A DNA stretch of 64,000 bases from Thermasporomyces composti. Lineage in GTDB: Bacteria > Actinomycetota > Actinomycetes > Propionibacteriales > Actinopolymorphaceae. The stretch covers positions 3,410,001 through 3,474,000 of the forward strand of contig NZ_QTUC01000001.1 of NCBI RefSeq assembly GCF_003386795.1. The letters run 5' to 3'. Both the position numbers and the translations under genes were made by a program. Below the pieces are notes generated by a model. The model made no database searches. It worked only from the letters and a program-made list of their open reading frames with translations, and was not told the DNA's origin. This document shows, piece by piece, positions 1-64,000 of the stretch; within the stretch, counting starts at the first letter, position 1; each line of letters opens with the position of its first letter.

Positions 1-2774
1 AGCACTTCACGTCCATGACGGACGAGGAGCTCCGCGACATGACCCAGGAGTTCCGGGCCCGGTACGCCGACGGCGAGTCCCTCGACGACCTGCTGCCTGA
101 GGCCTTCGCGACGGTCCGGGAAGCGGCGAAGCGGACGATCCTGCAGCGACACTTCGACGTTCAGATCATGGGTGGCGCCGCCCTCCACATGGGTCACATC
201 GCGGAGATGAAGACCGGTGAGGGCAAGACGCTCGTCGCCACGTTGGCGGCCTACCTCAACGCGATCGCGGGCAAGGGCGTCCACGTCGTCACCGTCAACG
301 ACTACCTCGCCCAGTACCAGGGCGAGTGGATGGGGCGGATCTACCACTTCCTCGGCATGTCGGTGGGTGTGATCCGCTCGGACTCGAGCATCCCGGAGCG
401 GCGCAAGGCCTACGCCTGCGACATCACCTACGGCACGAACAACGAGTTCGGGTTCGACTACCTGCGCGACAACATGGCCATGAGCCTGGACGGCTGCGTC
501 CAGCGCGGTCACCACTACGCCATCGTCGACGAGGTCGACTCCATCCTCATCGACGAGGCGCGGACACCGCTCATCATCTCCGGCACGGTCGCGCAGAGCT
601 CGAAGTGGTACGAGGAGTTCGCGCGGATCGCGGCCCGGCTGCGGCCCGACGTCGACTACGAGGTCGACCTGAAGAAGCGCACCGTCGGCATCCTCGAGCC
701 GGGGATCGACAAGGTCGAGGACTACCTCGGCATCGACAACCTCTACGAGCCGGCGAACACCCCGCTCGTCCAGTACCTCAACAACGCCATCCGCGCGAAG
801 GAGCTGTTCAAGCGGGACCGGGACTACGTCGTGCTGGACGGCGAGGTCCTCATCGTCGATGAGCACACCGGTCGCATCCTGCACGGTCGCCGCTACAACG
901 AGGGCCTGCACCAGGCGATCGAGGCGAAGGAAGGCGTTCCGATCAGGGACGAGAACCAGACCTTCGCGTCGATCACGTTGCAGAACTACTTCCGTCTCTA
1001 CGAGAAGCTCGCCGGCATGACGGGCACGGCGATGACCGAGGCGGCGGAGTTCAACAAGATCTACAACCTCCAGGTGACGCCGATCCCGACCAACCGGCCG
1101 ATGATCCGCATCGACCAGCCGGACCTGGTGTTCCGCACCAAGGAGGCGAAGTTCGCCGCCGTCGTCAACGACATCGCCGAGCGCCACGCGAAGGGCCAGC
1201 CGGTGCTGGTCGGGACGACCAGCGTCGAGCAGTCGGAGCTGTTGTCGTCGCTGCTGAAGAAGCGCGGTATCCCGCACGAGGTGCTCAACGCCAAGAACCA
1301 CGCGCGGGAGGCGGCGATCGTCGCGCAGGCCGGCCGGAAGGGCGCCGTGACGGTGGCGACGAACATGGCCGGTCGAGGCACGGACATCATGCTCGGTGGC
1401 AACCCGGAGTTCCTCGCCGACCAGGAGCTGCGGGAGATGGGGCTCGACCCGGTCGAGCACGCCGAGGAGTACGAGCGCGCCTGGCCGGCCGTGCTCGAGC
1501 GGTGCAAGAAGGCCGTGGCCGCGGAGCACGACGAGGTCGCCGCTCTCGGCGGCCTGTACGTCCTTGGCACCGAGCGCCACGAGTCACGCCGGATCGACAA
1601 CCAGCTCCGTGGTCGGGCGGGACGTCAGGGCGACCCGGGCGAGAGCCGGTTCTACCTCTCGCTCGAGGACGACCTCATGCGGCGCTTCAAGTCCGACTGG
1701 GTCGACTGGGTGCTCACGAGCCTGAAGATCCCCGACGATGTCCCGATCGAGAACAAGCGGGTCACCGGGGCCATCGCCTCCGCGCAGGCGCAGGTCGAGG
1801 CGATGAACTTCGAGCTGCGGAAGGACATCCTCAAGTACGACGACGTCCTCAACAAGCAGCGCGAGGTCATCTACGCCGAGCGCCGCCGGGTCCTGGAGGG
1901 CCAGGACATCCACGAGCAGGTCAAGTCGATGATCGACGACGTCCTGGAGTCCTACGTCTACGTCGCCACGGAAGGACCTCCGGAGGACTGGGACCTGGAG
2001 AGGCTGTGGGCTGACCTGAAGACGGTGTACCCGGTCGGTTTCTCCGTCGCCCATGCGGAGGCCGAGGTCGGTGGACGGTCCCACCTGACTCGCGAGGACC
2101 TGCTGCGGCGTTTCCGCGAGGACGCGCACCGTGCCTACGAGCGTCGCGAGGCCGAGCTGGGCTCGGACGTGCTCCGTGACCTGGAGCGCCAGGTCATCCT
2201 GCGGGTGCTGGACGACAAGTGGCGTGACCACCTCTACGAGATGGACTACCTGCGGGAGGGCATCGGCCTGCGCGCGATGGCGCAGCGCGACCCGCTGGTG
2301 GAGTACCAGCGGGAGGGCTACGACCTGTTCATGGCGATGATGGACGCCATCAAGGAGGAGTCGGTCCGCCAGCTGTTCTACGCGCAGGTGCAGTTCGTGC
2401 CGGCGACCATCCCAGGTGCCGCGCCCGCGGGGGTGCCGGCGTCCGCCGCGGCCGGGGCCCAGGGGGCAGCGGCGCAGCCGGAGGGAGCACCGGCGCCGCC
2501 CCCCGTCCAGGAGCGTCCTCGGGTGGTGGTCCCCGGGCTGGGCGGCCCGCAGCTGAGCCGGCTCTCGTACTCCGGTCCCTCGGTCGACGGCGCCGGTGGC
2601 GTGGTGCAGCGCACGGAGCGTCCCGGGACCGGGATCGGCGGTCAGACCGCCGCGCAGGGCGCCGACGGCGACTACTCCGGGACTCCCCGCAACGCGCCGT
2701 GCCCGTGCGGGTCGGGTCGGAAGTTCAAGCGCTGCCACGGTGACCCCAAGGCGCGGGCCCGCATGTCCGGCTGA
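1..2774 (+). CDS. secA: SecA preprotein translocase ATPase, 5' end outside the window
   Basis: SecA is the cytoplasmic ATPase that drives unfolded proteins through SecYEG. The reading frame is already open at base 1, and the residues before the ATG at 15 (HFTS) still match the family, so the true start lies upstream. Counting from that ATG, the Walker A segment MKTGEGKT is at about residues 65-72. It is followed by the [16 protein letters not shown] stretch, the helicase motor and scaffold domains, a Pro/Ala-rich linker, and a C-terminal SEC-C zinc motif with CPCGSG and a C-H pair (KRCHGD). Only some 30-40 N-terminal residues should be missing. A hairpin at 2880-2912 separates it from the convergent Rv3235-like gene, the same neighbour it has in other actinobacteria. 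Confidence 0.97.
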
Positions 2775-2879
2775 CCGGTCGGTTCGCCGGTGCCGATCGG
2801 AGACGAGGGTCATGAGCCGTCCGGACGGAAGCCGGTCGGGAACCGACATCTGCAGTCAGCCGCGAGCGCTGTCAGAGAC

Positions 2880-2912
2880 GACGCCGCCGCCCCACCTCGG
2901 GACGGCGGCGTC
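2880..2912. terminator. Bidirectional hairpin terminator between secA and the Rv3235-like gene
   Basis: GACGCCGCCG at 2880-2889 is exactly complementary to CGGCGGCGTC at 2903-2912, with a short CCC/GGG pairing inside the loop. It lies in the 165-base gap between two convergent genes. No T-run follows, as is usual for high-GC terminators. Confidence 0.6.
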
Positions 2913-2939
2913 CGTGTCGACGACGGGTTCGCTTCAAGC

Positions 2940-3563
2940 TCAGCCGAGGACGAGGGCCGTGCAGCGCCAGCGTCCGTCGAGCCCTTCCAGGCGCAGCGCG
3001 ATCGCTCGCGAGCGACCGCCCTCTTTGACGTGGACGGCCGCCTCGACGACGCCGTCCCGAGGCTCGCACAGGTGCACCGACCGAACCAGCGCGCGTCCTC
3101 GACCACGCCGCGCGCCTGGGGCGAGGCGTCCGAGCGCCCGTGCCCGGCGGGTGACGTCGGCGTAGACGCCCTCGTTGGTCCAGCGCAACAGCTGCGTGAC
3201 CGGCCGCTCCCCGGCGAGCACCTCGACCACCGCCTGAACGAACCGACCGGTCCACGAGTAGGGATCGGGCAAGGCCACCCGCGGCGTGGGTTGGGGAGCG
3301 AAGAACGAGTCCTCCGTGCGCGGCTTCGGCGGCCGGCTGCCGACGACCGTGAGGTGTCGCTGGCCCGCGCTGTCGCGTGCCGCTCGCTCCGGAACGGTGA
3401 CGTCGTCGGTCAGGTCGAGAGCCAGTGCCCCGTCGGTGAGGGGCGTGCCGTGTCCTCGCTCGTCGTCGTACGGAGGCTCGGCCGCCGGCGCGGGTACACG
3501 GCGGGGCAGTGCGCTGACGCTGAGTCGCGGAGAGGACTGCGGCGTGGTCCAGGTTGCAGTCAT
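2940..3563 (-). CDS. Rv3235-family protein
   Basis: This 207-residue soluble protein has an unknown biochemical role. The N-terminal half is disordered and rich in Pro and Arg. The conserved part begins near residue 100 with a block reading RFVQAVVEVLAGERPVTQLL followed by RWTNEGVYADVTRRA, and ends with an antiparallel basic/hydrophobic region containing VRSVHLCEPRDGVVEAA. This pattern and the position beside secA match the actinobacterial Rv3235 family. No catalytic motif or membrane segment is visible. The start is the ATG at 3563; its ribosome binding site is weak. It points toward secA and away from the LysM gene's stop, so it could be co-transcribed with the LysM gene. Confidence 0.75.
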   Translation of the reverse strand: MTATWTTPQSSPRLSVSALPRRVPAPAAEPPYDDERGHGTPLTDGALALDLTDDVTVPERAARDSAGQRHLTVVGSRPPKPRTEDSFFAPQPTPRVALPDPYSWTGRFVQAVVEVLAGERPVTQLLRWTNEGVYADVTRRARALGRLAPGARRGRGRALVRSVHLCEPRDGVVEAAVHVKEGGRSRAIALRLEGLDGRWRCTALVLG

Positions 3564-3615
3564 CGGTGCATCCCCCGATTCGGTGAGTGTTGTGGCCGGT
3601 GCGGTTGTGGAGACG

Positions 3616-4473
3616 TCAGCGTTGCGGTGGCGGAGGGGTGAGGATCTGGCCGGGCAAGATCAGGTTCGGATCGTCGCCGATGACCTGCCGGTTCGCCTCG
3701 TACCAGCGCTGCCACTCGCGATGGATCTCGGCGTTGCTCGCCCCGGGGCCGAGGTGACGAGCCGCGATGTCCCACAGCGTGTCGCCGCGTTTCACGACCA
3801 CCTGCTGCTGGACATCCCCCAGGTCGCGGACCGGCGCGCGGGTCACCGGGTCGCTCGTCTGCGGGCGCTCGGGGTTGGGCAGGTCGGCCTGACCGGTCAC
3901 CGGAGCCTGGTCGGCGACCGGCCGGTCGGGCATCGGCAGCCTTGCCACGATGTCGCTCGCGACGACGTCGCTCGTGACCACGTCAGACCCGCTGGGCCGG
4001 TCGAGGCTCGGCAAGGTGACGCCGCTGGGGAGCCGGCTGTCGATGGTGCCCGGCCGGTCGAGGCTCGGCAGCATCTGAGCGGCCGCGGCGGCCGCCTGGG
4101 TGGGCTGGTCCACCGTGGCGGCGTTCGCGGGCAGCGCCCCGAACATGGGACCCGCGGCGACGGAGATTCCCAGGGCGATACGCGCGATCCGTCGGTACGC
4201 CGCGGGTGTCACGCGCTCGGCTAGCTCGCCGCAGGCACGACCCAGCGCACCTGGGAGGACGGAGAGCGCCATGAGGATCGTGCCGAACGCCAGCCAGGCG
4301 TAGCAGGCCCAGGCCAGGACCGCGACCACGAAGACGAGAAGGGCCTCGAACGACGGATTGCCGTCGCGCACCCCACTCCAGCTGCCGGCGGTGAGCCACC
4401 GGAGGAACCAAGCGCCCCACGCGAAGGCGAGGAGGACGCCGATCGGTGAGAGCACTCGGCGGGCGGTCCGCAT
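3616..4473 (-). CDS. Membrane-anchored LysM domain protein
   Basis: This 285-residue protein is predicted to be held in the membrane and to bind peptidoglycan. Hydrophobic segments lie at about residues 8-28, 45-70 and 97-115. A long Pro/Asp/Arg-rich linker with repeated SLDRPG-like units follows. A single C-terminal LysM domain at about 227-281 starts VVVKRGDTLWDIAARHLG and ends LILPGQILTPP. The ATG at 4473 has a GGAGG ribosome binding site seven bases upstream. LysM proteins of this shape are common next to secA and Tad genes in actinobacteria. Its upstream region (4497-4514) carries an 18-base element shared with the BldC-like gene, which suggests common control. Confidence 0.8.
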   Translation of the reverse strand: MRTARRVLSPIGVLLAFAWGAWFLRWLTAGSWSGVRDGNPSFEALLVFVVAVLAWACYAWLAFGTILMALSVLPGALGRACGELAERVTPAAYRRIARIALGISVAAGPMFGALPANAATVDQPTQAAAAAAQMLPSLDRPGTIDSRLPSGVTLPSLDRPSGSDVVTSDVVASDIVARLPMPDRPVADQAPVTGQADLPNPERPQTSDPVTRAPVRDLGDVQQQVVVKRGDTLWDIAARHLGPGASNAEIHREWQRWYEANRQVIGDDPNLILPGQILTPPPPQR

Positions 4474-4496
4474 TGGTTGGCCTCCGAACCTTTCGA

Positions 4497-4514
4497 TTGC
4501 TTGCGTTTGCTTTC
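4497..4514 (-). promoter_or_regulatory. Shared 18-base element upstream of the LysM gene
   Basis: The plus strand reads TTGCTTGCGTTTGCTTTC here. The same element with two changes is found at 5762-5779 upstream of the BldC-like gene. In both cases it lies 24-65 bases before a minus-strand start. It has an internal head-to-tail GCAA-type repetition, which suits a MerR/BldC-fold protein that binds direct repeats. It is proposed as an operator; no binding data are visible. Confidence 0.45.
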
Positions 4515-4588
4515 ATACTCTGCGGTTCGATGCGCTGTCAACCGAATGTGGTCTCTGATGCTTTGATTCGTGTTCGTCCGGCTTCGCA

Positions 4589-4638
4589 CGTTCGCTCGCG
4601 AGGTCGCCTGACCGCGTTCGCTCGCGAGGTCGCGTGAC
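4589..4638. repeat. Two 24-base direct repeats, 26-base period
   Basis: The copies at 4589-4612 and 4615-4638 match at 23 of 24 positions, each starting CGTTCGCTCGCGAGG. They fill part of the 243-base gap between the divergent LysM gene and the gene at 4717. They may be a regulatory site or a slippage product. Confidence 0.6.
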
Positions 4639-4716
4639 GATGTAACGACCGACCGTGGCCGCGAGTGAGCAGCGACCAGACGGTGTCGTCGATCACTCAC
4701 GCAGTACGGTGGCCCG

Positions 4717-5271
4717 GTGCGTTGGGAGAGCCTTTTCGCCGATCTCGATGCTCAGATGGAGGAGCTGGAGGCCGCCGAGCTCGCCTCGGAGGTCGCTGAT
4801 CGCACCCGTCGTGAGGTCGCGCGGTTCCGGCTCGTCGACCGGCTGCGGCCGATGCGCGGCTATCCCGTGGTCGTCTACGTCCTCGGCGCCGGCAAGGTGG
4901 CGGGACGGATCTCCAGCGTGGGAGCTGACTGGCTGCTTCTCACCGAGGAGACGAGGTTCGAGGTGCTCGTTCCGCTGGACGCCATCACCGGGATCACCGG
5001 TCTCGGCGGACTCACCGCCGCGCCCGGCAGCGAGGGACGGGTCGCGGCGCGGCTCACGCTGGCGTACGCGCTCCGCGGCATCGCCCGCGACCGATCCTCG
5101 GTCGCGGTGGCCATGCGGGACGCCAGTGTCGTGACCGGGACGATCGACCGGGTTGGCGCCGACTTCTTCGAGATGGCCGAACACGCGCCTGGCGAGGTAC
5201 GTCGAGCCCGCGACGTCAAGGGGATACGCACGGTGCCCTTCGCAGGCGTCGCATTCGTGCGGCGCTCCTAG
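4717..5271 (+). CDS. Conserved actinobacterial protein of unknown function
   Basis: This 184-residue soluble protein has a GTG start at 4717. It has an N-terminal helix rich in Glu and Leu (LFADLDAQMEELEAAELASE), then a Lsm/SH3-like beta pattern around GYPVVVYVLGAGKVAGRISSVGADWLLL, which recurs in the second half as ASVVTGTIDRVGADFFEM. The two related beta units suggest an internal duplication of a small barrel. No enzyme motif is seen. Similar short proteins occur in this neighbourhood in other actinobacteria. It points toward the BldC-like gene, which is convergent. Function is not assigned. Confidence 0.7.
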   Translation: MRWESLFADLDAQMEELEAAELASEVADRTRREVARFRLVDRLRPMRGYPVVVYVLGAGKVAGRISSVGADWLLLTEETRFEVLVPLDAITGITGLGGLTAAPGSEGRVAARLTLAYALRGIARDRSSVAVAMRDASVVTGTIDRVGADFFEMAEHAPGEVRRARDVKGIRTVPFAGVAFVRRS

Positions 5272-5475
5272 GTCGGCACCGTGGTCGTCCGTGAGGCCGG
5301 CCACGGGGAGTGGCGCTGAAAGGCTCTGCCCCTCGGCGACCAGCCTCACGCTCGGCGACAGCTCGTCACAAGGCGTATGCCGACGCGGTTCGCTCCCGGC
5401 CCCTCGCTTCGTCGGGGCCGGGACGCGAACCCACGACCGAGCTGGGTGCCTCGGCGGCGCCGTCGTCGGGGCGGC

Positions 5476-5715
5476 TCAGAGGTCGTCCGCCTTGTTCGAG
5501 GTGTAGGGGTGCGCGGCGATGAACTCCCGGGTCTCGGAGTACATGCGCTGGATGTACTCCTCCAGCGCGCTCGCCTCCACCCGCCACTGGCCGCGCCCAC
5601 CGATCTTGATCGCCGGAAGTTCACCGCTGCGGACGAGAGCGTATGCCTGTGCCGCCGAGATATTGAGCACCTCCGCGACATCAGCCAGCTGCAGGAACCT
5701 TGGCGTGCCAGGCAA
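5476..5715 (-). CDS. BldC-like / excisionase-fold helix-turn-helix regulator
   Basis: This 79-residue protein has a MerR-like winged helix-turn-helix. FLQLADVAEVLNISAAQAYALVRSGELPAIKIGGRGQWRV is the DNA-binding unit, and the end is a helix with EEYIQRMYSETREFI. The start is a TTG at 5715, chosen because AGGAG lies six bases upstream. Small proteins of this family (BldC and relatives) bind DNA cooperatively along direct repeats. The gene lies back-to-back with the first Tad gene (start 5930). Its leader carries an 18-base element also found before the LysM gene, so it is a good candidate for a local regulator of itself, the LysM gene and possibly the pilus genes. Confidence 0.85.
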   Translation of the reverse strand: MPGTPRFLQLADVAEVLNISAAQAYALVRSGELPAIKIGGRGQWRVEASALEEYIQRMYSETREFIAAHPYTSNKADDL

Positions 5716-5761
5716 GGTGGTCTCCTCTCTCGACGTACCCCAGCCTCAGTTTGCCACGCGT

Positions 5762-5779
5762 TTGCTTGCGGTTGCCTTC
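5762..5779 (-). promoter_or_regulatory. Shared 18-base element upstream of the BldC-like gene
   Basis: The plus strand reads TTGCTTGCGGTTGCCTTC, 16 of 18 identical to the element at 4497-4514. It lies between the divergent BldC-like and SAF-domain genes. Two copies of GTCCACAGG follow at 5784-5792 and 5810-5818. It is a likely autoregulatory site. Confidence 0.45.
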
Positions 5780-5929
5780 GCTTGTCCACAGGTTCCTTGA
5801 CTCGGTTCCGTCCACAGGACGACGCCAGGACACCAGGGCCGGCTCAACTGTCGTACTGTTTTGGGCGCCCGCGACCATGAAGCCCAGCGACCACGACGCC
5901 TGGTGATCGCGAACCGGAGGAGTGAGACC

Positions 5930-6601
5930 TTGTCCGAAGTCCCCTCGCCGAAGGCCACTCGGCAGGCTCGGCCGCGCTGGCTCGACCCCAAGCTCTTCCT
6001 CGGCATCCTGCTCGTGCTGGCGTCGATGGCCCTCGGTGCCCGGGTGATCGCCCAGGCGGATGCCACGGTCGAGGTGTGGGCGGTCAAGGACGACGTCGAC
6101 CTGGCTCCCTCGGCTCCGCTCGACGAGAGCGTGCTCGTGGTTCGCAAGGTGCGCTTCACGAGGCAGGAGGACGCTGACCGCTACGTGTCGGCGCGCGAGA
6201 AGATCCCCGAAGGGGCACGCATGGTCCGAGCGGTGGGTGCCGGTGAGTTCCTGCCCCGCAACGCCTGGACCACCAAACCGGACAGGCAGCTGCGGGACGC
6301 TCCGATCCCGGTGGAGGCCGGGCTCCTGCCGAAGTCGCTCCGCCAGTGGGATCGTGTCGACGTCTACTTCATTCCCGCGAACGACGACTCCTTCCCGCCG
6401 AAGAAGGGTGTGCTCGGCGCCAGCAACGTCATCGTCACCCAGCTGCCCTCCGGAGGAGGGCTCAGTGGCGGGGACGGCGGCGCCACGATCCGGATCGCGC
6501 TCGACGAGATGAGCGAGGGCTTCTCCCTCGAGCAGCTCGTCGCCAACGCGGGCAACGCCAGGGCCGTCATCGTCAAGCACGTCGCGCCGGAGTCGAGGTG
6601 A
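5930..6601 (+). CDS. SAF-domain CpaB/RcpC-like Tad pilus protein
   Basis: This 223-residue protein probably assists Flp pilus assembly at the membrane. A TTG at 5930 is taken as the start because GGAGGAG ends eight bases before it; a longer frame from 5861 lacks a ribosome binding site. After a basic N terminus there is one membrane segment, LFLGILLVLASMALGARVIA. A SAF-like domain follows (VLVVRKVRFTRQEDADRYVSA through EKIPEGARMVRAVGAGEFL). The C-terminal region contains RVDVYFIPANDD and ends in EQLVANAGNARAVIVKHV. The CpaE-like gene follows after four bases. The other Tad genes are near 42.6-47.3 kb. Confidence 0.8.
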   Translation: MSEVPSPKATRQARPRWLDPKLFLGILLVLASMALGARVIAQADATVEVWAVKDDVDLAPSAPLDESVLVVRKVRFTRQEDADRYVSAREKIPEGARMVRAVGAGEFLPRNAWTTKPDRQLRDAPIPVEAGLLPKSLRQWDRVDVYFIPANDDSFPPKKGVLGASNVIVTQLPSGGGLSGGDGGATIRIALDEMSEGFSLEQLVANAGNARAVIVKHVAPESR

Positions 6602-6605
6602 GACC

Positions 6606-7901
6606 GTGACGCTTCCCGTCCTCACCGCTGTCACAGGGGCGCGATGGGAGTCCGATCTCGTCGCCGCTCTCGAACGCAGCTCGCTCGGACTCGATGTCGT
6701 TCGCAGGTGCGTCGACCTTCCCGACCTGCTCGCGACCGCACAGTCAGGTCAGGCGCGTGCCGTCCTGCTGTCGGCCGACCTGCGACGACTGGACCGGGAC
6801 GCCGTCGCCCGGTTGTTCGCGGAGGGAGTCGCGGTCGTCGGCGTGGTGACCCCTGGTGACCGCCAGGGAGAGGAACGACTACGGCGGCTCGGCGTCGCCA
6901 CCGTGGTCCCGGCCGACGCGCCCGCTGACGTCCTCGCCAACGCGGTCGCGGAAGCCGTCGAGCTGTCCCAGAAGACGCAGCGGGTGCCGGACTTCGCGGT
7001 GGCCAACCCTCGCGCCGCGATGCCGGTGCCGCCGCCGATGCCGGAGCCGCCACCCTACGAGACGGCGACCGGGACGGGTCAGCTCATCGCGGTCTGGGGC
7101 CCCGCCGGCGCGCCCGGCCGCACGTCGGTCGCGGTGACATTGGCCACGGAGCTGTCGCTGTTCGGCGTCCCCACCTTGCTCGCCGACGCGGACGTCTACG
7201 GCGGCGTGGTCGCGCAGGTCCTCGGCATCCTCGACGAGGCGCCTGGCCTGGCCGCGGCCTGTCGGTCGGCGAACAACGGCACCCTCGACCTGCCGGCCCT
7301 CGCCCGGCACGCTCGCGAGGTGATGCCGCGCCTGCGCGTGCTCACCGGCATCCCGCGGGCCGACCGTTGGCCGGAGCTCCGGGCGAGCGCACTGGAACAG
7401 GTGTGGGGTCTCGCCCGCCAGCTGGCGGCGGCGATCGTCGTCGACTGCGGGTTCTGCCTCGAGCAGGACGAGGAGATCTCCTTCGACACCGCGGCTCCGC
7501 GCCGGAACGGCGCGACGCTCACGACCCTGGAGGCGGCGGACACGGTCATCGCAGTGGGTGCGGCCGACCCGGTCGGGCTCCAACGACTGATCCGAGGCAT
7601 CGAGGAGCTGCGCGAGACCATCCCCGGTGTCAACCTCCGCGTGGTCGCGAACCTCGTCCGCAAGGGGCCGGTCGGTGGCGACGCCGAGAGCCAGATCCGG
7701 GAGGCGTTGCGTCGCTACGCCGGGGTCGAGGGCGTGGTGTGCGTTCCCTACGACCGCGCGTCGTTCGACACCGCGCTCGCCCAGGGACGCACGCTCGCCG
7801 AGGTGGCGCCCAAGTCCATCGCGCGTCCCCCGCTCCGGGCCTTGGCAGCCGAGCTCATGGGCATCACCTTGCCCCGCCAGCGGCGTCGACGCCGCCGCTG
7901 A
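6606..7901 (+). CDS. CpaE/TadZ-like MinD-family ATPase
   Basis: This 431-residue protein belongs to the ParA/MinD superfamily and would position the Tad pilus machine. The N-terminal 120 residues look like a degenerate receiver domain. A Pro-rich linker (PVPPPMPEPPP) joins it to the ATPase domain, which begins LIAVWGPAGAPGRTSVAVTLA. This is a deviant Walker A with Arg where the usual Lys would be. A switch-like IVVDCGFCLEQ and a MinD-type ADTVIAVGAADPVGLQRL follow. The C terminus is a run of Arg. GTG start at 6606, four bases after the SAF gene, so the two are co-transcribed. The Walker change is common in this subfamily, so it may bind nucleotide without classic ATP turnover. Confidence 0.8.
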   Translation: MTLPVLTAVTGARWESDLVAALERSSLGLDVVRRCVDLPDLLATAQSGQARAVLLSADLRRLDRDAVARLFAEGVAVVGVVTPGDRQGEERLRRLGVATVVPADAPADVLANAVAEAVELSQKTQRVPDFAVANPRAAMPVPPPMPEPPPYETATGTGQLIAVWGPAGAPGRTSVAVTLATELSLFGVPTLLADADVYGGVVAQVLGILDEAPGLAAACRSANNGTLDLPALARHAREVMPRLRVLTGIPRADRWPELRASALEQVWGLARQLAAAIVVDCGFCLEQDEEISFDTAAPRRNGATLTTLEAADTVIAVGAADPVGLQRLIRGIEELRETIPGVNLRVVANLVRKGPVGGDAESQIREALRRYAGVEGVVCVPYDRASFDTALAQGRTLAEVAPKSIARPPLRALAAELMGITLPRQRRRRRR

Positions 7902-7947
7902 GACGTCACCAGATCCGTCGCACGCGCTGGCGCTCCCTGGTCACGGA

Positions 7948-7968
7948 GCCCCGTCCCGCGGACGGGGC
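7948..7968. terminator. Hairpin terminator between the CpaE-like and PL8 genes
   Basis: GCCCCGTCC and GGACGGGGC form a perfect 9-base stem with a 3-base loop in the 151-base gap between convergent genes. It could serve both directions. Confidence 0.6.
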
Positions 7969-8052
7969 CGCCGTCTTCCAGGTCGAGCGCGGAGCGGTGC
8001 CGCGTCCTCCGCGTGTGAGGCGGTGCCCCACAGAATCCTCCGGCCCCGTCGA

Positions 8053-10461
8053 TCAGCGGCGGAGGGTCGCGCGGTGGGTGGCACCGGCCGATCCCGTCAC
8101 AGCGACCCGCAGCCGCACAGTGGGGGACGTGGACAGCACGGTGACGGTGTCGTCGGCCTCCACGGTGTCGTACCCGCGACGGTCGAGCGTGACCGTGACG
8201 GAGGTGCCCTCCTGCGTCGGGTCGGCGACCGCCACCTCCAGCGTGCCGGCGCGCTCGCGCACGAGCACGGCGCACGGCTGGTCCACCGTGATCCGGCCGA
8301 TGCTGCCCGGCTGCCAGAAGTTCGCCGCGACGACGCCCAACCGAGGCGCCCGGATCGCCTGGACGGCCGCGGTATTGGCGAGGATCTGGAAGCCCGGAGC
8401 GTCCGCGAGCTCGGCGGTACGGGCTCGCGAGGCGCCTGGCACGACCGCGTAGGCGTACGTCGCGTCCGTCGGGTCGACGCCGTGGTCGAACCAGAGCGTG
8501 ACGTAGCGCCGGGTGAGCGGCGTCGTCGGGCCCCCGGTGTTGATGTCTCGCCAGGCGCCCGTGCGCTCCTCGCGAAGAACCCGAAGCGAGCCGCCGGCGG
8601 GGAACAGGTAGCCGGCAACCCCCTCGAGGTGAGCCCACCGGACACGCTCGACGGTCTCCTCCGCGCCCAGTGTGGTCGCGCGGACGCGGCCGTTCACCGT
8701 GAGCTCGTTGGTCCCGTCGGCATGCAGGTTGCGGTTCTCGACGATCGACTCGACCGCGTGACCCGAGGAGCCGGTGATCCCAGCGCCGAGCGCGACGACG
8801 TACTCGTCCAGGCAGAACCACGACTTCAGCGCGCGCATGGGGGACTCTGGTCCCTCCAGGTGCTGCCCGACGGTGGCGTAGCCGTCGAGCGTGGCGCCGC
8901 CGACCCAGGTCGCGGTCGGGGGGCGCGCCTCTCCCCACTGTCCACCGGCCCGATCCGGCAGCGGCTTCTTGTCGACGGTGATGCCGGGCAGACGGTAGAG
9001 GTCGACGGTCGGCCAGAAGGCGTCGGTGTACTGCCCGTTGTCCGCGTCGTAGAGGTAGGTCATGCCGGAGCCGGTGTGGTACCCGCGGTCGTTCTCGCCG
9101 TTCCCGCACTCGTAGTACGCGATCCGCGTCGACGCCATCGAGATCGCGAAGGCCCACCCCGGCCGGCGGTGCACCGCGCGCGCCATGCCGGGGAACAAGT
9201 TGTGGCCGACGGGCTCGGGGGCGGGCTCCACACCCGAGCGGCGCAGCTCGGTGACCAGGGCGGCCGCCGGCACGGACGCGTTGGCGAGCATGTCGCCGAA
9301 GGCGTCACGCTCGAGCCAGCCGGCCACGCGGGCCCGCCATCGGTCGGCGACCGCGGACTCGACGCCCAACGCCAGGCGCAGGATCGCCTCCACGGCTTGG
9401 TAGGCGTTGGTGTGGTCGGTCTCGTTCGCGCGGGAGATCGCGCGGCCCCGCACGAAGTCCATCATCCGCGCGTCGTGGATGACGGGCGCGTAGGTCCGCT
9501 CGACGGCGTCGACGAGGTTGTGCCGGCTCGGGTCACTGACCTCGTACGGCGAGTCGGCGAGCAGCGCGAAGAGCTTGCTCAGGCCGCCGAGCAGCACCAC
9601 GCCGTAGGTCCCCGTGTAGGCCACCCAGGTGTGCTGGATGAACGAGCCGTCCCGGTAGAAGCCGTCGCCTGTGGTGACGTACTGCCAGACATCGCTGAGG
9701 CCGTCGCGGGCGCGAATCACCTTGTCGGCGTCCTTCAACGCGATCCCGCGAACCGCTACCGCTTGACACAGGTCGACCCGGTTGGCGCCGGTCGACAGAC
9801 CACGACGGTCCCCGTGCATCATGTACCACGGGTCCGGCACGAACCAGTCGATCGCCGCGGCGTACCGCTGCAGGGCGTCGGGGCTGAGGTGGTCGTACAG
9901 CAGGCACATGGCGTCCGCGAGAGGCCGGCTTGCCCCGATCTCCCACGACCACCAGTTGCCGAACTCCTCCCTCCCGGCGTAGTAGCCCAGCTCGTTGACG
10001 GTCTCCAGCCCGGCGAGAATGTCGGCGAGGAGGTCCTCGTCACCGTAGAACCGGTTGCCTCTGGTCGCCCACGCCGTCGCCATCCGCGCGAGGTTGACGA
10101 GCGTGCTCGAGACGTGGGCGTCGTTGTCCATGCTCAAGTCGGCGAAGACCCGGTCCCGGTCGGGCGAACGCACGAGGTTGTCGAGATGGCCCTGGACGGT
10201 GTTCTCGAGACGACGCAGCGCGGCAGCCACCGCCGGCTCGTTCGGGTCGAGGTCGTCGCCGCCGGTCAGCAGCCTCACCCACGTGCGACGCAGCGAGTCG
10301 AACACGTCCCCGTCGTCAGCGACCGCCGGCCCGGCGCGGAAGCCTTGGTCGGCGAGGACCGCGGCGGCCGCGGCGCCGAGGAGCACCTGACGCCGCGTGG
10401 GTGCCCAACGGTGGAGCCCGTCGTGTGCGGGAGCGTCGTGGGGAGCGGGGCGCGTTGCCAC
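8053..10461 (-). CDS. Tat-exported polysaccharide lyase family 8 (hyaluronate/chondroitin/xanthan lyase type)
   Basis: This 802-residue secreted lyase would cut acidic polysaccharides by beta-elimination at uronic acid residues. The GTG at 10461 is chosen over the ATG at 10491 because GGAGG sits seven bases upstream. A twin-arginine signal, TRRQVLLGAAAAAV, follows. The aromatic patch NWWSWEIG is at about 169-176. The catalytic set is complete: Asn227 in GANR, His277 and Tyr286 in QHTWVAYTGTYG, and Arg339/Arg343 in RGRAISR. Spacings (50, 9, 53 and 4 residues) match those of pneumococcal hyaluronate lyase. The C-terminal beta domains are present. It stands alone with no transporter or second uronate enzyme nearby, so its substrate among hyaluronan, chondroitin, xanthan or other chains is open. 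Confidence 0.9.
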   Translation of the reverse strand: MATRPAPHDAPAHDGLHRWAPTRRQVLLGAAAAAVLADQGFRAGPAVADDGDVFDSLRRTWVRLLTGGDDLDPNEPAVAAALRRLENTVQGHLDNLVRSPDRDRVFADLSMDNDAHVSSTLVNLARMATAWATRGNRFYGDEDLLADILAGLETVNELGYYAGREEFGNWWSWEIGASRPLADAMCLLYDHLSPDALQRYAAAIDWFVPDPWYMMHGDRRGLSTGANRVDLCQAVAVRGIALKDADKVIRARDGLSDVWQYVTTGDGFYRDGSFIQHTWVAYTGTYGVVLLGGLSKLFALLADSPYEVSDPSRHNLVDAVERTYAPVIHDARMMDFVRGRAISRANETDHTNAYQAVEAILRLALGVESAVADRWRARVAGWLERDAFGDMLANASVPAAALVTELRRSGVEPAPEPVGHNLFPGMARAVHRRPGWAFAISMASTRIAYYECGNGENDRGYHTGSGMTYLYDADNGQYTDAFWPTVDLYRLPGITVDKKPLPDRAGGQWGEARPPTATWVGGATLDGYATVGQHLEGPESPMRALKSWFCLDEYVVALGAGITGSSGHAVESIVENRNLHADGTNELTVNGRVRATTLGAEETVERVRWAHLEGVAGYLFPAGGSLRVLREERTGAWRDINTGGPTTPLTRRYVTLWFDHGVDPTDATYAYAVVPGASRARTAELADAPGFQILANTAAVQAIRAPRLGVVAANFWQPGSIGRITVDQPCAVLVRERAGTLEVAVADPTQEGTSVTVTLDRRGYDTVEADDTVTVLSTSPTVRLRVAVTGSAGATHRATLRR

Positions 10462-10775
10462 GTCGGCACCTCCAGCGCTGATCGTGATCAAGGCAGCCGG
10501 ACGCTACCAAGATCAGGTGCTGGCCGCCGACACCGCCGCCGATCTTGGTCGTCCGGTCGTGCCCCTCGACACCGGTGGGCGTGGCGAGGACCGGCGACCT
10601 CCGGCGGTCCGGCGAGGTTGGACCGTCGGGTCTGCGCGCAACGGTTGGGGAAATCGACGCTGGGGGAGTGCCTCGTCTCGATCGGCCGACCGTGGCCCGT
10701 GGGTGGGGAGGGGCGCCGGCGCGTCGGACGTGACACGATGAGGCTCCGGGCGGTGAGCGGAGCGGAGGTCAGGAG
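10462..10775. other. Divergent intergenic region with a 9-base inverted repeat
   Basis: The 314 bases between the PL8 gene and the WS/DGAT gene hold both promoters. ACCAAGATC at 10506-10514 and its exact complement GATCTTGGT at 10541-10549 are 26 bases apart, about 45 bases before the PL8 start. This could be an operator for the lyase. No coding sequence is supported. Confidence 0.45.
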
Positions 10776-12212
10776 ATGCCGGACCGGCTGAGCGCGCTGG
10801 ACGTGTCGTTCCTGTACCTCGAGGAACCCACCACGCCCATGCACGTGGGCAGCGTCGGGGTGTTCGAGACACCCGAAAGCGGGTTCGGCTTCGACGACCT
10901 CGTGGACGTGGTTCGGGAGCGCCTGGCCTATGTCCCGCGCTATCGGCAGCGGGTTCGGTGGGTGCCGGGCAACCTCGCCCATCCGGTGTGGGTGGACGAC
11001 GAGGACTTCGACCTCACCTACCACGTCCGTCGATCGGCTGTTCCGCGTCCCGGCACGCCCGACCAGCTACGGGAGCTCGTCGCGCGCATCATGAGCCGGC
11101 CGCTCGACAGGTCCCGCCCGCTGTGGGAGATGTACCTCGTCGAAGGTCTGGAAGGCGGCCGCTTCGCGCTGCTGTCGAAGACGCACCAGGCGATGGTCGA
11201 CGGGATCTCCACCGTCGACATCGGCCAAGTCGTCCTTGACACCACACCTCACCGACCCGAGGCGCCGGCCGACACGTGGACGCCCTCGGCCGAGCCGTCC
11301 TCCATCGAGCTGCTCGCCGGGGCGCTCGTCGACGTCGTCCGGCGTCCGGGCGACCTCCTGGAGTCCGCCCAGCGGACACTCACCGACCTTCCGCGCGCGG
11401 CGGCCCGGGCGGTGCGCCTTCTCGGTGGGGCGGCCGGCGGCGTCGCGACCGCCATGCGGACCGCCGCCCGACCGGCCCCGACGAGTCCGCTCAACGTGTC
11501 GATCGGCGCCCAGCGGCGCTTCGCGTCGGTCGACACCAGTCTCGACGACTATCGCGCGGTCCGTCGGCGGCGAGGTGTGGCCATCAACGACGTCGTGCTC
11601 GCCACGATCGCCGGTGCTCTCCGGTCCTGGCTGTTCACCCGCGGTGTGCGCGTGGTGTCGACGACGACGGTGCGCGCGCTGGTGCCCATGAGCGTGCTGA
11701 CCGACGACAGCTCTCGAAGCCACGTCGCGGAGTACATCCTCGACCTGCCGGTGGGTGAGGCGAATCCCGCCATGCGTCTCCAGCAGGTGGCGTACGCGAC
11801 GAAGGCACACCGGGAGGCCAGTCACGCGGTGCGAGCCCGCGCGCTCGCCGGCATGGCCGGCTTCGCTCCACCGACGCTCCACGCACTGGGCGCCCGGGTG
11901 GCGAGCTCCCTGTCCCGGCGGGTCTTCAACCTCGTCGTCACGAACGTGCCGGGTCCTCAGACCACGCTCTACGTCGCCGGTGCTCCCATGGTGGCGAGCT
12001 ATCCGGTGGTGCCCCTGGCGAAGGGGCAAGCACTCGCGATCGGGCTCACGTCGTACAAGGGCAAGGTGTGCTTCGGCCTCAACGCTGACCGGGACGCCAT
12101 GCCCGATCTGAACGTTCTCGCCCAATGCATCCCGGATGCCCTGACCGAGCTCGTGGAGGCGGTCGAACAGATGCCAACACGGCCCGACCGACGCGCTCGC
12201 AAGGCACACTGA
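10776..12212 (+). CDS. WS/DGAT-family O-acyltransferase
   Basis: This 478-residue protein belongs to the wax ester synthase/acyl-CoA:diacylglycerol acyltransferase family, which makes triacylglycerol or wax esters at the membrane surface. The N terminus MPDRLSALDVSFLYLEEPTTPMHVGSV is diagnostic, as are PLDRSRPLWEMYLVEGL and the late block NLVVTNVPGPQTTLYVAGA with the PVVPLAKGQALAIG segment. The catalytic HHxxxDG motif appears as HQAMVDG at 137-143, so the second His is Gln. The start has an AGGAG ribosome binding site. A patatin-like lipase gene follows after 64 bases, so synthesis and hydrolysis of an acyl ester may be paired. Confidence 0.9.
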   Translation: MPDRLSALDVSFLYLEEPTTPMHVGSVGVFETPESGFGFDDLVDVVRERLAYVPRYRQRVRWVPGNLAHPVWVDDEDFDLTYHVRRSAVPRPGTPDQLRELVARIMSRPLDRSRPLWEMYLVEGLEGGRFALLSKTHQAMVDGISTVDIGQVVLDTTPHRPEAPADTWTPSAEPSSIELLAGALVDVVRRPGDLLESAQRTLTDLPRAAARAVRLLGGAAGGVATAMRTAARPAPTSPLNVSIGAQRRFASVDTSLDDYRAVRRRRGVAINDVVLATIAGALRSWLFTRGVRVVSTTTVRALVPMSVLTDDSSRSHVAEYILDLPVGEANPAMRLQQVAYATKAHREASHAVRARALAGMAGFAPPTLHALGARVASSLSRRVFNLVVTNVPGPQTTLYVAGAPMVASYPVVPLAKGQALAIGLTSYKGKVCFGLNADRDAMPDLNVLAQCIPDALTELVEAVEQMPTRPDRRARKAH

Positions 12213-12276
12213 GAGTCAGGAGGACCAGGAGTCGAGGACGCCAGGAGGACCCTGAGCCCCCGGTAAGGAGGGCGGA

Positions 12277-13332
12277 ATGAGCAGCCCGCGGCGTGGTTTG
12301 GTACTCGGTGCGGGTGGTGTCCTTGGTGCGGCTTGGATGATCGGGGCACTCTGCGCCCTCGAAGAAGAGACCGACATCAACACCACCAAGGTTGACCTCC
12401 TCGTCGGCACATCCGCCGGGTCCGTCGTGGCGGCCCTCCTGGCCGCGGGCGTGTCCCCCGAGGAGCAGCGGGCACACCAGCTAGGGGAGAACCTCGACGG
12501 AAGCGTTCTCAACGGGGTGGAGTTGGACTATGACGCCCTCGGCGGGCGTCCACCGACGCCGTGGCCGGGTGTCGGCTCGGCTCGGCTGCTCGCCGCGATC
12601 GTCCGTGACCGGCGGCTGCTCAGCGCGCCGCTGGTCCTGGCCGGTCTGCTGCCTCGTGGCCGAGGATCGGTGGACACCCTCGTCAACCTCATCGACCAGA
12701 TCGTGCCGCGCTGGCCGAAACACCCGGAGTTTCTCGCCGTCGCCATGGACTACCACGCGGGGGAGCGGGTCGCGTTGGGGCGCAAGAGCGGCTCGTCGGT
12801 CCGGCCCTCCCAAGCGGTCGCCGCGTCGTGCGCGATCCCGGGGTGGTTCGCTCCCGTCGAGATCGACGGCAGGGTATACGTCGACGGTGGCACCGCGTCG
12901 ATCGCCTCGGCGGACTTGGCGGCTGGGCGGAACCTCGACGAGGTCTACGTGTTCGCTCCGCTGGCGTGGTTGGCGTCCCCGGAGTCGATGAGCCCGTCGT
13001 TGTGGATGCTGCAGCACTGGCGACGTGCGCTGACCCGCCAGCTCAGCCGTGAGGTCGACGTGCTGCGCGCCGAGGGCACGAAGGTCACCGTCATCGCGCC
13101 GACGGCCGAGGACCTGATCGCCTTGGGCACCAACCCGATGGACCAGCAGCGCCGCCTGCAGGTGCTGGAGACGTCGCTGCGCACGAGCCGGGCCGCCTTC
13201 CGAGGGATGCGCCGCCGTCGAGTTCGCCAAGGTGTCCGGGTGCGGCAGGGTGGACGCGCTGTCTCAGACCATCGCGACGTGCGCCATCATGCCGACGTGT
13301 CGCACGCGCGCCGGCGAGGCCGCTCGTCCTGA
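12277..13332 (+). CDS. Patatin-like phospholipase
   Basis: This 351-residue protein is a serine acyl hydrolase of the patatin/RssA type. The oxyanion-hole glycine stretch LVLGAGGVLGAAWMIG is at the N terminus, the nucleophile elbow GTSAG is at about 44-48, and the catalytic Asp lies in VYVDGGTAS near 203-210, giving the Ser/Asp dyad. The body reaches about residue 300 (LQVLETSLRTSRAAFRG). The last 45 residues are extremely basic (RRRRVRQGVRVRQGGR) and unlike the family; they may come from a late frame change. AAGGAGG precedes the ATG. The gene lies downstream of the WS/DGAT gene on the same strand and may act on the same lipids. Confidence 0.85.
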   Translation: MSSPRRGLVLGAGGVLGAAWMIGALCALEEETDINTTKVDLLVGTSAGSVVAALLAAGVSPEEQRAHQLGENLDGSVLNGVELDYDALGGRPPTPWPGVGSARLLAAIVRDRRLLSAPLVLAGLLPRGRGSVDTLVNLIDQIVPRWPKHPEFLAVAMDYHAGERVALGRKSGSSVRPSQAVAASCAIPGWFAPVEIDGRVYVDGGTASIASADLAAGRNLDEVYVFAPLAWLASPESMSPSLWMLQHWRRALTRQLSREVDVLRAEGTKVTVIAPTAEDLIALGTNPMDQQRRLQVLETSLRTSRAAFRGMRRRRVRQGVRVRQGGRAVSDHRDVRHHADVSHARRRGRSS

Positions 13333-13387
13333 GCGCGAGCTCGCGCGCGCGTACACGGGGCAGTGTGAGGTTCGGGAAGGACGCAGC

Positions 13388-13879
13388 ATGCGGGTCTACC
13401 TCGGTGTCACCATGACCGAGCTCGCGGCCGCCGTCGCCCACGGTGGGTTCGGCCCCCCGCCGCTGACGGCGCACGCCGTGACCCCGGCCTTGCGGGAGTG
13501 GCTCGTCGACGGCGACCAGGAGGAGTTGGAGTACGCCGCGACGGAGGGTGCGGCGCACACCTCGTTGCAGAAGGTGAGCGCCGATCCGCGCGCGCCTCGC
13601 CGACGGGTGGTCGTGGCCGCGGACGTGCCAGACGCGATGGTGCGGCCGGTTGCCGGTCAGACGCGGTCGACGGTGGAGGTCCAGACCGCGGTTCGGCTGT
13701 CGGATGTCGCCTCCGTCCACGTCGACGAGCCGGCCGCCACCGAAGCCGTCGAGGCGGCGGTGGCCGCGCTCGCGCGAGCGAGCGAGGACGACACCGTCAC
13801 CGACGAGCTCGCCGAGCGTGAGCTGCTGTGGTACGCGCGGCAAGAGATTCCGGACCTGCTCGCCGAGGTGACGACCTAA
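13388..13879 (+). CDS. DUF6912 family protein
   Basis: This 163-residue protein begins MRVYLGVTMTELAAAVAHGGFGPPPLTAHAVT, the signature of the actinobacterial DUF6912 family. The ATG at 13388 follows a GGAAGGA ribosome binding site; the longer frame from 13232 has no family similarity in its first 52 residues. The core alternates Val-rich strands (RRRVVVAADVPDAMV, VEVQTAVRLSDVASVHVDE) with a helical C terminus ending LLWYARQEIPDLLAE. Its function is unknown. It is convergent with the response regulator gene, with only 11 bases between the two stops. Confidence 0.8.
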   Translation: MRVYLGVTMTELAAAVAHGGFGPPPLTAHAVTPALREWLVDGDQEELEYAATEGAAHTSLQKVSADPRAPRRRVVVAADVPDAMVRPVAGQTRSTVEVQTAVRLSDVASVHVDEPAATEAVEAAVAALARASEDDTVTDELAERELLWYARQEIPDLLAEVTT

Positions 13880-13890
13880 CGGGGGCCGGG

Positions 13891-14583
13891 CTACCCGGCG
13901 TCGAGAGAGTCGTCGAGTTCCTCGGCGGCGCCGGCCGCCTTGACCACCGCCTCGAGCTTCGACCGTGCGTCCAGCTTCTCCAGAATCCTTCGGACGTGGC
14001 TTCGAACCGTCGGGTAGGCGATGTTCAAGCGGGCCGCGATCTCGCGGTTGTCCAAGCCTTTCGACATCAGCTGGAGAATCTCTCGCTCGCGGGTGGTGAG
14101 ACTCTCCAACGCCTGCGCCCGATCCGACTTTCTCCGGGTTTCCTCCCGGCACTTGCTCAGCAGCTCGGCGAGCCGCTGGGCGGGGATGAGCATCTCCCCG
14201 TCGGCCGCCCGGCGTACTGCGTCAACGATCTCTTGACTGCTCGAGGTCTTGCACAAGTAGCCTGACGCGCCTGCCTCGACGGCGGCGATCATCGCTTGGT
14301 CGCTGTCGTCCGCGCTGACGAAGACCACCGTGGTGTCGGGCCGCTTCTCACGGATGCGACGAGCCGCGTCGACACCGCTCCCGTCAGGGAGCCAGTAGTC
14401 CACGACGAGCACATCGACTCGTTCTTCGTCGGCGATCCGCACAGCGTCGTCCACGGTGGACGCCCAACCGAGGACGGAGAGGTCCGGGTGCTCGTCGAGG
14501 AGGGCGGTCATGCCCTCCGCAACCACAGCGTGATCTTCCACGACGAGTACCCGAATCGGGCCGGTATCGGGTGGTGTGGTCAC
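13891..14583 (-). CDS. LuxR/NarL-family response regulator
   Basis: This 230-residue regulator has an N-terminal receiver with the phospho-acceptor Asp62 in VLVVDYWLPDGSG and a conserved Lys in GYLCKTSS. The C-terminal LuxR-type helix-turn-helix reads LTTREREILQLMSKGLDNRE followed by IAARLNIAYPTVRSHVRRIL. The GTG at 14583 is the start, because its first four bases GTGA overlap the stop of the upstream kinase. This tight coupling makes it the cognate partner of the hybrid kinase. It is the last gene of the seven-gene leftward operon with glycosyltransferases. Confidence 0.92.
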   Translation of the reverse strand: MTTPPDTGPIRVLVVEDHAVVAEGMTALLDEHPDLSVLGWASTVDDAVRIADEERVDVLVVDYWLPDGSGVDAARRIREKRPDTTVVFVSADDSDQAMIAAVEAGASGYLCKTSSSQEIVDAVRRAADGEMLIPAQRLAELLSKCREETRRKSDRAQALESLTTREREILQLMSKGLDNREIAARLNIAYPTVRSHVRRILEKLDARSKLEAVVKAAGAAEELDDSLDAG

Positions 14584-16490
14584 TCCTCGCCTCCGCGCCG
14601 CAGTCCCCCCTCGTGCGGAATCCAGAACTCCACGGTAGTACCAGCCCCGGGGGCGCTTTCGATCCGGCACCAGCCGCCGACGATGTCGGCGCGGTCCCGC
14701 ATGAGGGTTAGCCCCAGATGTCCCGGTCGTCCCTCCACCGAGCGTACGTCGAAGCCGACGCCGTCGTCGGTGATCTCCACCAGAGTGCCTCCCTCGACCC
14801 CAACCAGCCGCACGTCGACTCGCCGTGCCCGAGCGTGCTTGCGCACGTTCATCAGCGCGTCTTGGGCGATGCGGTAGATGAGAACCCGAGTCTGTCGCGG
14901 TGGCTCCTCCTCGAGGCGATTGTCTAGATGGCACTCGATGCCCGTCTCCGTCTGGAGTTGTTCGAGGTAGGCCTTGATGGCGGCGACGAGCCCCTCGTGC
15001 TCCAACGCCGGTGGGCGGAAGTCGAAGATCAGTCGACGCAAGCGGTCCGCGGCGAGTCGGATCGTCTCCTCGAGCTTGGCGAGAACCCGCAGGTCCTCAG
15101 GGTCGCTCAGGCGTCGACGGAGCTGCTGGAGGCGGAGCGCGGCGGCCGTGATGACCTGGAGGCTGTCGTCGTGGATGCCCGCCGCGATCCGCCATCGCTC
15201 GCGCTCCTGCGCGCCCACGAGGTCAACCAAGACGTTGCGATGGGACTGTCCCGCCGCCCGTAGCGTCTCGACGCTGCGCTCCAAAGCAGCGCGCGATCCG
15301 GCCATCTCGGTCATGTCCCGCATGGCCAGGATGACCTGGACACCTTCATCAGTCCGGATACGACCGATGCTCACGCTGACGGGAAAGTCGCTCCCGTCGC
15401 GCCGCCTGGCGGTCAGCTCCATGCTGACCGGCGTGAGGTCCTGCGCGCCGCGGGTGTCGTCGGCCTCCCGCCGATAGATGGTCACCGGGTGCTCGGGCAG
15501 CAGGACGTCGACCTCCTGGCCCACCAAATCCTCACGGGCGTAACCGAACAACTGCTCGGCGGCGGCGTTGACCAACTGGATCGTGCCGTCGGTGTCCACC
15601 AGGACGGTCGCGTCCGGGAAGGCCTCGAACAGGCGCCGGAAGCGGGCCTCGGTGAGGCTGAGCTCGCTCACGTCCCGGAGGAACACCGCGACTCCGCGTT
15701 GCCCGTGCGGCATGGGTGTGGCGGAGACCTCGACCGGAAACGTGGTCCCATCCTTGCGTCGTCCGGTCGCGGTGAAGTGGACCGCGGGTTCCTCGTCGGG
15801 CGGCTCCCGACGAACCAGCCGGTGAAGGAGCTCGTCCGCCGGTTCGCCGTACTTCGACGTCGGCACGAGAGTCGTCACCGGCAGGTCGATGAGCTCTGTG
15901 CGTCGGTACCCGAACAGTCGCGCCGCCCTGGCGTTCACGAGCTCGATGCTGCCGTCCGCCGCCACGAGCACGACAGCGGCCTCCACCCGGTCGAGCAGCT
16001 GTCGGAGGAGGTTGGCGTTCTGCAAGGCGACGGCGCCGGAACGACGCTCGTTCTCCAGCTCCCGTCGAAGCAGGAAGACGCACTCGCGCGCCAGCGCGGC
16101 CGACATGCTGAGCTGGCCACGTGCCGCACGGGCGATGGCCTCCAGCAGCTCCTCGTCACGGCTGCCCTTGACGAGGTAGGCGGACGCTCCCGCGGCCAGG
16201 ACCTCGATCGCGTTGCTGGCGTTCTCGTAGGCGGACAGGACGATCACAGCGGTCGTGGGCGAGCGGTCCTGGATCGCCTTGATCGTCGCTGGAGCGGTGC
16301 CACCCGGCATCCGGATGTCCAGGACGACGACCCGTGGCCGATCTCGGGCCGCGAGCCGGATGACGTCGTCGTGGTTGACCGCCTCCCCGACCAGCTCGAG
16401 CTCAGACTGGCTCGAGATGAGGTCGGCCAGGGCGTCGCGCATCGCCCGGTCGTCATCCGCGATCACCACGCGGATTCGTGGCTCAACCAT
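14580..16490 (-). CDS. Receiver-PAS-PAS histidine kinase (NarX/DesK type)
   Basis: This 636-residue soluble kinase has no membrane segment, so it senses a cytoplasmic or receiver-borne signal. It starts with a full receiver domain (acidic ADDD at 11-14, Asp58 in VVVLDIRMPGG, Lys in YLVKGS). Two PAS domains follow, at about 165-280 (RLFGYRRTELIDLP) and 290-405 (QLFGYAREDLVGQE). Next come the HisKA_3 dimerisation helix with His440 in ERWRIAAGIHDDSLQ and a C-terminal ATPase domain with NVRKHA and DDGVGFD. An N-terminal receiver on this kinase class suggests a phosphorelay or input from another kinase. It overlaps the gene before it by 8 bases and the regulator after it by 4. Confidence 0.92.
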   Translation of the reverse strand: MVEPRIRVVIADDDRAMRDALADLISSQSELELVGEAVNHDDVIRLAARDRPRVVVLDIRMPGGTAPATIKAIQDRSPTTAVIVLSAYENASNAIEVLAAGASAYLVKGSRDEELLEAIARAARGQLSMSAALARECVFLLRRELENERRSGAVALQNANLLRQLLDRVEAAVVLVAADGSIELVNARAARLFGYRRTELIDLPVTTLVPTSKYGEPADELLHRLVRREPPDEEPAVHFTATGRRKDGTTFPVEVSATPMPHGQRGVAVFLRDVSELSLTEARFRRLFEAFPDATVLVDTDGTIQLVNAAAEQLFGYAREDLVGQEVDVLLPEHPVTIYRREADDTRGAQDLTPVSMELTARRRDGSDFPVSVSIGRIRTDEGVQVILAMRDMTEMAGSRAALERSVETLRAAGQSHRNVLVDLVGAQERERWRIAAGIHDDSLQVITAAALRLQQLRRRLSDPEDLRVLAKLEETIRLAADRLRRLIFDFRPPALEHEGLVAAIKAYLEQLQTETGIECHLDNRLEEEPPRQTRVLIYRIAQDALMNVRKHARARRVDVRLVGVEGGTLVEITDDGVGFDVRSVEGRPGHLGLTLMRDRADIVGGWCRIESAPGAGTTVEFWIPHEGGLRRGGEE

Positions 16491-16926
16491 GCGGTGCTCC
16501 GACCCGTGCGAGCGCGGCGTGTGGGCTTGCTACCTGCACCTGGAGTGGAATGTCGTGGGTGATCCACGGCAGGGCGTGCGCGACCGGACCCACCAGGGTC
16601 TCGTAGTGGTCGGCGTCAACCCGGCCGCACAAGGCGACCGCGATCGCCGCGTCCCAGGTCGCGGCCCAGAATGCCCAGTCGGCGGTGTGGGAGCGGTTGG
16701 CCACGTCTATCGCCTTCTGGCGAGCGAGCGCGGCCGCGCCCAACGTGGCCAACCGCTCCCTCGGCGTCATTGCCTGCCCGATGGCGGCCCAGGCACTCGC
16801 CCGGGCTCGTGGCGACTGACGCCGCCGGTGGGCCGCCACCGCCTCGACCTGCCCGACGTCGAGCTGGTCGAGCGAGGAGAGCAGGTGCAGGACCCCTCGC
16901 GTGTTAGGCCCGAGGAAGTCGGTCAT
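16483..16926 (-). CDS. Uncharacterised 147-residue protein in the kinase operon
   Basis: No known family is recognised. The protein is soluble and mostly alpha-helical, with a basic Arg/Ala stretch (AAHRRRQSPRARASAWAAIG) and a Trp-rich segment (TADWAFWAATWDAAIAVALCG). The end is less charged (VAHALPWITHDIPLQV). Its stop lies inside the start of the hybrid kinase (8-base overlap), so the two are translated together and it may be a sensor accessory or signal-binding partner. The start at 16926 lies 42 bases after the repeat-protein gene. Codon use and GC content resemble the neighbours. Confidence 0.6.
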   Translation of the reverse strand: MTDFLGPNTRGVLHLLSSLDQLDVGQVEAVAAHRRRQSPRARASAWAAIGQAMTPRERLATLGAAALARQKAIDVANRSHTADWAFWAATWDAAIAVALCGRVDADHYETLVGPVAHALPWITHDIPLQVQVASPHAALARVGAPHG

Positions 16927-16968
16927 CGCGAGGCTCCTTCCTGGTCTCGCGCCCGGCTCGAGTCCTCG

Positions 16969-18348
16969 TCAGCGGCGCAGGTCCTCCGGCAGCTTGAACT
17001 TCGGCTGCGGCGGGATGTTCACCGGACCCTCGGGCTTGTCGACCTTGACAGTGACCGTCCCCGTGCCGCCGCTTCTCGCGCCGACCAGCCTGAACGTCAC
17101 GGACTTCTGCGCGTCCGCGGGGATCTGGTACTGGCCGGCGGCGGCCGCGTTACCTCGGGCGTCGACGCGGAAGGCGGCCACGAGTTCGTCCTCGACGTAG
17201 ACGTGTACTGCCTCGTTAGGCGCGAAGCCCTTGGCGTAGAAGTTCAGAACGGTCCCCGGAAGTCCGCCCCACGTGCTGGTGCGCACGACGGGCGTGTAGG
17301 GCTGGGCGAGGAAGCCCGCCTTGGCGGACGCGCGGCTCTGCTCGCCGACGAACACCAACGTCTGCCGGCCCTTGAGGCCGTACGGCACCTTGAACGCGAC
17401 CCCGCCGATTGTGCCGTTCTCCGCCGCCCGCATGGTGATCACCGGCGGACCGGAGACGTCGCCGAAGTAGCCGAGCACTCGCTCGTTGGGTGCGAAGCCC
17501 TTCCCGGTGAGCGAGATGAGCTCCCCCGCTCGGGCGGCGAACGGCTTGGTCAGAACCGAGGGGTACTGCCGAAGGAGCTGGAACGGTGCCATCGCGGTGG
17601 CCTTGCTCTTCGTTCCCATCAGGATGACGGTGTTGTGGCCCACCGGCCCGACGCCGACGCGCAACGGCTCGGCCTGAAGCTTGCCGGTCTCATCCGCTCG
17701 CAGCACGGCTGACGGCGTTCCGGTGATCCGTCCCCAGAAGACGTGAATCTTCTCGTGGGGCATGAAGCCCTCGGCGTCGACGGTCAGCGCGGTGCCGGGC
17801 TGGCCGACGTCCTTGCTGAGCTCGGCCGTCGCGACACCGGCCTGAGAGATCAGCTCGGCCCGGGCGGACTTCTTGCCGTCCTCCTGGACGACGGTCACGA
17901 ACTGCCGGCCGCCGGAGTTGGCCGCGCCCCACGGGTAGGTGAAGGACGTGTCGACCACGCCGTATCGGTCAACCCTGTCCGTGGCCATCACCTTGGGCTT
18001 GTTCTTCCCGATGGTCAACAGGACCTGCACTTGCGCGCCCTTGTCGAAGCCTGTGGCGTTGACGTTGACGGCGCTGCCCGGCCTCGCGAGTCCCGGGTTG
18101 AGAGTGGCGATGGGGCCGGTACCTACCGGAACCTTCTTGCCGTTGAACTCCACCACGCGCCGTGGCGTCTCCTTCCTCGGAGGGGCCTCTGCGGCAGGGC
18201 CTCCCCGGCCGGTGACGTCGAGGGCGTTCCGTGCGGACCCGCCGAGGAAGGACCGACCCAGGGAGACGACGACCAGCAGGGCCACCATCGCGATCAGGAT
18301 CCGTTTCCACGACCAGTAGCTCTGGTTCGTCCATGTCGGCATCTTCAT
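16969..18348 (-). CDS. Membrane-anchored protein with four Ig/IPT-like repeats
   Basis: This 459-residue protein has one N-terminal membrane anchor (ILIAMVALLVVVSLGRSFL, about 18-36). A Pro/Arg linker follows, then four related domains of some 85-95 residues. Each opens with a Pro-Gly turn and has a glycine-phenylalanine core: ATGFDKGAQVQV (98-109), AEGFMPHEKIHVFW (192-205), GKGFAPNERVLGYF (282-295) and AKGFAPNEAVHVYV (372-385). The layout suggests a stalk-like surface protein of IPT/Ig type. No enzyme motif is visible. The start at 18348 is taken because AAGGAG lies six bases upstream; a second ATG at 18351 is possible. It lies 43 bases after the GT39 gene, so it may be that enzyme's glycosylation substrate or a partner of the exported glycan. 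Confidence 0.75.
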   Translation of the reverse strand: MKMPTWTNQSYWSWKRILIAMVALLVVVSLGRSFLGGSARNALDVTGRGGPAAEAPPRKETPRRVVEFNGKKVPVGTGPIATLNPGLARPGSAVNVNATGFDKGAQVQVLLTIGKNKPKVMATDRVDRYGVVDTSFTYPWGAANSGGRQFVTVVQEDGKKSARAELISQAGVATAELSKDVGQPGTALTVDAEGFMPHEKIHVFWGRITGTPSAVLRADETGKLQAEPLRVGVGPVGHNTVILMGTKSKATAMAPFQLLRQYPSVLTKPFAARAGELISLTGKGFAPNERVLGYFGDVSGPPVITMRAAENGTIGGVAFKVPYGLKGRQTLVFVGEQSRASAKAGFLAQPYTPVVRTSTWGGLPGTVLNFYAKGFAPNEAVHVYVEDELVAAFRVDARGNAAAAGQYQIPADAQKSVTFRLVGARSGGTGTVTVKVDKPEGPVNIPPQPKFKLPEDLRR

Positions 18349-18391
18349 CATGTGCTCCTTGCCCCACACCCGTGCCGTCGAGGCGTGCTCC

Positions 18392-19984
18392 TCAGTCTCC
18401 GATCTTGTAGACCTGCAGATGGATGTCGCCGCGGTGCAGCTCCCAGACCACCCGTCCGTGCAGGTCGATCGCGTCAAGAATCCATTGCTCCTGACCTCCG
18501 GCGTTGTTGCGCTCCATCGCCGCGCGCATCTTGTTGGAGACCACGACGTAGTCGATGTTTCGCCAGCTGCGCCGAAACAGCTTGTCGCGCACGTCGGGGT
18601 CGGACGCGGCCTTGAAGTGGGAGTGAGCGCGCGGGAAGTACGGCTCACGGTCGTGCAGCGCGGTCCATATGTCGTCGTCGATGATCAGGCGAGAGTTGGT
18701 CGGGATGTTCTCCCGCACCCACCGAATCTGCTCCTCCTGGAGGGGCGTCACCGCCAGGTGGTAGAGGTCGTGGGCTTCGAGCTGCCGCTCGGTGTTGCGG
18801 GTGATGAAGTACCCACCGGGGATGAGAAGCGCCGCGCTCACCACCCCGACCGTCACCGCCGTTCGGGCCGACCGCGGTACCCGTTTCATCAGCGACCCGT
18901 ACAGCAGGCCGATGTTCATCGCCAGGACCGGAATCAGCGGGACGACGTAGAAGTCGAGCAGGATGCTCCCGCGCACCATGTAGAAGCCGTAGCCCAACGC
19001 CATCAAGGCGGCGACCAGGTAACCGGTCCGGCGCTGGCGGTCCTGTGACCACAGCATCAGGACCCCCACGACGGCGATGGCGCCGAGAACCAGGATGTAC
19101 GGGTCGCGGGCGAGCCAGCTGTTCTCCATGAGCCGGAGGAACAAGTTCCGACCCTCCGGACCGCTCCGGTTGATCTGCCACCAGATCGTGTAGAGCAGCG
19201 ACACGTGGTTCGCCGGCGGACTGTCGAGGTCGAAGTTGAAGCCGCTGGGGATCAGCTCCTTCTTCAGCTGCGCGAACGCCAGGTACATCGCGATGGGGGC
19301 GGAGAGGGCGAACCACCAGAAGCTCGTGACGAATCGACGGTTGCCACGTCCGCGCGCGTAGCGGTGCACCATGTACGCCAACGCGGGCACGAAGAAGATC
19401 GCGTTCTCCTTCGTCACGATCGCCAGCCCGAACGCCAGTCCTGCCGCCATGGCCGTCACCACCCGCTCCCTGGAGCGGGCGACGAGCCAGACGGCCAGGA
19501 GCAGCCACATGACCATGAGGTTGTCGAGAAGGACCTGGCGCTGGTAGTAGACGGCCAGGGGCGAGACGTTGAACAGGAAGCAGGCGGCGAAACCCCCGAG
19601 CGCCCCACCGCCGAAGCGACGGACGATCCCGAACAGCAGGCCGGAGCTGATGACGTGGGCGATGAGCATCAGCACCCGCATCGTGTTGATCTCATTGCCG
19701 AAGGCCTGGAACTGGCCGGGGAGGACGTTGGCCCAGGCCGCCATGAGCAGCCATCCGGCCGGGGCGTGGTCGTAGAAGTAGGTGTACGGCGAGAGCGTGC
19801 CCTCGCGCACCACCGACCAGGCCTGCTGGACATAGATGCCCTCGTCGGTGATGTACAGCGGGTAGCGGAACATGTTGACCCCATGGGTCACCGCTCCACT
19901 GACCAGGGACAGCAGCAACAGGCCGTTCCCCGGCCGCCGCAGCCACAGGGCGACCCGCTCGGACATCGACACGTCAGGCGCCAC
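18392..19984 (-). CDS. GT39/PMT-like membrane glycosyltransferase
   Basis: This 530-residue protein is a GT-C fold transferase that uses a polyprenyl-phosphate sugar at the outer face of the membrane. It has about ten membrane helices. The first external loop contains the acidic pair of the family, Asp47-Glu48 in YITDEGIY, and FYDHAPAGW and VYYQRQVLLDNLM are typical of ArnT/PMT relatives. A soluble C-terminal part with LIIDDDIWTALHDREPYFPRA follows. The acceptor cannot be deduced. Its start overlaps the GT2 stop by 11 bases, so it is coupled to that enzyme. With GtrA and GT2 it forms a plausible lipid-linked sugar export and transfer unit. Confidence 0.87.
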   Translation of the reverse strand: MAPDVSMSERVALWLRRPGNGLLLLSLVSGAVTHGVNMFRYPLYITDEGIYVQQAWSVVREGTLSPYTYFYDHAPAGWLLMAAWANVLPGQFQAFGNEINTMRVLMLIAHVISSGLLFGIVRRFGGGALGGFAACFLFNVSPLAVYYQRQVLLDNLMVMWLLLAVWLVARSRERVVTAMAAGLAFGLAIVTKENAIFFVPALAYMVHRYARGRGNRRFVTSFWWFALSAPIAMYLAFAQLKKELIPSGFNFDLDSPPANHVSLLYTIWWQINRSGPEGRNLFLRLMENSWLARDPYILVLGAIAVVGVLMLWSQDRQRRTGYLVAALMALGYGFYMVRGSILLDFYVVPLIPVLAMNIGLLYGSLMKRVPRSARTAVTVGVVSAALLIPGGYFITRNTERQLEAHDLYHLAVTPLQEEQIRWVRENIPTNSRLIIDDDIWTALHDREPYFPRAHSHFKAASDPDVRDKLFRRSWRNIDYVVVSNKMRAAMERNNAGGQEQWILDAIDLHGRVVWELHRGDIHLQVYKIGD

Positions 19985-21269
19985 CGCTCACCGCCTTCCC
20001 CTCGGGTATCGCTCGGTGCGCGCCGAGGTGCGTGGTCTTCTCCCAGTTGCCCTGGCCCGCGAGTTGCCGGCGTACGGCGCGCACGGCCGCGTAGGCGAGA
20101 ACCATCTGGTAGGGCAGCCAGGTCAGGATCATCTTGATCACGGTTCCCGAGGAGTACGTGAGTCCGTGTGCCTCGGTGAACTCGCGCAGGCCCACGATCG
20201 CGGTCACCAGGTGCGCGATGAGGAGGAGGACGGGAAGCAGCGAGAATAGGGCCACGCCGACCGGTGCGTGGAGCGCCACCATCATGATGAGCGCCGCGGG
20301 AGTGTAGAGACCGACGATCGCCTGAACGTAGGGAAACGCGAGCGTGTAGCAGGCGAGGAAGCGTTGGTGCCGTGTCGGCATCTGCCGCCAGACGCCCTTC
20401 CGCAGGGTCTGCATGAAGCCCTGGTTCCATCGCGTGCGCTGGCGGATGAAGCTTCCCAGGGTCGGTGGGGTCTCCTCCTTGGTGACGTACCGGTCGTCGT
20501 AGACGACGCGGATCCGCTCGCCGAGCGCGCTGATGCGCAGTCCGATCTCGGCGTCCTCGGTGAGGTTGTTCTCGTCCCACCCGTTGACCGACAGCAGAAG
20601 CTCTCGGCTGAAGAAGCAGGTGTTGCCGCCGAGTGGGGTCGAGCCATACCGGGCGTGGTGGTGGAGCCGGCTCTTGAACCAGAAGAAGTACTCCAAGACG
20701 TTGAACGTGGAGTACCAGTTGGAGTTGTAGTTCATCAGCTGGACGCCGGCCTGGACCACGTTGACGTCCTCGGTGCACATCACCGTGTTGACGACGTTGA
20801 GGATGTCCGGATGCATCTCATCCTCTGCGTCGAAGATCGTGACGACGTCGCCTTCGGCGTACCGCAGGGCGTGGTTGAGCCCATGTGGCTTGTTGATCGG
20901 TTGATCGTCGAAGATCACCAGTTCGGCGTTGTAGTAGCCCTCGGCGCGCAGCTCGTCGATCTTGTCGGCGGCTTCCTGGATGGTGCCGGTGTCGTCCGCG
21001 GAGCAGACGACGAGGACCTGCAGCAGAGAGGACGGGTAGTTACTCCGCACGATCCGCTCGATGGTCGCCGCGATGACCGCTTCCTCGTGCCGAGCGGGAA
21101 CGATCGCGGTGAATGACAGGTATGGTTCGACGAACTCGTCCGGAGCTCTCGCCGGCTGCTCCGTCTCCGGCTGGTCCCAGGTGTAGAGCATGAGGTAGAG
21201 AACGTGCCCCGCCTGGACGCTGAGCACCAGCGAGATCACGACGAGACCCGCGTAGATCAACGACTCCAT
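19974..21269 (-). CDS. Membrane GT2 glycosyltransferase, cellulose/chitin synthase-like
   Basis: This 431-residue enzyme resembles processive family 2 transferases. One N-terminal membrane helix precedes the cytoplasmic GT-A domain (LSFTAIVPARHEE). The metal-binding DAED is at 147-150, the catalytic-base TED at 237-239 and the QxxRW-type motif RQRTRW at 276-281. Three or four C-terminal helices follow (FPYVQAIVGLYTPAALIMM, LLPVLLLIAHLVTAIVGL). Its N terminus is read from DNA that also carries a 230-base extension of the GtrA frame. It lacks a PilZ domain, so c-di-GMP control is not indicated. The product could be a beta-glucan or another homopolymer. Confidence 0.87.
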   Translation of the reverse strand: MESLIYAGLVVISLVLSVQAGHVLYLMLYTWDQPETEQPARAPDEFVEPYLSFTAIVPARHEEAVIAATIERIVRSNYPSSLLQVLVVCSADDTGTIQEAADKIDELRAEGYYNAELVIFDDQPINKPHGLNHALRYAEGDVVTIFDAEDEMHPDILNVVNTVMCTEDVNVVQAGVQLMNYNSNWYSTFNVLEYFFWFKSRLHHHARYGSTPLGGNTCFFSRELLLSVNGWDENNLTEDAEIGLRISALGERIRVVYDDRYVTKEETPPTLGSFIRQRTRWNQGFMQTLRKGVWRQMPTRHQRFLACYTLAFPYVQAIVGLYTPAALIMMVALHAPVGVALFSLLPVLLLIAHLVTAIVGLREFTEAHGLTYSSGTVIKMILTWLPYQMVLAYAAVRAVRRQLAGQGNWEKTTHLGAHRAIPEGKAVSGGA

Positions 21270-21705
21270 GGGGCTTCCCGTTCCATATCCACGTGGTGCT
21301 GACGGTGAGGTTGATGACGAGCGCGGTGCAGATACCCACGAGGTTCGCCACCAGGTAGAACAGGCCGAGCCCGACGAGCACCTTCACCACGACGACATTG
21401 ACCACCAGGGCGACGAGGGCGGTCCCGTTGAACTTGAGGAACCGCGACAGCGCAGGCCGAGAGCCGAACGTCCAGATCTCGTTGACCGCGTAGTTGTGCA
21501 CGATCGCCGCTTCGACCGCGAGCCCGGTCGCCGGAACCAGCCGCATTCCGCCGACACCGTGCAGCAGGTAGAGCACGAGGTTGTTGACACCGACGCCGAG
21601 TAGTCCGACCAGGCCGAAGCGCCAGCTGCGGTGGTCTCGAACCAAGTCCAGTGGCCAGCGGTACCACGCCTGGCGCCGAGGCACCTTCGTCGCGCGCGTG
21701 CCCAT
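21040..21705 (-). CDS. GtrA-family membrane protein
   Basis: The first 140 residues form a GtrA domain with four membrane helices (FGLVGLLGVGVNNLVLYLL, VEAAIVHNYAVNEIWTF, ALVVNVVVVKVLVGLGLFYL, LVGICTALVINLTVSTTWIW). GtrA proteins are thought to flip polyprenyl-phosphate sugars or help glycosyltransferases. The family normally ends near residue 140, at about 21285. Here the frame stays open for 80 more codons that lie inside the GT2 gene in another frame and give a hydrophilic Arg/Gly tail. Either the tail is real, a stop has been lost, or a frameshift links the two. It is the first gene of the leftward operon. Confidence 0.75.
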   Translation of the reverse strand: MGTRATKVPRRQAWYRWPLDLVRDHRSWRFGLVGLLGVGVNNLVLYLLHGVGGMRLVPATGLAVEAAIVHNYAVNEIWTFGSRPALSRFLKFNGTALVALVVNVVVVKVLVGLGLFYLVANLVGICTALVINLTVSTTWIWNGKPHGVVDLRGSRRDLAGAQRPGGARSLPHALHLGPAGDGAAGESSGRVRRTIPVIHRDRSRSARGSGHRGDHRADRAE

Positions 21706-22205
21706 TCACCCGTGGCCCTCCTACTCGGATTCCTTCCATGCAACGCAATCCTCTGCGTCGAGGGAGCGCTTCACCTCCCGCCCGGATCCGCGATTGGCGC
21801 CCCGCTTCGGGGGAGTGGGCGTCTCCTACCTCGGGGTGAGCGGCCACCGGTCGACAGTCCCGGGCGAGCGTCGAGTGCTGGATGGGACATGGCGCAGGGT
21901 GGGCGAGAGCGTGTGGTCACGCTCGAAGCCGGTGATCAGACGACGTCCCCGCCTGACGCACGCGATCGGTTCGAACGAGGTTGTTGCGCCGAGACCGGAC
22001 GCAACGGGCAGGTGCGGCAGACACCCAAAGGCGTGGCCGTGGAGATGGTCTATGGGCCCACAGAGGAGGGCCTTCGTCGGGAGTCATCTCTTCCCGCGAA
22101 CCGGGGAAGGTCTCAGGTGACGGCCACTAGCCTCCTGAGAGGCGCGTCGACGCCGCGTGGCGGTCGACATGTGGCAGGAGCACGGGGGGGAAGGGGGGGT
22201 CGAGC
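21706..22205. other. 500-base divergent intergenic region, no gene supported
   Basis: This gap separates the leftward gtrA operon from the rightward response regulator and must hold both promoters. Open frames crossing it have no family-like content. A GTTGCG/CGCAAC inverted repeat lies near 21979-22001. A G-rich stretch (GGGGGGAAGGGGGGG) ends seven bases before the ATG at 22206 and may act as its ribosome binding site. Confidence 0.5.
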
Positions 22206-22853
22206 ATGCCTGTCCGCTTGCTGATCGCGGAGGACCACGCGGTCGTCCGGCAAGGCCTGGAGATGTTCCTGAAGCTGGACGACAGCGTCGAAGTCGTCGG
22301 TGAAGCACGCAACGGCCGAGAAGCGGTCGAGCTCGCCCATAAGCTTTCGCCCGATGTCGTGCTGATGGACTTGGTGATGCCGGTGATGGATGGCATCAGC
22401 GCGACTGCGGCGATTCGGCGTGACCTTCCGGATGTCGAGGTGGTCGCACTCACCAGCTTCTTGGAGGATCACCTCGTCACCGACGCGTTGCGGGCCGGCG
22501 CTATCGGCTACCTGCTCAAGGACACGGACGCGGAAGGGCTGCGCCGCGCGGTCGCGGCGGCCGCCTCCGGCCAGGTTCACCTGTCACCAGCGGCCGCGGC
22601 GCGCCTGGTGAGGGAGATGCGGGTGCCGAGCAATCCGGACCCGCTCACCAGGCGGGAGGTCGAGGTGCTCATCCTGCTGGCACGTGGCCGGTCGAACAAG
22701 GAGGTCGCGCGCGAGTTGTCCATTGGCCAGCAGACCGTCAAGACGTACGTGAGCAGCATCTTGAAGAAGCTGAACGTCCAAAGCCGCACCCAGGCGGCGT
22801 TGTACGCGGTGCAGACGGGGCTGGTGTCCACGTACGAGCTGGCGGAGACATGA
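22206..22853 (+). CDS. NarL/LiaR-type response regulator
   Basis: This 215-residue regulator has a receiver with the acidic pair in LIAEDHAVV, Asp55 in VVLMDLVMPVMDG and Lys in GYLLKDTD. A LuxR-type helix-turn-helix follows (LTRREVEVLILLARGRSNKE, then VARELSIGQQTVKTYVSSIL). It resembles LiaR/DegU-like regulators of the cell-envelope response. Its last codons overlap the kinase start by four bases (ATGA), so it is paired with that kinase. It is transcribed away from the glycosyltransferase operon. Confidence 0.92.
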   Translation: MPVRLLIAEDHAVVRQGLEMFLKLDDSVEVVGEARNGREAVELAHKLSPDVVLMDLVMPVMDGISATAAIRRDLPDVEVVALTSFLEDHLVTDALRAGAIGYLLKDTDAEGLRRAVAAAASGQVHLSPAAAARLVREMRVPSNPDPLTRREVEVLILLARGRSNKEVARELSIGQQTVKTYVSSILKKLNVQSRTQAALYAVQTGLVSTYELAET

Positions 22854-24478
22854 CGGGTGCGCGAGATGTCGCGCGCGCCGTGGACGACCGCGTGATTCGC
22901 GCGGCGGCAGAGGTGAACGCGGCGGTGCGCGACGGCCTCGACGAAGACACCGTCCTCGGGCTGGTGGCCCGGCGGGTTGGCGCGATGCTCGGGGCGCCGG
23001 CGTGCCTGGTCATGACCGTGGAGGATGACGAGACCTTGGTGGTGCGAGCGGCCGCCGGTCCCCTGGCGGAGGCGACACGCGGGATGCGGATCCCAACGGT
23101 CGACACCTTCGAGGGGGAGGTGGTACGACACCAGCGCAGCATCCGCCTGCCGGATGTCGGGGGTGACGGCGACGCCGCCAGCGTTCTGCCACCGATGGTC
23201 CGTGCCGTCCTGGCGGTTCCGGTGCCCGGCTACGGTCGGCCCAGCGGCGTCATCGAAGTGGGGGATGTCCATGGCCGCCGCTTCACCGCCGACGACGCCG
23301 ACCTCGTCGGCCTGTTCGCCGCTCACGTCGCCGTGGTGGTCGAGCACGAGCGTGCCGGCGCGGACCTGGAGCCCCTCGCCGACTCGTCTCCACCGGGCGC
23401 GGAGCCGTTGCCGGTGACGCTCGACTCGTTGACGAGTAGCGTCGTGGCGACGACGGGAGCCTCGGCGTGCGCGGTCGACCTGCTCCACGGGGACGCGCTT
23501 CGGCGGGCGTCCGGACACGATGTCCACCGGGTCCTCGACCGTGAGCTGCTCGCGGATGTGCACGACGCGGCGCGGCAAGCCGTCTCGGCGAAGTCCCCGG
23601 TGATCCGCAGGCGGGGACGAGACGGGAGTCTCGTGCAGGCTGAGCCGGACGGTCGCGCCGGCGAGGTCCCGACCGAGGCGCCCGGCGGCGCGCTGGTCTG
23701 CGTCCCGTTGACCTCGCGTGGGGGTGCGGTCGGAGTTCTCTACGCCGCGTGGCCCCCGGGACCCGGACCCACCGAGCTGGAGCTGGCGTACCTGTCGGCG
23801 GTCGCCGGGGAAGCGGCGACCGCTGTGGACAGCTCACACCTCGTCGCGGCGGCTCAGGAGAAGGCGACCCAGGAGGAGCGTCAGCGCCTGGCGAGGGAGC
23901 TGCACGACTCGGTGTCCCAAGCGTTGTACGGCATCGCGCTGGGCGCGCGGACGGCGCGGCAGACGTTGCGACGCGCGCCCGAGCAGGCCGACCAATCGCT
24001 CACCTACATCTTGTCGCTGGCCGAGACAGGGCTCGCCGATATGCGCGCGCTGATCTTCGAGCTGCGCCCGCAGGCGCTCGCCGAGGAGGGTCTCGTCGTC
24101 GCCCTCCACAAGCAGCTGGCCGCGTTGCGGGCTCGCCATGGCTTGGTGACCGAGGCGGAGCTGGGGTCTGAGCCGGCCGGCACCCTCGCGGTGAAGCAGA
24201 CTCTCTACCGGGTGGCTCAGGAGGCGCTGCAGAACGTCGCGCGGCACGCGCGGGCGAGGAGGGTCACGGTGCGACTGTCCGCGAGCTCGACCGCGCTGGA
24301 GCTGGAGATCAGCGACGACGGGTCCGGTTTCGACCCGCGCGCGGAGTTTCCCGGCCACCTCGGCCTGCGCTCGATGCGGGAGCGGGTGAGCGAGATCGGC
24401 GGGGTCTTGAACCTCACCAGCGAGCCCGGCAAAGGGACCACGGTGCGCGTGCGCGTGCCGAGCGGACTGTGGCCCTGA
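22850..24478 (+). CDS. GAF-domain histidine kinase (LiaS/DesK class)
   Basis: This 542-residue kinase is soluble. The first half holds two GAF-like domains, about 10-165 (ending VGLFAAHVAVVVEHERAG) and 180-330 (GALVCVPLTSRGGAVGVLYAAW), which would bind a small ligand, a cofactor or a redox cue. The HisKA_3 region has phospho-acceptor His352 in RLARELHDSVSQALYG. The ATPase domain has NVARHARARRVTVRL, ISDDGSGFDPRAEF and the G box GLRSMRERV. It pairs with the NarL-type regulator just upstream. The stop at 24478 is followed by a small tandem repeat and a strong hairpin. Confidence 0.92.
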   Translation: MTGARDVARAVDDRVIRAAAEVNAAVRDGLDEDTVLGLVARRVGAMLGAPACLVMTVEDDETLVVRAAAGPLAEATRGMRIPTVDTFEGEVVRHQRSIRLPDVGGDGDAASVLPPMVRAVLAVPVPGYGRPSGVIEVGDVHGRRFTADDADLVGLFAAHVAVVVEHERAGADLEPLADSSPPGAEPLPVTLDSLTSSVVATTGASACAVDLLHGDALRRASGHDVHRVLDRELLADVHDAARQAVSAKSPVIRRRGRDGSLVQAEPDGRAGEVPTEAPGGALVCVPLTSRGGAVGVLYAAWPPGPGPTELELAYLSAVAGEAATAVDSSHLVAAAQEKATQEERQRLARELHDSVSQALYGIALGARTARQTLRRAPEQADQSLTYILSLAETGLADMRALIFELRPQALAEEGLVVALHKQLAALRARHGLVTEAELGSEPAGTLAVKQTLYRVAQEALQNVARHARARRVTVRLSASSTALELEISDDGSGFDPRAEFPGHLGLRSMRERVSEIGGVLNLTSEPGKGTTVRVRVPSGLWP

Positions 24479-24504
24479 GGGAGGGTGAGTGACCAAGGGC
24501 GCGA

Positions 24505-24547
24505 GCATGGAAACAAGCATGGAAACAAGCATGGAAACAAGCATGGA
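24505..24547. repeat. Tandem 12-base repeat, 3.6 copies
   Basis: The unit GCATGGAAACAA occurs at 24505-24516, 24517-24528 and 24529-24540, then a partial GCATGGA. It lies between the kinase stop and the terminator hairpin. In one frame it encodes repeated Met-Glu-Thr-Ser. No ribosome binding site or family supports a gene there. Confidence 0.9.
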
Positions 24548-24587
24548 GAAGGGGCCTCCCCGCGCGGCGCGGCGAAGAGGCCCCTTC
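24548..24587. terminator. Strong hairpin terminator between the kinase and GH5 genes
   Basis: GAAGGGGCCTC at 24548-24558 and GAGGCCCCTTC at 24577-24587 form a perfect 11-base stem around an 18-base GC-rich loop. The two flanking genes are convergent, so it probably stops both. Confidence 0.75.
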
Positions 24588-24600
24588 GGTCTCGGTGTCC

Positions 24601-25827
24601 TTACCGCTGGTCAGCGGCTGGTGTGTGCAGGCGTGGCGCCTGGTAGGTCTTCAGCAGCTCCAGCTTGTCCTTGTGGACGGTCTTCCAGTCGTCCCGGAGG
24701 ACACCACCGGTGTCACCGGAGTTGGGGTTCCAGGACCAGTAGGTGTAGCTGATCCCGTTCTTCTTCAGGTAGTTCAGCAGCTCCCGGTGCCAGATACCCT
24801 CCGTGGTCTTCGGGCTCACCGAGCGCCCACCGAACTCACCCAGCAGAACCGGAGCGGTGCCTTCCTCGGCGATGTAGCCCCAGTGCCGCTTCCAGATGCC
24901 CGGCATGTTCTTCGGGAAGTCCTTGTCGCTGAACCAGGACTGCTGCCACACGCCGGGACCGTAGTCGTGGGCGGAGTAGACCAGCTTGGCCGGGTCGGAC
25001 AGCCGGACCGGGTGCTCCTTCACACCCATGAGGTTGCCGCCCCACCAGTAGTAGTCGTTGTCGTAGGCCTCGATGCCCTCGACGACGATGAGCCAGTTGG
25101 GGTTCACCTTCAGGATCGCGTTACCGGCGCGCTCGGCGGCCAGTCGCCAGTCGGTGTCGCGGTCGCCGCTACCCCACGTGGCCTCACCACTGGGCTCGTT
25201 GTGCAGGTCCGCGCCGATGACCAGCGGGTTGTTCTTGTACCGCTTGGCCAGCATGGTCCAGTCCTGGATCCAGCGCTCCTCGCTGACCTGCTCGTTGTAC
25301 CAAAGCTTGGTCTGCGACTGCGCCGTCGGACGGTGCCGGTCGAGCAGCACCATCAGGCCGCGGTCGGTCGCGCCCTTGACGATCCGGTCCAACAGGTCGA
25401 CGCCACGTAGCCCCTTGAGGTCGGGGTTGAGGCTGTAGTTGATGCCGGTCGGCTTGCTGTCGGCGTCGAACATCTCGTTGGTGTACGGCAGCCGGATCGT
25501 GTTGAAGCCGGACGAGACCATCTGGTCGAGCATGCTCTCCCAGTTGCGCGCCCACAGGCCGTGGGGCGCGAAGGTCTCCGTCTCGAAGCCGAACCAGTTG
25601 ACGCCAGTGAGCACAACCTCGCGACCGTGCGCGTCGACGAGCTTCGATCCCTTGGCGCTCAGCGGTCCGGAGAGCGCCTTGTCGCTCTTGCCGCTGCCGA
25701 GGCTAGGGGTGTAGGGGCCGACCAGGGACGCGACGAGAGCCGCCACCACGAGCACGGGAAGCACGATAGCCGCGATCTGGCCGATAATCGGAAGCTTTCG
25801 GAACCTGGAACTAAGCTGGGTCAGCAT
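24601..25827 (-). CDS. Membrane-anchored GH5 endoglucanase-like enzyme
   Basis: This 408-residue enzyme has an uncleaved-looking N-terminal anchor (PIIGQIAAIVLPVLVVAALVASLVG, about 13-37), then a short Ser/Gly linker and a GH5 barrel. NWFGFETETFAPHGLW is the typical opening strand. The acid/base Glu211 is in ADLHNEPSG, His287 in YSAHDYGPGVW and the nucleophile Glu331 in VLLGEFGG. These fit beta-1,4-glucanases of the GH5_2/GH5_1 type. The ATG at 25827 is chosen because GGAGGAG is directly before it; the longer frame lacks one. Its start overlaps the receiver gene by 17 bases. Anchoring at the cell suggests trimming of a self-made glucan rather than free cellulose digestion. Confidence 0.85.
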   Translation of the reverse strand: MLTQLSSRFRKLPIIGQIAAIVLPVLVVAALVASLVGPYTPSLGSGKSDKALSGPLSAKGSKLVDAHGREVVLTGVNWFGFETETFAPHGLWARNWESMLDQMVSSGFNTIRLPYTNEMFDADSKPTGINYSLNPDLKGLRGVDLLDRIVKGATDRGLMVLLDRHRPTAQSQTKLWYNEQVSEERWIQDWTMLAKRYKNNPLVIGADLHNEPSGEATWGSGDRDTDWRLAAERAGNAILKVNPNWLIVVEGIEAYDNDYYWWGGNLMGVKEHPVRLSDPAKLVYSAHDYGPGVWQQSWFSDKDFPKNMPGIWKRHWGYIAEEGTAPVLLGEFGGRSVSPKTTEGIWHRELLNYLKKNGISYTYWSWNPNSGDTGGVLRDDWKTVHKDKLELLKTYQAPRLHTPAADQR

Positions 25828-26224
25828 GCTCCTCCAGTAGGACGGTGATGAGGCTTTCCGCGCCAGAACACTTGCTGACGTGGCGGTGAAAGCCGGCGTT
25901 GGCGGACCGACGCAGCGCGTCGGCGTCGTCATAGCTGGACCACGCCACGGTTCGAATTGACGGGTCGTGGCGAGTCAGGTCATTGAGGATCGTCGGATAG
26001 GTGCCCGTCGACTCCAGGTCGAACAGAACGACGTGCGGATCGCGGGAACGCGCCAGCTCCAGGACCTCGTCGGCGTCGTGCGCGACGCCGACGAGGTCCA
26101 GCCGCGGCTCTTCCGACACCAGGTCGACGAGCGCTTCGAGCAGCTGCGGCTGGTTACCGACGACGGCGATTCGGCACTTTCGAATTTGATTCCTCCTGAG
26201 TCGGCGTCGATTTCCGTCGAACAA
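25811..26224 (-). CDS. Stand-alone atypical receiver-domain protein
   Basis: This 137-residue protein is a single receiver (CheY-like) fold with no output domain. The phospho-acceptor position is kept (Asp69 in VVLFDLES), as is the Lys of the fifth strand (Lys118 in HRHVSKCSG). The two acidic residues that bind magnesium are Asn24-Gln25 (AVVGNQPQLLEAL), so phosphorylation is doubtful. The start is uncertain: the ATG at 26224 has no clear ribosome binding site, whereas AGGAGG lies well placed for a rare ATT at residue 14. Its end overlaps the start of the GH5 gene by 17 bases, which implies coupled translation. It may tune the neighbouring two-component systems or partner with the glucanase unit. 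Confidence 0.75.
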   Translation of the reverse strand: MFDGNRRRLRRNQIRKCRIAVVGNQPQLLEALVDLVSEEPRLDLVGVAHDADEVLELARSRDPHVVLFDLESTGTYPTILNDLTRHDPSIRTVAWSSYDDADALRRSANAGFHRHVSKCSGAESLITVLLEEHADPA

Positions 26225-26570
26225 CGTACTGAGCCGCTACTGGAGGAGTCGTCGTACGCGAGTGCGAAATTTCTCTGGGTCAACCGAGCTGATTTTTCCG
26301 TGCAACCGATGTCGGCCAAGTGACGTCATACAAATGGACGCGACGCGGTCTCGTCCAAATGGACGAGTCCCGGCCGGCTCCGTGGGCGTCACCGGTGGCC
26401 GAAGCGGTGCGGGTACGCGGAGGGCTCCGGGCGTCACTCACGCAGCGCGGGCTCCTGAGCACGTGTGGTACGCGGCGCCGTTGACCTGGGTGGTTCGCGT
26501 GACTACCTTCCGTTGGCGAGGGTCGCTCCCGTAGGAAGTTTTCGTACCGTTCGCGCAGCCCGGAGGACCG
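26225..26570. promoter_or_regulatory. Divergent promoter region with repeats between the receiver/GH5 unit and nagZ
   Basis: This 346-base gap includes an AT-richer patch. CAAATGGACG occurs directly repeated at 26331-26340 and 26356-26365. CTCGTCC and GGACGAG (26350-26367) form a 7-base inverted repeat around AAAT, and a perfect TGACGTCA palindrome is at 26321-26328. These are candidate operators for either direction. No coding sequence is supported. Confidence 0.5.
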
Positions 26571-28385
26571 ATGACGACCTCGCCGCCCTTCACGCCACGC
26601 CGCCGCAGCGTCGTCCTCGGCGCCGCGGGCGCGCTCGCCGGAATCGCGACCGCGGCGGCCCCCGCGCACGCCGGAGGTTTGGCGAGGGCGGCCGGCGTGC
26701 GCCGCTGGGTGGAGGAGACCCTCCAGCGCATGTCCGTGGAGGAGAAGGTCGGACAGCTCCTCGTGACCCACGTCTATGGGGCCGACGCGCACACTCCGGA
26801 CAGTCGGAACACGTCGGAATACGGCGTGGCCACCGCCGCGGAGGTGGTCGCGAAGTACCGCCTCGGCGGGGTGTGCTACTTCACCTGGTCGGACAACATC
26901 GCCGACCCGCGCCAGGTCGCCCGGCTCTCGAACGGCCTGCAGGAAGCGGCGCTCACGAGTGGTGCCGGCGTCCCGCTCCTCATCTCCACCGACCAGGAGC
27001 AAGGAACGATCGTGCGGGTCGGGCCGCCAGCCACCCAGTTCCCGGGGAACCAGGGCTTGGCGGCCGGTCGCGACGTCGCGGCGGCACGTCGAGCGGCGGC
27101 CATCACCGGTCGCGAGCTTGCCGCGCTCGGGATCAACCAGGACTACGCGCCGGTCGCCGACGTCAACGTCAATCCGGCCAATCCGGTCATCGGGGTCCGG
27201 TCATTCGGCTCCGATCCCGCGCTCGCGGCCGCGTTCACCGCGGCGCAGGTCGCGGGCTACGAACGGGATGGTGGCGTCATCGCGACGGCGAAGCACTTCC
27301 CCGGGCACGGTGACACCCAGGTCGACAGCCACGTCGGAATTCCCGAGATCCGGCACACCCGCGAGGAATGGGAGCGGATCGACGCACCGCCGTTCCGCGC
27401 CGCCATCGAGGCGGGCATCGGCGCGGTCATGACCGGCCACCTCGTGTTTCCGGAGCTGGACCCCTCGGGTGATCCGGCCACGCTCTCGTATCCGATCATC
27501 ACCGGCCTGCTCCGCGAGGAGCTCGGCTTCGACGGCGTGGTGATCACCGACTCACTCGGCATGCGCGGCGTCCGTGACAAGTACGGCGACGACCGGGTCG
27601 TGGTGCTGGCGATCAACGCGGGTGTCGACATGCTGCTGCGCCCGCCGCAGTTCGACCTCGCGTACCAGGCGCTGCTCGAGGCCGTCCACAGCGGCGAGAT
27701 CAGCCCGGAACGCCTGGACGAGGCGGTCGGGCGCATCCTCCGACTCAAGGCCGAGCGCGGCATCGTCCACGACCCGTTCGTCGACGTCGACCAGGCCGCC
27801 GCCCGTGTCGGCACGCGCGCGCACCTGGCCCAGGCCGACCGCATCACGGTGGCGACCACCACCGTGGTGAAGAACGACGCCGGATTGCTGCCGCTCGCGC
27901 CGGGTCCGCGTGCGGTGCTCGTCACCGGTGCCAGCGCTGTTCCCGTCGCCGAGTTCGCAGCGGCGTTCGCCGCGCGCGGGGCCACGCCGACGACTCATCC
28001 GACCGGCACCCAACCGTCCGACTCCGCGATCGCCACGGCGGTCGCGCGCGCTCGAGAGAGCGAGCTTGCCCTCGTCGTGACGTACAAGGCCTGGGACACC
28101 GAGGTCACCGATCCCCAAGGGCGGCAGCGGCGGCTGGTCGGTGAGCTCCTCGCCACCGGGGTTCCGTTGATCGTGGTCGCGGTGCACGACCCGTACGACA
28201 TCGCCCACGTCGACGAGGCTCCGACGTACCTGGCGACGTACGCGCCCAACGCGGTGGCGACCCAGGCCGCCGCCCGAGTGATCTTCGGCGAGGTCGCCCC
28301 ACGCGGGCGCCTCCCCGTCCCGATCCCACGCGCGGACGACCCCGCGCAGATCCTGTACCCCTACGGTCACGGCTTGACCTGGTGA
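26571..28385 (+). CDS. nagZ: GH3 beta-N-acetylglucosaminidase, NagZ type, Tat-exported
   Basis: This 604-residue enzyme removes terminal GlcNAc from peptidoglycan fragments. A twin-arginine signal (PRRRSVVLGAAGALAG) ends near AHA at residue 34, so it acts outside the cell. The GH3 barrel carries the NagZ signature KHFPGHGDTQVDSH at about 241-254, with the Asp/His pair that serves as acid/base, and the nucleophile Asp327 in VITDSLGM. A C-terminal alpha/beta domain (LALVVTYKAWDT) follows, as in the longer Bacillus YbbD-like enzymes. It heads a rightward cluster with NamZ, a serine hydrolase, MurR and MurQ, which matches the Bacillus subtilis muropeptide recovery operon. Confidence 0.9.
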   Translation: MTTSPPFTPRRRSVVLGAAGALAGIATAAAPAHAGGLARAAGVRRWVEETLQRMSVEEKVGQLLVTHVYGADAHTPDSRNTSEYGVATAAEVVAKYRLGGVCYFTWSDNIADPRQVARLSNGLQEAALTSGAGVPLLISTDQEQGTIVRVGPPATQFPGNQGLAAGRDVAAARRAAAITGRELAALGINQDYAPVADVNVNPANPVIGVRSFGSDPALAAAFTAAQVAGYERDGGVIATAKHFPGHGDTQVDSHVGIPEIRHTREEWERIDAPPFRAAIEAGIGAVMTGHLVFPELDPSGDPATLSYPIITGLLREELGFDGVVITDSLGMRGVRDKYGDDRVVVLAINAGVDMLLRPPQFDLAYQALLEAVHSGEISPERLDEAVGRILRLKAERGIVHDPFVDVDQAAARVGTRAHLAQADRITVATTTVVKNDAGLLPLAPGPRAVLVTGASAVPVAEFAAAFAARGATPTTHPTGTQPSDSAIATAVARARESELALVVTYKAWDTEVTDPQGRQRRLVGELLATGVPLIVVAVHDPYDIAHVDEAPTYLATYAPNAVATQAAARVIFGEVAPRGRLPVPIPRADDPAQILYPYGHGLTW

Positions 28386-28487
28386 GCTCCTCGCCGTCAT
28401 GGTCGCCTTGACGACGGTGACCCCAAGGCGGAGATGCGGTCGCGTCGACCAGGCGCGGCCAGGCACGCTGAAACGGAGGAACGACGG

Positions 28488-29837
28488 ATGACCTCCCACG
28501 AGACGAACATGACGAGCCGCCGGGCTCTCCTCGGCTCCGCGGTCGCCTCCGCGGCCGCCGGTCTCACGCTGGGGTCCACCGCGGCCCACGCCGCTGACGA
28601 CGAGCCGGCGGGTGCCACCCGGACCGCGGGTGAGCGGAAAGGCCCGCCCTCGCGGGTGATGACCGGCGCTGAGGTCGCCGCGGCGCGCGGCTGGTCGATG
28701 TTGAGGGGCAGCAAGGTCGCCGTCTTCAGCAACCCGACTGGCATCCTGCCGGACACGACGCACATCGTCGACGACCTCGCGCGTCACGACGACCTGGAGA
28801 TCGTCGCCGTGTTCGGCCCGGAGCATGGCTTCCGCGGCAGCGCACAGGCCGGTGGCTCCGAGGGTGACACCACCGACCCGCGCACCGGGCTGCCGGTCTA
28901 CGACGCCTACGGCGCCAGCCAGGAAAAGCTGGCGGAGATGTTCACCAAGTCCGGGGCGGAGACGATGGTCTTCGACATCCAGGACGTCGGCGCCCGCTTC
29001 TACACCTACATCTGGACGCTCTACAACTCGATGGTCGCGGCGGCCCGGCTGGGCATGCGCTACGTGGTCCTCGACCGACCTAACCCGATCGGTGGGCGAG
29101 TGGACGGTGCGCTCATGACACCCGGCTACACCTCCGGTGTGGGGTTGAAGGAGATCGTCCAGCAGCACGGCATGACCGTGGGCGAGCTGGCCCGCTTCTT
29201 CAACGGCGAGTTCCTGCCCGAGGAGGCCGGCCGCCAGGTCGACCTGACCGTCGTCCCCATGAAGGGTTGGCGCCCCGACCTCCGGGCCCAGCAGTTCGAC
29301 CTGCCGTGGGTTCCGCCGTCCCCCAACATGCCCACGGCCGACACGGCGCTCGTCTACGTCGGCACCTGCTTCTTCGAGGGCACCAACGTCTCGGAGGGAC
29401 GCGGGACGACTCGGCCGTTCGAGATGATCGGCGCTCCCTACCTCGACTACCACTGGGGCGACCGGCTCAACGAGCTCGGCCTGCCGGGCGTGGTGTTCCG
29501 GGAGGCCTACTTCGTCCCCACGTTCAACAAGTACGTCGGCGAGACGTGCGCCGGCGTCCAGGTCCACGTCACCGACCTGCACGCCTTCGAGCCCATCCGG
29601 ACCGCGGTCGCGATGCTCGTGGAAGCCAAGCGCTACCCCGAGTTCGCCTGGCGCGAGGACTCCTGGGATCCCGAGCGGCCGTACTGGATCGACAAGCTGT
29701 CCGGGTCACCGCGGCTGCGGACCATGATCGACCAGGGTGCGAGCGTCGACGAGGTGGTCGGCGCCTGGGCTGAGGAGGTGCGGGAGTTCGACCGTCGGCG
29801 CAAGCCGTACCTGCTCTACCCGGGACGGCGGCACTGA
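28488..29837 (+). CDS. namZ: NamZ-type exo-beta-N-acetylmuramidase (DUF1343, GH171)
   Basis: This 449-residue enzyme belongs to DUF1343. The characterised Bacillus NamZ (YbbC) releases MurNAc from the non-reducing ends of peptidoglycan fragments. The ATG at 28488 follows GGAGG; an upstream ATG at 28434 is less likely. A Tat signal (TSRRALLGSAVASAAAG to AHA) directs export. Family blocks are VAVFSNPTGI, the glutamate-bearing FGPEHGFRG, FDIQDVGARFYTYIWTL, DRPNPIGG, WVPPSPNMPT and EGTNVSEGRGTTRPF. It lies 102 bases after nagZ and one base before the serine hydrolase, so the three exported enzymes form one unit. Confidence 0.92.
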   Translation: MTSHETNMTSRRALLGSAVASAAAGLTLGSTAAHAADDEPAGATRTAGERKGPPSRVMTGAEVAAARGWSMLRGSKVAVFSNPTGILPDTTHIVDDLARHDDLEIVAVFGPEHGFRGSAQAGGSEGDTTDPRTGLPVYDAYGASQEKLAEMFTKSGAETMVFDIQDVGARFYTYIWTLYNSMVAAARLGMRYVVLDRPNPIGGRVDGALMTPGYTSGVGLKEIVQQHGMTVGELARFFNGEFLPEEAGRQVDLTVVPMKGWRPDLRAQQFDLPWVPPSPNMPTADTALVYVGTCFFEGTNVSEGRGTTRPFEMIGAPYLDYHWGDRLNELGLPGVVFREAYFVPTFNKYVGETCAGVQVHVTDLHAFEPIRTAVAMLVEAKRYPEFAWREDSWDPERPYWIDKLSGSPRLRTMIDQGASVDEVVGAWAEEVREFDRRRKPYLLYPGRRH

Positions 29838-29838
29838 G

Positions 29839-31653
29839 ATGTCGGTACGGTTCTGGCGTCCGCTGCCGCGGCGCCTCCGCGTCGGCGCGGTGGTCGCAGT
29901 GCTGCTCGCGGGGTCGCTGGCGGGGCTGGTCCACGACACGCCGGCCACGGCCGTCGCCGTGCCCAGCGATCAGGTGACCTCTCACGGACCGGGAGCTGGA
30001 CGCGGGCACGGACGGGGTTTCGACGAGCCGGCGGTAGGCTTCGCGCCGCCGTCGACGCGGCTCGTCCCCGCGACACCAGAGGAGGTTGGTCTGAACACCG
30101 CCGAGATCGAGGGAATGCTCGCCGACCTGCGCGCCTACCTGGAGGCGCCCTCGGACGGACGGCCGCTCTACCCCGGCGCCGTCGTGCTCGCCGCGCACGA
30201 CGGAAAGATCGTGGTGCACGAGGCGATGGGGCACGCCGTCAAGTATGCGGACGCCAACGGCACCGAGCTGCCGGCTGACCAGCAGGTGCCGATGCGGCCG
30301 GACACGATCTTCGACATGGCGAGCATCTCCAAGCTGTTCACCTCGATCGTGGTGATGCAGCAGGTGGAGGCCGGCCGCATCGACCTCGACGCGCCCGTGG
30401 CGTCGTACCTGCCCACCTTCGCCACGAACGGCAAGGAGTCCATCACCGTTCGTCAGCTGCTCACGCACACGTCGGGTCTGCCGTCGTGGAGGCGGCTGTG
30501 GGACTACCCCGACCGGGAGTCCCGGATCCGCGCGGCGCTCGAGGTGGCCCCGAAGGCGCCGCCGCAGACCCTCTACGAGTACTCCGACCTGAACCTCATC
30601 ACGCTCGGCGTGCTCGTCGAGAAGGTCAGCGGCAAGCCGCTCGACGTGCTGGTGCGGGAGGGCATCACCGAGCCGCTCGGCATGGTGGACACCGGCTACA
30701 ACCCGCCCGCCGCCAAGCTGGACCGGATCGCCGCGACGGAGTACCAGACCGATCCGCCGCGTGGCATGGTGCGGGGCAGCGTCCACGACGAGAACGCCTG
30801 GTCCCTCGGTGGCGTCGCGGGGCACGCGGGGATCTTCTCGACTGCGAACGACCTCGCGATCCTGGCGCAGACCATCCTGAACGGTGGCACCTACCAGCGG
30901 CAGCGGATCCTGCGGCGGGAGTCCGTCGCCCAGATGCTGGCCGACTACAACGAAGCGTTCCCGGGGCACGCACACGGGCTCGGGTTCGAGCTCGACCAAC
31001 GCTTCTACATGGGGGCGTTGTCCGCTCCGTCGACCGCCGGGCACACCGGGTTCACCGGCACCTCGATCGTGATCGACCCGCTGTCGCGGTCGTTCGTGAT
31101 CCTGTTGACGAACCGCGTTCACCCACGGCGGGAGTGGAGCAACGTCAACCCGGCTCGGCGAGTCGTCGCCGACCGTCTCGCGCAGGCGCTCGCGGTCACC
31201 CCGCGGCGTGGGCGTACGGCGTGGTACACCGGGCGGGACGACGCCACCACCGCGACCCTCACGTTGCCGGTGCGACTGAGGACTGACCGCACCCGGCTGG
31301 CCTTCGATCTGTTCGTTGACACCGAGGACAGCGACCGACTGACCTTGGAGATCTCCCGCGGCGAGACGTGGGAGCCGTTGCCGTTCGTCGTCGCGAGCCG
31401 TGGCCGGGTCAGCGAGCACGACGGCGTGATCTCCGGCTTCACCGGACGGGTGTGGCAGGTGGCCCGTGCGGAGATCGACGGTCCTCCGGGTGAGGTGCGG
31501 ATCCGCTGGCGGTTCACGAGCGACCCTTCGCAGCGCGGTCGGGGGGTCTATGTCGACGGCGTCCGCCTGGGTGATGCCGAGGGCACGCTGTTCGACGGTG
31601 AGCGGGAGCCGGACGCGTTCCTCGCGGACGGTTGGGTTCAGGCGGACCGTTGA
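29839..31653 (+). CDS. Secreted serine beta-lactamase-family hydrolase (AmiE/YbbE-like)
   Basis: This 604-residue protein has a signal peptide (RVGAVVAVLLAGSLAGLVHD). The penicillin-binding-protein fold follows with SxxK at 162-165 (SISK) and YSD at 248-250. A third motif, GHTGFTGTS, occurs late in the domain. The C-terminal 150 residues form an added beta-rich region (LAFDLFVDTEDSDRLTLEI). In Bacillus the matching gene, amiE (ybbE), lies beside nagZ and namZ and encodes a MurNAc-L-alanine amidase; by position and family this is the likely role here. A plain esterase or carboxypeptidase is possible. The start follows the namZ stop by one base. Confidence 0.82.
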   Translation: MSVRFWRPLPRRLRVGAVVAVLLAGSLAGLVHDTPATAVAVPSDQVTSHGPGAGRGHGRGFDEPAVGFAPPSTRLVPATPEEVGLNTAEIEGMLADLRAYLEAPSDGRPLYPGAVVLAAHDGKIVVHEAMGHAVKYADANGTELPADQQVPMRPDTIFDMASISKLFTSIVVMQQVEAGRIDLDAPVASYLPTFATNGKESITVRQLLTHTSGLPSWRRLWDYPDRESRIRAALEVAPKAPPQTLYEYSDLNLITLGVLVEKVSGKPLDVLVREGITEPLGMVDTGYNPPAAKLDRIAATEYQTDPPRGMVRGSVHDENAWSLGGVAGHAGIFSTANDLAILAQTILNGGTYQRQRILRRESVAQMLADYNEAFPGHAHGLGFELDQRFYMGALSAPSTAGHTGFTGTSIVIDPLSRSFVILLTNRVHPRREWSNVNPARRVVADRLAQALAVTPRRGRTAWYTGRDDATTATLTLPVRLRTDRTRLAFDLFVDTEDSDRLTLEISRGETWEPLPFVVASRGRVSEHDGVISGFTGRVWQVARAEIDGPPGEVRIRWRFTSDPSQRGRGVYVDGVRLGDAEGTLFDGEREPDAFLADGWVQADR

Positions 31654-31736
31654 CCGCCGTCCCATGGCGGTCGATCGATGGCTGCCACCACCGTGCCCAG
31701 GACGTCGAGGCGGGTGAGCGACCCGGCCACGCGGGT

Positions 31737-31745
31737 AAGTTACTT
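31737..31745. promoter_or_regulatory. Short palindrome just before the murR-like start
   Basis: AAGT-T-ACTT is a perfect 4+1+4 palindrome ending six bases before the ATG at 31752. It is AT-rich against its surroundings. It could be an autoregulatory site for the RpiR-type protein or part of a promoter. Confidence 0.25.
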
Positions 31746-31751
31746 TCCACT

Positions 31752-32675
31752 ATGGCCAAGAAGTCGAAGGATCCTGAAGCCGACCCGATCGCCGAAGGCG
31801 TCGTCGTGCGAATCCGCGCCGTGGCGCCCTCGTTGTCGCCCGCCGAGCAACGCGTGGCGAACCTCGTCCTGCAAGACCCGTCCCGGGCGTCGGCGCGCAC
31901 GATCACCGAGCTGGCTCGCGCCGCCGGCACCTCTGAGACCACGGTGATCAGGTTCTGCAAGGTCCTCGGACTTCCTGGCTACCCAGAGCTGCGGCTCCGG
32001 CTGGCAGCGGAGTCGGCGCGCGAGTCAGCCCGCGACGGCGTCCGCGGCCGTGCCGTCGGGAGCGACATCGGGCCCAGCGACTCGATGGAGCAGATCGTCG
32101 AGAAGGTGGCGTTCGCCGACGCCCGCGCGGTCGAGGACACCGCGGGGCAGCTCGACATCGACGTCCTCGAGAAGGTCGTGGATGCGCTCGCCGAGGCGTC
32201 GCGCATCGAGCTGTTCGGCGTGGGTGCGAGCGCGTTCGTCGCTCTCGACTTCCAACAGAAGCTGCACCGCATCGGCAGATTGGCGTTCGCCTGGGCGGAC
32301 ACGCACGTCGCACTGGCCAGCGCCGCCTTGCTCACCAAGGGTGACGTGGCGGTCGGTATCTCCCACACGGGCGTCACGTCGGACACGATCGACGTCCTCC
32401 GCGAGGCGCGCAAGCACGGCGCGACGACGGTCGCGCTCACGAACTTCCCTCGATCCCCGATCGCCTCGGTCGCCGACTACGTGCTCACCACCGCCGCCCG
32501 CGAGACGACGTTCCGGTCGGGTGCCACCGCCAGCCGCATCGCTCAGCTGACCGTCGTGGACTGCCTGTTCGTCGGTGTCGCCAGGAGGCACTACGACAGC
32601 ACCCTTCGAGCGTTGGAGGCGACGTACGACGCGATCACTGGACGCCGTGTGTCGGCCTCCCGCGGGCGGCGATGA
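31752..32675 (+). CDS. RpiR/MurR-family transcriptional regulator
   Basis: This 307-residue regulator has an N-terminal helix-turn-helix domain (SPAEQRVANLVLQDPSRAS, then TITELARAAGTSETTVIRFC) and a C-terminal SIS sugar-phosphate-binding domain (IELFGVGASAFVALDFQQKL, VGISHTGVTSDTIDVLREA). Its place before murQ suggests that it senses MurNAc-6-phosphate and controls the cluster, as MurR does in other bacteria. The ATG at 31752 is used; the longer frame from 31632 is unlike the family. Its TGA lies inside the ATGATG at the murQ start, so the two are translated together. Confidence 0.88.
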   Translation: MAKKSKDPEADPIAEGVVVRIRAVAPSLSPAEQRVANLVLQDPSRASARTITELARAAGTSETTVIRFCKVLGLPGYPELRLRLAAESARESARDGVRGRAVGSDIGPSDSMEQIVEKVAFADARAVEDTAGQLDIDVLEKVVDALAEASRIELFGVGASAFVALDFQQKLHRIGRLAFAWADTHVALASAALLTKGDVAVGISHTGVTSDTIDVLREARKHGATTVALTNFPRSPIASVADYVLTTAARETTFRSGATASRIAQLTVVDCLFVGVARRHYDSTLRALEATYDAITGRRVSASRGRR

Positions 32676-33625
32676 TGACGTCGGAAACGGTCGGCGCGGG
32701 TACCTCCGCGGAGTCTGACGACAAGGCGGTCGTCGTGGTCGCCTCGCCCACCGAGGAACGCAACCCGCGCAGCGTCGACATCGATCGCCTGCCGACGTTG
32801 GAGATCCTTCGACTGATCAACGACGAAGACCATCGCGTGCCCGGGGCGGTCCGCGAGGTGCTGGAGCCGATCGCGCAGGCCGTCGACCTGGCCGTCGAGG
32901 CGCTGCGCAAGGGCCGCCGCGTCCACTACGTGGGTGCCGGCACCTCGGGTCGGCTCGGGATGCTGGACGCCGCCGAGCTGCCGCCCACGTTCGCCGTGCC
33001 GAGTGACTGGTTCGTCACGCACGCGGCCGGTGGCCCGGCGGCGTTCCTCCGGGCGGTCGAGGACGCTGAGGACGACGCCGCCGCCGGCGCGCGGGAGCTC
33101 GCCGAGGCGGTTCAGCCGGGGGACGTCGTGGTCGGCCTCGCGGCGAGCGGCCGGACACCCTACGTCGTCGGAGCGCTCCGAGCCGCCCGTGAGCACGGCG
33201 CGGCCACGGTCCTGGTCACCGCCAACCCCAAGGCGCCACTCGGCCGCGAGGTGGACGTCTTCATCCCCGTCGACACCGGCCCCGAGGTGGTCGCGGGCTC
33301 GACCCGCATGAAGGCGGGAACCGCGCAGAAGCTCGTGCTGAACGCCTTCTCCACGGCGGTGATGGTGCGGCTGGGCCGCACCTACTCGAACCTCATGGTC
33401 GACTTGCTGGCGACCAACGCGAAGCTCCGCGGGCGGATGCTCGGCATCCTCAAGGAGGCGACCGGGCTGTCCGAGGAGGAGTGCCGCCAGGCGCTCGCCG
33501 AGGCGGGTGGGGAGCTGAAGACCGCGCTCGTCGCGGTCCTTGCCGGGGTCACGCCGGAGCGAGCCCGAGAGGCGCTCGCCGAGGCGGAGGGCCACGTCCA
33601 CGCGGCGCTCGCCGCGCTGCGCTGA
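32672..33625 (+). CDS. murQ: MurQ N-acetylmuramic acid 6-phosphate etherase
   Basis: This 317-residue cytoplasmic enzyme removes the lactyl ether of MurNAc-6-phosphate to give GlcNAc-6-phosphate and lactate. The family opening TEERNPRSVDIDRLPTLEIL is followed by the SIS core: VHYVGAGTSGRLGMLDAAEL with the catalytic Glu, LAASGRTPYVVGAL, and TRMKAGTAQKLVLNAFSTAVM. A C-terminal helical region (GLSEEECRQALAEAGG) completes it. The length is normal. It starts within the murR stop. No MurNAc kinase or PTS component is next to it, so phosphorylated substrate must come from elsewhere. Confidence 0.95.
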   Translation: MMTSETVGAGTSAESDDKAVVVVASPTEERNPRSVDIDRLPTLEILRLINDEDHRVPGAVREVLEPIAQAVDLAVEALRKGRRVHYVGAGTSGRLGMLDAAELPPTFAVPSDWFVTHAAGGPAAFLRAVEDAEDDAAAGARELAEAVQPGDVVVGLAASGRTPYVVGALRAAREHGAATVLVTANPKAPLGREVDVFIPVDTGPEVVAGSTRMKAGTAQKLVLNAFSTAVMVRLGRTYSNLMVDLLATNAKLRGRMLGILKEATGLSEEECRQALAEAGGELKTALVAVLAGVTPERAREALAEAEGHVHAALAALR

Positions 33626-33766
33626 AGGCGGCCTGGCGGCCAGCTGTCCTGCGCATTCGCCGTCTGACCTGTCCGGTTGTGGGCTTGCGCGCCGGGTAGG
33701 GAACCGCTCAGTGTGGAGATGCCAGGGCGCATCGCTCGTCGCGCCGCCTTTGTCGCGGAGGTCCCC

Positions 33767-34702
33767 ATGCAGGCGATATGGAAGGGCTCGGTCTCGTTCG
33801 GGCTCGTCTCGATACCGGTCAAGGTCTACGCCGCGACACAGGAAAAGGACATCTCCTTTCGTCAGGTGCACGCGGCCGATGGAGGACGAATCCGCTATCG
33901 CCGGGTCTGCGAGGTAGACGGGGAGGAAGTTCCCTACTCCGACATCGCCAAGGGGTATGAGCTGCCCGACGGCGGGATGGTCATCCTGACGTCCGACGAT
34001 TTCGCCCAGCTGCCGCTGCCGAGCCGGCACGTCGTCGAGGTCTTGGAGTTCGTGCCGGAGGAGCAGGTCGACCCCATCTACGTGTCGCGCAGTTACTACC
34101 TGCAGCCGGACGGCCCCGCGACCAAGCCGTACGTCCTGCTCCGGGACGCGTTGCGGAACTCCGGTCAGACCGCGGTTGTCAAGGTTGCGTTGCGTAACCG
34201 CGAGTCGCTGGCGTTGCTTCGTCCCAAGGACGACGTCCTGGTCCTGCAGACGATGCTGTGGCCCGACGAGGTCCGCGACGCCTCCTTCGCGGCTCCGCAG
34301 GAGGACGTGGAGGTTCGGCCACAGGAGATCGCGATGGCCGAGTCCTACATCCAGACCTTGCAGACCGACTTCGATCCCACCCGGTACCACGACGACTATC
34401 GCGCCGCGCTGGAGGAGCTCATCGCGGCCAAGACCGCTGGCCGGGAGGTGGAGGCGCCGGCCGCCGCGCCACCGGGAGGCGAGGTGGTCGATCTCATGGC
34501 CGCTCTGCAAGCGAGCGTGGAGGAGGCCCGGCGCGCCCGAGGGGAGACCGGGGGCAAGGCCGGTGGCCGACCGAGCGCGACGAAGAAGACGCCCAAGAAG
34601 GCGGCCGCCAAGCCCAGCAAGAAGCAAGCGGGGAAGAAGACCGCGAAGAAGACGGCCGCGAAGAAGAGCGCTGGGAAGAAGGCCGCTCGCAAGTCAGCGT
34701 GA
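33767..34702 (+). CDS. ku: Ku DNA end-binding protein
   Basis: This 311-residue Ku homologue binds DNA double-strand ends and recruits a ligase in non-homologous end joining. MQAIWKGSVSFGLVSIPVKVYAAT is the invariant start, which places the ATG at 33767 rather than upstream in the frame. The core has FRQVHAADGGRIRYRRVC, YYLQPDGPATKPYVLLRDAL and a late YIQTLQTDFDPTRYHDDY. The last 45 residues are a Lys/Ala tail (TAKKTAAKKSAGKKAARKSA), typical of actinobacterial Ku and likely to bind DNA. The partner ligase LigD is not in this window. Confidence 0.95.
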   Translation: MQAIWKGSVSFGLVSIPVKVYAATQEKDISFRQVHAADGGRIRYRRVCEVDGEEVPYSDIAKGYELPDGGMVILTSDDFAQLPLPSRHVVEVLEFVPEEQVDPIYVSRSYYLQPDGPATKPYVLLRDALRNSGQTAVVKVALRNRESLALLRPKDDVLVLQTMLWPDEVRDASFAAPQEDVEVRPQEIAMAESYIQTLQTDFDPTRYHDDYRAALEELIAAKTAGREVEAPAAAPPGGEVVDLMAALQASVEEARRARGETGGKAGGRPSATKKTPKKAAAKPSKKQAGKKTAKKTAAKKSAGKKAARKSA

Positions 34703-34792
34703 TGCTCCGGCCGCCTCCGGTGGCAGGATGCCGATGAGGCACGCGTCCCCGACCGGGACCGATGCACCCCACGACCACGCGGGAGGCTGACG

Positions 34793-36418
34793 ATGGATGC
34801 CATCACCCAGGTACCGACCCCGGCGAACGAGCCGGTGCGGACCTATGCCCCCGGCAGCCCCGAACGGGCCAGCCTGGAACGTCGGCTCGCCGAGATCGCC
34901 GCGGAGCACGTGGATCTGACCGCGACGATCGGAGGCGTCCAACGACCCGGTGGCGGCACTCCGCTACCGGTCGTCATGCCGCACGACCACCGCAAGGTCC
35001 TCGGCACGCTCCGGCACGCCACCGAGCAGGACGCCGAGGACGCCATCAAGGCCGCTCTCGAGGCGGCCCCGGCCTGGCGGTCGATGTCGTTCGACGACCG
35101 AGCCGCGATCTTCTTGCGTGCGGCAGACCTGGCCGCCGGGCCGTGGCGCGACACCCTCAACGCCGCCACCATGCTGGGCCAGAGCAAGAGCGTCCACCAG
35201 GCCGAGATCGACGCCGCCTGTGAGCTGGTGGACTTCCTGCGGTTCAACGTCCACTTCGCTCGACAGATCCTGGCCGAGCAGCCGCTGTCCGTGCCAGGCG
35301 TCTGGAACCGGGTCGACTATCGGCCACTGGAGGGTTTCGTCTACGCGATCACGCCGTTCAACTTCACCGCGATCGCGGCGAACCTGCCCACCGCCCCCGC
35401 GCTGTTGGGCAACGTCGTGCTGTGGAAGCCCTCGCCGACACAGACGCTGGCCGCGTACTACACGATGCGCATGCTCGAGGCCGCGGGACTCCCGCCCGGT
35501 GTCATCAACTTCCTGCCCGGTGATGGGATCGCGGTCTCCAACGTCGCGCTCGCCCACCCCGAGCTCGCCGGCATCCACTTCACCGGGTCCACCACGACCT
35601 TCCGCCACCTGTGGCAGCGCGTCGGTGAGAACCTCGCGACCTATCGCAGCTATCCGCGGATCGTCGGCGAGACCGGCGGCAAGGACTTCGTGGTCGCCCA
35701 CGGCTCGGCTGACCCCGCCGTGCTCAAGACCGCCTTGATCCGAGGTGCCTTCGAGTACCAGGGCCAGAAGTGCTCGGCGGCCTCGCGTGCGTACATCGCC
35801 CGCAGCGTGTGGGATCGGGTGGTCGACGACCTCGTCGCCGAGACCGAGTCCCTACCGATGGGTGACGTGGCCGACCTGTCGACCTTCATGGGCGCCGTCA
35901 TCGACGAGCGAGCGTTCGCCAAGAACGCTGCCGCGCTCGACCGCGCGAAGGCCACCGACTCGGTGAGCATCCTCACCGGTGGCACCTACGACGACACGGT
36001 CGGGTACTTCGTCACGCCGACGATTCTGCTCGGCGAGGACCCCACCGACGAGATGTTCCGCACGGAGTACTTCGGTCCGATCCTGTCGGTCTACGTCTTC
36101 GACGACGGTGACTACGACCAGGTGCTCCGGCAGATGGAATCCGTCGCTCCTTACGCACTCACCGGCTCGGTGATCGCCGAGGACCGGCGAGCCATCGTCG
36201 AGGCCATGGAGGTCCTGCGCTACTCGGCGGGCAACTTCTACATCAACGACAAGCCGACCGGATCGATCGTCGGTCAGCAGCCGTTCGGCGGGTCGCGGGC
36301 GAGCGGAACCAACGACAAAGCCGGCTCGATCTGGAACCTCATGCGGTGGGTCAGCCCACGCTCCATCAAGGAGACGTTCGTCCCACCGACCGACTACCGC
36401 TACCCGCACATGGGGTAG
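34793..36418 (+). CDS. pruA: L-glutamate gamma-semialdehyde (1-pyrroline-5-carboxylate) dehydrogenase
   Basis: This 541-residue aldehyde dehydrogenase oxidises glutamate semialdehyde to glutamate with NAD, the second step of proline use. EGFVYAITPFNFTAIAANLP and NVVLWKPSPTQTLAAYY form the cofactor site. The general-base Glu is in IVGETGGKDFV and the nucleophile Cys in FEYQGQKCSAASRAYI. NFYINDKPTGSIVGQQPFGG closes the family pattern. The length is normal for single-function PruA; the proline dehydrogenase domain is absent and no putA-like gene is nearby. The giant NAD-glutamate dehydrogenase 1.1 kb downstream could take the glutamate onward. Confidence 0.95.
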   Translation: MDAITQVPTPANEPVRTYAPGSPERASLERRLAEIAAEHVDLTATIGGVQRPGGGTPLPVVMPHDHRKVLGTLRHATEQDAEDAIKAALEAAPAWRSMSFDDRAAIFLRAADLAAGPWRDTLNAATMLGQSKSVHQAEIDAACELVDFLRFNVHFARQILAEQPLSVPGVWNRVDYRPLEGFVYAITPFNFTAIAANLPTAPALLGNVVLWKPSPTQTLAAYYTMRMLEAAGLPPGVINFLPGDGIAVSNVALAHPELAGIHFTGSTTTFRHLWQRVGENLATYRSYPRIVGETGGKDFVVAHGSADPAVLKTALIRGAFEYQGQKCSAASRAYIARSVWDRVVDDLVAETESLPMGDVADLSTFMGAVIDERAFAKNAAALDRAKATDSVSILTGGTYDDTVGYFVTPTILLGEDPTDEMFRTEYFGPILSVYVFDDGDYDQVLRQMESVAPYALTGSVIAEDRRAIVEAMEVLRYSAGNFYINDKPTGSIVGQQPFGGSRASGTNDKAGSIWNLMRWVSPRSIKETFVPPTDYRYPHMG

Positions 36419-36443
36419 CTCTGGACGAGACGACCTGTCACCC

Positions 36444-36477
36444 GAGGTGGCCGTCACGCGACGCGTGCGGCCACCTC
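36444..36477. terminator. Hairpin terminator overlapping the 3' end of the zinc-ribbon gene
   Basis: GAGGTGGCCG at 36444-36453 pairs with CGGCCACCTC at 36468-36477. Inside, CACGCG-A-CGCGTG extends the stem with one unpaired T. It lies between convergent pruA and the zinc-ribbon gene, and its right half encodes that gene's last residues. Confidence 0.7.
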
Positions 36478-36630
36478 ACGATCTTCCGCCCGCTCGAGCA
36501 CCACGTCGACGAGCAAGGCGGTGCCGCAGTCGACGCACGCCCACTCCGGGCAGTCAGCGCCGTGCCCATCCGCGCACGGTGGCTGCTCGAACACACGTGT
36601 GCCCTGGCAGGTCGGGCAGTGGTAGGTCAT
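36454..36630 (-). CDS. Small zinc-ribbon protein
   Basis: This 58-residue protein begins MTYHCPTCQGTRVFEQPP and has six Cys: CPTC, two single Cys in PPCADGHGADC, and CVDC. The paired CxxC knuckles suggest one bound zinc. The ATG at 36630 is chosen because GAGGG precedes it and the Cys pattern starts at once; the frame extends to 36729 without similarity. The rest is acidic (VDVVLERAEDREVAARVA). Similar small ribbons occur in actinobacteria without known function. The last seven codons lie inside the terminator hairpin shared with pruA. Confidence 0.6.
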   Translation of the reverse strand: MTYHCPTCQGTRVFEQPPCADGHGADCPEWACVDCGTALLVDVVLERAEDREVAARVA

Positions 36631-36854
36631 CTCCCTCACGGTCGGACCTTTCGACAAGCTCACGGCGTCGAGGTCAACCGTGGCAGGCACCACCGACAAT
36701 TCGGGCGGCGACACGCCGGACGACGACACCGGCGACCGGTCGTGGCGGTTCCGTCGCGCCCGCCGCCAGCTCCGTCGTGGCGGTCGACGTCGCCCCGGGC
36801 ATCGTGGAGCTCGTCACCGGTCGCGCCGCGCAGTGCCGCCACCGAGCGTCACGC

Positions 36855-37349
36855 TCACCGGTGCTCGGCGAGCCACTGGCGGCCCAGCTCCTCCATACCG
36901 GTCAGGCCAGCGGCGACGGCAGGGGCGGCGGCCTCCTCGATCTTCTTGCCGATGAGCGGCACCGAGGCCTTCAGCTCGGCGTCGAGGATCTGCCGCGTCC
37001 CCGCGGAGTCCGGCACCAGCCGGATCGTGCCGCGCAAGGTGACCGGTGCGCTCGCGACGTCGACACGCACCTCGGCACGGCGGGAGCCGTCGGGTTCAGC
37101 GGCCTCCCAGGCGATCACCTCGGTCAGCTCGATCTCGTCACCGACGAGCTTGCGGACGAAGTCGGGCACTTCGGCCGGCAGGAACTGGTGCAGACGCGTC
37201 CGGTGGCCTCCGCCGGTCGGCTCGACCTTGACGTCGTGCCGCAGGGCGTGCGCCGCTTGGGCCCGTCGGCGGAGGAAGTCCTCGTCGGTCAGCATCGCGT
37301 AGACGGCGGTCGGATCGGCGGGGTAGCGGGTTTCCCGATGAAGGTCCAT
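36855..37349 (-). CDS. DUF2505 (SRPBCC-like) protein
   Basis: This 164-residue protein starts MDLHRETRYPADPTAVYAMLTDEDFLRRRAQ, the DUF2505 pattern, and is likely a START/SRPBCC-type hydrophobic-ligand-binding fold. Later strands are HRTRLHQFLPAEVPDFV, DEIELTEVIAWEA and APVTLRGTIRLVPD. A C-terminal helix with KIEEAAAPAVAAGLTGMEE follows. The ligand and role are unknown. The ATG at 37349 begins the family match; upstream residues in the frame are Arg/Pro-rich. It is divergent from the glutamate dehydrogenase gene. Confidence 0.8.
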   Translation of the reverse strand: MDLHRETRYPADPTAVYAMLTDEDFLRRRAQAAHALRHDVKVEPTGGGHRTRLHQFLPAEVPDFVRKLVGDEIELTEVIAWEAAEPDGSRRAEVRVDVASAPVTLRGTIRLVPDSAGTRQILDAELKASVPLIGKKIEEAAAPAVAAGLTGMEELGRQWLAEHR

Positions 37350-37539
37350 GGGGAGATCCAACACGATGATCACCCTCGTCGTCGCCCTCTGGCGCCGACC
37401 TGAGCTCTCGGGACGTCGAGGTGGCAGTCGTGGTGATGCGGCGTTCGTGGGCACACGCTAGCCTCGGAGAGGTCGTACAAGGGGGTACGGCCTCGGCGCC
37501 CGCGGGCGCCGATGGACAGAGTGGGCGAGGCGAGCGCTC

Positions 37540-40500
37540 ATGACCGCCACCGGCGTGCACAAGCGGGAGGATGAGAAGGCCGCGCTTCTCGCAGAGGCGG
37601 TGAAGGTCGCCGAGCAGAGCCGGTCCCGAGGCGCGTTGTCCGTCGCCCAGGCCGAGGCGCTGCTGTCCGCTTACTACCGGCATGTCGCGCCGGAGGATCT
37701 CCTCGGTCGCGACCCGGTCGACGTCTACGGCGCCGCGTGCAGCCATTACCGTCTGGCCGCCACGAGGATCCGTGGCACGGCCGCCGTCCGCGTCTTCACA
37801 CCGACCGTCGAGGAGCACGGCTGGTCCTCCAGCCACACCGTCGTCGAGGTCATCACCGACGACATGCCGTTCCTCGTCGACTCGGTGACGATGGAGCTGT
37901 CGCGGCAGGGTCGGGGCATCCACCTGGTCATCCACCCTCAGCTCACCGTCCGCCGTGACGTCACGGGGCGGTTGCTCGAGGTGGTCGGCTCGGTCGGCGG
38001 CGAGCGCAGCGAGCTCCTCGCCGACGAGGCGGGGGAGCTGGTCCAGGAATCCTGGATCCACGTCGAGATCGACCGCGAGACCGAGGTCGCGGAGCTGGAG
38101 AAGATCGCCTCCAACCTCCGTCGGGTCCTCAGCGACGTGCGCGAAGCGGTGGAGGACTGGCCGAAGCTGCACGCGCGGGCGATGGAGATCGTCCACGAGC
38201 TCGAGGAGTCGCCGCCACCGCTCCCGGAGCGGGAGATCGAGGAGGCCAAGGAGCTGCTCACCTGGCTCGCGGACAACCACTTCACCTTCCTCGGCTACCG
38301 CGAGTACGTCCTCCGCACCGAAGACGACGACACCGTGCTGCGGGCCGTGCCCGGCAGCGGACTGGGCATCCTGCGGACCGACCCGCGCAGCGCGACGTCG
38401 TTCCGGCAGATGCCACCGGACGTGCGGGCCAAGGCACGCGAGAAGAAGCTGCTCATCATCACCAAGGCCAACTCGCGCGCCACCGTCCACCGCCCCGCCT
38501 ACCTCGACTACATCGGCATCAAGACGTTCGGTCCCGACGGCGAGGTCGTGGGGGAGCGCCGGTTCCTCGGACTGTTCACCTCGGCCGCCTACACCCAGAG
38601 CGTCCTGCGCATCCCGGTGCTTCGCGGCAAGACGACCGAGGTCTTGGCTCGGGCGGGCTTCTCGCCCGACTCGCACGCGGGCAGAGAGCTGCTGGACATC
38701 CTCGAGACCTATCCGCGGGACGAGCTGTTCCAGGTCACGGTCGACGAACTGCTGCCGACCGTGCTGGGCATCCTGTCCCTGCAGGAGCGCCGGATGCTGC
38801 GGGTCTTCACCCGCCGCGACCCGTACGGGCGGTACGTCTCCTGCCTGGTCTACCTGCCCCGGGACAGGTTCTCCACGCAGGTTCGGCTGAGGCTCCAGGA
38901 CCTGCTCCTCGAGGCCTACAACGGCGAGAGCATCGATTTCTCCCTCCGCTTCTCCGAGTCGGTCCTCGCGCGACTGCACTTCGTGGTTCGCGTCCCGCGT
39001 GGCGCCACCATCCCCGAGGTCGACGTGGCCGAGCTGGAGCGGCGGCTCGCCAGCGCCACCCGGACCTGGGTCGACGACTTCGCCGAGGCCCTCGACGACC
39101 AGGTGGGGGAGGAGGCGGCGGCTCGCCTCTTCCGCAAGTACGCCGAGGCCTTCCCCGTCGGCTACCGCGACGACTTCCCGGCCCGCACCGCCGTCGCGGA
39201 CCTGCGCCGGCTCGAGGAGCTGCCGCCGACCGGCGGGTTCTCGGTGTCGCTGTACGAGCCGGTCGACGCCGCCGCCGACGAGCGGCGGTTCAAGATCTAC
39301 CGGACCGGCTCGCCGCTGTCGCTGTCCGACGTCCTGCCACGGCTGTCGCGGATGGGCGTCGAGGTGGTCGACGAGCGTCCGTACCCCATCGAGGCCGCCG
39401 ACGGTACTCGGGCGTGGATCTACGACTTCGGGCTCGTCTACCGCGGGCCGGTCGACGTCCCACCGTCGGCGCTGCGCGAGCTCTTCCAGGACGCCTTCAC
39501 CGCCGTCTGGTCCGGACGCGCCGAGAGCGACGGCTTCAACGCGCTGGTGCTGCGCGCCGGGCTCACCTGGCGCCAGGTGAGCGTCCTGCGCGCCTACGCG
39601 AAGTACATGCGTCAGGCCGGCTCGACGTTCAGCCAGGACTACATCGAGGACGCCCTCACCGCGAACGTCGAGCTCGCCAAGCTGCTCATCGAGCTCTTCG
39701 AGACCCGCTTCGACCCTGCGCTCGAGCTCGACGCGCGGGCTCGCGAGGAGCGATCCGCGCAGGTGACCAAGCGCATCGCCGAGGCGCTGGACTCGGTCGC
39801 GAGCCTGGACCAGGACCGCATCATCCGGTCGTTCCTCACGCTGATCACCACGACGACCCGCACGAACTACTACCAGCGCGACGCCGACGGAGAGCCCAAG
39901 AGCTACCTGTCGTTCAAGTTCGATCCCCGGAACAACCCGGACCTGCCCCACCCGAGGCCCCGCTTCGAGACGTGGGTCTACTCGCCCAGGGTCGAGGGGG
40001 TGCACCTGCGCTTCGGTCCGGTGGCGCGGGGTGGGCTGCGATGGTCCGACCGACGGGAGGACTTCCGCTCCGAGGTCCTCGAGCTGGCCAAGGCACAGAT
40101 GGTCAAGAACACCGTCATCGTCCCGGTCGGCGCCAAGGGCGGCTTCTTCTGCAAGGAGCTGCCCGACCCCTCCGACCGGGACGCGTGGATGGCGGAGGGG
40201 ATCGCCTGCTACACGACCTTCATCCGCGGGCTGCTCGACGTCACCGACAACCTGCGGCACGGCCAGGTCATCCCGCCCCCCGATGTCGTCCGCCACGACG
40301 GCGATGACGCCTACCTGGTCGTGGCGCCGGACAAGGGCACGGCGCGCTTCTCCGACGTCGCCAACGAGGTCGCGAAGTCCTACGACTTCTGGCTCGGCGA
40401 TGCCTTCGCCTCGGGTGGCTCCACCGGCTACGACCACAAGGCGATGGGCATCACCGCCAAGGGCGCGTGGGTGTCGGTCCAGCGGCACTTCCGCGAGATG

Positions 40501-42435
40501 GGCCGCGACTGCCAGAACGAGGACTTCACCTGCGTGGGCATCGGCGACATGTCAGGCGATGTCTTCGGCAACGGCATGTTGTGCTCCCGGCACATTCGCC
40601 TCGTGGCCGCCTTCGACCACCGGCACATCTTCCTCGATCCGAACCCGGACCCGGAGGCGTCGTACGAAGAACGCCGCCGACTCTTCGAGCTGCCACGGTC
40701 GAGCTGGGACGACTATCGCCGGGACCTGATCTCGGAAGGCGGCGGGGTCTACCCGCGGACGGCGAAGTCGATTCCGGTGACCCCGCAGGTCCGCGCCGCC
40801 CTGGGCATCGCGGGGGACGTCACGTCGATGACCCCCCACGAGATGATCCGCGCGATCCTCACCGCGCCCGTCGACCTGCTGTGGAACGGCGGGATCGGCA
40901 CCTACGTCAAGGCCAGCTCCGAGTCGCACGCCGACGTCGGTGACAAGGCCAACGACGCGGTTCGGGTCAACGGCATCGACCTGCGGGCCGCGTGCGTCGG
41001 CGAGGGCGGCAACCTCGGCTTCACCCAGCTGGGCCGGATCGAGTACGCCAGCAACGGTGGGCGGATCAACACCGACTTCATCGACAACTCGGCGGGCGTC
41101 GACACCTCCGACCACGAGGTCAACATCAAGATCCTGCTCGACGAGCTGATCCGCGACGGCGAGCTCACCGTCAAGCAGCGCAATGACCTGTTGGCACAGA
41201 TGACCGACGAGGTGGCGGCGCTCGTCCTCAACGACAACTACCAACGCAACGTCGCCCTGCAGAACGCCGCCGCGGTCGCGCCGAACATGCTGCAGGTGCA
41301 CGCCGACTGGATACGTCGTCTCGAGAAGAGGGGTGTGCTCGACCGGGAGCTGGCCGGTCTCCCGAGCGCCAAGCAGCTCAGGGAGCGGCAGGCGCAGGGC
41401 CGTGGGCTCACCACTCCCGAGCTGGCCACCCTCATGTCCTACACCACGATCGCGCTGGCCGACGAGCTCCTCGAGTCCACGCTGCCGGACGACCCGTACC
41501 TGCGCGCCGAGCTCGAGGCATACTTCCCCACCCCCATCCGGGAGCGGTTCGGGCACCGTCTCGACGGCCATCCGCTGCGGCGCGAGATCATCGTGACCCA
41601 GGTGGTGAACCGGCTGGTCAACGTGGCCGGTATAACGTTCTACCCGAGGCTCTCGCTCGAGACCGGCGCGCCGGCGGAGACCCTCACCCGCGCCCACGTG
41701 GCGGCGAGGGAGATCTTCGGCGTCGACGAGATCCTGCGCGACATCGAGCGGCTCGACAACAAGGTTGACGCCGGGGTGCAGGTCCGGATGCGTCTGGAGG
41801 CCCGGACGATCGCGGAGCGCGCGAGTCGCTGGCTGGTCCAGAACCGCCGCCCACCGCTGGACATCGCCGGGTGCGTCGAGTACTTCACCGACCCCGTGCG
41901 GCGACTGACCGCGGTCCTGCCGGAGGTGCTCACCGGACGCGAGCGGACGCTGTTCGAGGGTCGCCGCGACGCCCTGCTCGCCTCGGGCGTCCCGAAGGAT
42001 CTCGCGGTGCGTGTCGCGGTGTTGCCGCCCGCGTACGCCGGGCTCGGCATCGTCGAGGTGGCGAACCGGACCGGAGCGGACGTGGTGGAGGTGGCCCGGG
42101 TCCACTTCACCCTCGGTGAGCGCCTCCAGCTCGGCCGCCTGCTGGAGCGCATCCTGGCCCTGCCGCGCCACGACCGGTGGCAGGCCACCGCCCGGGCCGC
42201 GCTACGTGACGACTTCCACAGCGTGCACGCTCAGCTCACGCTGAATGCGCTGGCGGTGAGCTCGACCAACGCCACGGCCGAGGAACGAGTGGCCGCGTGG
42301 GAGGAGCGGAACGCCGCGCTGGTCGCGCGTACCCGATCCACGTTGGCGGAGATCGTGGAGAGCGACGTCGCGGACCTCGCCCGGCTGTCCGTGGCGCTCC
42401 GCGTCGTCCGACGCCTGCTGCCGACCGCGACGTGA
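37540..42435 (+). CDS. Large NAD-dependent glutamate dehydrogenase
   Basis: This 1631-residue enzyme is of the 180-kDa class and deaminates glutamate to 2-oxoglutarate and ammonia. The first 600 residues contain ACT-like regulatory segments (IRGTAAVRVFTPTVEEHGWS, DDMPFLVDSVTMELSRQGRG). The catalytic domain starts near residue 820 with RFGPVARGGLRWSDRREDF and the Lys-bearing KAQMVKNTVIVPVGAKGGF. The NAD site follows (CVGIGDMSGDVFGNGML). A long helical C-terminal region is kept to the end, so it is full length. Its direction is catabolic. With pruA 1.1 kb upstream it would complete proline use to 2-oxoglutarate. A GAGCCG/CGGCTC hairpin overlaps the stop at 42434-42448. Confidence 0.95.
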   Translation: MTATGVHKREDEKAALLAEAVKVAEQSRSRGALSVAQAEALLSAYYRHVAPEDLLGRDPVDVYGAACSHYRLAATRIRGTAAVRVFTPTVEEHGWSSSHTVVEVITDDMPFLVDSVTMELSRQGRGIHLVIHPQLTVRRDVTGRLLEVVGSVGGERSELLADEAGELVQESWIHVEIDRETEVAELEKIASNLRRVLSDVREAVEDWPKLHARAMEIVHELEESPPPLPEREIEEAKELLTWLADNHFTFLGYREYVLRTEDDDTVLRAVPGSGLGILRTDPRSATSFRQMPPDVRAKAREKKLLIITKANSRATVHRPAYLDYIGIKTFGPDGEVVGERRFLGLFTSAAYTQSVLRIPVLRGKTTEVLARAGFSPDSHAGRELLDILETYPRDELFQVTVDELLPTVLGILSLQERRMLRVFTRRDPYGRYVSCLVYLPRDRFSTQVRLRLQDLLLEAYNGESIDFSLRFSESVLARLHFVVRVPRGATIPEVDVAELERRLASATRTWVDDFAEALDDQVGEEAAARLFRKYAEAFPVGYRDDFPARTAVADLRRLEELPPTGGFSVSLYEPVDAAADERRFKIYRTGSPLSLSDVLPRLSRMGVEVVDERPYPIEAADGTRAWIYDFGLVYRGPVDVPPSALRELFQDAFTAVWSGRAESDGFNALVLRAGLTWRQVSVLRAYAKYMRQAGSTFSQDYIEDALTANVELAKLLIELFETRFDPALELDARAREERSAQVTKRIAEALDSVASLDQDRIIRSFLTLITTTTRTNYYQRDADGEPKSYLSFKFDPRNNPDLPHPRPRFETWVYSPRVEGVHLRFGPVARGGLRWSDRREDFRSEVLELAKAQMVKNTVIVPVGAKGGFFCKELPDPSDRDAWMAEGIACYTTFIRGLLDVTDNLRHGQVIPPPDVVRHDGDDAYLVVAPDKGTARFSDVANEVAKSYDFWLGDAFASGGSTGYDHKAMGITAKGAWVSVQRHFREMGRDCQNEDFTCVGIGDMSGDVFGNGMLCSRHIRLVAAFDHRHIFLDPNPDPEASYEERRRLFELPRSSWDDYRRDLISEGGGVYPRTAKSIPVTPQVRAALGIAGDVTSMTPHEMIRAILTAPVDLLWNGGIGTYVKASSESHADVGDKANDAVRVNGIDLRAACVGEGGNLGFTQLGRIEYASNGGRINTDFIDNSAGVDTSDHEVNIKILLDELIRDGELTVKQRNDLLAQMTDEVAALVLNDNYQRNVALQNAAAVAPNMLQVHADWIRRLEKRGVLDRELAGLPSAKQLRERQAQGRGLTTPELATLMSYTTIALADELLESTLPDDPYLRAELEAYFPTPIRERFGHRLDGHPLRREIIVTQVVNRLVNVAGITFYPRLSLETGAPAETLTRAHVAAREIFGVDEILRDIERLDNKVDAGVQVRMRLEARTIAERASRWLVQNRRPPLDIAGCVEYFTDPVRRLTAVLPEVLTGRERTLFEGRRDALLASGVPKDLAVRVAVLPPAYAGLGIVEVANRTGADVVEVARVHFTLGERLQLGRLLERILALPRHDRWQATARAALRDDFHSVHAQLTLNALAVSSTNATAEERVAAWEERNAALVARTRSTLAEIVESDVADLARLSVALRVVRRLLPTAT

Positions 42436-42448
42436 GCCGGTACGGCTC
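42434..42448 (+). terminator. Short hairpin at the glutamate dehydrogenase stop
   Basis: GAGCCG and CGGCTC form a 6-base stem with a 3-base loop that overlaps the TGA. It is weak and may be fortuitous. The rest of the 192-base gap before the CpaF gene holds no gene. Confidence 0.3.
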
Positions 42449-42627
42449 CGCACCGTCACCCCTCCGACGCTCGGCGTCGTCTACCCGTGTCGACCCCGTG
42501 CTGGACAGCCTGTCGCCACCGGCCATCCCGCATGACACAATCCAGCAGCACGGGTCGACGGCTCGTGCCGTCGACGTCACAAGGGGGGAGGACACGAAGA
42601 CGTGGCAGCACGGGGTGAGCCGCGCTC

Positions 42628-43866
42628 ATGACAGCGGTCGACATCATCGACGCCGAGGTTCGGGACGCGATCCGGCGGGAGGGCATCGATCCACTCAAGG
42701 AGCAGAACGCCGTCCGGCGCATCATCGAGCAGGCGATCCAGCGCTACGACGAGCGTTCGCTGGTCGCCACGCTGCCACCGCTCGGCGATCCCCGCGAGGT
42801 GGCGCAGGAGATCTTCAACTCGGTCGCCGGGTTCGGCCCGCTGCAGAAGTACCTCGACGACCCGACGGTCGAGGAGATCTGGATCAACGAGCCGTCGAAG
42901 GTCTTCGTCGCCCGCAACGGTCGCAGTGAGCTCACCACCACCGTTCTCACCGACGACGAGGTCCGTGACCTGGTGGAGCGCATGCTCAAGACCACGGGGC
43001 GGCGGATCGACTTCTCGACGCCGTTCGTGGACGCGATGCTGCCCGACGGGAGTCGGCTTCACGTCGTCATCCCCGACATCACGCGGACGCACTGGGCGGT
43101 CAACATCCGGAAGTTCGTGGTCCGCGCGAGCCACCTGGAGGACCTCGTGGCCTTGGGCACCCTCACTGCCCAGGCCGCGCACTTCCTCGAAGCCTGCGTC
43201 GTCGCGGGACTCAACATCCTCGTCGCCGGCGGCACCCAGGCGGGCAAGACGACGCTCCTCAACTGTCTCGCCGCGGCGATCCCGCCCAGGGAGCGGATCA
43301 TCAGCTGTGAGGAGGTCTTCGAGCTGAAGATCCCGCTGCCCGACTGGGTTCCCATGCAGACTCGTCAGTCCAACCTGGAGGGCACCGGCGAGATCCGGCT
43401 CCGCCACCTGGTGAAGGAAGCGCTCCGAATGCGGCCGAGCCGCATCATCGTCGGCGAGGTCCGTGCCGAGGAGTGCTTGGACCTGCTCATCGCCCTCAAC
43501 TCCGGGCTGCCCGGCATGTGCACCATCCACGCCAACTCCGCCCGCGAGGCCATCACGAAGATGTGCACGCTGCCGCTGCTCGCAGGTGAGAACATCGGCT
43601 CGCGGTTCGTCGTTCCGACCGTGGCCGGCGCGGTCGACATCGTCGTCCACACCGCCCTGATGGAGAACGGGCGGCGGCGTGTCCGCGAGATCGCCGCGGT
43701 CCCCGGGCGGGTCGAGGGCGACATCATCGAGCTGGAGACGATCTTCCACCTTCGCGGTGACCGGTTGGTGCGGGGCGACGGGTACCCGCCGCACCCGGAC
43801 CGCTTCGAGCGCATCGGCTACGACCTGTCGCGTCTGCTCGCGCCACGCTTCGAGGGAGTCGCCTGA
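42628..43866 (+). CDS. cpaF: CpaF/TadA-type pilus assembly ATPase
   Basis: This 412-residue hexameric ATPase powers Flp (Tad) pilus extension at the inner face of the membrane. GFGPLQKYLDDPTVEEIWIN is the conserved N-terminal block. Walker A is GGTQAGKTT at about 201-209, the Asp box includes ISCEEVFELKI, and the Walker B/His region is RMRPSRIIVGEVRAEECLDLL with GMCTIHANSAREAI. It is the first gene of a tight seven-gene run; its last base is shared with the TadB start. The SAF and CpaE-like partners are 35 kb upstream, beside secA. Confidence 0.93.
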   Translation: MTAVDIIDAEVRDAIRREGIDPLKEQNAVRRIIEQAIQRYDERSLVATLPPLGDPREVAQEIFNSVAGFGPLQKYLDDPTVEEIWINEPSKVFVARNGRSELTTTVLTDDEVRDLVERMLKTTGRRIDFSTPFVDAMLPDGSRLHVVIPDITRTHWAVNIRKFVVRASHLEDLVALGTLTAQAAHFLEACVVAGLNILVAGGTQAGKTTLLNCLAAAIPPRERIISCEEVFELKIPLPDWVPMQTRQSNLEGTGEIRLRHLVKEALRMRPSRIIVGEVRAEECLDLLIALNSGLPGMCTIHANSAREAITKMCTLPLLAGENIGSRFVVPTVAGAVDIVVHTALMENGRRRVREIAAVPGRVEGDIIELETIFHLRGDRLVRGDGYPPHPDRFERIGYDLSRLLAPRFEGVA

Positions 43867-44726
43867 TGGGCATCCTGCTCGGTCTCATGTTCGGCCTCGG
43901 GCTGGTTCTGATCATTCACTCCTTCCTGAAGCCGAGCACGACGAAGGCGCCGTCCGGACCGTCTCTGTACGAACGCCTGGACGACCTGCTCGCCCAGGCC
44001 GGTATCGAGGCGGTGACGCCGGGCCAGCTGCTCAGCGTCTGCGTGGGCGTCGGCACGTTCGTCTTCCTCGTCATGTTCGTGGTGTCCGGTGCCGCGCCTG
44101 TGGCCTTGGCTTTCGGTGTCATCGCCGGATACGGCCCGCTCTCGTTGGTGCGCTACCGCGCCCGGTCTCGCCGGCAGGAGCTGCGGGAGCTGTGGCCCGA
44201 CGTCGTTGACAACCTCGCCTCGAGCGTGCGTGCCGGTCTGTCGCTACCTGAGGCGCTGTCGCAGATCGCGGTGCGGGGTCCGCAACCACTGCGGCGGCCC
44301 TTCCAGCGGTTCGCCGAGGACTACCGAGCGACGGGGCGGTTCAACGAGTGCCTCGACCAGCTCAAGCGCAACCTCGCCGACCCGGTTGGAGACCGCATCG
44401 TGGAGTCGCTGCGGATCGCGCGCGAGGTCGGTGGGAGCGACCTCGGGCGGCTGCTGCGCACGCTGTCGTCGTTCCTGCGGGAGGACGTGCGGACGAGGGC
44501 CGAGCTGCAGGCTCGTCAGTCCTGGACCGTCAACGCCGCCCGGCTGGCGGTCGCGGCGCCCTGGTTGGTGCTGGGGTTCATGTCATTCCAGCGCGAGATC
44601 ATCGCGCGGTACAACAGCGCCCTGGGCTTCGCCGTCCTGGTCACCGGTGCCGTGGTGTGTGTGATCGCCTACCGCCTCATGCTGCGGATCGGGCGGCTGC
44701 CGGAGGAGGAGCGGGTGCTGCGATGA
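43866..44726 (+). CDS. tadB: TadB-like pilus platform protein
   Basis: This 286-residue inner-membrane protein belongs to the type II secretion F family. Hydrophobic helices lie at the N terminus (LLGLMFGLGLVLIIHSF), near 55-90 and twice at the end. The conserved GSPF-type core reads LWPDVVDNLASSVRAGLSLP and later VGDRIVESLRIAREVGGSDL. It forms the platform with TadC on which CpaF acts. The start overlaps the cpaF stop and the end overlaps tadC (ATGA), so translation is coupled throughout. Confidence 0.88.
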   Translation: MGILLGLMFGLGLVLIIHSFLKPSTTKAPSGPSLYERLDDLLAQAGIEAVTPGQLLSVCVGVGTFVFLVMFVVSGAAPVALAFGVIAGYGPLSLVRYRARSRRQELRELWPDVVDNLASSVRAGLSLPEALSQIAVRGPQPLRRPFQRFAEDYRATGRFNECLDQLKRNLADPVGDRIVESLRIAREVGGSDLGRLLRTLSSFLREDVRTRAELQARQSWTVNAARLAVAAPWLVLGFMSFQREIIARYNSALGFAVLVTGAVVCVIAYRLMLRIGRLPEEERVLR

Positions 44727-45661
44727 CGTTCAGCTGGTACGGCGCCCTGCTCGGCCTCGGGGTCGGGCTTGGACTGCTCCTCACCATCTTCAGGCTGCCC
44801 CCGATGCGGCGGCCGTCGTTGGACAGCCGATTGGGTCCCTACGTGCGGGACGCGGTCGGGCCGTCGGCCTACGACATCTCCGACCGAACGTTCACTCCGT
44901 TCCCCACGCTGGAACGGCTGCTGCGACCGTACTTCCGGACCGGGGCTCGCGCGCTGGAGCGCATGCTCGGCAGCGGGTCGGTCGTCCGTCGACGGCTGCA
45001 GCAGGCGGGGAGCGACATGACCGTCGAGGAGTTCCGGGTCGAGCAGCTGATCTGGGGCGCCATGGGCTTCGCCGGTGCGCTCGCCTTCTCACTCTTGCTG
45101 CTCGTCGCCCGGGGCACCAACCCGGTCCCGCTGCTCATCTTGTGTGTCTGCGCGTTCGTCATCGGCGTCCTGCTGCGTGACCGGCGGCTCGTGGAGCAGG
45201 TGAAGAAGCGCGAGGCACGCATGCTCGCGGAGTTCCCGACGGTCGCCGACATGCTCGCGTTGTCGGTGGCGGCAGGCGAGGGGCCGGTCGCGGCGCTCGA
45301 ACGGGTCGCCAAGGTGAGCAAGGGGGAGCTGGCCCGAGAGTTCCAGTACGCGCTCGCCCAGGCTCGCACGGGCGTCTCGCTCATCCAGGCCCTCGAGAGC
45401 GTGGGTGACCGGACGAACATCTCCATCCTCGCTCGGTTCGTCGACGGCATCGCGATCGCCGTGGAACGGGGAACTCCACTCGCCGACGTGCTCCGGGCGC
45501 AGGCGGCCGACGTGCGCGAGGCCGGCAAGCGGCAGCTCATCGAGGCCGGCGGCCGCAAGGAGATCGGCATGATGGTGCCGATCGTCTTCCTCGTCCTGCC
45601 GGTCACGGTGCTGTTCGCGTTCTTCCCCGGTGCTATCGGATTGCAGATGGTTTCCCCCTGA
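44723..45661 (+). CDS. tadC: TadC-like pilus platform protein
   Basis: This 312-residue GSPF-family membrane protein is the second half of the Tad platform. It has an N-terminal helix (WYGALLGLGVGLGLLLTIF), a pair of helices near 112-150 and a C-terminal helix (MMVPIVFLVLPVTVLFAFF). The core has MLAEFPTVADMLALSVAAGEG and TNISILARFVDGIAIAVERG. The ATG at 44723 overlaps the TadB stop by four bases; the longer frame upstream is a shadow of tadB. Confidence 0.88.
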   Translation: MTFSWYGALLGLGVGLGLLLTIFRLPPMRRPSLDSRLGPYVRDAVGPSAYDISDRTFTPFPTLERLLRPYFRTGARALERMLGSGSVVRRRLQQAGSDMTVEEFRVEQLIWGAMGFAGALAFSLLLLVARGTNPVPLLILCVCAFVIGVLLRDRRLVEQVKKREARMLAEFPTVADMLALSVAAGEGPVAALERVAKVSKGELAREFQYALAQARTGVSLIQALESVGDRTNISILARFVDGIAIAVERGTPLADVLRAQAADVREAGKRQLIEAGGRKEIGMMVPIVFLVLPVTVLFAFFPGAIGLQMVSP

Positions 45662-45727
45662 GTTGATCATTGGGGGAGCCGACGTCGAGACTGGTTGGTC
45701 AGGAGACGAGAGGGGACGACATCGACG

Positions 45728-45946
45728 ATGAGAGACGCCGTGACGAAGCAGGCGCAGGCGGTGGCGGCGTGGCTCCAGGCGCGGCTGATGACCGGTGGGC
45801 GTGAGCGTGGGGACATGGTCGGCTGGGTCCTCATCACGGTCATGACCGCCGCGCTCGTGGCGGTGCTGTGGGCTGTCCTCGGTCCGCAGCTGCGGCAGCT
45901 CCTGGAGGATGCCCTCAACCGGGCACGGGGTTCCATCCCCAGCTGA
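45728..45946 (+). CDS. Small Flp-like pilin candidate
   Basis: This 72-residue protein has a basic leader (QAVAAWLQARLMTGGRERG) and one hydrophobic helix (MVGWVLITVMTAALVAVLWAV) with a charged end. The position between tadC and the TadE-like genes, the size and the layout suit the major pilin or a pilin-like subunit. The expected prepilin cleavage context would be G followed by Glu at +5. Here RGDMVGW has Trp at that place, so processing by a TadV-type peptidase is uncertain. The stop overlaps the next ATG (TGATG). Confidence 0.65.
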   Translation: MRDAVTKQAQAVAAWLQARLMTGGRERGDMVGWVLITVMTAALVAVLWAVLGPQLRQLLEDALNRARGSIPS

Positions 45947-46347
45947 TGCCGCGCCGGCGTGGCGACGCGCGCTCCAGCGAACGCGGCGCGTCCGTGGTGG
46001 AGTTCGTCTTGGTGATGGTGGTGCTCCTGCCGCTGTTCCTCGGCGTGCTCCAGCTCGGGTTGTTCCTCCATGTCCGCAACACGCTCGTGGCGTGCGCGCA
46101 CGAGGGCGCCCGACAGGCCGCCAACTACGACGGGACAGCGGCGGAGGGCGTGGCCGTCACCCAGAACTGCATCGCGGGCGCGTTGTCTCCGAACCTGGCC
46201 CGTGGCGTGTCGGCCTCCATGACGAGCGTCAGCGGCCAGCCGGTGGTCGCCATGCGGGTCAGAGCCCGGATGCCGGCGCTCGGCCTGTGGGGACCGTCGT
46301 TCGCCTTCACGGTGTCCGGGCACGCGGTGAAGGAGCCGACGCCATGA
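45946..46347 (+). CDS. TadE-like pseudopilin
   Basis: This 133-residue protein has a short basic leader, then RGASVVEFVLVMVVLLPLFLG, which is the TadE-type motif with Gly before the cleavage site and Glu at +5. A periplasmic or exported domain with two Cys (LVACAHEGARQAANY, TQNCIAGALSPNL) follows. Minor pseudopilins of this type prime or stabilise Flp pili. The start overlaps the stop before it, and the end overlaps the next gene by four bases. Confidence 0.87.
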   Translation: MPRRRGDARSSERGASVVEFVLVMVVLLPLFLGVLQLGLFLHVRNTLVACAHEGARQAANYDGTAAEGVAVTQNCIAGALSPNLARGVSASMTSVSGQPVVAMRVRARMPALGLWGPSFAFTVSGHAVKEPTP

Positions 46348-46850
46348 CGGGCGGGGGAGCTCGTGGCCGTCGGCCGCCTGCCCCGTGGCGCCGAGCTGTG
46401 GGGCACCGTGGCGTGCGAGACCGTCTGCGCGAGGAGCGCGGCAACGCCATCGTGGAGTTCTGCTTCCTCGGGATCCTGTTCCTCGTCCCGCTGGTGTACG
46501 TCATGCTGGCGGTGTTCGACGTCCAGCGGGCCGCCTACGGGGTCTCGGCCGCCGCTCGTGACGCTGGCCGAGCGTTCGTCCTGGCCGGCAACGTGAGCGA
46601 GGCGCACGCACGGGCCCGGCAGGCAGCGGAGCTGGCGATGGCCGACCAAGGGCTCGAGCTCGGCGACGGCATCAGCATCCGCTGCCTGGACGGTGGCTGT
46701 CTACAGGCTGGCTCGTCGGTCGAGGTCACCGTGCGCTACACCGTGCCGCTGCCGTTCGTGCCCGACGCGTTGGGCGGCCCGCTCGCCTCGATCCCGGTGA
46801 GCAGCACCCACCGCACGCCGTACGGCGAGTACCGCCAGTCCAGGGGGTGA
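46344..46850 (+). CDS. Second TadE/TadF-like pseudopilin
   Basis: This 168-residue protein has an Arg-rich leader and then RGNAIVEFCFLGILFLVPLV, a TadE/F motif with Glu at +5. The exported part (VQRAAYGVSAAARDAGRAF) ends with a Cys pair in IRCLDGGCLQAG and a beta-rich tail. It starts inside the previous gene's stop (ATGA), and its own stop is overlapped by the next gene's GTG. It is likely a minor pseudopilin that works with the first. Confidence 0.85.
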   Translation: MTGGGARGRRPPAPWRRAVGHRGVRDRLREERGNAIVEFCFLGILFLVPLVYVMLAVFDVQRAAYGVSAAARDAGRAFVLAGNVSEAHARARQAAELAMADQGLELGDGISIRCLDGGCLQAGSSVEVTVRYTVPLPFVPDALGGPLASIPVSSTHRTPYGEYRQSRG

Positions 46851-47293
46851 GTGTGCGCCGGCGATATGCGCGTGATGAGCGCGGCCAGATGCTGCCGATG
46901 ATCATCGGCTTCGGGATCATCGTCATCCTGCTGTGCGCGGTGGTGTTCGACGCCTCGCAGGCCTTCGTCTACCGACGCGGGCTCCACGCCATCGCCGACG
47001 GCGCGGCGTTGGCCGCCACGAACGGCATCGACAAGAGCGCCATCTACGAGGGCGGCCTCGGTGACAAGGTGATCTTGAGCCGGGAGCTCGCCCAGCAGGA
47101 GGTCGACCGGTACCTCGCGGCGGGCAACTACCAGTCCCTGGACTGCGCCGTCACCGGGCTGACCGCGGCTCGGGTGACCGTGACCTGCGAGGGCAGGGTC
47201 ACTCTCCCGATCGCCAACGCGGTCTCCCGCAACCGCGCGACCATCGACATCACGGTCGAGGCGTCCGCCGAGACGTTCGCGACGGTGCCTTGA
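46847..47293 (+). CDS. TadG-like pilus protein (Flp-type anchor)
   Basis: This 148-residue protein starts [20 protein letters not shown] followed by [21 protein letters not shown] and [13 protein letters not shown], the putative TadG N-terminal pattern. The long von Willebrand-like part of classical TadG is missing, so it is the short actinobacterial form. GTG start at 46847 overlaps the upstream stop. It ends the downstream half of the Tad locus, 97 bases before prfB. Confidence 0.82.
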
Positions 47294-47390
47294 CGGACCG
47301 GCCACCTGGGGACGGCTCCGGGTGGCGCGGCACGCTCAAGGGGTAGCAGGGCGGAGGAGCGTCGCCGGGCTCCGCGTACTCTTGGAGACC

Positions 47391-48506
47391 GTGGCAGGAC
47401 CTGACTTCCAGGCAGAGCTCAAAGCCCTCGACTCGACGCTGCGCAGCATCGAGGCCGTCCTCGATCCCGACAAGCTGCGCAAAGAGATCGCCGAGCTCAG
47501 CGAGCGGGCGATGGCGCCCGACCTGTGGGACGACCAAGCCAACGCCCAGCGGGTCACCAGCCAGCTGTCGGCCAAGCAGGCTGATCTCGAGCGCGTCACG
47601 TCGCTGCGGCAGCGTCTGGAGGACCTGGCGGTCCTGCACGAGCTCGCCGAGGCCGAGGGCGACGCCGCCGCGCGTGCGGAGGCTGACCGTGAGCTGGGTG
47701 AGCTGCGCCGCGCGATCCAGGCGTTGGAGGTCCGTACCCTCCTGTCCGGCGAGTACGACGAGCGCGAGGCCCTCGTCACCATCCGGGCGGGTGCCGGTGG
47801 TGTCGACGCGGCGGACTTCGCCGAGATGCTCATGCGCATGTACCTGCGCTGGGCGGAGCGGCACAAGTACCCGACCGAGGTCTACGACACCTCGTATGCG
47901 GAGGAGGCCGGCATCAAGTCCGCCACCTTCGCGGTCAAGGCTCCCTACGCCTACGGCACCCTGTCCGTCGAGCAGGGGACCCACCGGCTGGTCCGAATCT
48001 CGCCGTTCGACAACCAGGGGCGCCGGCAGACCTCGTTCGCGGGGGTCGAGGTGGTGCCGGTCGTCGAGCAGTCCGACGACATCGAGATCCCTGAGGACGA
48101 GATCCGAATCGACGTCTACCGCTCGTCTGGCCCAGGTGGCCAGGGCGTGAACACCACCGACTCCGCCGTGCGGATCACCCACCTGCCCACCGGCATCGTC
48201 GTGGCCTGCCAGAACGAGCGCAGCCAGCTCCAGAACCGCGCGACGGCGATGAGCATCCTCAAGGCGAAGCTGCTGGCCCTGCGTCGCCAGGAGGAGCAGG
48301 CCAAGATCGACGCGCTGCGCGGTGACGTCGCGGGATCCTGGGGTGACCAGATGCGCTCGTACGTCCTGCACCCGTACCAGATGGTCAAGGACCTGCGCAC
48401 TGAGTACGAGACCGGGAACCCTCAGGCGGTCTTCGACGGCGAGATCGACGCGTTCATCGAAGCGGGTATCCGCTGGCGCCGTACCCGGGAGCACGCCGCG
48501 TCGTAG
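47391..48506 (+). CDS. prfB: Peptide chain release factor 2
   Basis: This 371-residue factor ends translation at UGA and UAA. The stop-recognition SPF is at 204-206 (RISPFDNQG) and the peptidyl-hydrolysis GGQ at 249-251 ([14 protein letters not shown]). The GTG at 47391 has GGAG upstream. The coding region is a single open frame, so the programmed +1 frameshift found in prfB of many bacteria is absent, as is usual in actinobacteria. ftsE follows on the same strand. Confidence 0.97.
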
Positions 48507-48691
48507 CCGAGTCCCCGGGGTTGCCCCCACCCAGACGCGCACGCCCGGCCACGGCTGGTGGCGGCGTCGTCGGGCCGGAGGTTGCCGGAGGTGTGTGGCC
48601 GGCGTCGTACACTCAGCGGGTTAGTCGTTCCGTGCCGGTACGTCCGCTCGTGCCGGCCGTGTCCACACCCGACCCGGCCAGGAAGCCTGCC

Positions 48692-49381
48692 GTGATCCGC
48701 TTCGAGAATGTCACCAAGGTCTACGAGGGGCAGAAGCGACCAGCGTTGGCCGACGTGTCCCTGGAGATCCACAAGGGCGAGTTCGTGTTCCTCGTGGGCT
48801 CCTCTGGCTCCGGCAAGTCGACGTTCCTCAAGCTGGCCCTGCGTGAGCTGCGACCGTCCCGTGGCCGCGTCTTCGTCGCCGGCAAGGAGCTCAACCGGCT
48901 CTCCAGCTGGAAGGTGCCCAAGCTGCGCCGTCAGATCGGCACGGTCTTCCAGGACTTCCGGCTGCTGCCGAACAAGACGGTCTTCGAGAACGTCGCCTTC
49001 GCGCTCCAGGTGATCGGCCGGCCGCGCAGTCACATCGAGCGCGTCGTGCCGGACGTCCTCGCGCTCGTGGGTCTGGACGGCAAGGAGGACCGGATGCCCG
49101 ACGAGCTGTCGGGTGGCGAGCAGCAGCGGGTGGCGGTCGCCCGGGCCTTCGTGAACCGACCCAAGATCCTCATCGCTGACGAGCCCACCGGCAACCTCGA
49201 CCCGTCGACCTCGGTCGGGATCATGAAGCTGCTCGACCGGATCAACCGCACCGGCACCACGGTCATCATGGCGACCCACGACGCCAAGATCGTCGACCAG
49301 ATGCGCAAGCGGGTCATCGAGCTCGAGGGCGGCAGGCTGGTCCGCGATCAGAACCGTGGCGTCTACGGCTACCAGGGCTAG
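48692..49381 (+). CDS. ftsE: FtsE cell-division ABC-type ATPase
   Basis: This 229-residue ATPase works with FtsX to activate peptidoglycan hydrolases at the septum. [20 protein letters not shown] is the standard start and fixes the GTG at 48692 with AGGAAG upstream. Walker [10 protein letters not shown] is at 37-45, the signature is LSGGEQQR and Walker B is [14 protein letters not shown], followed by the switch His in MATHD. The length is normal. ftsX follows after 21 bases. Confidence 0.97.
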
Positions 49382-49402
49382 GCACTCGATCGCTAGGACA
49401 CC

Positions 49403-50302
49403 ATGCAGATCAGGTACGCGTTCTCCGAGCTCGGGACGGGCCTTCGCCGCAATGTGACCATGACGGTGGCGGTCATCGTCACCGTCTGGATCTCCCTCGT
49501 GCTGTTCGGCTTCGGACTGCTCGTGCGTTCGGAGGTCGAGCTCGCCAAGGGGTTCTGGTACGACAAGGTGGAGATCGCCGTCTTCCTCTGCAACGACGTC
49601 ACCTCGGCGCCGCAGTGCGCCGACGGTGCCGTCAGCGAGGAGCAGAAGGCCGAGATCAAGCGGGTGCTCGTGGCCAACCCCGAGGTGCGGCAGGTCTACC
49701 ACGAGTCGCAGGAGGAGGCGTACGAGCGCTACAAGCAGATCTACAAGGACTCCGCCACGGTCGACCTGGTGAAGCCCAGCGACTTGCAGGAGTCGTTCCG
49801 CGTCAGCCTGAAGGACCCCCAGCAGTACCACGGCGTGCGCTCGGCGGTGCAGGGGCTCCCCGGCGTCTTCAGCGTCCAGGACTCGCGTGAGGTCCTCGAG
49901 CCGCTCTTCAAAGGGCTGAACGGTCTGCAGTGGGTGTCGATCGGCTTGGCCGGAGGACTCCTCATCGCCGCTGTCCTCCAGATCAGCAACACGATCCGGC
50001 TCACGGTCTTCAGCCGGCGGCGCGAAATCAGCATCATGCGCCTGGTCGGCGCGTCGAACTTCTACATCCAGCTGCCGTTCGTCATCGAGAGCATGGTGGC
50101 GGCCCTGGCCGGCGGCCTCCTGGCCTGTGCCACCCTCGCCTTCACCCCGTACGTCACCGAGCGGCTCCGCACCGACGTCCGTGTCGTGCCGTGGATCGGC
50201 TGGGACGAGACGCTCGCGGTCATGCCGGTCGTCCTCGGTGTGGGTGCCCTGCTGGCCGTGGTCGCGTCTTTGGTGACGTTGCGCCGGTACCTGCAGGTCT
50301 GA
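49403..50302 (+). CDS. ftsX: FtsX cell-division membrane protein
   Basis: This 299-residue permease-like partner of FtsE has one N-terminal membrane helix, an extracellular domain (about 45-170, with Cys in VFLCNDVTSAPQCADG) and three C-terminal helices (WVSIGLAGGLLIAAVLQI, ESMVAALAGGLLACATLAF, VMPVVLGVGALLAVVASLV). FSRRREISIMRLVGASNFYI is the conserved cytoplasmic loop. The extracellular domain typically contacts a hydrolase with coiled coils, and the next gene encodes such an M23 protein. Confidence 0.96.
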   Translation: MQIRYAFSELGTGLRRNVTMTVAVIVTVWISLVLFGFGLLVRSEVELAKGFWYDKVEIAVFLCNDVTSAPQCADGAVSEEQKAEIKRVLVANPEVRQVYHESQEEAYERYKQIYKDSATVDLVKPSDLQESFRVSLKDPQQYHGVRSAVQGLPGVFSVQDSREVLEPLFKGLNGLQWVSIGLAGGLLIAAVLQISNTIRLTVFSRRREISIMRLVGASNFYIQLPFVIESMVAALAGGLLACATLAFTPYVTERLRTDVRVVPWIGWDETLAVMPVVLGVGALLAVVASLVTLRRYLQV

Positions 50303-50477
50303 GCGAGGTGCGCTCTTCGCGTGCTGCGCCGGGTCGTGCCGTCCCTGGGCGTTGCGCCGACTCGCTACCGCTCTGAGCCATAGGTGACTTTGGTGGCTTA
50401 CTGGCCGATCTGGTGGGTACGGTCACGATATGGTCACGACCGCGGGTGAAGAGCGGGGGCGTACGGAGGGAGCACCA

Positions 50478-51866
50478 GTGGTCGGGAATGGTCGTGCCGG
50501 GGTCGAGAAGGCGCTCGCGAGGACGCGTCACGCTGACGGAGGGAGCCCGTGCACACGGGCGGAGGGCGCGGTCCCGGAGCGGGCAGCCCTCGGCCGCCTC
50601 GGCTGGCGCTCGCGACGCTCACTCGCCGGGGTGCTGGTGCTCGTGCTGACGCTCGCGCTCACGCTGACGACGGGGGCACCGAGCGCGCAGGCCGGCCCCG
50701 AGGAGGACAAGCGCCGGGTCGAGCGTCAGTTGGAGGAGGCGCGTCACGACTTGGACGAGTCGTCCGCGCAGCTCTTGGCCGCGACGAAGGCGCTGCGGGA
50801 GACCGAGGCGAGGCTGGCCGCCGCCCGTACCCGCCTCGAGGCGGTTCGCGGGCAGCTCGCCGCCGCGGCCGCACGGGACGCGGCGCTCGCGGCGTCCTTG
50901 CGTCAGGCTCGGGAGAGGCTTGCTGAGGCCAAGGCCGGGGTGCGCCGGTCGCACCGGCGGGTGGCCGAGCAGCGGGCGCGGATCGCGGCGTTCGCCAACG
51001 CCAGCTACCAGGTCAGCGGTGTCGCGGAGCTCGCGGCCATTCTGGGCAGCGCGGAGCCAGGTGACCTCCTCGGCCAGGTCCAGATCGTGTCGAGTGTGTC
51101 GGAGTCCCAGCGGACCGCGCTGGCTCGGCTGGACGCGGCCACCGCCACGCTCGCTGGCCAGCGGGCCGCGCTCGAGGAGGCCGAGCGTGAGGTCGCGCGA
51201 CAGCGCGCGGAGGCGGCGGCGAACCTCGCCCGGATCCGAGCCCTGGAGCGGGAGGCCAGCGCCGCCGAGAAGCGCGTCCGCGCGCTCGTCGAGGAGCGGA
51301 AGGCGGCCGTGGCGGAGGCGGAGCGGGCCAAGGCGGAGGACCTGCGCCGCTACCAGCAGCTCGTCGCCGAGCGCGAGCGCATCCGCAGGATGTTGGAGGA
51401 GCTGGCTCGCCAGGAACGCGAGCGCGAGGAGCAGAGGCGCAAGAGGAAGGACGATCGAAGCGACGACTCCGGCGCCCGGCTCCTGCGCCCCGTCGACGGG
51501 CCGATCACGTCCCACTACGGCATGCGGTTCCACCCGATCCTGCGACGGTGGAAGCTGCACGACGGAACCGACTTCGGCGCGAGCTGCGGCACACCAGTGC
51601 GCGCCGCGGCGTCCGGGCGGGTGCTGGCGCGCTACTACAACGCCGGCTACGGCCGGCGCATCCTCCTCGCCCACGGGCGCATGGACGGCGCGTCGACGGT
51701 GACCACCTACAACCACCTGTCGTCCTACGCCGTCGGCGTCAACCAGTGGGTGAGGCGCGGTCAGGTGATCGGGTACGTCGGGACGACCGGCTACTCGACC
51801 GGGTGCCACCTGCACTTCATGGTCCTGCGGGATGGCCGCACTGTGAATCCCATGAACTACTTGTGA
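50478..51866 (+). CDS. Secreted coiled-coil M23 peptidase (EnvC/RipC-like septal hydrolase)
   Basis: This 462-residue protein has a long basic N terminus and a signal peptide ([20 protein letters not shown] to AQA, about 50-73). Some 230 residues of coiled coil rich in Ala, Arg and Glu follow, then a LytM/M23 domain. The zinc ligands are kept: His361 with Asp in LHDGTD and the His444-x-His446 pair in CHLHFMV. The GTG at 50478 is chosen because GGAGGG lies seven bases upstream; the ATG at 50430 has none. Its position after ftsEX suggests that it is the peptidoglycan hydrolase activated by FtsEX in cell separation. Confidence 0.9.
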
Positions 51867-51939
51867 CGGACGTCCCGGCAGGGCCCGCTCCGCACCCCTC
51901 CCGCGCCGCCCGTTGGCACGGGTCGGCGAAGATGGAGGA

Positions 51940-52422
51940 ATGGTCAAGGAGCGCGGACGTCGGCTGGTCGCGCAGAACCGTCGAGCGCGGCACGACTACC
52001 ACATCGAGGACACCTTCGAGGCTGGCCTGGTGCTGACCGGCACCGAGGTGAAGTCGTTGCGGGCCGGCCGGGCGTCCCTCGTCGACGGGTACGCGGTCGT
52101 GATCGACGGCGAGGCCTGGCTCCAAGGCGTGCACATCCCTGAGTACACCCAGGGCACGTGGACGAACCACGCGCCGCGACGCTCTCGGAAGCTGCTGCTT
52201 CACCGCAAGGAGATCGACCGCATCGACGCGGCGACTCGGGAGCGCGGGGTGACCGTGGTGCCGCTCTCGCTCTACTTCAAAGACGGCCGGGCGAAGGTCG
52301 AGATCGCCCTGGCTCGAGGCAAGCGTGCGTACGACAAGCGGGAGGCGATCGCCAAGCGGGAAGCCGAGCGCGAAGCGGCTCGGGCGCTGGCGGCACGACG
52401 TCGGGGTCGATACGAGGAGTAG
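51940..52422 (+). CDS. smpB: SsrA-binding protein SmpB
   Basis: This 160-residue protein brings tmRNA to stalled ribosomes. [62 protein letters not shown] and the C-terminal helix [19 protein letters not shown] are all standard. The ATG at 51940 is preceded at once by GGAGGA; a TTG at 51913 is the alternative. The ssrA gene itself was not seen in the 196 bases downstream. Confidence 0.97.
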
Positions 52423-52618
52423 CGCTCCCGCTGGCGGAAGCGTGGCGTGCCGCCCGGGCGACCGGACACACTGGCGTCGGGCACACTGACGCCTGACCCA
52501 CCGCCGCTGGACCCAGCCTGACGGAGCCGGCCGGGGGTCGTGTGTGGCACGCGGTGGGTCCCGATCATGCTGGGGGAGACGTCGGCAGGCGGGGCGTCGT
52601 GCGACGGAGGGAGAGCGC

Positions 52619-55264
52619 ATGCGGGTGTCGTCACGTCCGGCCGCGGGGGAGCCCGTCGACATCGCGCCATCTCTCCTCGGTGGGTGGCTACGCCACCTGC
52701 GGCCACGACGCCGTGAGCGGGTGCGAGACAGGCTCGACGCCCTGGCCCGGGGCTTCCGGCTGATCGGCTGGGGCAACAGCCTTCGCGCCTGCCGATACGC
52801 CTGGTTCCGGGGACGCCTGGAGCGGCAGGTTCGTCCGGTCACGACCCCGACGCGCGTGCCGGGCCGGCTCACGAGCGCTGAGCGGGTCCCCGGTGGAGCG
52901 CGGTTCTGGTTCACCGTCGCCGGGGAGCCCTCCGCGGCCACCGCTTGGCTGTCCCTGGAGGTTCGGTTCCTCGCCCAAGGTGGGGTCTTCATCGGGTGGG
53001 ACGGTGCCACCGCCACGCCGTCGTACGCGCTCGGCGTCGACCGCGCTGGGCCAGCCGGCGCTGGGGCAGCCGGCGCTGGGCCAGCCGGCAGTAGGTCAGC
53101 CGGAGCGACGCCGGCGGACGCCGTGCCAGGCGGCGCGGCGTCGGACGGTGGGGTGTCGGACGTCGAAGGGCCGGACGTCGAAGGGCCGGACGTCGAAGGG
53201 TCGGACGTCGGCGGGTTTGGCAGCGGCCAGCCGGCGGGCTCAGGGGCGGACGACCCGGAGCCGGCGACCGGCTGCGTGCTCGCCCGGGAGGGCGACGGCT
53301 GGGTCGTGCGGCTGGCGGACGTCGTCGTCGCGGTCGACCAGGAGGGGACCGTCGCCTTCCGCACCGAGCCGCCGGGTGGGGACGCGCGCACGATTCGGCT
53401 GGACCGGCCGCCTCGCTGGGACGGCACGACGTGGGTCCACCGCAGCGCGCTCGACAGCGACGCGGCCGTCCTTGGGCTCGGCGGCCGCTCCGCGCCACTC
53501 GACCGTCGAGGAGGCACGTACCGACTGTGGAACTCCGATCCCGGCGGCACCTACGCCGCCGGCGACGATCCCCTGTCGATGTCGATCCCGGTCTACCTCG
53601 TGGTCGCCGACGCAGGGGTCCACCTCGCCTTCTACGACAACACCCATGACGGCACGGTGGACGTAGCGGACGAGGTCACCGTGCAGATGGTCGACGGCCC
53701 GCTGCGGTACTACGTCTTCCCTGGCACTCCCGCACAGGCGCTGGAGTGCTACACCCGGCTGACCGGCCGACCCGCGCTGCCGCCACGCTGGGCGTTGGGC
53801 TACCACCAGTGCCGCTGGGGATACGGCAGCCAGGCGGTGGTGCGGGAGGTCGCGGACCGGTTCGCCGAGCACGACCTGCCACTGTCGGGAATCTGGCTCG
53901 ACATCGACCACCTCGTCGACAACCGGCCCTTCGCGGTCGACCGCGAGCGGTATCCCGACCTGGCCGGGCTCACCGCCGAGCTCGCCCGGCGCGACGTCCA
54001 CGTGGTCGCCATCGTCGATCCCGGCGTCGCCAAGGACCGAGGTGATCCGGTGTACCGCAGCGGGCGTTCGATCGACGCCTTCTGCCGCGGGCCGGATGGT
54101 CGGGTCGTGCGCGGAGTGGTCTGGCCGGGCACCACGGTGTTTCCCGACTTCACGTCGCCCCGTGTCCGCCGCTGGTGGGGTGAGCTGTACGAGGGGTACG
54201 TGAAGCTCGGCGTCGACGGCTTCTGGCACGACATGAACGAGCCGTCGGTCTTCGCGGCGTGGGGGGACGGGACGCTGCCCCGGCTGACACGCCATGAGCT
54301 GGACGGCCGCGGGGGCGACCATCGGGAGGCACACAACGTCTACGCGCTGCTGCTCAACCACGCCGCCTTCGAGGCCCTGTGCCGGCTCCGGCCCGATCGT
54401 CGTCCGTTTCTGCTCTCCCGTGCCGGCTTCGCCGGCCTGCAGCGGTACGCCGGGACGTGGTCGGGCGACATCGGGACCTCGTGGGGTGGGTTGCGGACGA
54501 GCCTGGCCTTCACCCTCGGACTCGGCTGCTCCGGCGTCCCGTTCTCGGGTCCGGACATCGGTGGCTTCGATGCGCACCCGTCGGACGAGCTGTACGTCCG
54601 ATGGTTCCAGCTGGCCGCCTACCTGCCGTTCTTCCGCGTGCACTGCGCCGCGAAGCTACCCCCGCGGGAGCCGTGGGCGTTCGGGCCGACGGTGCTCGAG
54701 CTGGTCCGTCCCTCCTTGCGGGAGCGCTACGAGCTGCTGCCGTACTGGTACACCCTCGCCTTCGAGGCCCATCGCACCGGGGCGCCGTACGTGCGGCCGA
54801 TGCTGTGGATCGATCCCGCCGACGCCGGGCTGCGGTGGGAGGACGACCAGTTCCTGCTCGGTGACGCGCTGCTGGTGGCGCCCGTGCTCGAGGAGGGCGC
54901 CCGGGAACGCACGGTGAGACTTCCGCGCGGGCGGTGGTATGACCGGCGGACAGGCGTCGCCTACGAGGGTCCGGAGTACGTCACGGTGCCGGCGCCCCTC
55001 GACGTGACGCCGGTGCTCGTCCGGGCGGGCGCGGTGATCCCGGTCGAGCGCGACGGCCGGATCGAGCTGGACGCCTATCCGCCCGACGAGGAGCCCGCGC
55101 TCGGTGGCCGGCTCACCACGGACGCGGGCGACGGGTACGACGCGCCGGTGGAGGAGCGCTTCGGGATCGGACGCGACGCTCGCGGCCGGTGGGTCGTCGA
55201 GTACGACGGGCCGGCGGAGACGTTGCCATACCCGGTCCGCTGGTGCGGCACCCCGGACAGCTGA
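52619..55264 (+). CDS. GH31 alpha-glucosidase-like enzyme with an internal repeat insertion
   Basis: This 881-residue enzyme is in glycoside hydrolase family 31 (alpha-glucosidase or alpha-xylosidase). The nucleophile Asp538 is in GFWHDMNEPSVFA and the acid/base Asp617 in TWSGDIGTSWGGL. PFSGPDIGGF and WFQLAAYLPFFRVH complete the barrel. There is no signal peptide, so it is cytoplasmic. The N-terminal beta domain is interrupted at about 140-205 by low-complexity sequence: repeated GPAGA units and DVEGP at 181-185, 186-190 and DVEGS at 191-195. These come from two different 15-base tandem repeats. The ATG at 52619 has GGAGGG seven bases upstream. Substrate specificity cannot be fixed from this sequence. 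Confidence 0.9.
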   Translation: MRVSSRPAAGEPVDIAPSLLGGWLRHLRPRRRERVRDRLDALARGFRLIGWGNSLRACRYAWFRGRLERQVRPVTTPTRVPGRLTSAERVPGGARFWFTVAGEPSAATAWLSLEVRFLAQGGVFIGWDGATATPSYALGVDRAGPAGAGAAGAGPAGSRSAGATPADAVPGGAASDGGVSDVEGPDVEGPDVEGSDVGGFGSGQPAGSGADDPEPATGCVLAREGDGWVVRLADVVVAVDQEGTVAFRTEPPGGDARTIRLDRPPRWDGTTWVHRSALDSDAAVLGLGGRSAPLDRRGGTYRLWNSDPGGTYAAGDDPLSMSIPVYLVVADAGVHLAFYDNTHDGTVDVADEVTVQMVDGPLRYYVFPGTPAQALECYTRLTGRPALPPRWALGYHQCRWGYGSQAVVREVADRFAEHDLPLSGIWLDIDHLVDNRPFAVDRERYPDLAGLTAELARRDVHVVAIVDPGVAKDRGDPVYRSGRSIDAFCRGPDGRVVRGVVWPGTTVFPDFTSPRVRRWWGELYEGYVKLGVDGFWHDMNEPSVFAAWGDGTLPRLTRHELDGRGGDHREAHNVYALLLNHAAFEALCRLRPDRRPFLLSRAGFAGLQRYAGTWSGDIGTSWGGLRTSLAFTLGLGCSGVPFSGPDIGGFDAHPSDELYVRWFQLAAYLPFFRVHCAAKLPPREPWAFGPTVLELVRPSLRERYELLPYWYTLAFEAHRTGAPYVRPMLWIDPADAGLRWEDDQFLLGDALLVAPVLEEGARERTVRLPRGRWYDRRTGVAYEGPEYVTVPAPLDVTPVLVRAGAVIPVERDGRIELDAYPPDEEPALGGRLTTDAGDGYDAPVEERFGIGRDARGRWVVEYDGPAETLPYPVRWCGTPDS
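53043..53102 (+). repeat. 15-base tandem repeat in the GH31 gene, 4 units
   Basis: The unit GCGCTGGGCCAGCCG recurs at 53043, 53058, 53073 and, diverged, 53088. It keeps the reading frame and encodes a Gly/Pro/Ala-rich linker. Confidence 0.85.
53158..53202 (+). repeat. Second 15-base tandem repeat in the GH31 gene, 3 units
   Basis: GGACGTCGAAGGGCC occurs at 53158-53172 and 53173-53187 and with one change at 53188-53202. A partial copy follows. It encodes DVEGP, DVEGP and DVEGS. It is independent of the repeat at 53043. Confidence 0.9.
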
Positions 55265-55298
55265 GCGCCAGCGTGCAGCGCTGACTCGGAACTCATTC

Positions 55299-55317
55299 TT
55301 GACCGATCGTTCCAGAA
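55299..55317. promoter_or_regulatory. TetR operator, copy 1 (before the tetR gene)
   Basis: TTGACCGATCGTTCCAGAA lies 9 bases before the ATG at 55327. Its reverse complement matches the site at 56012-56030 at 17 of 19 positions, with the shared core AACGATCGGTC. It is placed to block the TetR gene's own promoter. Confidence 0.65.
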
Positions 55318-55326
55318 ACACCTAGC

Positions 55327-55917
55327 ATGGCCGCCATGGGGAGGGTGAAGGAGTTCGACCCGGACGCCGTCCTCCAGCGCGCCTTGGAGCTGTTCTGGCA
55401 ACGCGGCTACGAGGCCACCTCCATGTCCGACCTCGTCGAGCACCTGGGGATTGGGCGCGCCAGCATCTATGCGACGTTCGGGTCCAAGCGGGACCTCTAC
55501 CTCAAGGCGCTCGAGCGCTACCTCGAGTCGCAGAAGCCGAACCCCATCGAGGAGCTCTCCCAGCCCGGCCCGGTCCTGCCAGCCGTGCGGGAGCTGGTTC
55601 GCCGCTACGCCGCCGAGTCCGCCAGTGACCTGGACGGTCGTGGCTGCATGGTGGTGAACGCCGCGGTGGAGCTCGTCCCGGAGGACCGCCTGGTCACCCG
55701 GCGGGTCCAGGCGAGCTGGGACGCCATCGAGGTGGCGCTCACCTCCGCGCTCACGCGCGCGCAGGCGCAAGGCGAGCTGGACGCGAGCAAGAATCCCCGG
55801 GCGCTCGCCCGCATGCTGCTCGTGCTGCTGCAGGGCATGCGGGTCGTCGGCAAGGGTGAGCCGCCACCCGGGCGGCTCGAGGACGCCGCCGAGCAGGCGC
55901 TCGCGCTTCTCGACTGA
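55327..55917 (+). CDS. TetR-family repressor
   Basis: This 196-residue repressor has the N-terminal DNA-binding domain FDPDAVLQRALELFWQRGYE, ATSMSDLVEHLGIGRASIYA and TFGSKRDLYLKALERYLESQ, as in the AcrR/YxaF/TetR_N class. The C-terminal helical domain would bind a small molecule; CMVVNAAVELVPEDRLV resembles regulators of MFS exporters or dehydrogenases. Start at 55327 or 55336; no clear ribosome binding site, so the transcript may be nearly leaderless. Operators before this gene and before the MFS gene indicate that it controls both. Confidence 0.88.
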   Translation: MAAMGRVKEFDPDAVLQRALELFWQRGYEATSMSDLVEHLGIGRASIYATFGSKRDLYLKALERYLESQKPNPIEELSQPGPVLPAVRELVRRYAAESASDLDGRGCMVVNAAVELVPEDRLVTRRVQASWDAIEVALTSALTRAQAQGELDASKNPRALARMLLVLLQGMRVVGKGEPPPGRLEDAAEQALALLD

Positions 55918-56011
55918 CCGGCGAGTCACCGCCCGCTCCGTCGCGCCCTCTCGATCCGCGTGCCCAGAGGGGGCCGGTCCGCAAGCCGCCTCCGGGAGTC
56001 GTCCGCCGTTT

Positions 56012-56030
56012 TTCTGAAACGATCGGTCTA
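56012..56030. promoter_or_regulatory. TetR operator, copy 2 (before the MFS gene)
   Basis: TTCTGAAACGATCGGTCTA ends 13 bases before the ATG at 56044. It is the inverted form of the site at 55299-55317, with two mismatches in 19. It is AT-rich against the surrounding sequence and fits a repressor site over the promoter. Confidence 0.65.
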
Positions 56031-56043
56031 AAAAGGGGTTCGC

Positions 56044-57477
56044 ATGAGCTCAGAGCATCGAGGACCCGCGGTCGCCACCTCCGCGGCGACGTCGGCGCCT
56101 CCGCCGCGTCGGGAGTTCCAGGCGGCCTTCGCCGTCATCGCCGTCACCCAGGCCACGCTCGTCGCCGCGATCACGGTGATCACCCTCGGCCTGCCGGCGA
56201 TCCAGCGTGACTTCGGCGTCGATCAACCGGACGTGGCGCTCGTCACCTCGGCGTACGGCCTCTCGTTCGGCGGCCTCCTGCTCTTGGGCGGCCGGGTCGT
56301 CGACCTGCTCGGCCGGCGGCGGGCGTTCACGCTCGGCGTCGGGGTCTTCGGCGGCGGGTCAGCCGTCGGGGCGCTGGCGCCGAGCGTGTGGGTCCTGGTC
56401 GTCGGACGGTTCCTCCAAGGCTGTGGTGCCGCGCTCGCCGCCCCCGCGGCACTCGCGCTGCTGAGGGCGATCGTCGCGGACCCGGCACGCCGGAACCGAG
56501 CGTTCGCGTTCTGGGGTGGCCTCGGCGCAGTGGGCGCGACGGTCGGTCTCGTGCTCTCCGGCGCCGTCCTCACCGTGGGGTCGTGGCGGTGGACGCTCGC
56601 GATCCCCGCCGGCGTGGCCATCCTCGTGGTCGGTCTCGCACCCGTTCTCCTCCCACCGTCACCCCGTCGTCCGACGCGCCTCGACCTCACCGGCGCCGTC
56701 CTCGCGACCGCGGGCGTCTCGGCGCTGAGCTACGGCATGTTGAGGGTAGGCGAGCCCCGTGGGCAGTGGCTGGGCCCCGCGGGCGTCGCCCTCCTCGTGG
56801 CGTTCGTCGTGGCCGAGCGCCGAGCCCGCGACCCTCTGCTCCCCCTCACGTTCCTGCGGCCGCGCCGCCGCGCGAGCGCACTGCTGGTGATCCATCTGAC
56901 CGCGGCAGCGATGTCAACGCTGCTCTTCCTGCTGACGCTCTACTTCCGACAAGCGCACCACCTCGCGCCCTTCGCCACGGCCCTGGCCTTCCTGCCGTAC
57001 AGCCTCGTCCAGCTCGCCGCGGGCGCGTTCGCGGGAACGCTCGTCGGGCGGTTCGGCCCGCGCCAGGTGACCGTCGCCGGGCTCGGCGTCGCCGCGATCG
57101 GCCTGCTCCTCCTCAGCCGCCTCGACGCCGACGCGGTGTACGACGGCGCTCTCCTCGCCGGCTTGGTGGTCTTCGCCCTGGGTGCCGGGATGGCCTTCGC
57201 GGGGGCGACCGTGGCCGCCGTCGACGACGTGCCTGACCGGGCGGTCGGGCTCGCCGGCGGCGTCGTCAACACCGCGCTCGAGACCGGACCCACCGTGGGC
57301 TTCGCCGTGCTGGTGTCGCTGGCCTCCACCCACACCGCGCGGCTGATCGGCGAGGGAGTGGACCCCGTCCTCGCGGCTGCCCGCGGAGATGCTCTCGCCT
57401 TCCTCGCCGCCGCCGGTGGCCTCCTCGCTCTGGCGGCGTTCGTCGTGTCGGCTCCCGAGAGCCGACACGCCCGCTGA
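56044..57477 (+). CDS. MFS transporter, DHA2-like multidrug family
   Basis: This 477-residue protein is a proton-driven exporter with about 14 membrane helices. FQAAFAVIAVTQATLVAAIT and the motif A-like GGRVVDLLGRRRAFTLG are typical of the EmrB/QacA group. LALLRAIVADPARRNRAFAF is the loop between halves of the first domain, and FGPRQVTVAGLGVAAIG lies in the second. The gene is preceded by a copy of the TetR operator and followed by the SDR gene after 43 bases. It is likely induced by a small toxic or metabolic compound recognised by the repressor. Confidence 0.9.
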   Translation: MSSEHRGPAVATSAATSAPPPRREFQAAFAVIAVTQATLVAAITVITLGLPAIQRDFGVDQPDVALVTSAYGLSFGGLLLLGGRVVDLLGRRRAFTLGVGVFGGGSAVGALAPSVWVLVVGRFLQGCGAALAAPAALALLRAIVADPARRNRAFAFWGGLGAVGATVGLVLSGAVLTVGSWRWTLAIPAGVAILVVGLAPVLLPPSPRRPTRLDLTGAVLATAGVSALSYGMLRVGEPRGQWLGPAGVALLVAFVVAERRARDPLLPLTFLRPRRRASALLVIHLTAAAMSTLLFLLTLYFRQAHHLAPFATALAFLPYSLVQLAAGAFAGTLVGRFGPRQVTVAGLGVAAIGLLLLSRLDADAVYDGALLAGLVVFALGAGMAFAGATVAAVDDVPDRAVGLAGGVVNTALETGPTVGFAVLVSLASTHTARLIGEGVDPVLAAARGDALAFLAAAGGLLALAAFVVSAPESRHAR

Positions 57478-57520
57478 TCCGATGGCTCCTCCACGCCCAT
57501 CAGGTGAAGGGACAACGCCC

Positions 57521-58294
57521 ATGACGTCCACGCGATCCGCAGCACGATTCGCAGGCACGGTGGCTCTCGTCACCGGAGGCGGCTCGGGCATCGGTCGAGC
57601 CGTCGCTCAGGCGCTCGCGCGGGAAGGCGCGACCGTCGTCGTCGCGGGACGGCGTGCCGACACCCTCGCCGAGACCGTCGCGCTGGTCGAGGCGGACGGC
57701 GGACACGCGAGTCTCGTCCCCTGCGACGTCACCCGGGCCGCCGACGTGGAGCGGCTCGTCGACGAGACGGTAGCCCGGCACGGCGGGCTCCACGTCGCCG
57801 TCAACGTCGCCGGAACATTCGCCGCTGGGCCACTCGTCGAGCTCGACGAGGCGACGTGGTCGAACCAGCTCGCGGTCAACGTCACCGGCGTGTGGCTGTC
57901 GATGAGGTACGAGATCCGACACATGCGACGGCACGGCGGTGGCGCCATCGTCAACGTCGCGTCGGTGCTCGGCCCGCACAAGGCGGTCCCGGGAACCGGC
58001 GCCTACGGGGCGACCAAGGCAGCGGTGAGCGCGCTCACCCAGGCGGCGGCGCTCGAGCACATCGGCGACGGCATCCGGATCAACGCGGTGAGCCCAGGAC
58101 CGGCGGACACGCCCATGTCGCTGCGCCCGGGCGAGACTCCCGCGGAGCGGGCCGCTCGGGTGCGGAGGGAGGTCCCGATCGGTCGTATCGCGGACCTGTC
58201 CGAGGTCACGTCCGCGGTCCTCTGGCTCGCCAGCCCTGAGGCCAGCTTCGTGGTCGGGCACGACCTCGTGCTCGACGGCGGCGTGTCGCTGTGA
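57521..58294 (+). CDS. Short-chain dehydrogenase/reductase
   Basis: This 257-residue enzyme is a classical SDR. The cofactor-binding TGGGSGIGRAVAQALA is at about 18-33; Gly-rich with Arg in VVAGRRADTL suggests NADP or NAD. NVAG takes the place of NNAG. The catalytic Ser is in VASVLG, Tyr and Lys in YGATKAA, and INAVSPGPADTPM follows. ATG at 57521 has AAGGGA upstream. It is likely co-transcribed with the MFS gene under the TetR repressor, so it may convert the same compound. Confidence 0.9.
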   Translation: MTSTRSAARFAGTVALVTGGGSGIGRAVAQALAREGATVVVAGRRADTLAETVALVEADGGHASLVPCDVTRAADVERLVDETVARHGGLHVAVNVAGTFAAGPLVELDEATWSNQLAVNVTGVWLSMRYEIRHMRRHGGGAIVNVASVLGPHKAVPGTGAYGATKAAVSALTQAAALEHIGDGIRINAVSPGPADTPMSLRPGETPAERAARVRREVPIGRIADLSEVTSAVLWLASPEASFVVGHDLVLDGGVSL

Positions 58295-58372
58295 CCGTCG
58301 CGCGACCACGTCCGGCTCATCGTCCGCTCACCCGGGAGCCGGGGCGGGACCTGCACCGTGCCGTCGCGTCTC

Positions 58373-58431
58373 GCTCACGACGCCTGGGCCGCTCACGACG
58401 CGTGGGGCGCCGTGGGCCACACGCTCACGAC
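58373..58431. repeat. Three copies of GCTCACGAC
   Basis: Copies lie at 58373-58381, 58391-58399 and 58423-58431, between the convergent SDR and serA genes. The last overlaps the serA stop. No obvious hairpin is formed. Confidence 0.6.
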
Positions 58432-59645
58432 AAGTGCCGGAGGCGAATGGTCTCCGGCATGTCGCGCAGTGCCTGGACCACCTCCGGCGAGGCGGGGCTC
58501 CCGATGTCGGTGATCACGTAGCCGACCTGCCCGCGCGTGCCGAGGTACTGCCCCTCGATGTTGACCCCGTGGTCGGCGAAGACACCGTTGATCGCGGCGA
58601 GCACGCCGGGGGTGTTGACGTGGACGTGCGCCAGCCGGTGTGTTCCGGCGCGCTCGGGCAGGGCCAGCTGCGGGAAGTTGACGCTCAGCGAGGTGTTCCC
58701 GTCGAGCGCGTACTGGCGGAGCTTGGACGCGACGAACCTGCCGATGTCCTGCTGCGCTTCCTCAGTGGAGCCGCCAATGTGGGGCGTGAGGATGACGTTC
58801 GGCAGCCCACGCAGCTCCGACTCGAACGGCTCGCCGCGACGCTTGGGCTCATGCGGGAACACGTCGATCGCCGCGCCGGCGAGGTGGCCGGACTCGATGT
58901 GCCGGCGAAGGGCCTGGTGGTCGACCACGAACCCGCGGGACAGGTTGAGGAAGATCGACCCCGGCCGCATCCGGGCGAACTCCTTCTCGCCGAACAGGCC
59001 GCTGTTCCCCGGCCTGCCGTCGACGTGCAAGCTCACCACGTCGACGGTCTCCAGAAGCTCCTCCAGCGACGAGCACCGGACGGCGTTCCCGAGCGCCAGC
59101 TTGTCCGCGATGTCGTAGAAGTACACGGACATGCCCAGCGTCTCGGCCAGGACCGACAGCTGGCTGCCGATGTTGCCGTAGCCGACGATGCCGAGACGTC
59201 GACCGCGGATCTCGTGGGCGCCGGCGGCGGACTTGTTCCAGATGCCCTCGTGCATCTCGCGGTTCTTGTCCGTCAGCCGCCGCGTCAGCGCGATGATCTC
59301 GGCGATGGCCAGCTCGACCACGCTCCGGGTGTTGGAGAACGGAGCGTTGAAGACCGCGACACCCCGCTCGGTGGCGGCCTGCAGGTCGATCTGGTTGGTG
59401 CCGATGCAGAAGGCTCCCACCGCGACCAGGTCGGTGGCCTTCTCGAGGACGGCTCGGGTGACCTGGGTGGTGGAGCGGATGCCGAGGAGATGGACCCCCT
59501 CGATGCGCTCCGCGAGCTCCTCCTCGCTCAGCGCGCCATCGTGCGTGTCGACCTTGAAACCCGCCTCGGTCAACAGCGTGGCGGCGTCGGGATGGATGTT
59601 CTCGAGGAGCAGGACGTGCGTCTCGTCGTCGGTGAAGGGGGCCAT
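58425..59645 (-). CDS. serA: D-3-phosphoglycerate dehydrogenase, ACT-domain type
   Basis: This 406-residue enzyme makes 3-phosphohydroxypyruvate in serine synthesis. The NAD site is LGIVGYGNIGSQLSVLAETL. The catalytic Arg lies in NLSRGFVVD, Glu in DVFPHEP and His in LTPHIGGSTEEAQ. A C-terminal ACT domain (HVHVNTPGVLAAINGVFADH) closes it, as in the short Escherichia coli-like form rather than the longer Mycobacterium form. The ATG at 59645 begins the family match MAPFTDDETHVLLLENIH; the ATG 39 bases upstream is unlikely. A LacI-family gene is upstream on the same strand behind a terminator. Confidence 0.92.
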   Translation of the reverse strand: MAPFTDDETHVLLLENIHPDAATLLTEAGFKVDTHDGALSEEELAERIEGVHLLGIRSTTQVTRAVLEKATDLVAVGAFCIGTNQIDLQAATERGVAVFNAPFSNTRSVVELAIAEIIALTRRLTDKNREMHEGIWNKSAAGAHEIRGRRLGIVGYGNIGSQLSVLAETLGMSVYFYDIADKLALGNAVRCSSLEELLETVDVVSLHVDGRPGNSGLFGEKEFARMRPGSIFLNLSRGFVVDHQALRRHIESGHLAGAAIDVFPHEPKRRGEPFESELRGLPNVILTPHIGGSTEEAQQDIGRFVASKLRQYALDGNTSLSVNFPQLALPERAGTHRLAHVHVNTPGVLAAINGVFADHGVNIEGQYLGTRGQVGYVITDIGSPASPEVVQALRDMPETIRLRHLS

Positions 59646-59774
59646 GCGAACGATGGTGCCACGAGCCGGTTCGCCGGGACGCACCCGCCGTCGCCCGCCA
59701 GTGTCGGCCAGCGCAGACGGTGACAGACCGGATCGAAGCCGGCGCAGGTCAGGGGCACGTGGATCGGGGTGCGT

Positions 59775-59809
59775 CGATCAGGTCGCGCCACCGTGCGTGG
59801 CCCTGATCG
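59775..59809 (-). terminator. Two-tier hairpin terminator after the LacI-family gene
   Basis: CGATCAGG at 59775-59782 pairs with CCTGATCG at 59802-59809, and inside it GCCAC/GTGGC (59787-59791, 59797-59801) forms a second stem. It is 37 bases after the LacI-family stop. Confidence 0.6.
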
Positions 59810-59845
59810 GGCGGCGGCGCCGGACGACGTGGCGGTGAGGTCGGC

Positions 59846-60865
59846 TCAGGCCGGCCGGGTCGCCTTGGTGACCCGCCTCCGCGAGCTGGCCCGGACGTGG
59901 ATCTCGGTCGGTAGCACCTTCACCGACGGCGGACGGGTCGGCTCGGCGATCCGGGCCAGGAGCAGCTCCGCCGCGGTGCGGCCGATCTCGTAGGTGGGCT
60001 GGGTGACGGTGGACAGCGGCGGCTGGATCAACGTCGCGCAGGGCACGTCGTCGAAGCCGAAGACCGCGACGTCGTCGGGGACCCGGACACCTCGCTCGGC
60101 GAGGCACTCGAGGGCGCCGATCGTCATGAGGTTGTTGGTGGTGAACACCGCGTCGGGGCGGGGCGACTGATCGAGAAGTGCCGCCATGGCGGCGTACCCG
60201 CCGCTCTCGCGGAAGTCGGCGTACTGGATCAACCGAGAGTCGATCGGACGCCCGGCCGCGCGGAGCGCGCGGCGGTAGCCGTCCAGCCGCTGACGCGCGG
60301 TGCTGAGGTCGCGCGGTCCGGCGATGCAGGCGATGTGTCGGAAGCCTTCGTCGATGAGGTGCGTGGTGGCGACTGTGGCGGCGTGCTCGTTGTCGACCGT
60401 CACCAGGTCGACGGTCGCGCCCGGCACCTGTCGGTCGATGGCGACGATCGGCACCGAGGCGTCGATCAGCCGCTGGACCGGCCCGCCTCCACCCGTCGGG
60501 GAGATGATGACCCCCGCCATCTGCTCGGCGAGGATCGCCGCGACGTAGCTGGCCTCCTTGTCGGGGTCCTCGTCGCTGTTGCAGAGCACCACCGAGTACT
60601 GCGAGCTGCGCGCGACGTCCTCGACACCTCGGACGAGCGCGGTGAAGAACGGGTTGTTGATGTCCGAGACGAGGACCGCCCAGAGGTTGGTTCGGCTGCG
60701 ACGTAGGCTGCGGGCGAGCGCATTGGGGCGGTAGTCCAGCTCGCGAGCCGCCTCGCGCACGCGTGCGGCCAGTGTCTCGTCGACGGTCTGCTTGCCGTTG
60801 AGCACGCGAGAGACGGTCGAGGGCGAGACCCTGGCACGACGCGCGACGTCGTAGATCGTTGGCAT
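59846..60865 (-). CDS. LacI-family transcriptional regulator
   Basis: This 339-residue repressor begins MPTIYDVARRARVSPSTVSR with the hinge helix in RPNALARSLRRSRTNLWAVL. The periplasmic-binding-protein-like effector domain has LVSDINNPFFTALVRGVEDV and VFGFDDVPCATLIQPPLSTV. The ATG at 60865 is used, since the frame before it is shadow sequence. Sugar or nucleoside effectors are usual in the family, but the target is not evident; the adjacent genes are serA and an acyl-CoA dehydrogenase, neither a typical target. Confidence 0.9.
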   Translation of the reverse strand: MPTIYDVARRARVSPSTVSRVLNGKQTVDETLAARVREAARELDYRPNALARSLRRSRTNLWAVLVSDINNPFFTALVRGVEDVARSSQYSVVLCNSDEDPDKEASYVAAILAEQMAGVIISPTGGGGPVQRLIDASVPIVAIDRQVPGATVDLVTVDNEHAATVATTHLIDEGFRHIACIAGPRDLSTARQRLDGYRRALRAAGRPIDSRLIQYADFRESGGYAAMAALLDQSPRPDAVFTTNNLMTIGALECLAERGVRVPDDVAVFGFDDVPCATLIQPPLSTVTQPTYEIGRTAAELLLARIAEPTRPPSVKVLPTEIHVRASSRRRVTKATRPA

Positions 60866-60955
60866 CTCACAGGCCAGGGTAGGCCATTGCGTCGACGTGT
60901 CCGGACGCGAGGCGCCGAACCGGCCACGCTCACCCAGTGCCGGCTGACGGCGAGC

Positions 60956-60994
60956 ACGCCACGGCCGGAGACCGCGTGTCTCCGGCCGTGGCGT
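60956..60994 (-). terminator. Perfect 17-base-pair hairpin terminator
   Basis: Positions 60956-60972 are exactly complementary to 60978-60994 with a five-base loop; the inner arm ends in CGGAGAC and begins again with GTCTCCG. It lies between the stop of the acyl-CoA dehydrogenase (61078) and the LacI start (60865), both leftward, so it ends the former transcript. Confidence 0.8.
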
Positions 60995-61077
60995 CGGCTG
61001 GTGTCCGGACGTGTTCTCCGAGAGCTGGCCTTCCGGGAAGCCGGTACGGCGTCGGCTTCCGGTCGAGCAGGCACCGC

Positions 61078-62994
61078 CTAGAGCATGCGCCTCGCCAGGT
61101 TCTCGCGTGTTGACGGTCCGAACTCCTGGCTGGCGATCCACGGCGCCTTCGGGTAGAGGTGGAGCACCCCCTCCTCCAGCCACTCGTGCTTGCCCTCGAG
61201 GACCCGGCGAGCCAGCCCGTCATCGGCGTTGTCGGAGTTGTGCCACAGCCGGTCGAACAGCTCCCTGACCCGCACCCGAGCCTGCTCGCAGAACACGTCG
61301 GCCAGGTCGTAGGCCTGCGCCCCACGCTCTGGGTCCTCCTGTCGCAGCGTCTCCGCCCGCACGCAGGCGGCCGTCATGGCGTACAGCTCGGCGCCGATGT
61401 CGACGACCCTGGCCAGGAAGCCCTGCCGGAACTCCAGCTTCGCCTGCCAGCGCGCCATCCCGAGGAAGGTGTGGCGGGCGAGCTTGCGCGAGGATCGCTC
61501 GACGAAGCGGAGGTGCTTGGCCAAGGGACCGAACTCCTTGTAGGAGGTGGGGACCTGTCCCTTGCCGGTCAGCAGGCGCGGCAGCCACCGGGCGTAGAAG
61601 CCGCTGGCGCCGACGGCGGACCGCAGCTTGGCCTTCGTGCTCGCGCGGGTGTTGGCCAGGTCGCCGGCCGCCTGCAGGTGCGCGTCCACCGCCTCCCGGG
61701 CGATGAACAGGTGCATGATCTCGGTCGAGCCCTCGAAGATGCGGTTGATGCGCATGTCGCGCAGCATCTGCTCGGCCGGGATCGCCCGCTCGCCGCGCGC
61801 CGCGAGCGAGTCCGCCGACTCGTAGCCTCGACCGCCGCGGATCTGGACCAGGTCGTCGACCATCGTCCAGGCCTTCTCGCTGGCGTAGAGCTTGGCGATC
61901 GCGGCCTCGAGACGGATGTCGAGCGCGCCCTCGTCGGCGATGTTCGCCGACAGCTCGAGGATGCTCTCCAGGGCGTAGGACGTGGCGGCCATGAAGGCGA
62001 TCTTGTGCGCGATCGCGGCGTGCTGGCCGATCGGGCGACCCCACTGCTCGCGCTCCCGCGACCATTCGCGAGCTACCTTCAGGCACCACTTGCCGGCGCC
62101 GGCGCACAGCGCCGGAATGGACAGTCGTCCGGTGTTGAGGGTCGTGAGGGCGATCTTGAGACCCTGCCCCTCCTCGCCGAGCCGGTTGGCCGCGGGCACG
62201 ACCACCTGGTGGAACCGGGTGACGCCGTTCTCGATACCGCGAAGCCCCATGAAGGAGTTGCGGTTCTCCACCGTGATGCCCGGGCTGTCGGCCTCGACGA
62301 CGAAGGCCGTCACACCGCCCTTGTGTCCCTCGCTCTTCGGCACCCGGGCCATGACCACGAGGAGCTCGGCGACGACGCCGTTGGTGGTCCACAGCTTGAC
62401 GCCGTCGAGGATGTACGCCGAGCCGTCCTCGGTCGGTACCGCCCGCATCGACAGCCGGGCCGGGTCGGAGCCGACGTCGGGCTCGGTGAGCAGGAAGGCG
62501 CTGATGGCGCCCCGGGCGCAGCGGGGGAGGAACGCCTCCTTCTGCGCTGGGGTGCCGAACAGCTTGACCGGCTCGGGGACGCCGATGGACTGGTGCGCCG
62601 ACAGCAGGGCCCCGAGGCTGGGGTGGACGGATCCCACGATCATGAGGGCCCGGCCGTAGTCGATCATCGACAGACCGAGACCGCCGTACTCCTCGGGGAT
62701 CTTCATGCCGAAGGCACCGAGCGTGGCGAGCCCTTTGACGTACTCGTCGGGGATTCGCGCCTCGCGCTCGATGACCTGGCCGTCCAGGGTCTCGCAGTAC
62801 GCACGGAGCCGCGCCAAGAACTCCTGACCTTTCGCGGCCTTGTCAGCCGGGGGCCTCGGGGCCGGATAGATCAGGTCGAGACGGAGATCACCGAGGTAGA
62901 GATCCTTGGCGAAGCTGGGCTTGGTCCAGGTGGCCTCTCGGGCCGCCTCCGCGACCGCGCGGGCTTCGACCTCGCTGACGCGCTGCTGGCTCAT
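61078..62994 (-). CDS. FadE-like acyl-CoA dehydrogenase
   Basis: This 638-residue flavoenzyme introduces the trans-2 double bond into acyl-CoA in beta-oxidation. FLLTEPDVGSDPARLSMRAV and LWTTNGVVAELLVVMAR are the FAD site; ENGVTRFHQVVVPAANRLGE and GRLSIPALCAGAGKWCLKVA follow. The catalytic Glu is in INRIFEGSTEIMH. The extra C-terminal 170 residues place it with the long, VLCAD/FadE-type enzymes. The 12-base palindrome TACTCGCGAGTA at 63029-63040 lies 35 bases upstream and is a likely repressor site. A strong hairpin follows the gene. Confidence 0.93.
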   Translation of the reverse strand: MSQQRVSEVEARAVAEAAREATWTKPSFAKDLYLGDLRLDLIYPAPRPPADKAAKGQEFLARLRAYCETLDGQVIEREARIPDEYVKGLATLGAFGMKIPEEYGGLGLSMIDYGRALMIVGSVHPSLGALLSAHQSIGVPEPVKLFGTPAQKEAFLPRCARGAISAFLLTEPDVGSDPARLSMRAVPTEDGSAYILDGVKLWTTNGVVAELLVVMARVPKSEGHKGGVTAFVVEADSPGITVENRNSFMGLRGIENGVTRFHQVVVPAANRLGEEGQGLKIALTTLNTGRLSIPALCAGAGKWCLKVAREWSREREQWGRPIGQHAAIAHKIAFMAATSYALESILELSANIADEGALDIRLEAAIAKLYASEKAWTMVDDLVQIRGGRGYESADSLAARGERAIPAEQMLRDMRINRIFEGSTEIMHLFIAREAVDAHLQAAGDLANTRASTKAKLRSAVGASGFYARWLPRLLTGKGQVPTSYKEFGPLAKHLRFVERSSRKLARHTFLGMARWQAKLEFRQGFLARVVDIGAELYAMTAACVRAETLRQEDPERGAQAYDLADVFCEQARVRVRELFDRLWHNSDNADDGLARRVLEGKHEWLEEGVLHLYPKAPWIASQEFGPSTRENLARRML

Positions 62995-63028
62995 GGCTCA
63001 CCCTTTCGCCGTAGTTACTCACCAGTGT

Positions 63029-63040
63029 TACTCGCGAGTA
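63029..63040. promoter_or_regulatory. Palindromic operator candidate before the acyl-CoA dehydrogenase
   Basis: TACTCGCGAGTA is a perfect 12-base palindrome. GTTACTC also occurs directly repeated at 63014-63020 and 63027-63033. The site is 35-46 bases upstream of the ATG. TetR-type regulators of fatty-acid use often bind sites of this kind. Confidence 0.5.
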
Positions 63041-63231
63041 GTTCTCGGCACAGGGCTTTCGTCCAGCAATCCGAGCTCCCTCGTCCGCGCGTCCGCGACT
63101 TCGGCCGGACGAACCACCGCAGACGCCGCGTCCGGGGGCATGGACAGGCCGCGATCGCCTGGAGGAGTGTGTGAGACGCGAGACGGGTAAATCGGACATG
63201 TCAGGCATCGGGTCGGGGGTAGGTGAGCGGG

Positions 63232-64000
63232 ATGGCAGCCGAGAACCACGGACATCGCCCACCTGAGCACGCCATGGCACGAACGAACGCGCCGCCGTGT
63301 GGTGTCCCAGAACCCGTGGCGACGATGCTCTCGCATCTCGACCTCGAGCCGGGCATGCGGGTGCTGGAGGTGGTCGGGCCGGGCGGACGCCCGATCGGGG
63401 CGATCCTCTGCGAGGCGTGCGGTGCCAGGTCGGTCGACACCGTACGCGTGGACGAGAACCTCGACCGTCGTTCGGCCAGGTACGACCGGGTGCTGGTGAC
63501 CTCGCCGGTCGTCGCCGTGTCCTACGACTGGCTTCGCGTCCTCCGGCGCGGTGGGGTCGTCCTGGTGCCCTGGTGGAACCATTTCGCGGGCGCGGCGCTC
63601 GTCCGGCTCACTGTGGACGACGAGCGCGGAGCCGGTGCGTTCCTGGGTCTGCTGGACGGGCTCGGCCAGCCCTGGCCGCCCACGCCCTCGGTGGAGGATG
63701 TGCACGGCGGTGTCCTGGACGCGGGGGAGCCCACCGCGTGCGACCTCGACGTCGCTCTCTGGGAGGACACGAACGCGTTGTTCGCTCTCGGGCTTCGGTT
63801 GCCCGATGTGCGCGTCACCTGGGCCGACGAAGGACACCGACGCCGCGGCTGGCTCTTCGATGACTCCGCGTGGGCGGCGGTCACGTGGGACGAGGGCGAC
63901 GCGGTGTGGGAGCAGTACGGTCTGCGCAAGCTCTGGCCCGTCGTCGAGAAGGCGTACCGCTGGTGGGAGGCTAACGACCGACCCGAACCGCATCGGTTCG
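63232..64000 (+). CDS. Methyltransferase-like protein (PIMT-related), 3' end outside the window
   Basis: An open frame from 63232 runs off the end of the window without a stop; 256 codons are visible. MLSHLDLEPGMRVLEVVGPG is the SAM-binding motif I of protein isoaspartate-type methyltransferases, but GTGTGY is changed to VVGPGG, so cofactor binding is in doubt. YDRVLVTSPVVAVSYDWLRV and LRRGGVVLVPWWNHFAGAAL fit motifs II and III, and the C-terminal part has WLFDDSAWAAV. The start could be the ATG at 63232, the GTG at 63223 or the ATG at 63274. Similar proteins in other actinobacteria lie with small peptide-modifying systems, but no partner is visible here. Confidence 0.65.
   Translation, partial: MAAENHGHRPPEHAMARTNAPPCGVPEPVATMLSHLDLEPGMRVLEVVGPGGRPIGAILCEACGARSVDTVRVDENLDRRSARYDRVLVTSPVVAVSYDWLRVLRRGGVVLVPWWNHFAGAALVRLTVDDERGAGAFLGLLDGLGQPWPPTPSVEDVHGGVLDAGEPTACDLDVALWEDTNALFALGLRLPDVRVTWADEGHRRRGWLFDDSAWAAVTWDEGDAVWEQYGLRKLWPVVEKAYRWWEANDRPEPHRF

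Follow-up and report, generated by a model that had tools for sequence, protein, structure and literature searches.

The locus lies in a 64,000-nucleotide stretch of Thermasporomyces composti DNA, referred to here as the window, and the genome that carries it is a single contig of 4.37 Mb. Seven co-directional genes occupy the minus strand from 21705 to 13891 with gaps of at most 43 nt, as the preliminary description had proposed: all of the open reading frames are present, every protein family that it named is supported by Pfam, and the second kinase/regulator pair that it placed divergently is found on the plus strand. Its limits for the unit were too narrow, as a stand-alone receiver protein and a transmembrane (TM)-anchored GH5 enzyme also belong to it, and in leaving out this endocellulase it missed the strongest indication of what the locus makes. 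The features are as follows.

13891..14583, minus strand: RR1, NarL/LuxR-type response regulator (REC, 89 bits; GerE, 67 bits)
14580..16490, minus strand: HK1, cytoplasmic histidine kinase of the Pfam architecture REC-PAS-PAS-HisKA_3-HATPase_c, without a TM helix
16483..16926, minus strand: 147-aa soluble protein of unknown fold (alignment; presence table)
16969..18348, minus strand: stalk, a protein with one TM helix and tandem GxPGS Ig-like domains that presumably lie outside the cell (NF058592; AlphaFold; Foldseek)
18392..19984, minus strand: GT39/PMT_2-like GT-C membrane glycosyltransferase (PF13231, 52.3 bits; first-loop TDEG conserved)
19974..21269, minus strand: GT2 cellulose-synthase-like glycosyltransferase (PF13641; D, DxD-type FDAED, TED, and QxxRW motifs)
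21040..21705, minus strand: GtrA-family membrane protein (PF04138, 70.8 bits)
21798..21815: candidate operator dyad CGCCCCgcttCGGGGGAG, of the CTCCCCC-N4-GGGGGAG type, about 95 to 110 bp upstream of gtrA
22206..22853, plus strand: RR2, divergent NarL/LuxR-type response regulator (Pfam)
22850..24478, plus strand: HK2, divergent cytoplasmic GAF-GAF-HisKA_3 histidine kinase (Pfam)
24601..25827, minus strand: GH5 endo-beta-1,4-glucanase, E1-like, with an N-terminal TM anchor (PF00150, 192.8 bits)
25811..26224, minus strand: RR3, stand-alone receiver protein (PF00072, 34 bits)

From GtrA to RR1, the junctions measure -230, -11, +43, +42, -8, and -4 nt; RR2 and HK2 overlap by 4 nt, and RR3 overlaps the start of the GH5 gene by 17 nt. 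The GtrA frame extends 230 nt into the GT2 gene (21040 to 21269), an unusually long overlap. Overlaps of 227 to 230 nt (once 212 and once 314 nt) recur in Actinopolymorphaceae and Micromonosporaceae, and in Streptomyces and two checked Chloroflexota loci the overlap is just 1 to 4 nt, with the GtrA frame ending at the GT2 start. A second selected frame within the overlap was considered and rejected, as divergence at 4-fold sites of the GT2 gene was 0.30 inside and 0.38 outside, a slight drop. Because this drop is small, the GtrA tail within the overlap is compositionally biased, and the frame stops at the GT2 start elsewhere, the long overlap is probably a harmless run-on. A sigma-70 promoter scan at the locus returned no match (mean in shuffles, 0.7).

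Several other gene groups were observed in the window. A row of GH3, DUF1343-like, beta-lactamase-like, RpiR/MurR-like, and MurQ-like genes at 26571-33625 is possibly a MurNAc-recycling cluster adjoining the locus, TadA/TadB/TadC/Flp/TadE-like genes at 42628-47293 read as a putative Tad-type pilus cluster, and a polysaccharide lyase family 8 (PL8) enzyme is encoded at 8053-10491.

We scanned 85,000 species genomes by alignment and obtained 27 true loci and one weak, unrelated match. The hosts were Actinopolymorpha, a minority of Streptomyces, Dactylosporangium, Planosporangium, and Chloroflexota MAGs. The preliminary description had let its grouping stand or fall with gene order across actinobacterial genomes; that order is kept in six Actinopolymorpha genomes, at least eight Streptomyces genomes, Dactylosporangium, and Planosporangium, a conservation across three families that is far beyond chance. 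The GtrA-GT2-GT39-stalk-HK1-RR1 unit is co-directional in the actinobacterial loci and is kept though its outer neighbors differ. In the six Actinopolymorpha genomes, the syntenic block starts with GH3, RR3, GH5, HK2/RR2, GtrA, GT2, and GT39 and continues with the stalk, the 147-aa protein, HK1, and RR1, after which come genes for a small hypothetical protein, a patatin-like protein, and a diacylglycerol-acyltransferase-like protein; one locus (L015) shows part of this block, and there GH5 and HK2 are separated by additional genes. RR3 is kept in the Actinopolymorpha loci and partly in those of Streptomyces.

At E values up to 1e-60, the GT2 family was found in 14 of 397 Actinomycetota genomes, the window's own included; in Chloroflexota, it was found in 38 of 400. 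A GT39 gene adjoins the GT2 gene in all 10 of the distant actinobacterial loci inspected and in 10 of the 11 Chloroflexota loci inspected, the exception (L102) being without a GT39, and the GT2-GT39 pairing is ancient. In the GT2 tree, all of the loci bearing two-component genes form one clade of 17 rows (support, 100/99), which is nested in a clade of 24 rows (98/98) whose Chloroflexota members have the stalk gene and, contig permitting, GH5.

The FDAED, TED, and QRTRW motifs of the GT2 protein are invariant in 21 of 21 aligned homologs from two phyla (Actinomycetota and Chloroflexota), as is the second aspartate of its DDTG motif. Among solved sequences, BcsA is its nearest relative (E = 7.5e-12), and, judged by motifs and sequence, it is a BcsA-like, cellulose-synthase-related enzyme. 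It falls below every NCBIfam equivalog cutoff (BcsA equivalog TIGR03030, 46.5 bits against a cutoff of 699.1). The structural model (pLDDT 84) resembles PcManGT, which ranks first, BcsA, and hyaluronan synthase (HAS), and it has a single TM helix at the N terminus and about three at the C terminus, about four in total and fewer than BcsA. With so few helices and a mannosyltransferase as the top structural match, processivity is not certain. GtrA and GT2 are fused in two of the relatives (L072 and L079). In another locus, the GT2 (L071:5753-7558) carries a C-terminal GAF domain, which may allow direct allosteric control of the synthase.

The GT39 protein scores above the PMT-domain cutoffs (PF02366, 24.7 bits, in addition to PF13231), and its only match among solved sequences is TMEM260, a protein O-mannosyltransferase, at an E value of 0.022. 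Its membership in the PMT families, this match, and the position of the stalk gene directly after that of GT39 would suit protein O-glycosylation, in which GT2 would make a lipid-linked sugar, GtrA would flip it, and GT39 would transfer it to Ser/Thr residues of the stalk, with GH5 as a nearby nutritional cellulase. We consider this scheme unlikely. The GT2 has the QxxRW motif and is not DPMS-like, and separate DPMS-like GT2 genes occur in several loci, either inside the clusters (L041 and L106) or fused to GtrA (L074). Most of the distant GT2-GT39 loci are without a stalk gene, and GH5 is linked in nearly every complete locus. In five relatives, moreover, GT39 and GH8 form a single fused protein (L070:5015-7663, L071:7731-10463, L097:6367-9033, L098:11261-13858, and L099:6868-9606), and these fusions argue for a glycan rather than a protein as the GT39 acceptor.

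The AlphaFold model of the stalk (pLDDT 81) has one TM helix at residues 14 to 33, after which beta-sandwich domains are strung together in a row, and the four repeats noted earlier for this anchored protein are thereby confirmed. The GxPGS Ig-like domain (NCBIfam NF058592) is found in the window's stalk and in 18 of 24 aligned members, and the Foldseek matches are tandem Ig-like chains. Kinship with complement or A2M chains was considered and rejected, as the likeness is that of generic tandem Ig-like proteins with low TM-scores. The stalk is rare: among 297 genomes drawn from the class, beyond the window's own, there were two weak partial matches only. The scarcity of stalk genes at distant GT2-GT39 loci rejects an essential GT39 acceptor as a general rule; the "likely surface acceptor" of the preliminary description thus stays on as one guess among others, and a role as a stalk or synthase partner fits equally well. 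The 147-aa protein is restricted in the presence table to Actinopolymorphaceae and Streptomyces loci and matched no credible Pfam family (DUF2368, E = 0.013, in one of seven members only).

The window's GH5 matches endocellulase E1 at an E value of 4e-120, both of its catalytic glutamates (those of NEP and of GEFG) are invariant in 18 sequences, and a TM helix lies at residues 53 to 71 of the longer open reading frame. The enzyme is thus an E1-like endocellulase predicted to be active on beta-1,4-glucan. A GH5 gene is found near all loci of the scan except L028 and L034, both of which are truncated by the end of a contig. It is divergent in Streptomyces, lies right behind RR1 or slightly downstream in Micromonosporaceae, and is near the stalk genes in Chloroflexota, where one GH5 (L041) bears a CBM3 cellulose-binding domain. 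Distant GT2-GT39 loci also have GH5 (L078, L103, L105, and L106), and other enzyme families recur: besides the five fusions, GH8 adjoins GT2-GT39 in two loci (L073 and L077), and GH6 is present at L079 and, in addition to GH5, at L025. Among the genomes checked, the GH8 of the locus is the sole GH8 of the genome in three (G507, G627, and G653) and the GH6 of the locus the sole GH6 in one (G397). No recognizable cellulase was found near six loci (L072, L076, L101, L102, L104, and L107), and one (L096) is cut by the contig end. These counts of linked cellulases come from about 20 loci chosen by hand; GH assignments outside the window were made by Pfam or tblastn similarity, and genes in the relatives were called with a simple codon-model caller.

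Two further arrangements were seen in Streptomyces. In L025 (6888-9102), the GH6 gene and a gene for a subtilase with a C-terminal hydrophobic helix lie between GH5 and gtrA. A paralogous locus (L074:4690-11235 and, in the same arrangement, L075:3974-10661) has the order GT2, GT39, a DPMS-GtrA fusion, and a GlxA-like (AA5-type) copper oxidase; within the phylum sample, 5 Streptomyces-like genomes carry its type of GT2, and the locus seems to encode a second cellulose-like system separate from cslA-glxA.

The repeated linkage or fusion of GT2-GT39 to unrelated beta-1,4-glucan enzymes is our main argument that the product is likely a cellulose-like beta-glucan, and the same association, including the GT39-GH8 fusions, suggests that GT39 works on or together with the glucan. 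The GH8 and GH5 families also include enzymes for other beta-glycans. Their breadth, the closeness of the GT2 model to the mannosyltransferase PcManGT, and the second sugar that GT39 would add are consistent with a different beta-linked exopolysaccharide (for example, a glucomannan or another mixed glycan) as the product of this machinery, with the cellulases cutting only glucose-rich stretches. We find this doubtful, however, as GH6, the E1-like GH5, GH8, and CBM3 all converge on beta-1,4-glucan.

Each of the pairs HK1/RR1 and HK2/RR2 consists of a HisKA_3/HATPase kinase and a neighboring REC-GerE regulator. HK1 had been described as a hybrid kinase; it does have a receiver domain, but this is N-terminal, and the protein has no TM helix. 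As no TM helix was found in either kinase, the signal is probably cytoplasmic or internal rather than external. The HK1 match is shorter in Micromonosporaceae, the 4-nt overlap of RR1 and HK1 is kept in most relatives, and RR2 is up to 90% identical in relatives. The RR2/HK2 pair lies divergently upstream in Actinopolymorpha and Micromonosporaceae and beyond GH5 in several Streptomyces genomes. HK1 and RR1 are absent from the four Chloroflexota loci examined closely (L040, L041, L043, and L047). Because Chloroflexota have the core without them, the two-component genes, which are confined to one actinobacterial clade, appear to be no original part of the glycan machine, and the simplest reading is that they joined a preexisting glycan locus once.

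This Chloroflexota core and the lack of a glycan-specific sensor domain in the kinases could also mean that the two-component genes adjoin the glycan operon by accident and that the two serve or regulate separate processes. Such a coincidence seems to us very improbable: HK1-RR1 follows right behind the stalk or the 147-aa gene in three families, mostly with 4-nt overlaps, the other surroundings of the locus differ among these families, and the upstream dyad tracks with HK1-RR1.

The region upstream of gtrA has otherwise diverged, with one invariant block, the dyad element, in 7 of 7 Actinopolymorphaceae. The dyad of the window is imperfect (12 of 14 positions), its score being reached in 9 of 400 dinucleotide shuffles. 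Streptomyces loci have perfect or near-perfect CTCCCCC-N4-GGGGGAG dyads (14 of 14 in L039, L042, and L046), with scores reached in 0 to 10 of 400 such shuffles. By the same measure, three of the actinobacterial regions tested (L014, L035, and L044) are not significant alone. All of the Micromonosporaceae loci except L034 contain the half-site GGGGGAG. The dyad is absent near the start of the Chloroflexota loci, one half-site lying 2.5 kb off in L047. In the whole genome, the strict 16-base form occurs once; it alone is specific, as a loose scan allowing 3 mismatches was uninformative and was set aside (867 matches, against 1,096 in the reversed control). Nothing relevant to the dyad was found in open-access papers. 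Its position and its co-distribution with the two-component genes suggest that it is a candidate operator for RR1 or RR2, and its tracking with these genes fits dedicated control but is no proof of it. The earlier idea of a signal-controlled glycan unit therefore keeps its conserved unit of overlapping genes and gains an upstream dyad, but the two-component genes are not an original component.

We infer, with a probability of about 0.6, that the products of the locus make a cellulose-like (beta-1,4-linked) surface glucan by a synthase-dependent route and that this system has gained transcriptional control of its own. GT2 would polymerize glucose from UDP-glucose at the inner face of the membrane and pass the chain outward. 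GtrA would deliver a polyprenyl-phosphate sugar to the outer face, a donor with which the DPMS-like GT2 genes in Chloroflexota clusters fit, and GT39 would use this sugar outside, either to decorate the emerging glucan or to attach it to an acceptor. GH5, anchored in the membrane, would trim or release chains, like BcsZ, CcsZ, and CslZ in known systems; the Clostridioides endoglucanase CcsZ is itself a GH5. The Ig-like stalk may organize the complex or convey the glycan across the wall. The pairs HK1/RR1 and HK2/RR2 would sense cytoplasmic signals via their PAS and GAF domains and control transcription, probably via the dyad.

A broader proposal, which we put forward tentatively and at less than even odds, is that GT2-GT39 forms the core of an unrecognized class of beta-glucan machine in Actinomycetota and Chloroflexota, in which a synthase on the cytoplasmic side is coupled to an outer-face GT39 that acts on a polysaccharide instead of proteins to give decorated cellulose, with dyad-operator two-component control in one filamentous clade. 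Few beta-glucan synthesis systems have been characterized in Gram-positive bacteria, namely, Streptomyces CslA-GlxA and one Clostridioides system (PMC11022532). If the proposal is true, a widespread second core (GT2 plus GT39), equipped with an endocellulase and regulators, would explain surface glycans of lineages such as Actinopolymorpha, Dactylosporangium, and many Chloroflexota and would be an example of a GT39 acting on a polysaccharide, and the candidate operator and regulators would be a possible switch for the production of such glycans.

The locus had been called unrecognized from known loci, and we likewise found no description of it in the open-access literature. The Gtr (GtrA-GtrB-GtrC) O-antigen glucosylation cassette is likewise an operon that combines GtrA with a GT2 and a multi-TM GT-C. 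However, the present GT2 is a QxxRW synthase of the Glyco_tranf_2_3 type rather than a GtrB/DPMS protein, and being of the wrong type it places the locus outside these cassettes; the present loci also have linked cellulases, and their Gram-positive hosts are without O-antigen. Bacterial protein O-mannosylation (PMT, GT39) shares the GT39-type GT-C and, presumably, a polyprenyl-phosphate sugar donor, whereas the GT39-GH8 fusions and the GT2 partner of the present loci point to a polysaccharide.

The closest likenesses are to cellulose systems. Bcs (BcsA-BcsB-BcsZ) and Clostridioides CcsA-CcsB likewise combine a cellulose-synthase-like GT2 with an endoglucanase, but the present GT2 is shorter, with fewer TM helices, and is accompanied by GT39, GtrA, and two-component genes. 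Neither BcsB nor PilZ matched any of the ten locus proteins scanned (Pfam; for BcsB, also NCBIfam), and no locus protein matches the galactose-oxidase families of Pfam, in which GlxA was sought. Given these absences and the low BcsA score, we place the locus outside both Bcs and CslA-GlxA. The cellulose system of Streptomyces, CslA-GlxA-CslZ (PMC11022532, PMC3543389), resembles it in having a GT2 with DxD, TED, and QxxRW, a single-TM partner, and an endoglucanase in filamentous actinobacteria. In contrast, the present core has GT39 and GtrA and no GlxA, its partner candidate is the Ig-like stalk, its endoglucanase is a GH5, and cytoplasmic two-component pairs lie within the unit; a link between the two is that the Streptomyces paralog of the present GT2-GT39 pair adjoins a GlxA-like oxidase. 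Cellulose-type systems pair a core synthase with a nonhomologous second partner (PMC11022532), and the logic that the locus shares with CslA-GlxA-CslZ, Bcs, and Ccs is that of a synthase, a single-TM partner, and an endoglucanase (PMC11022532).
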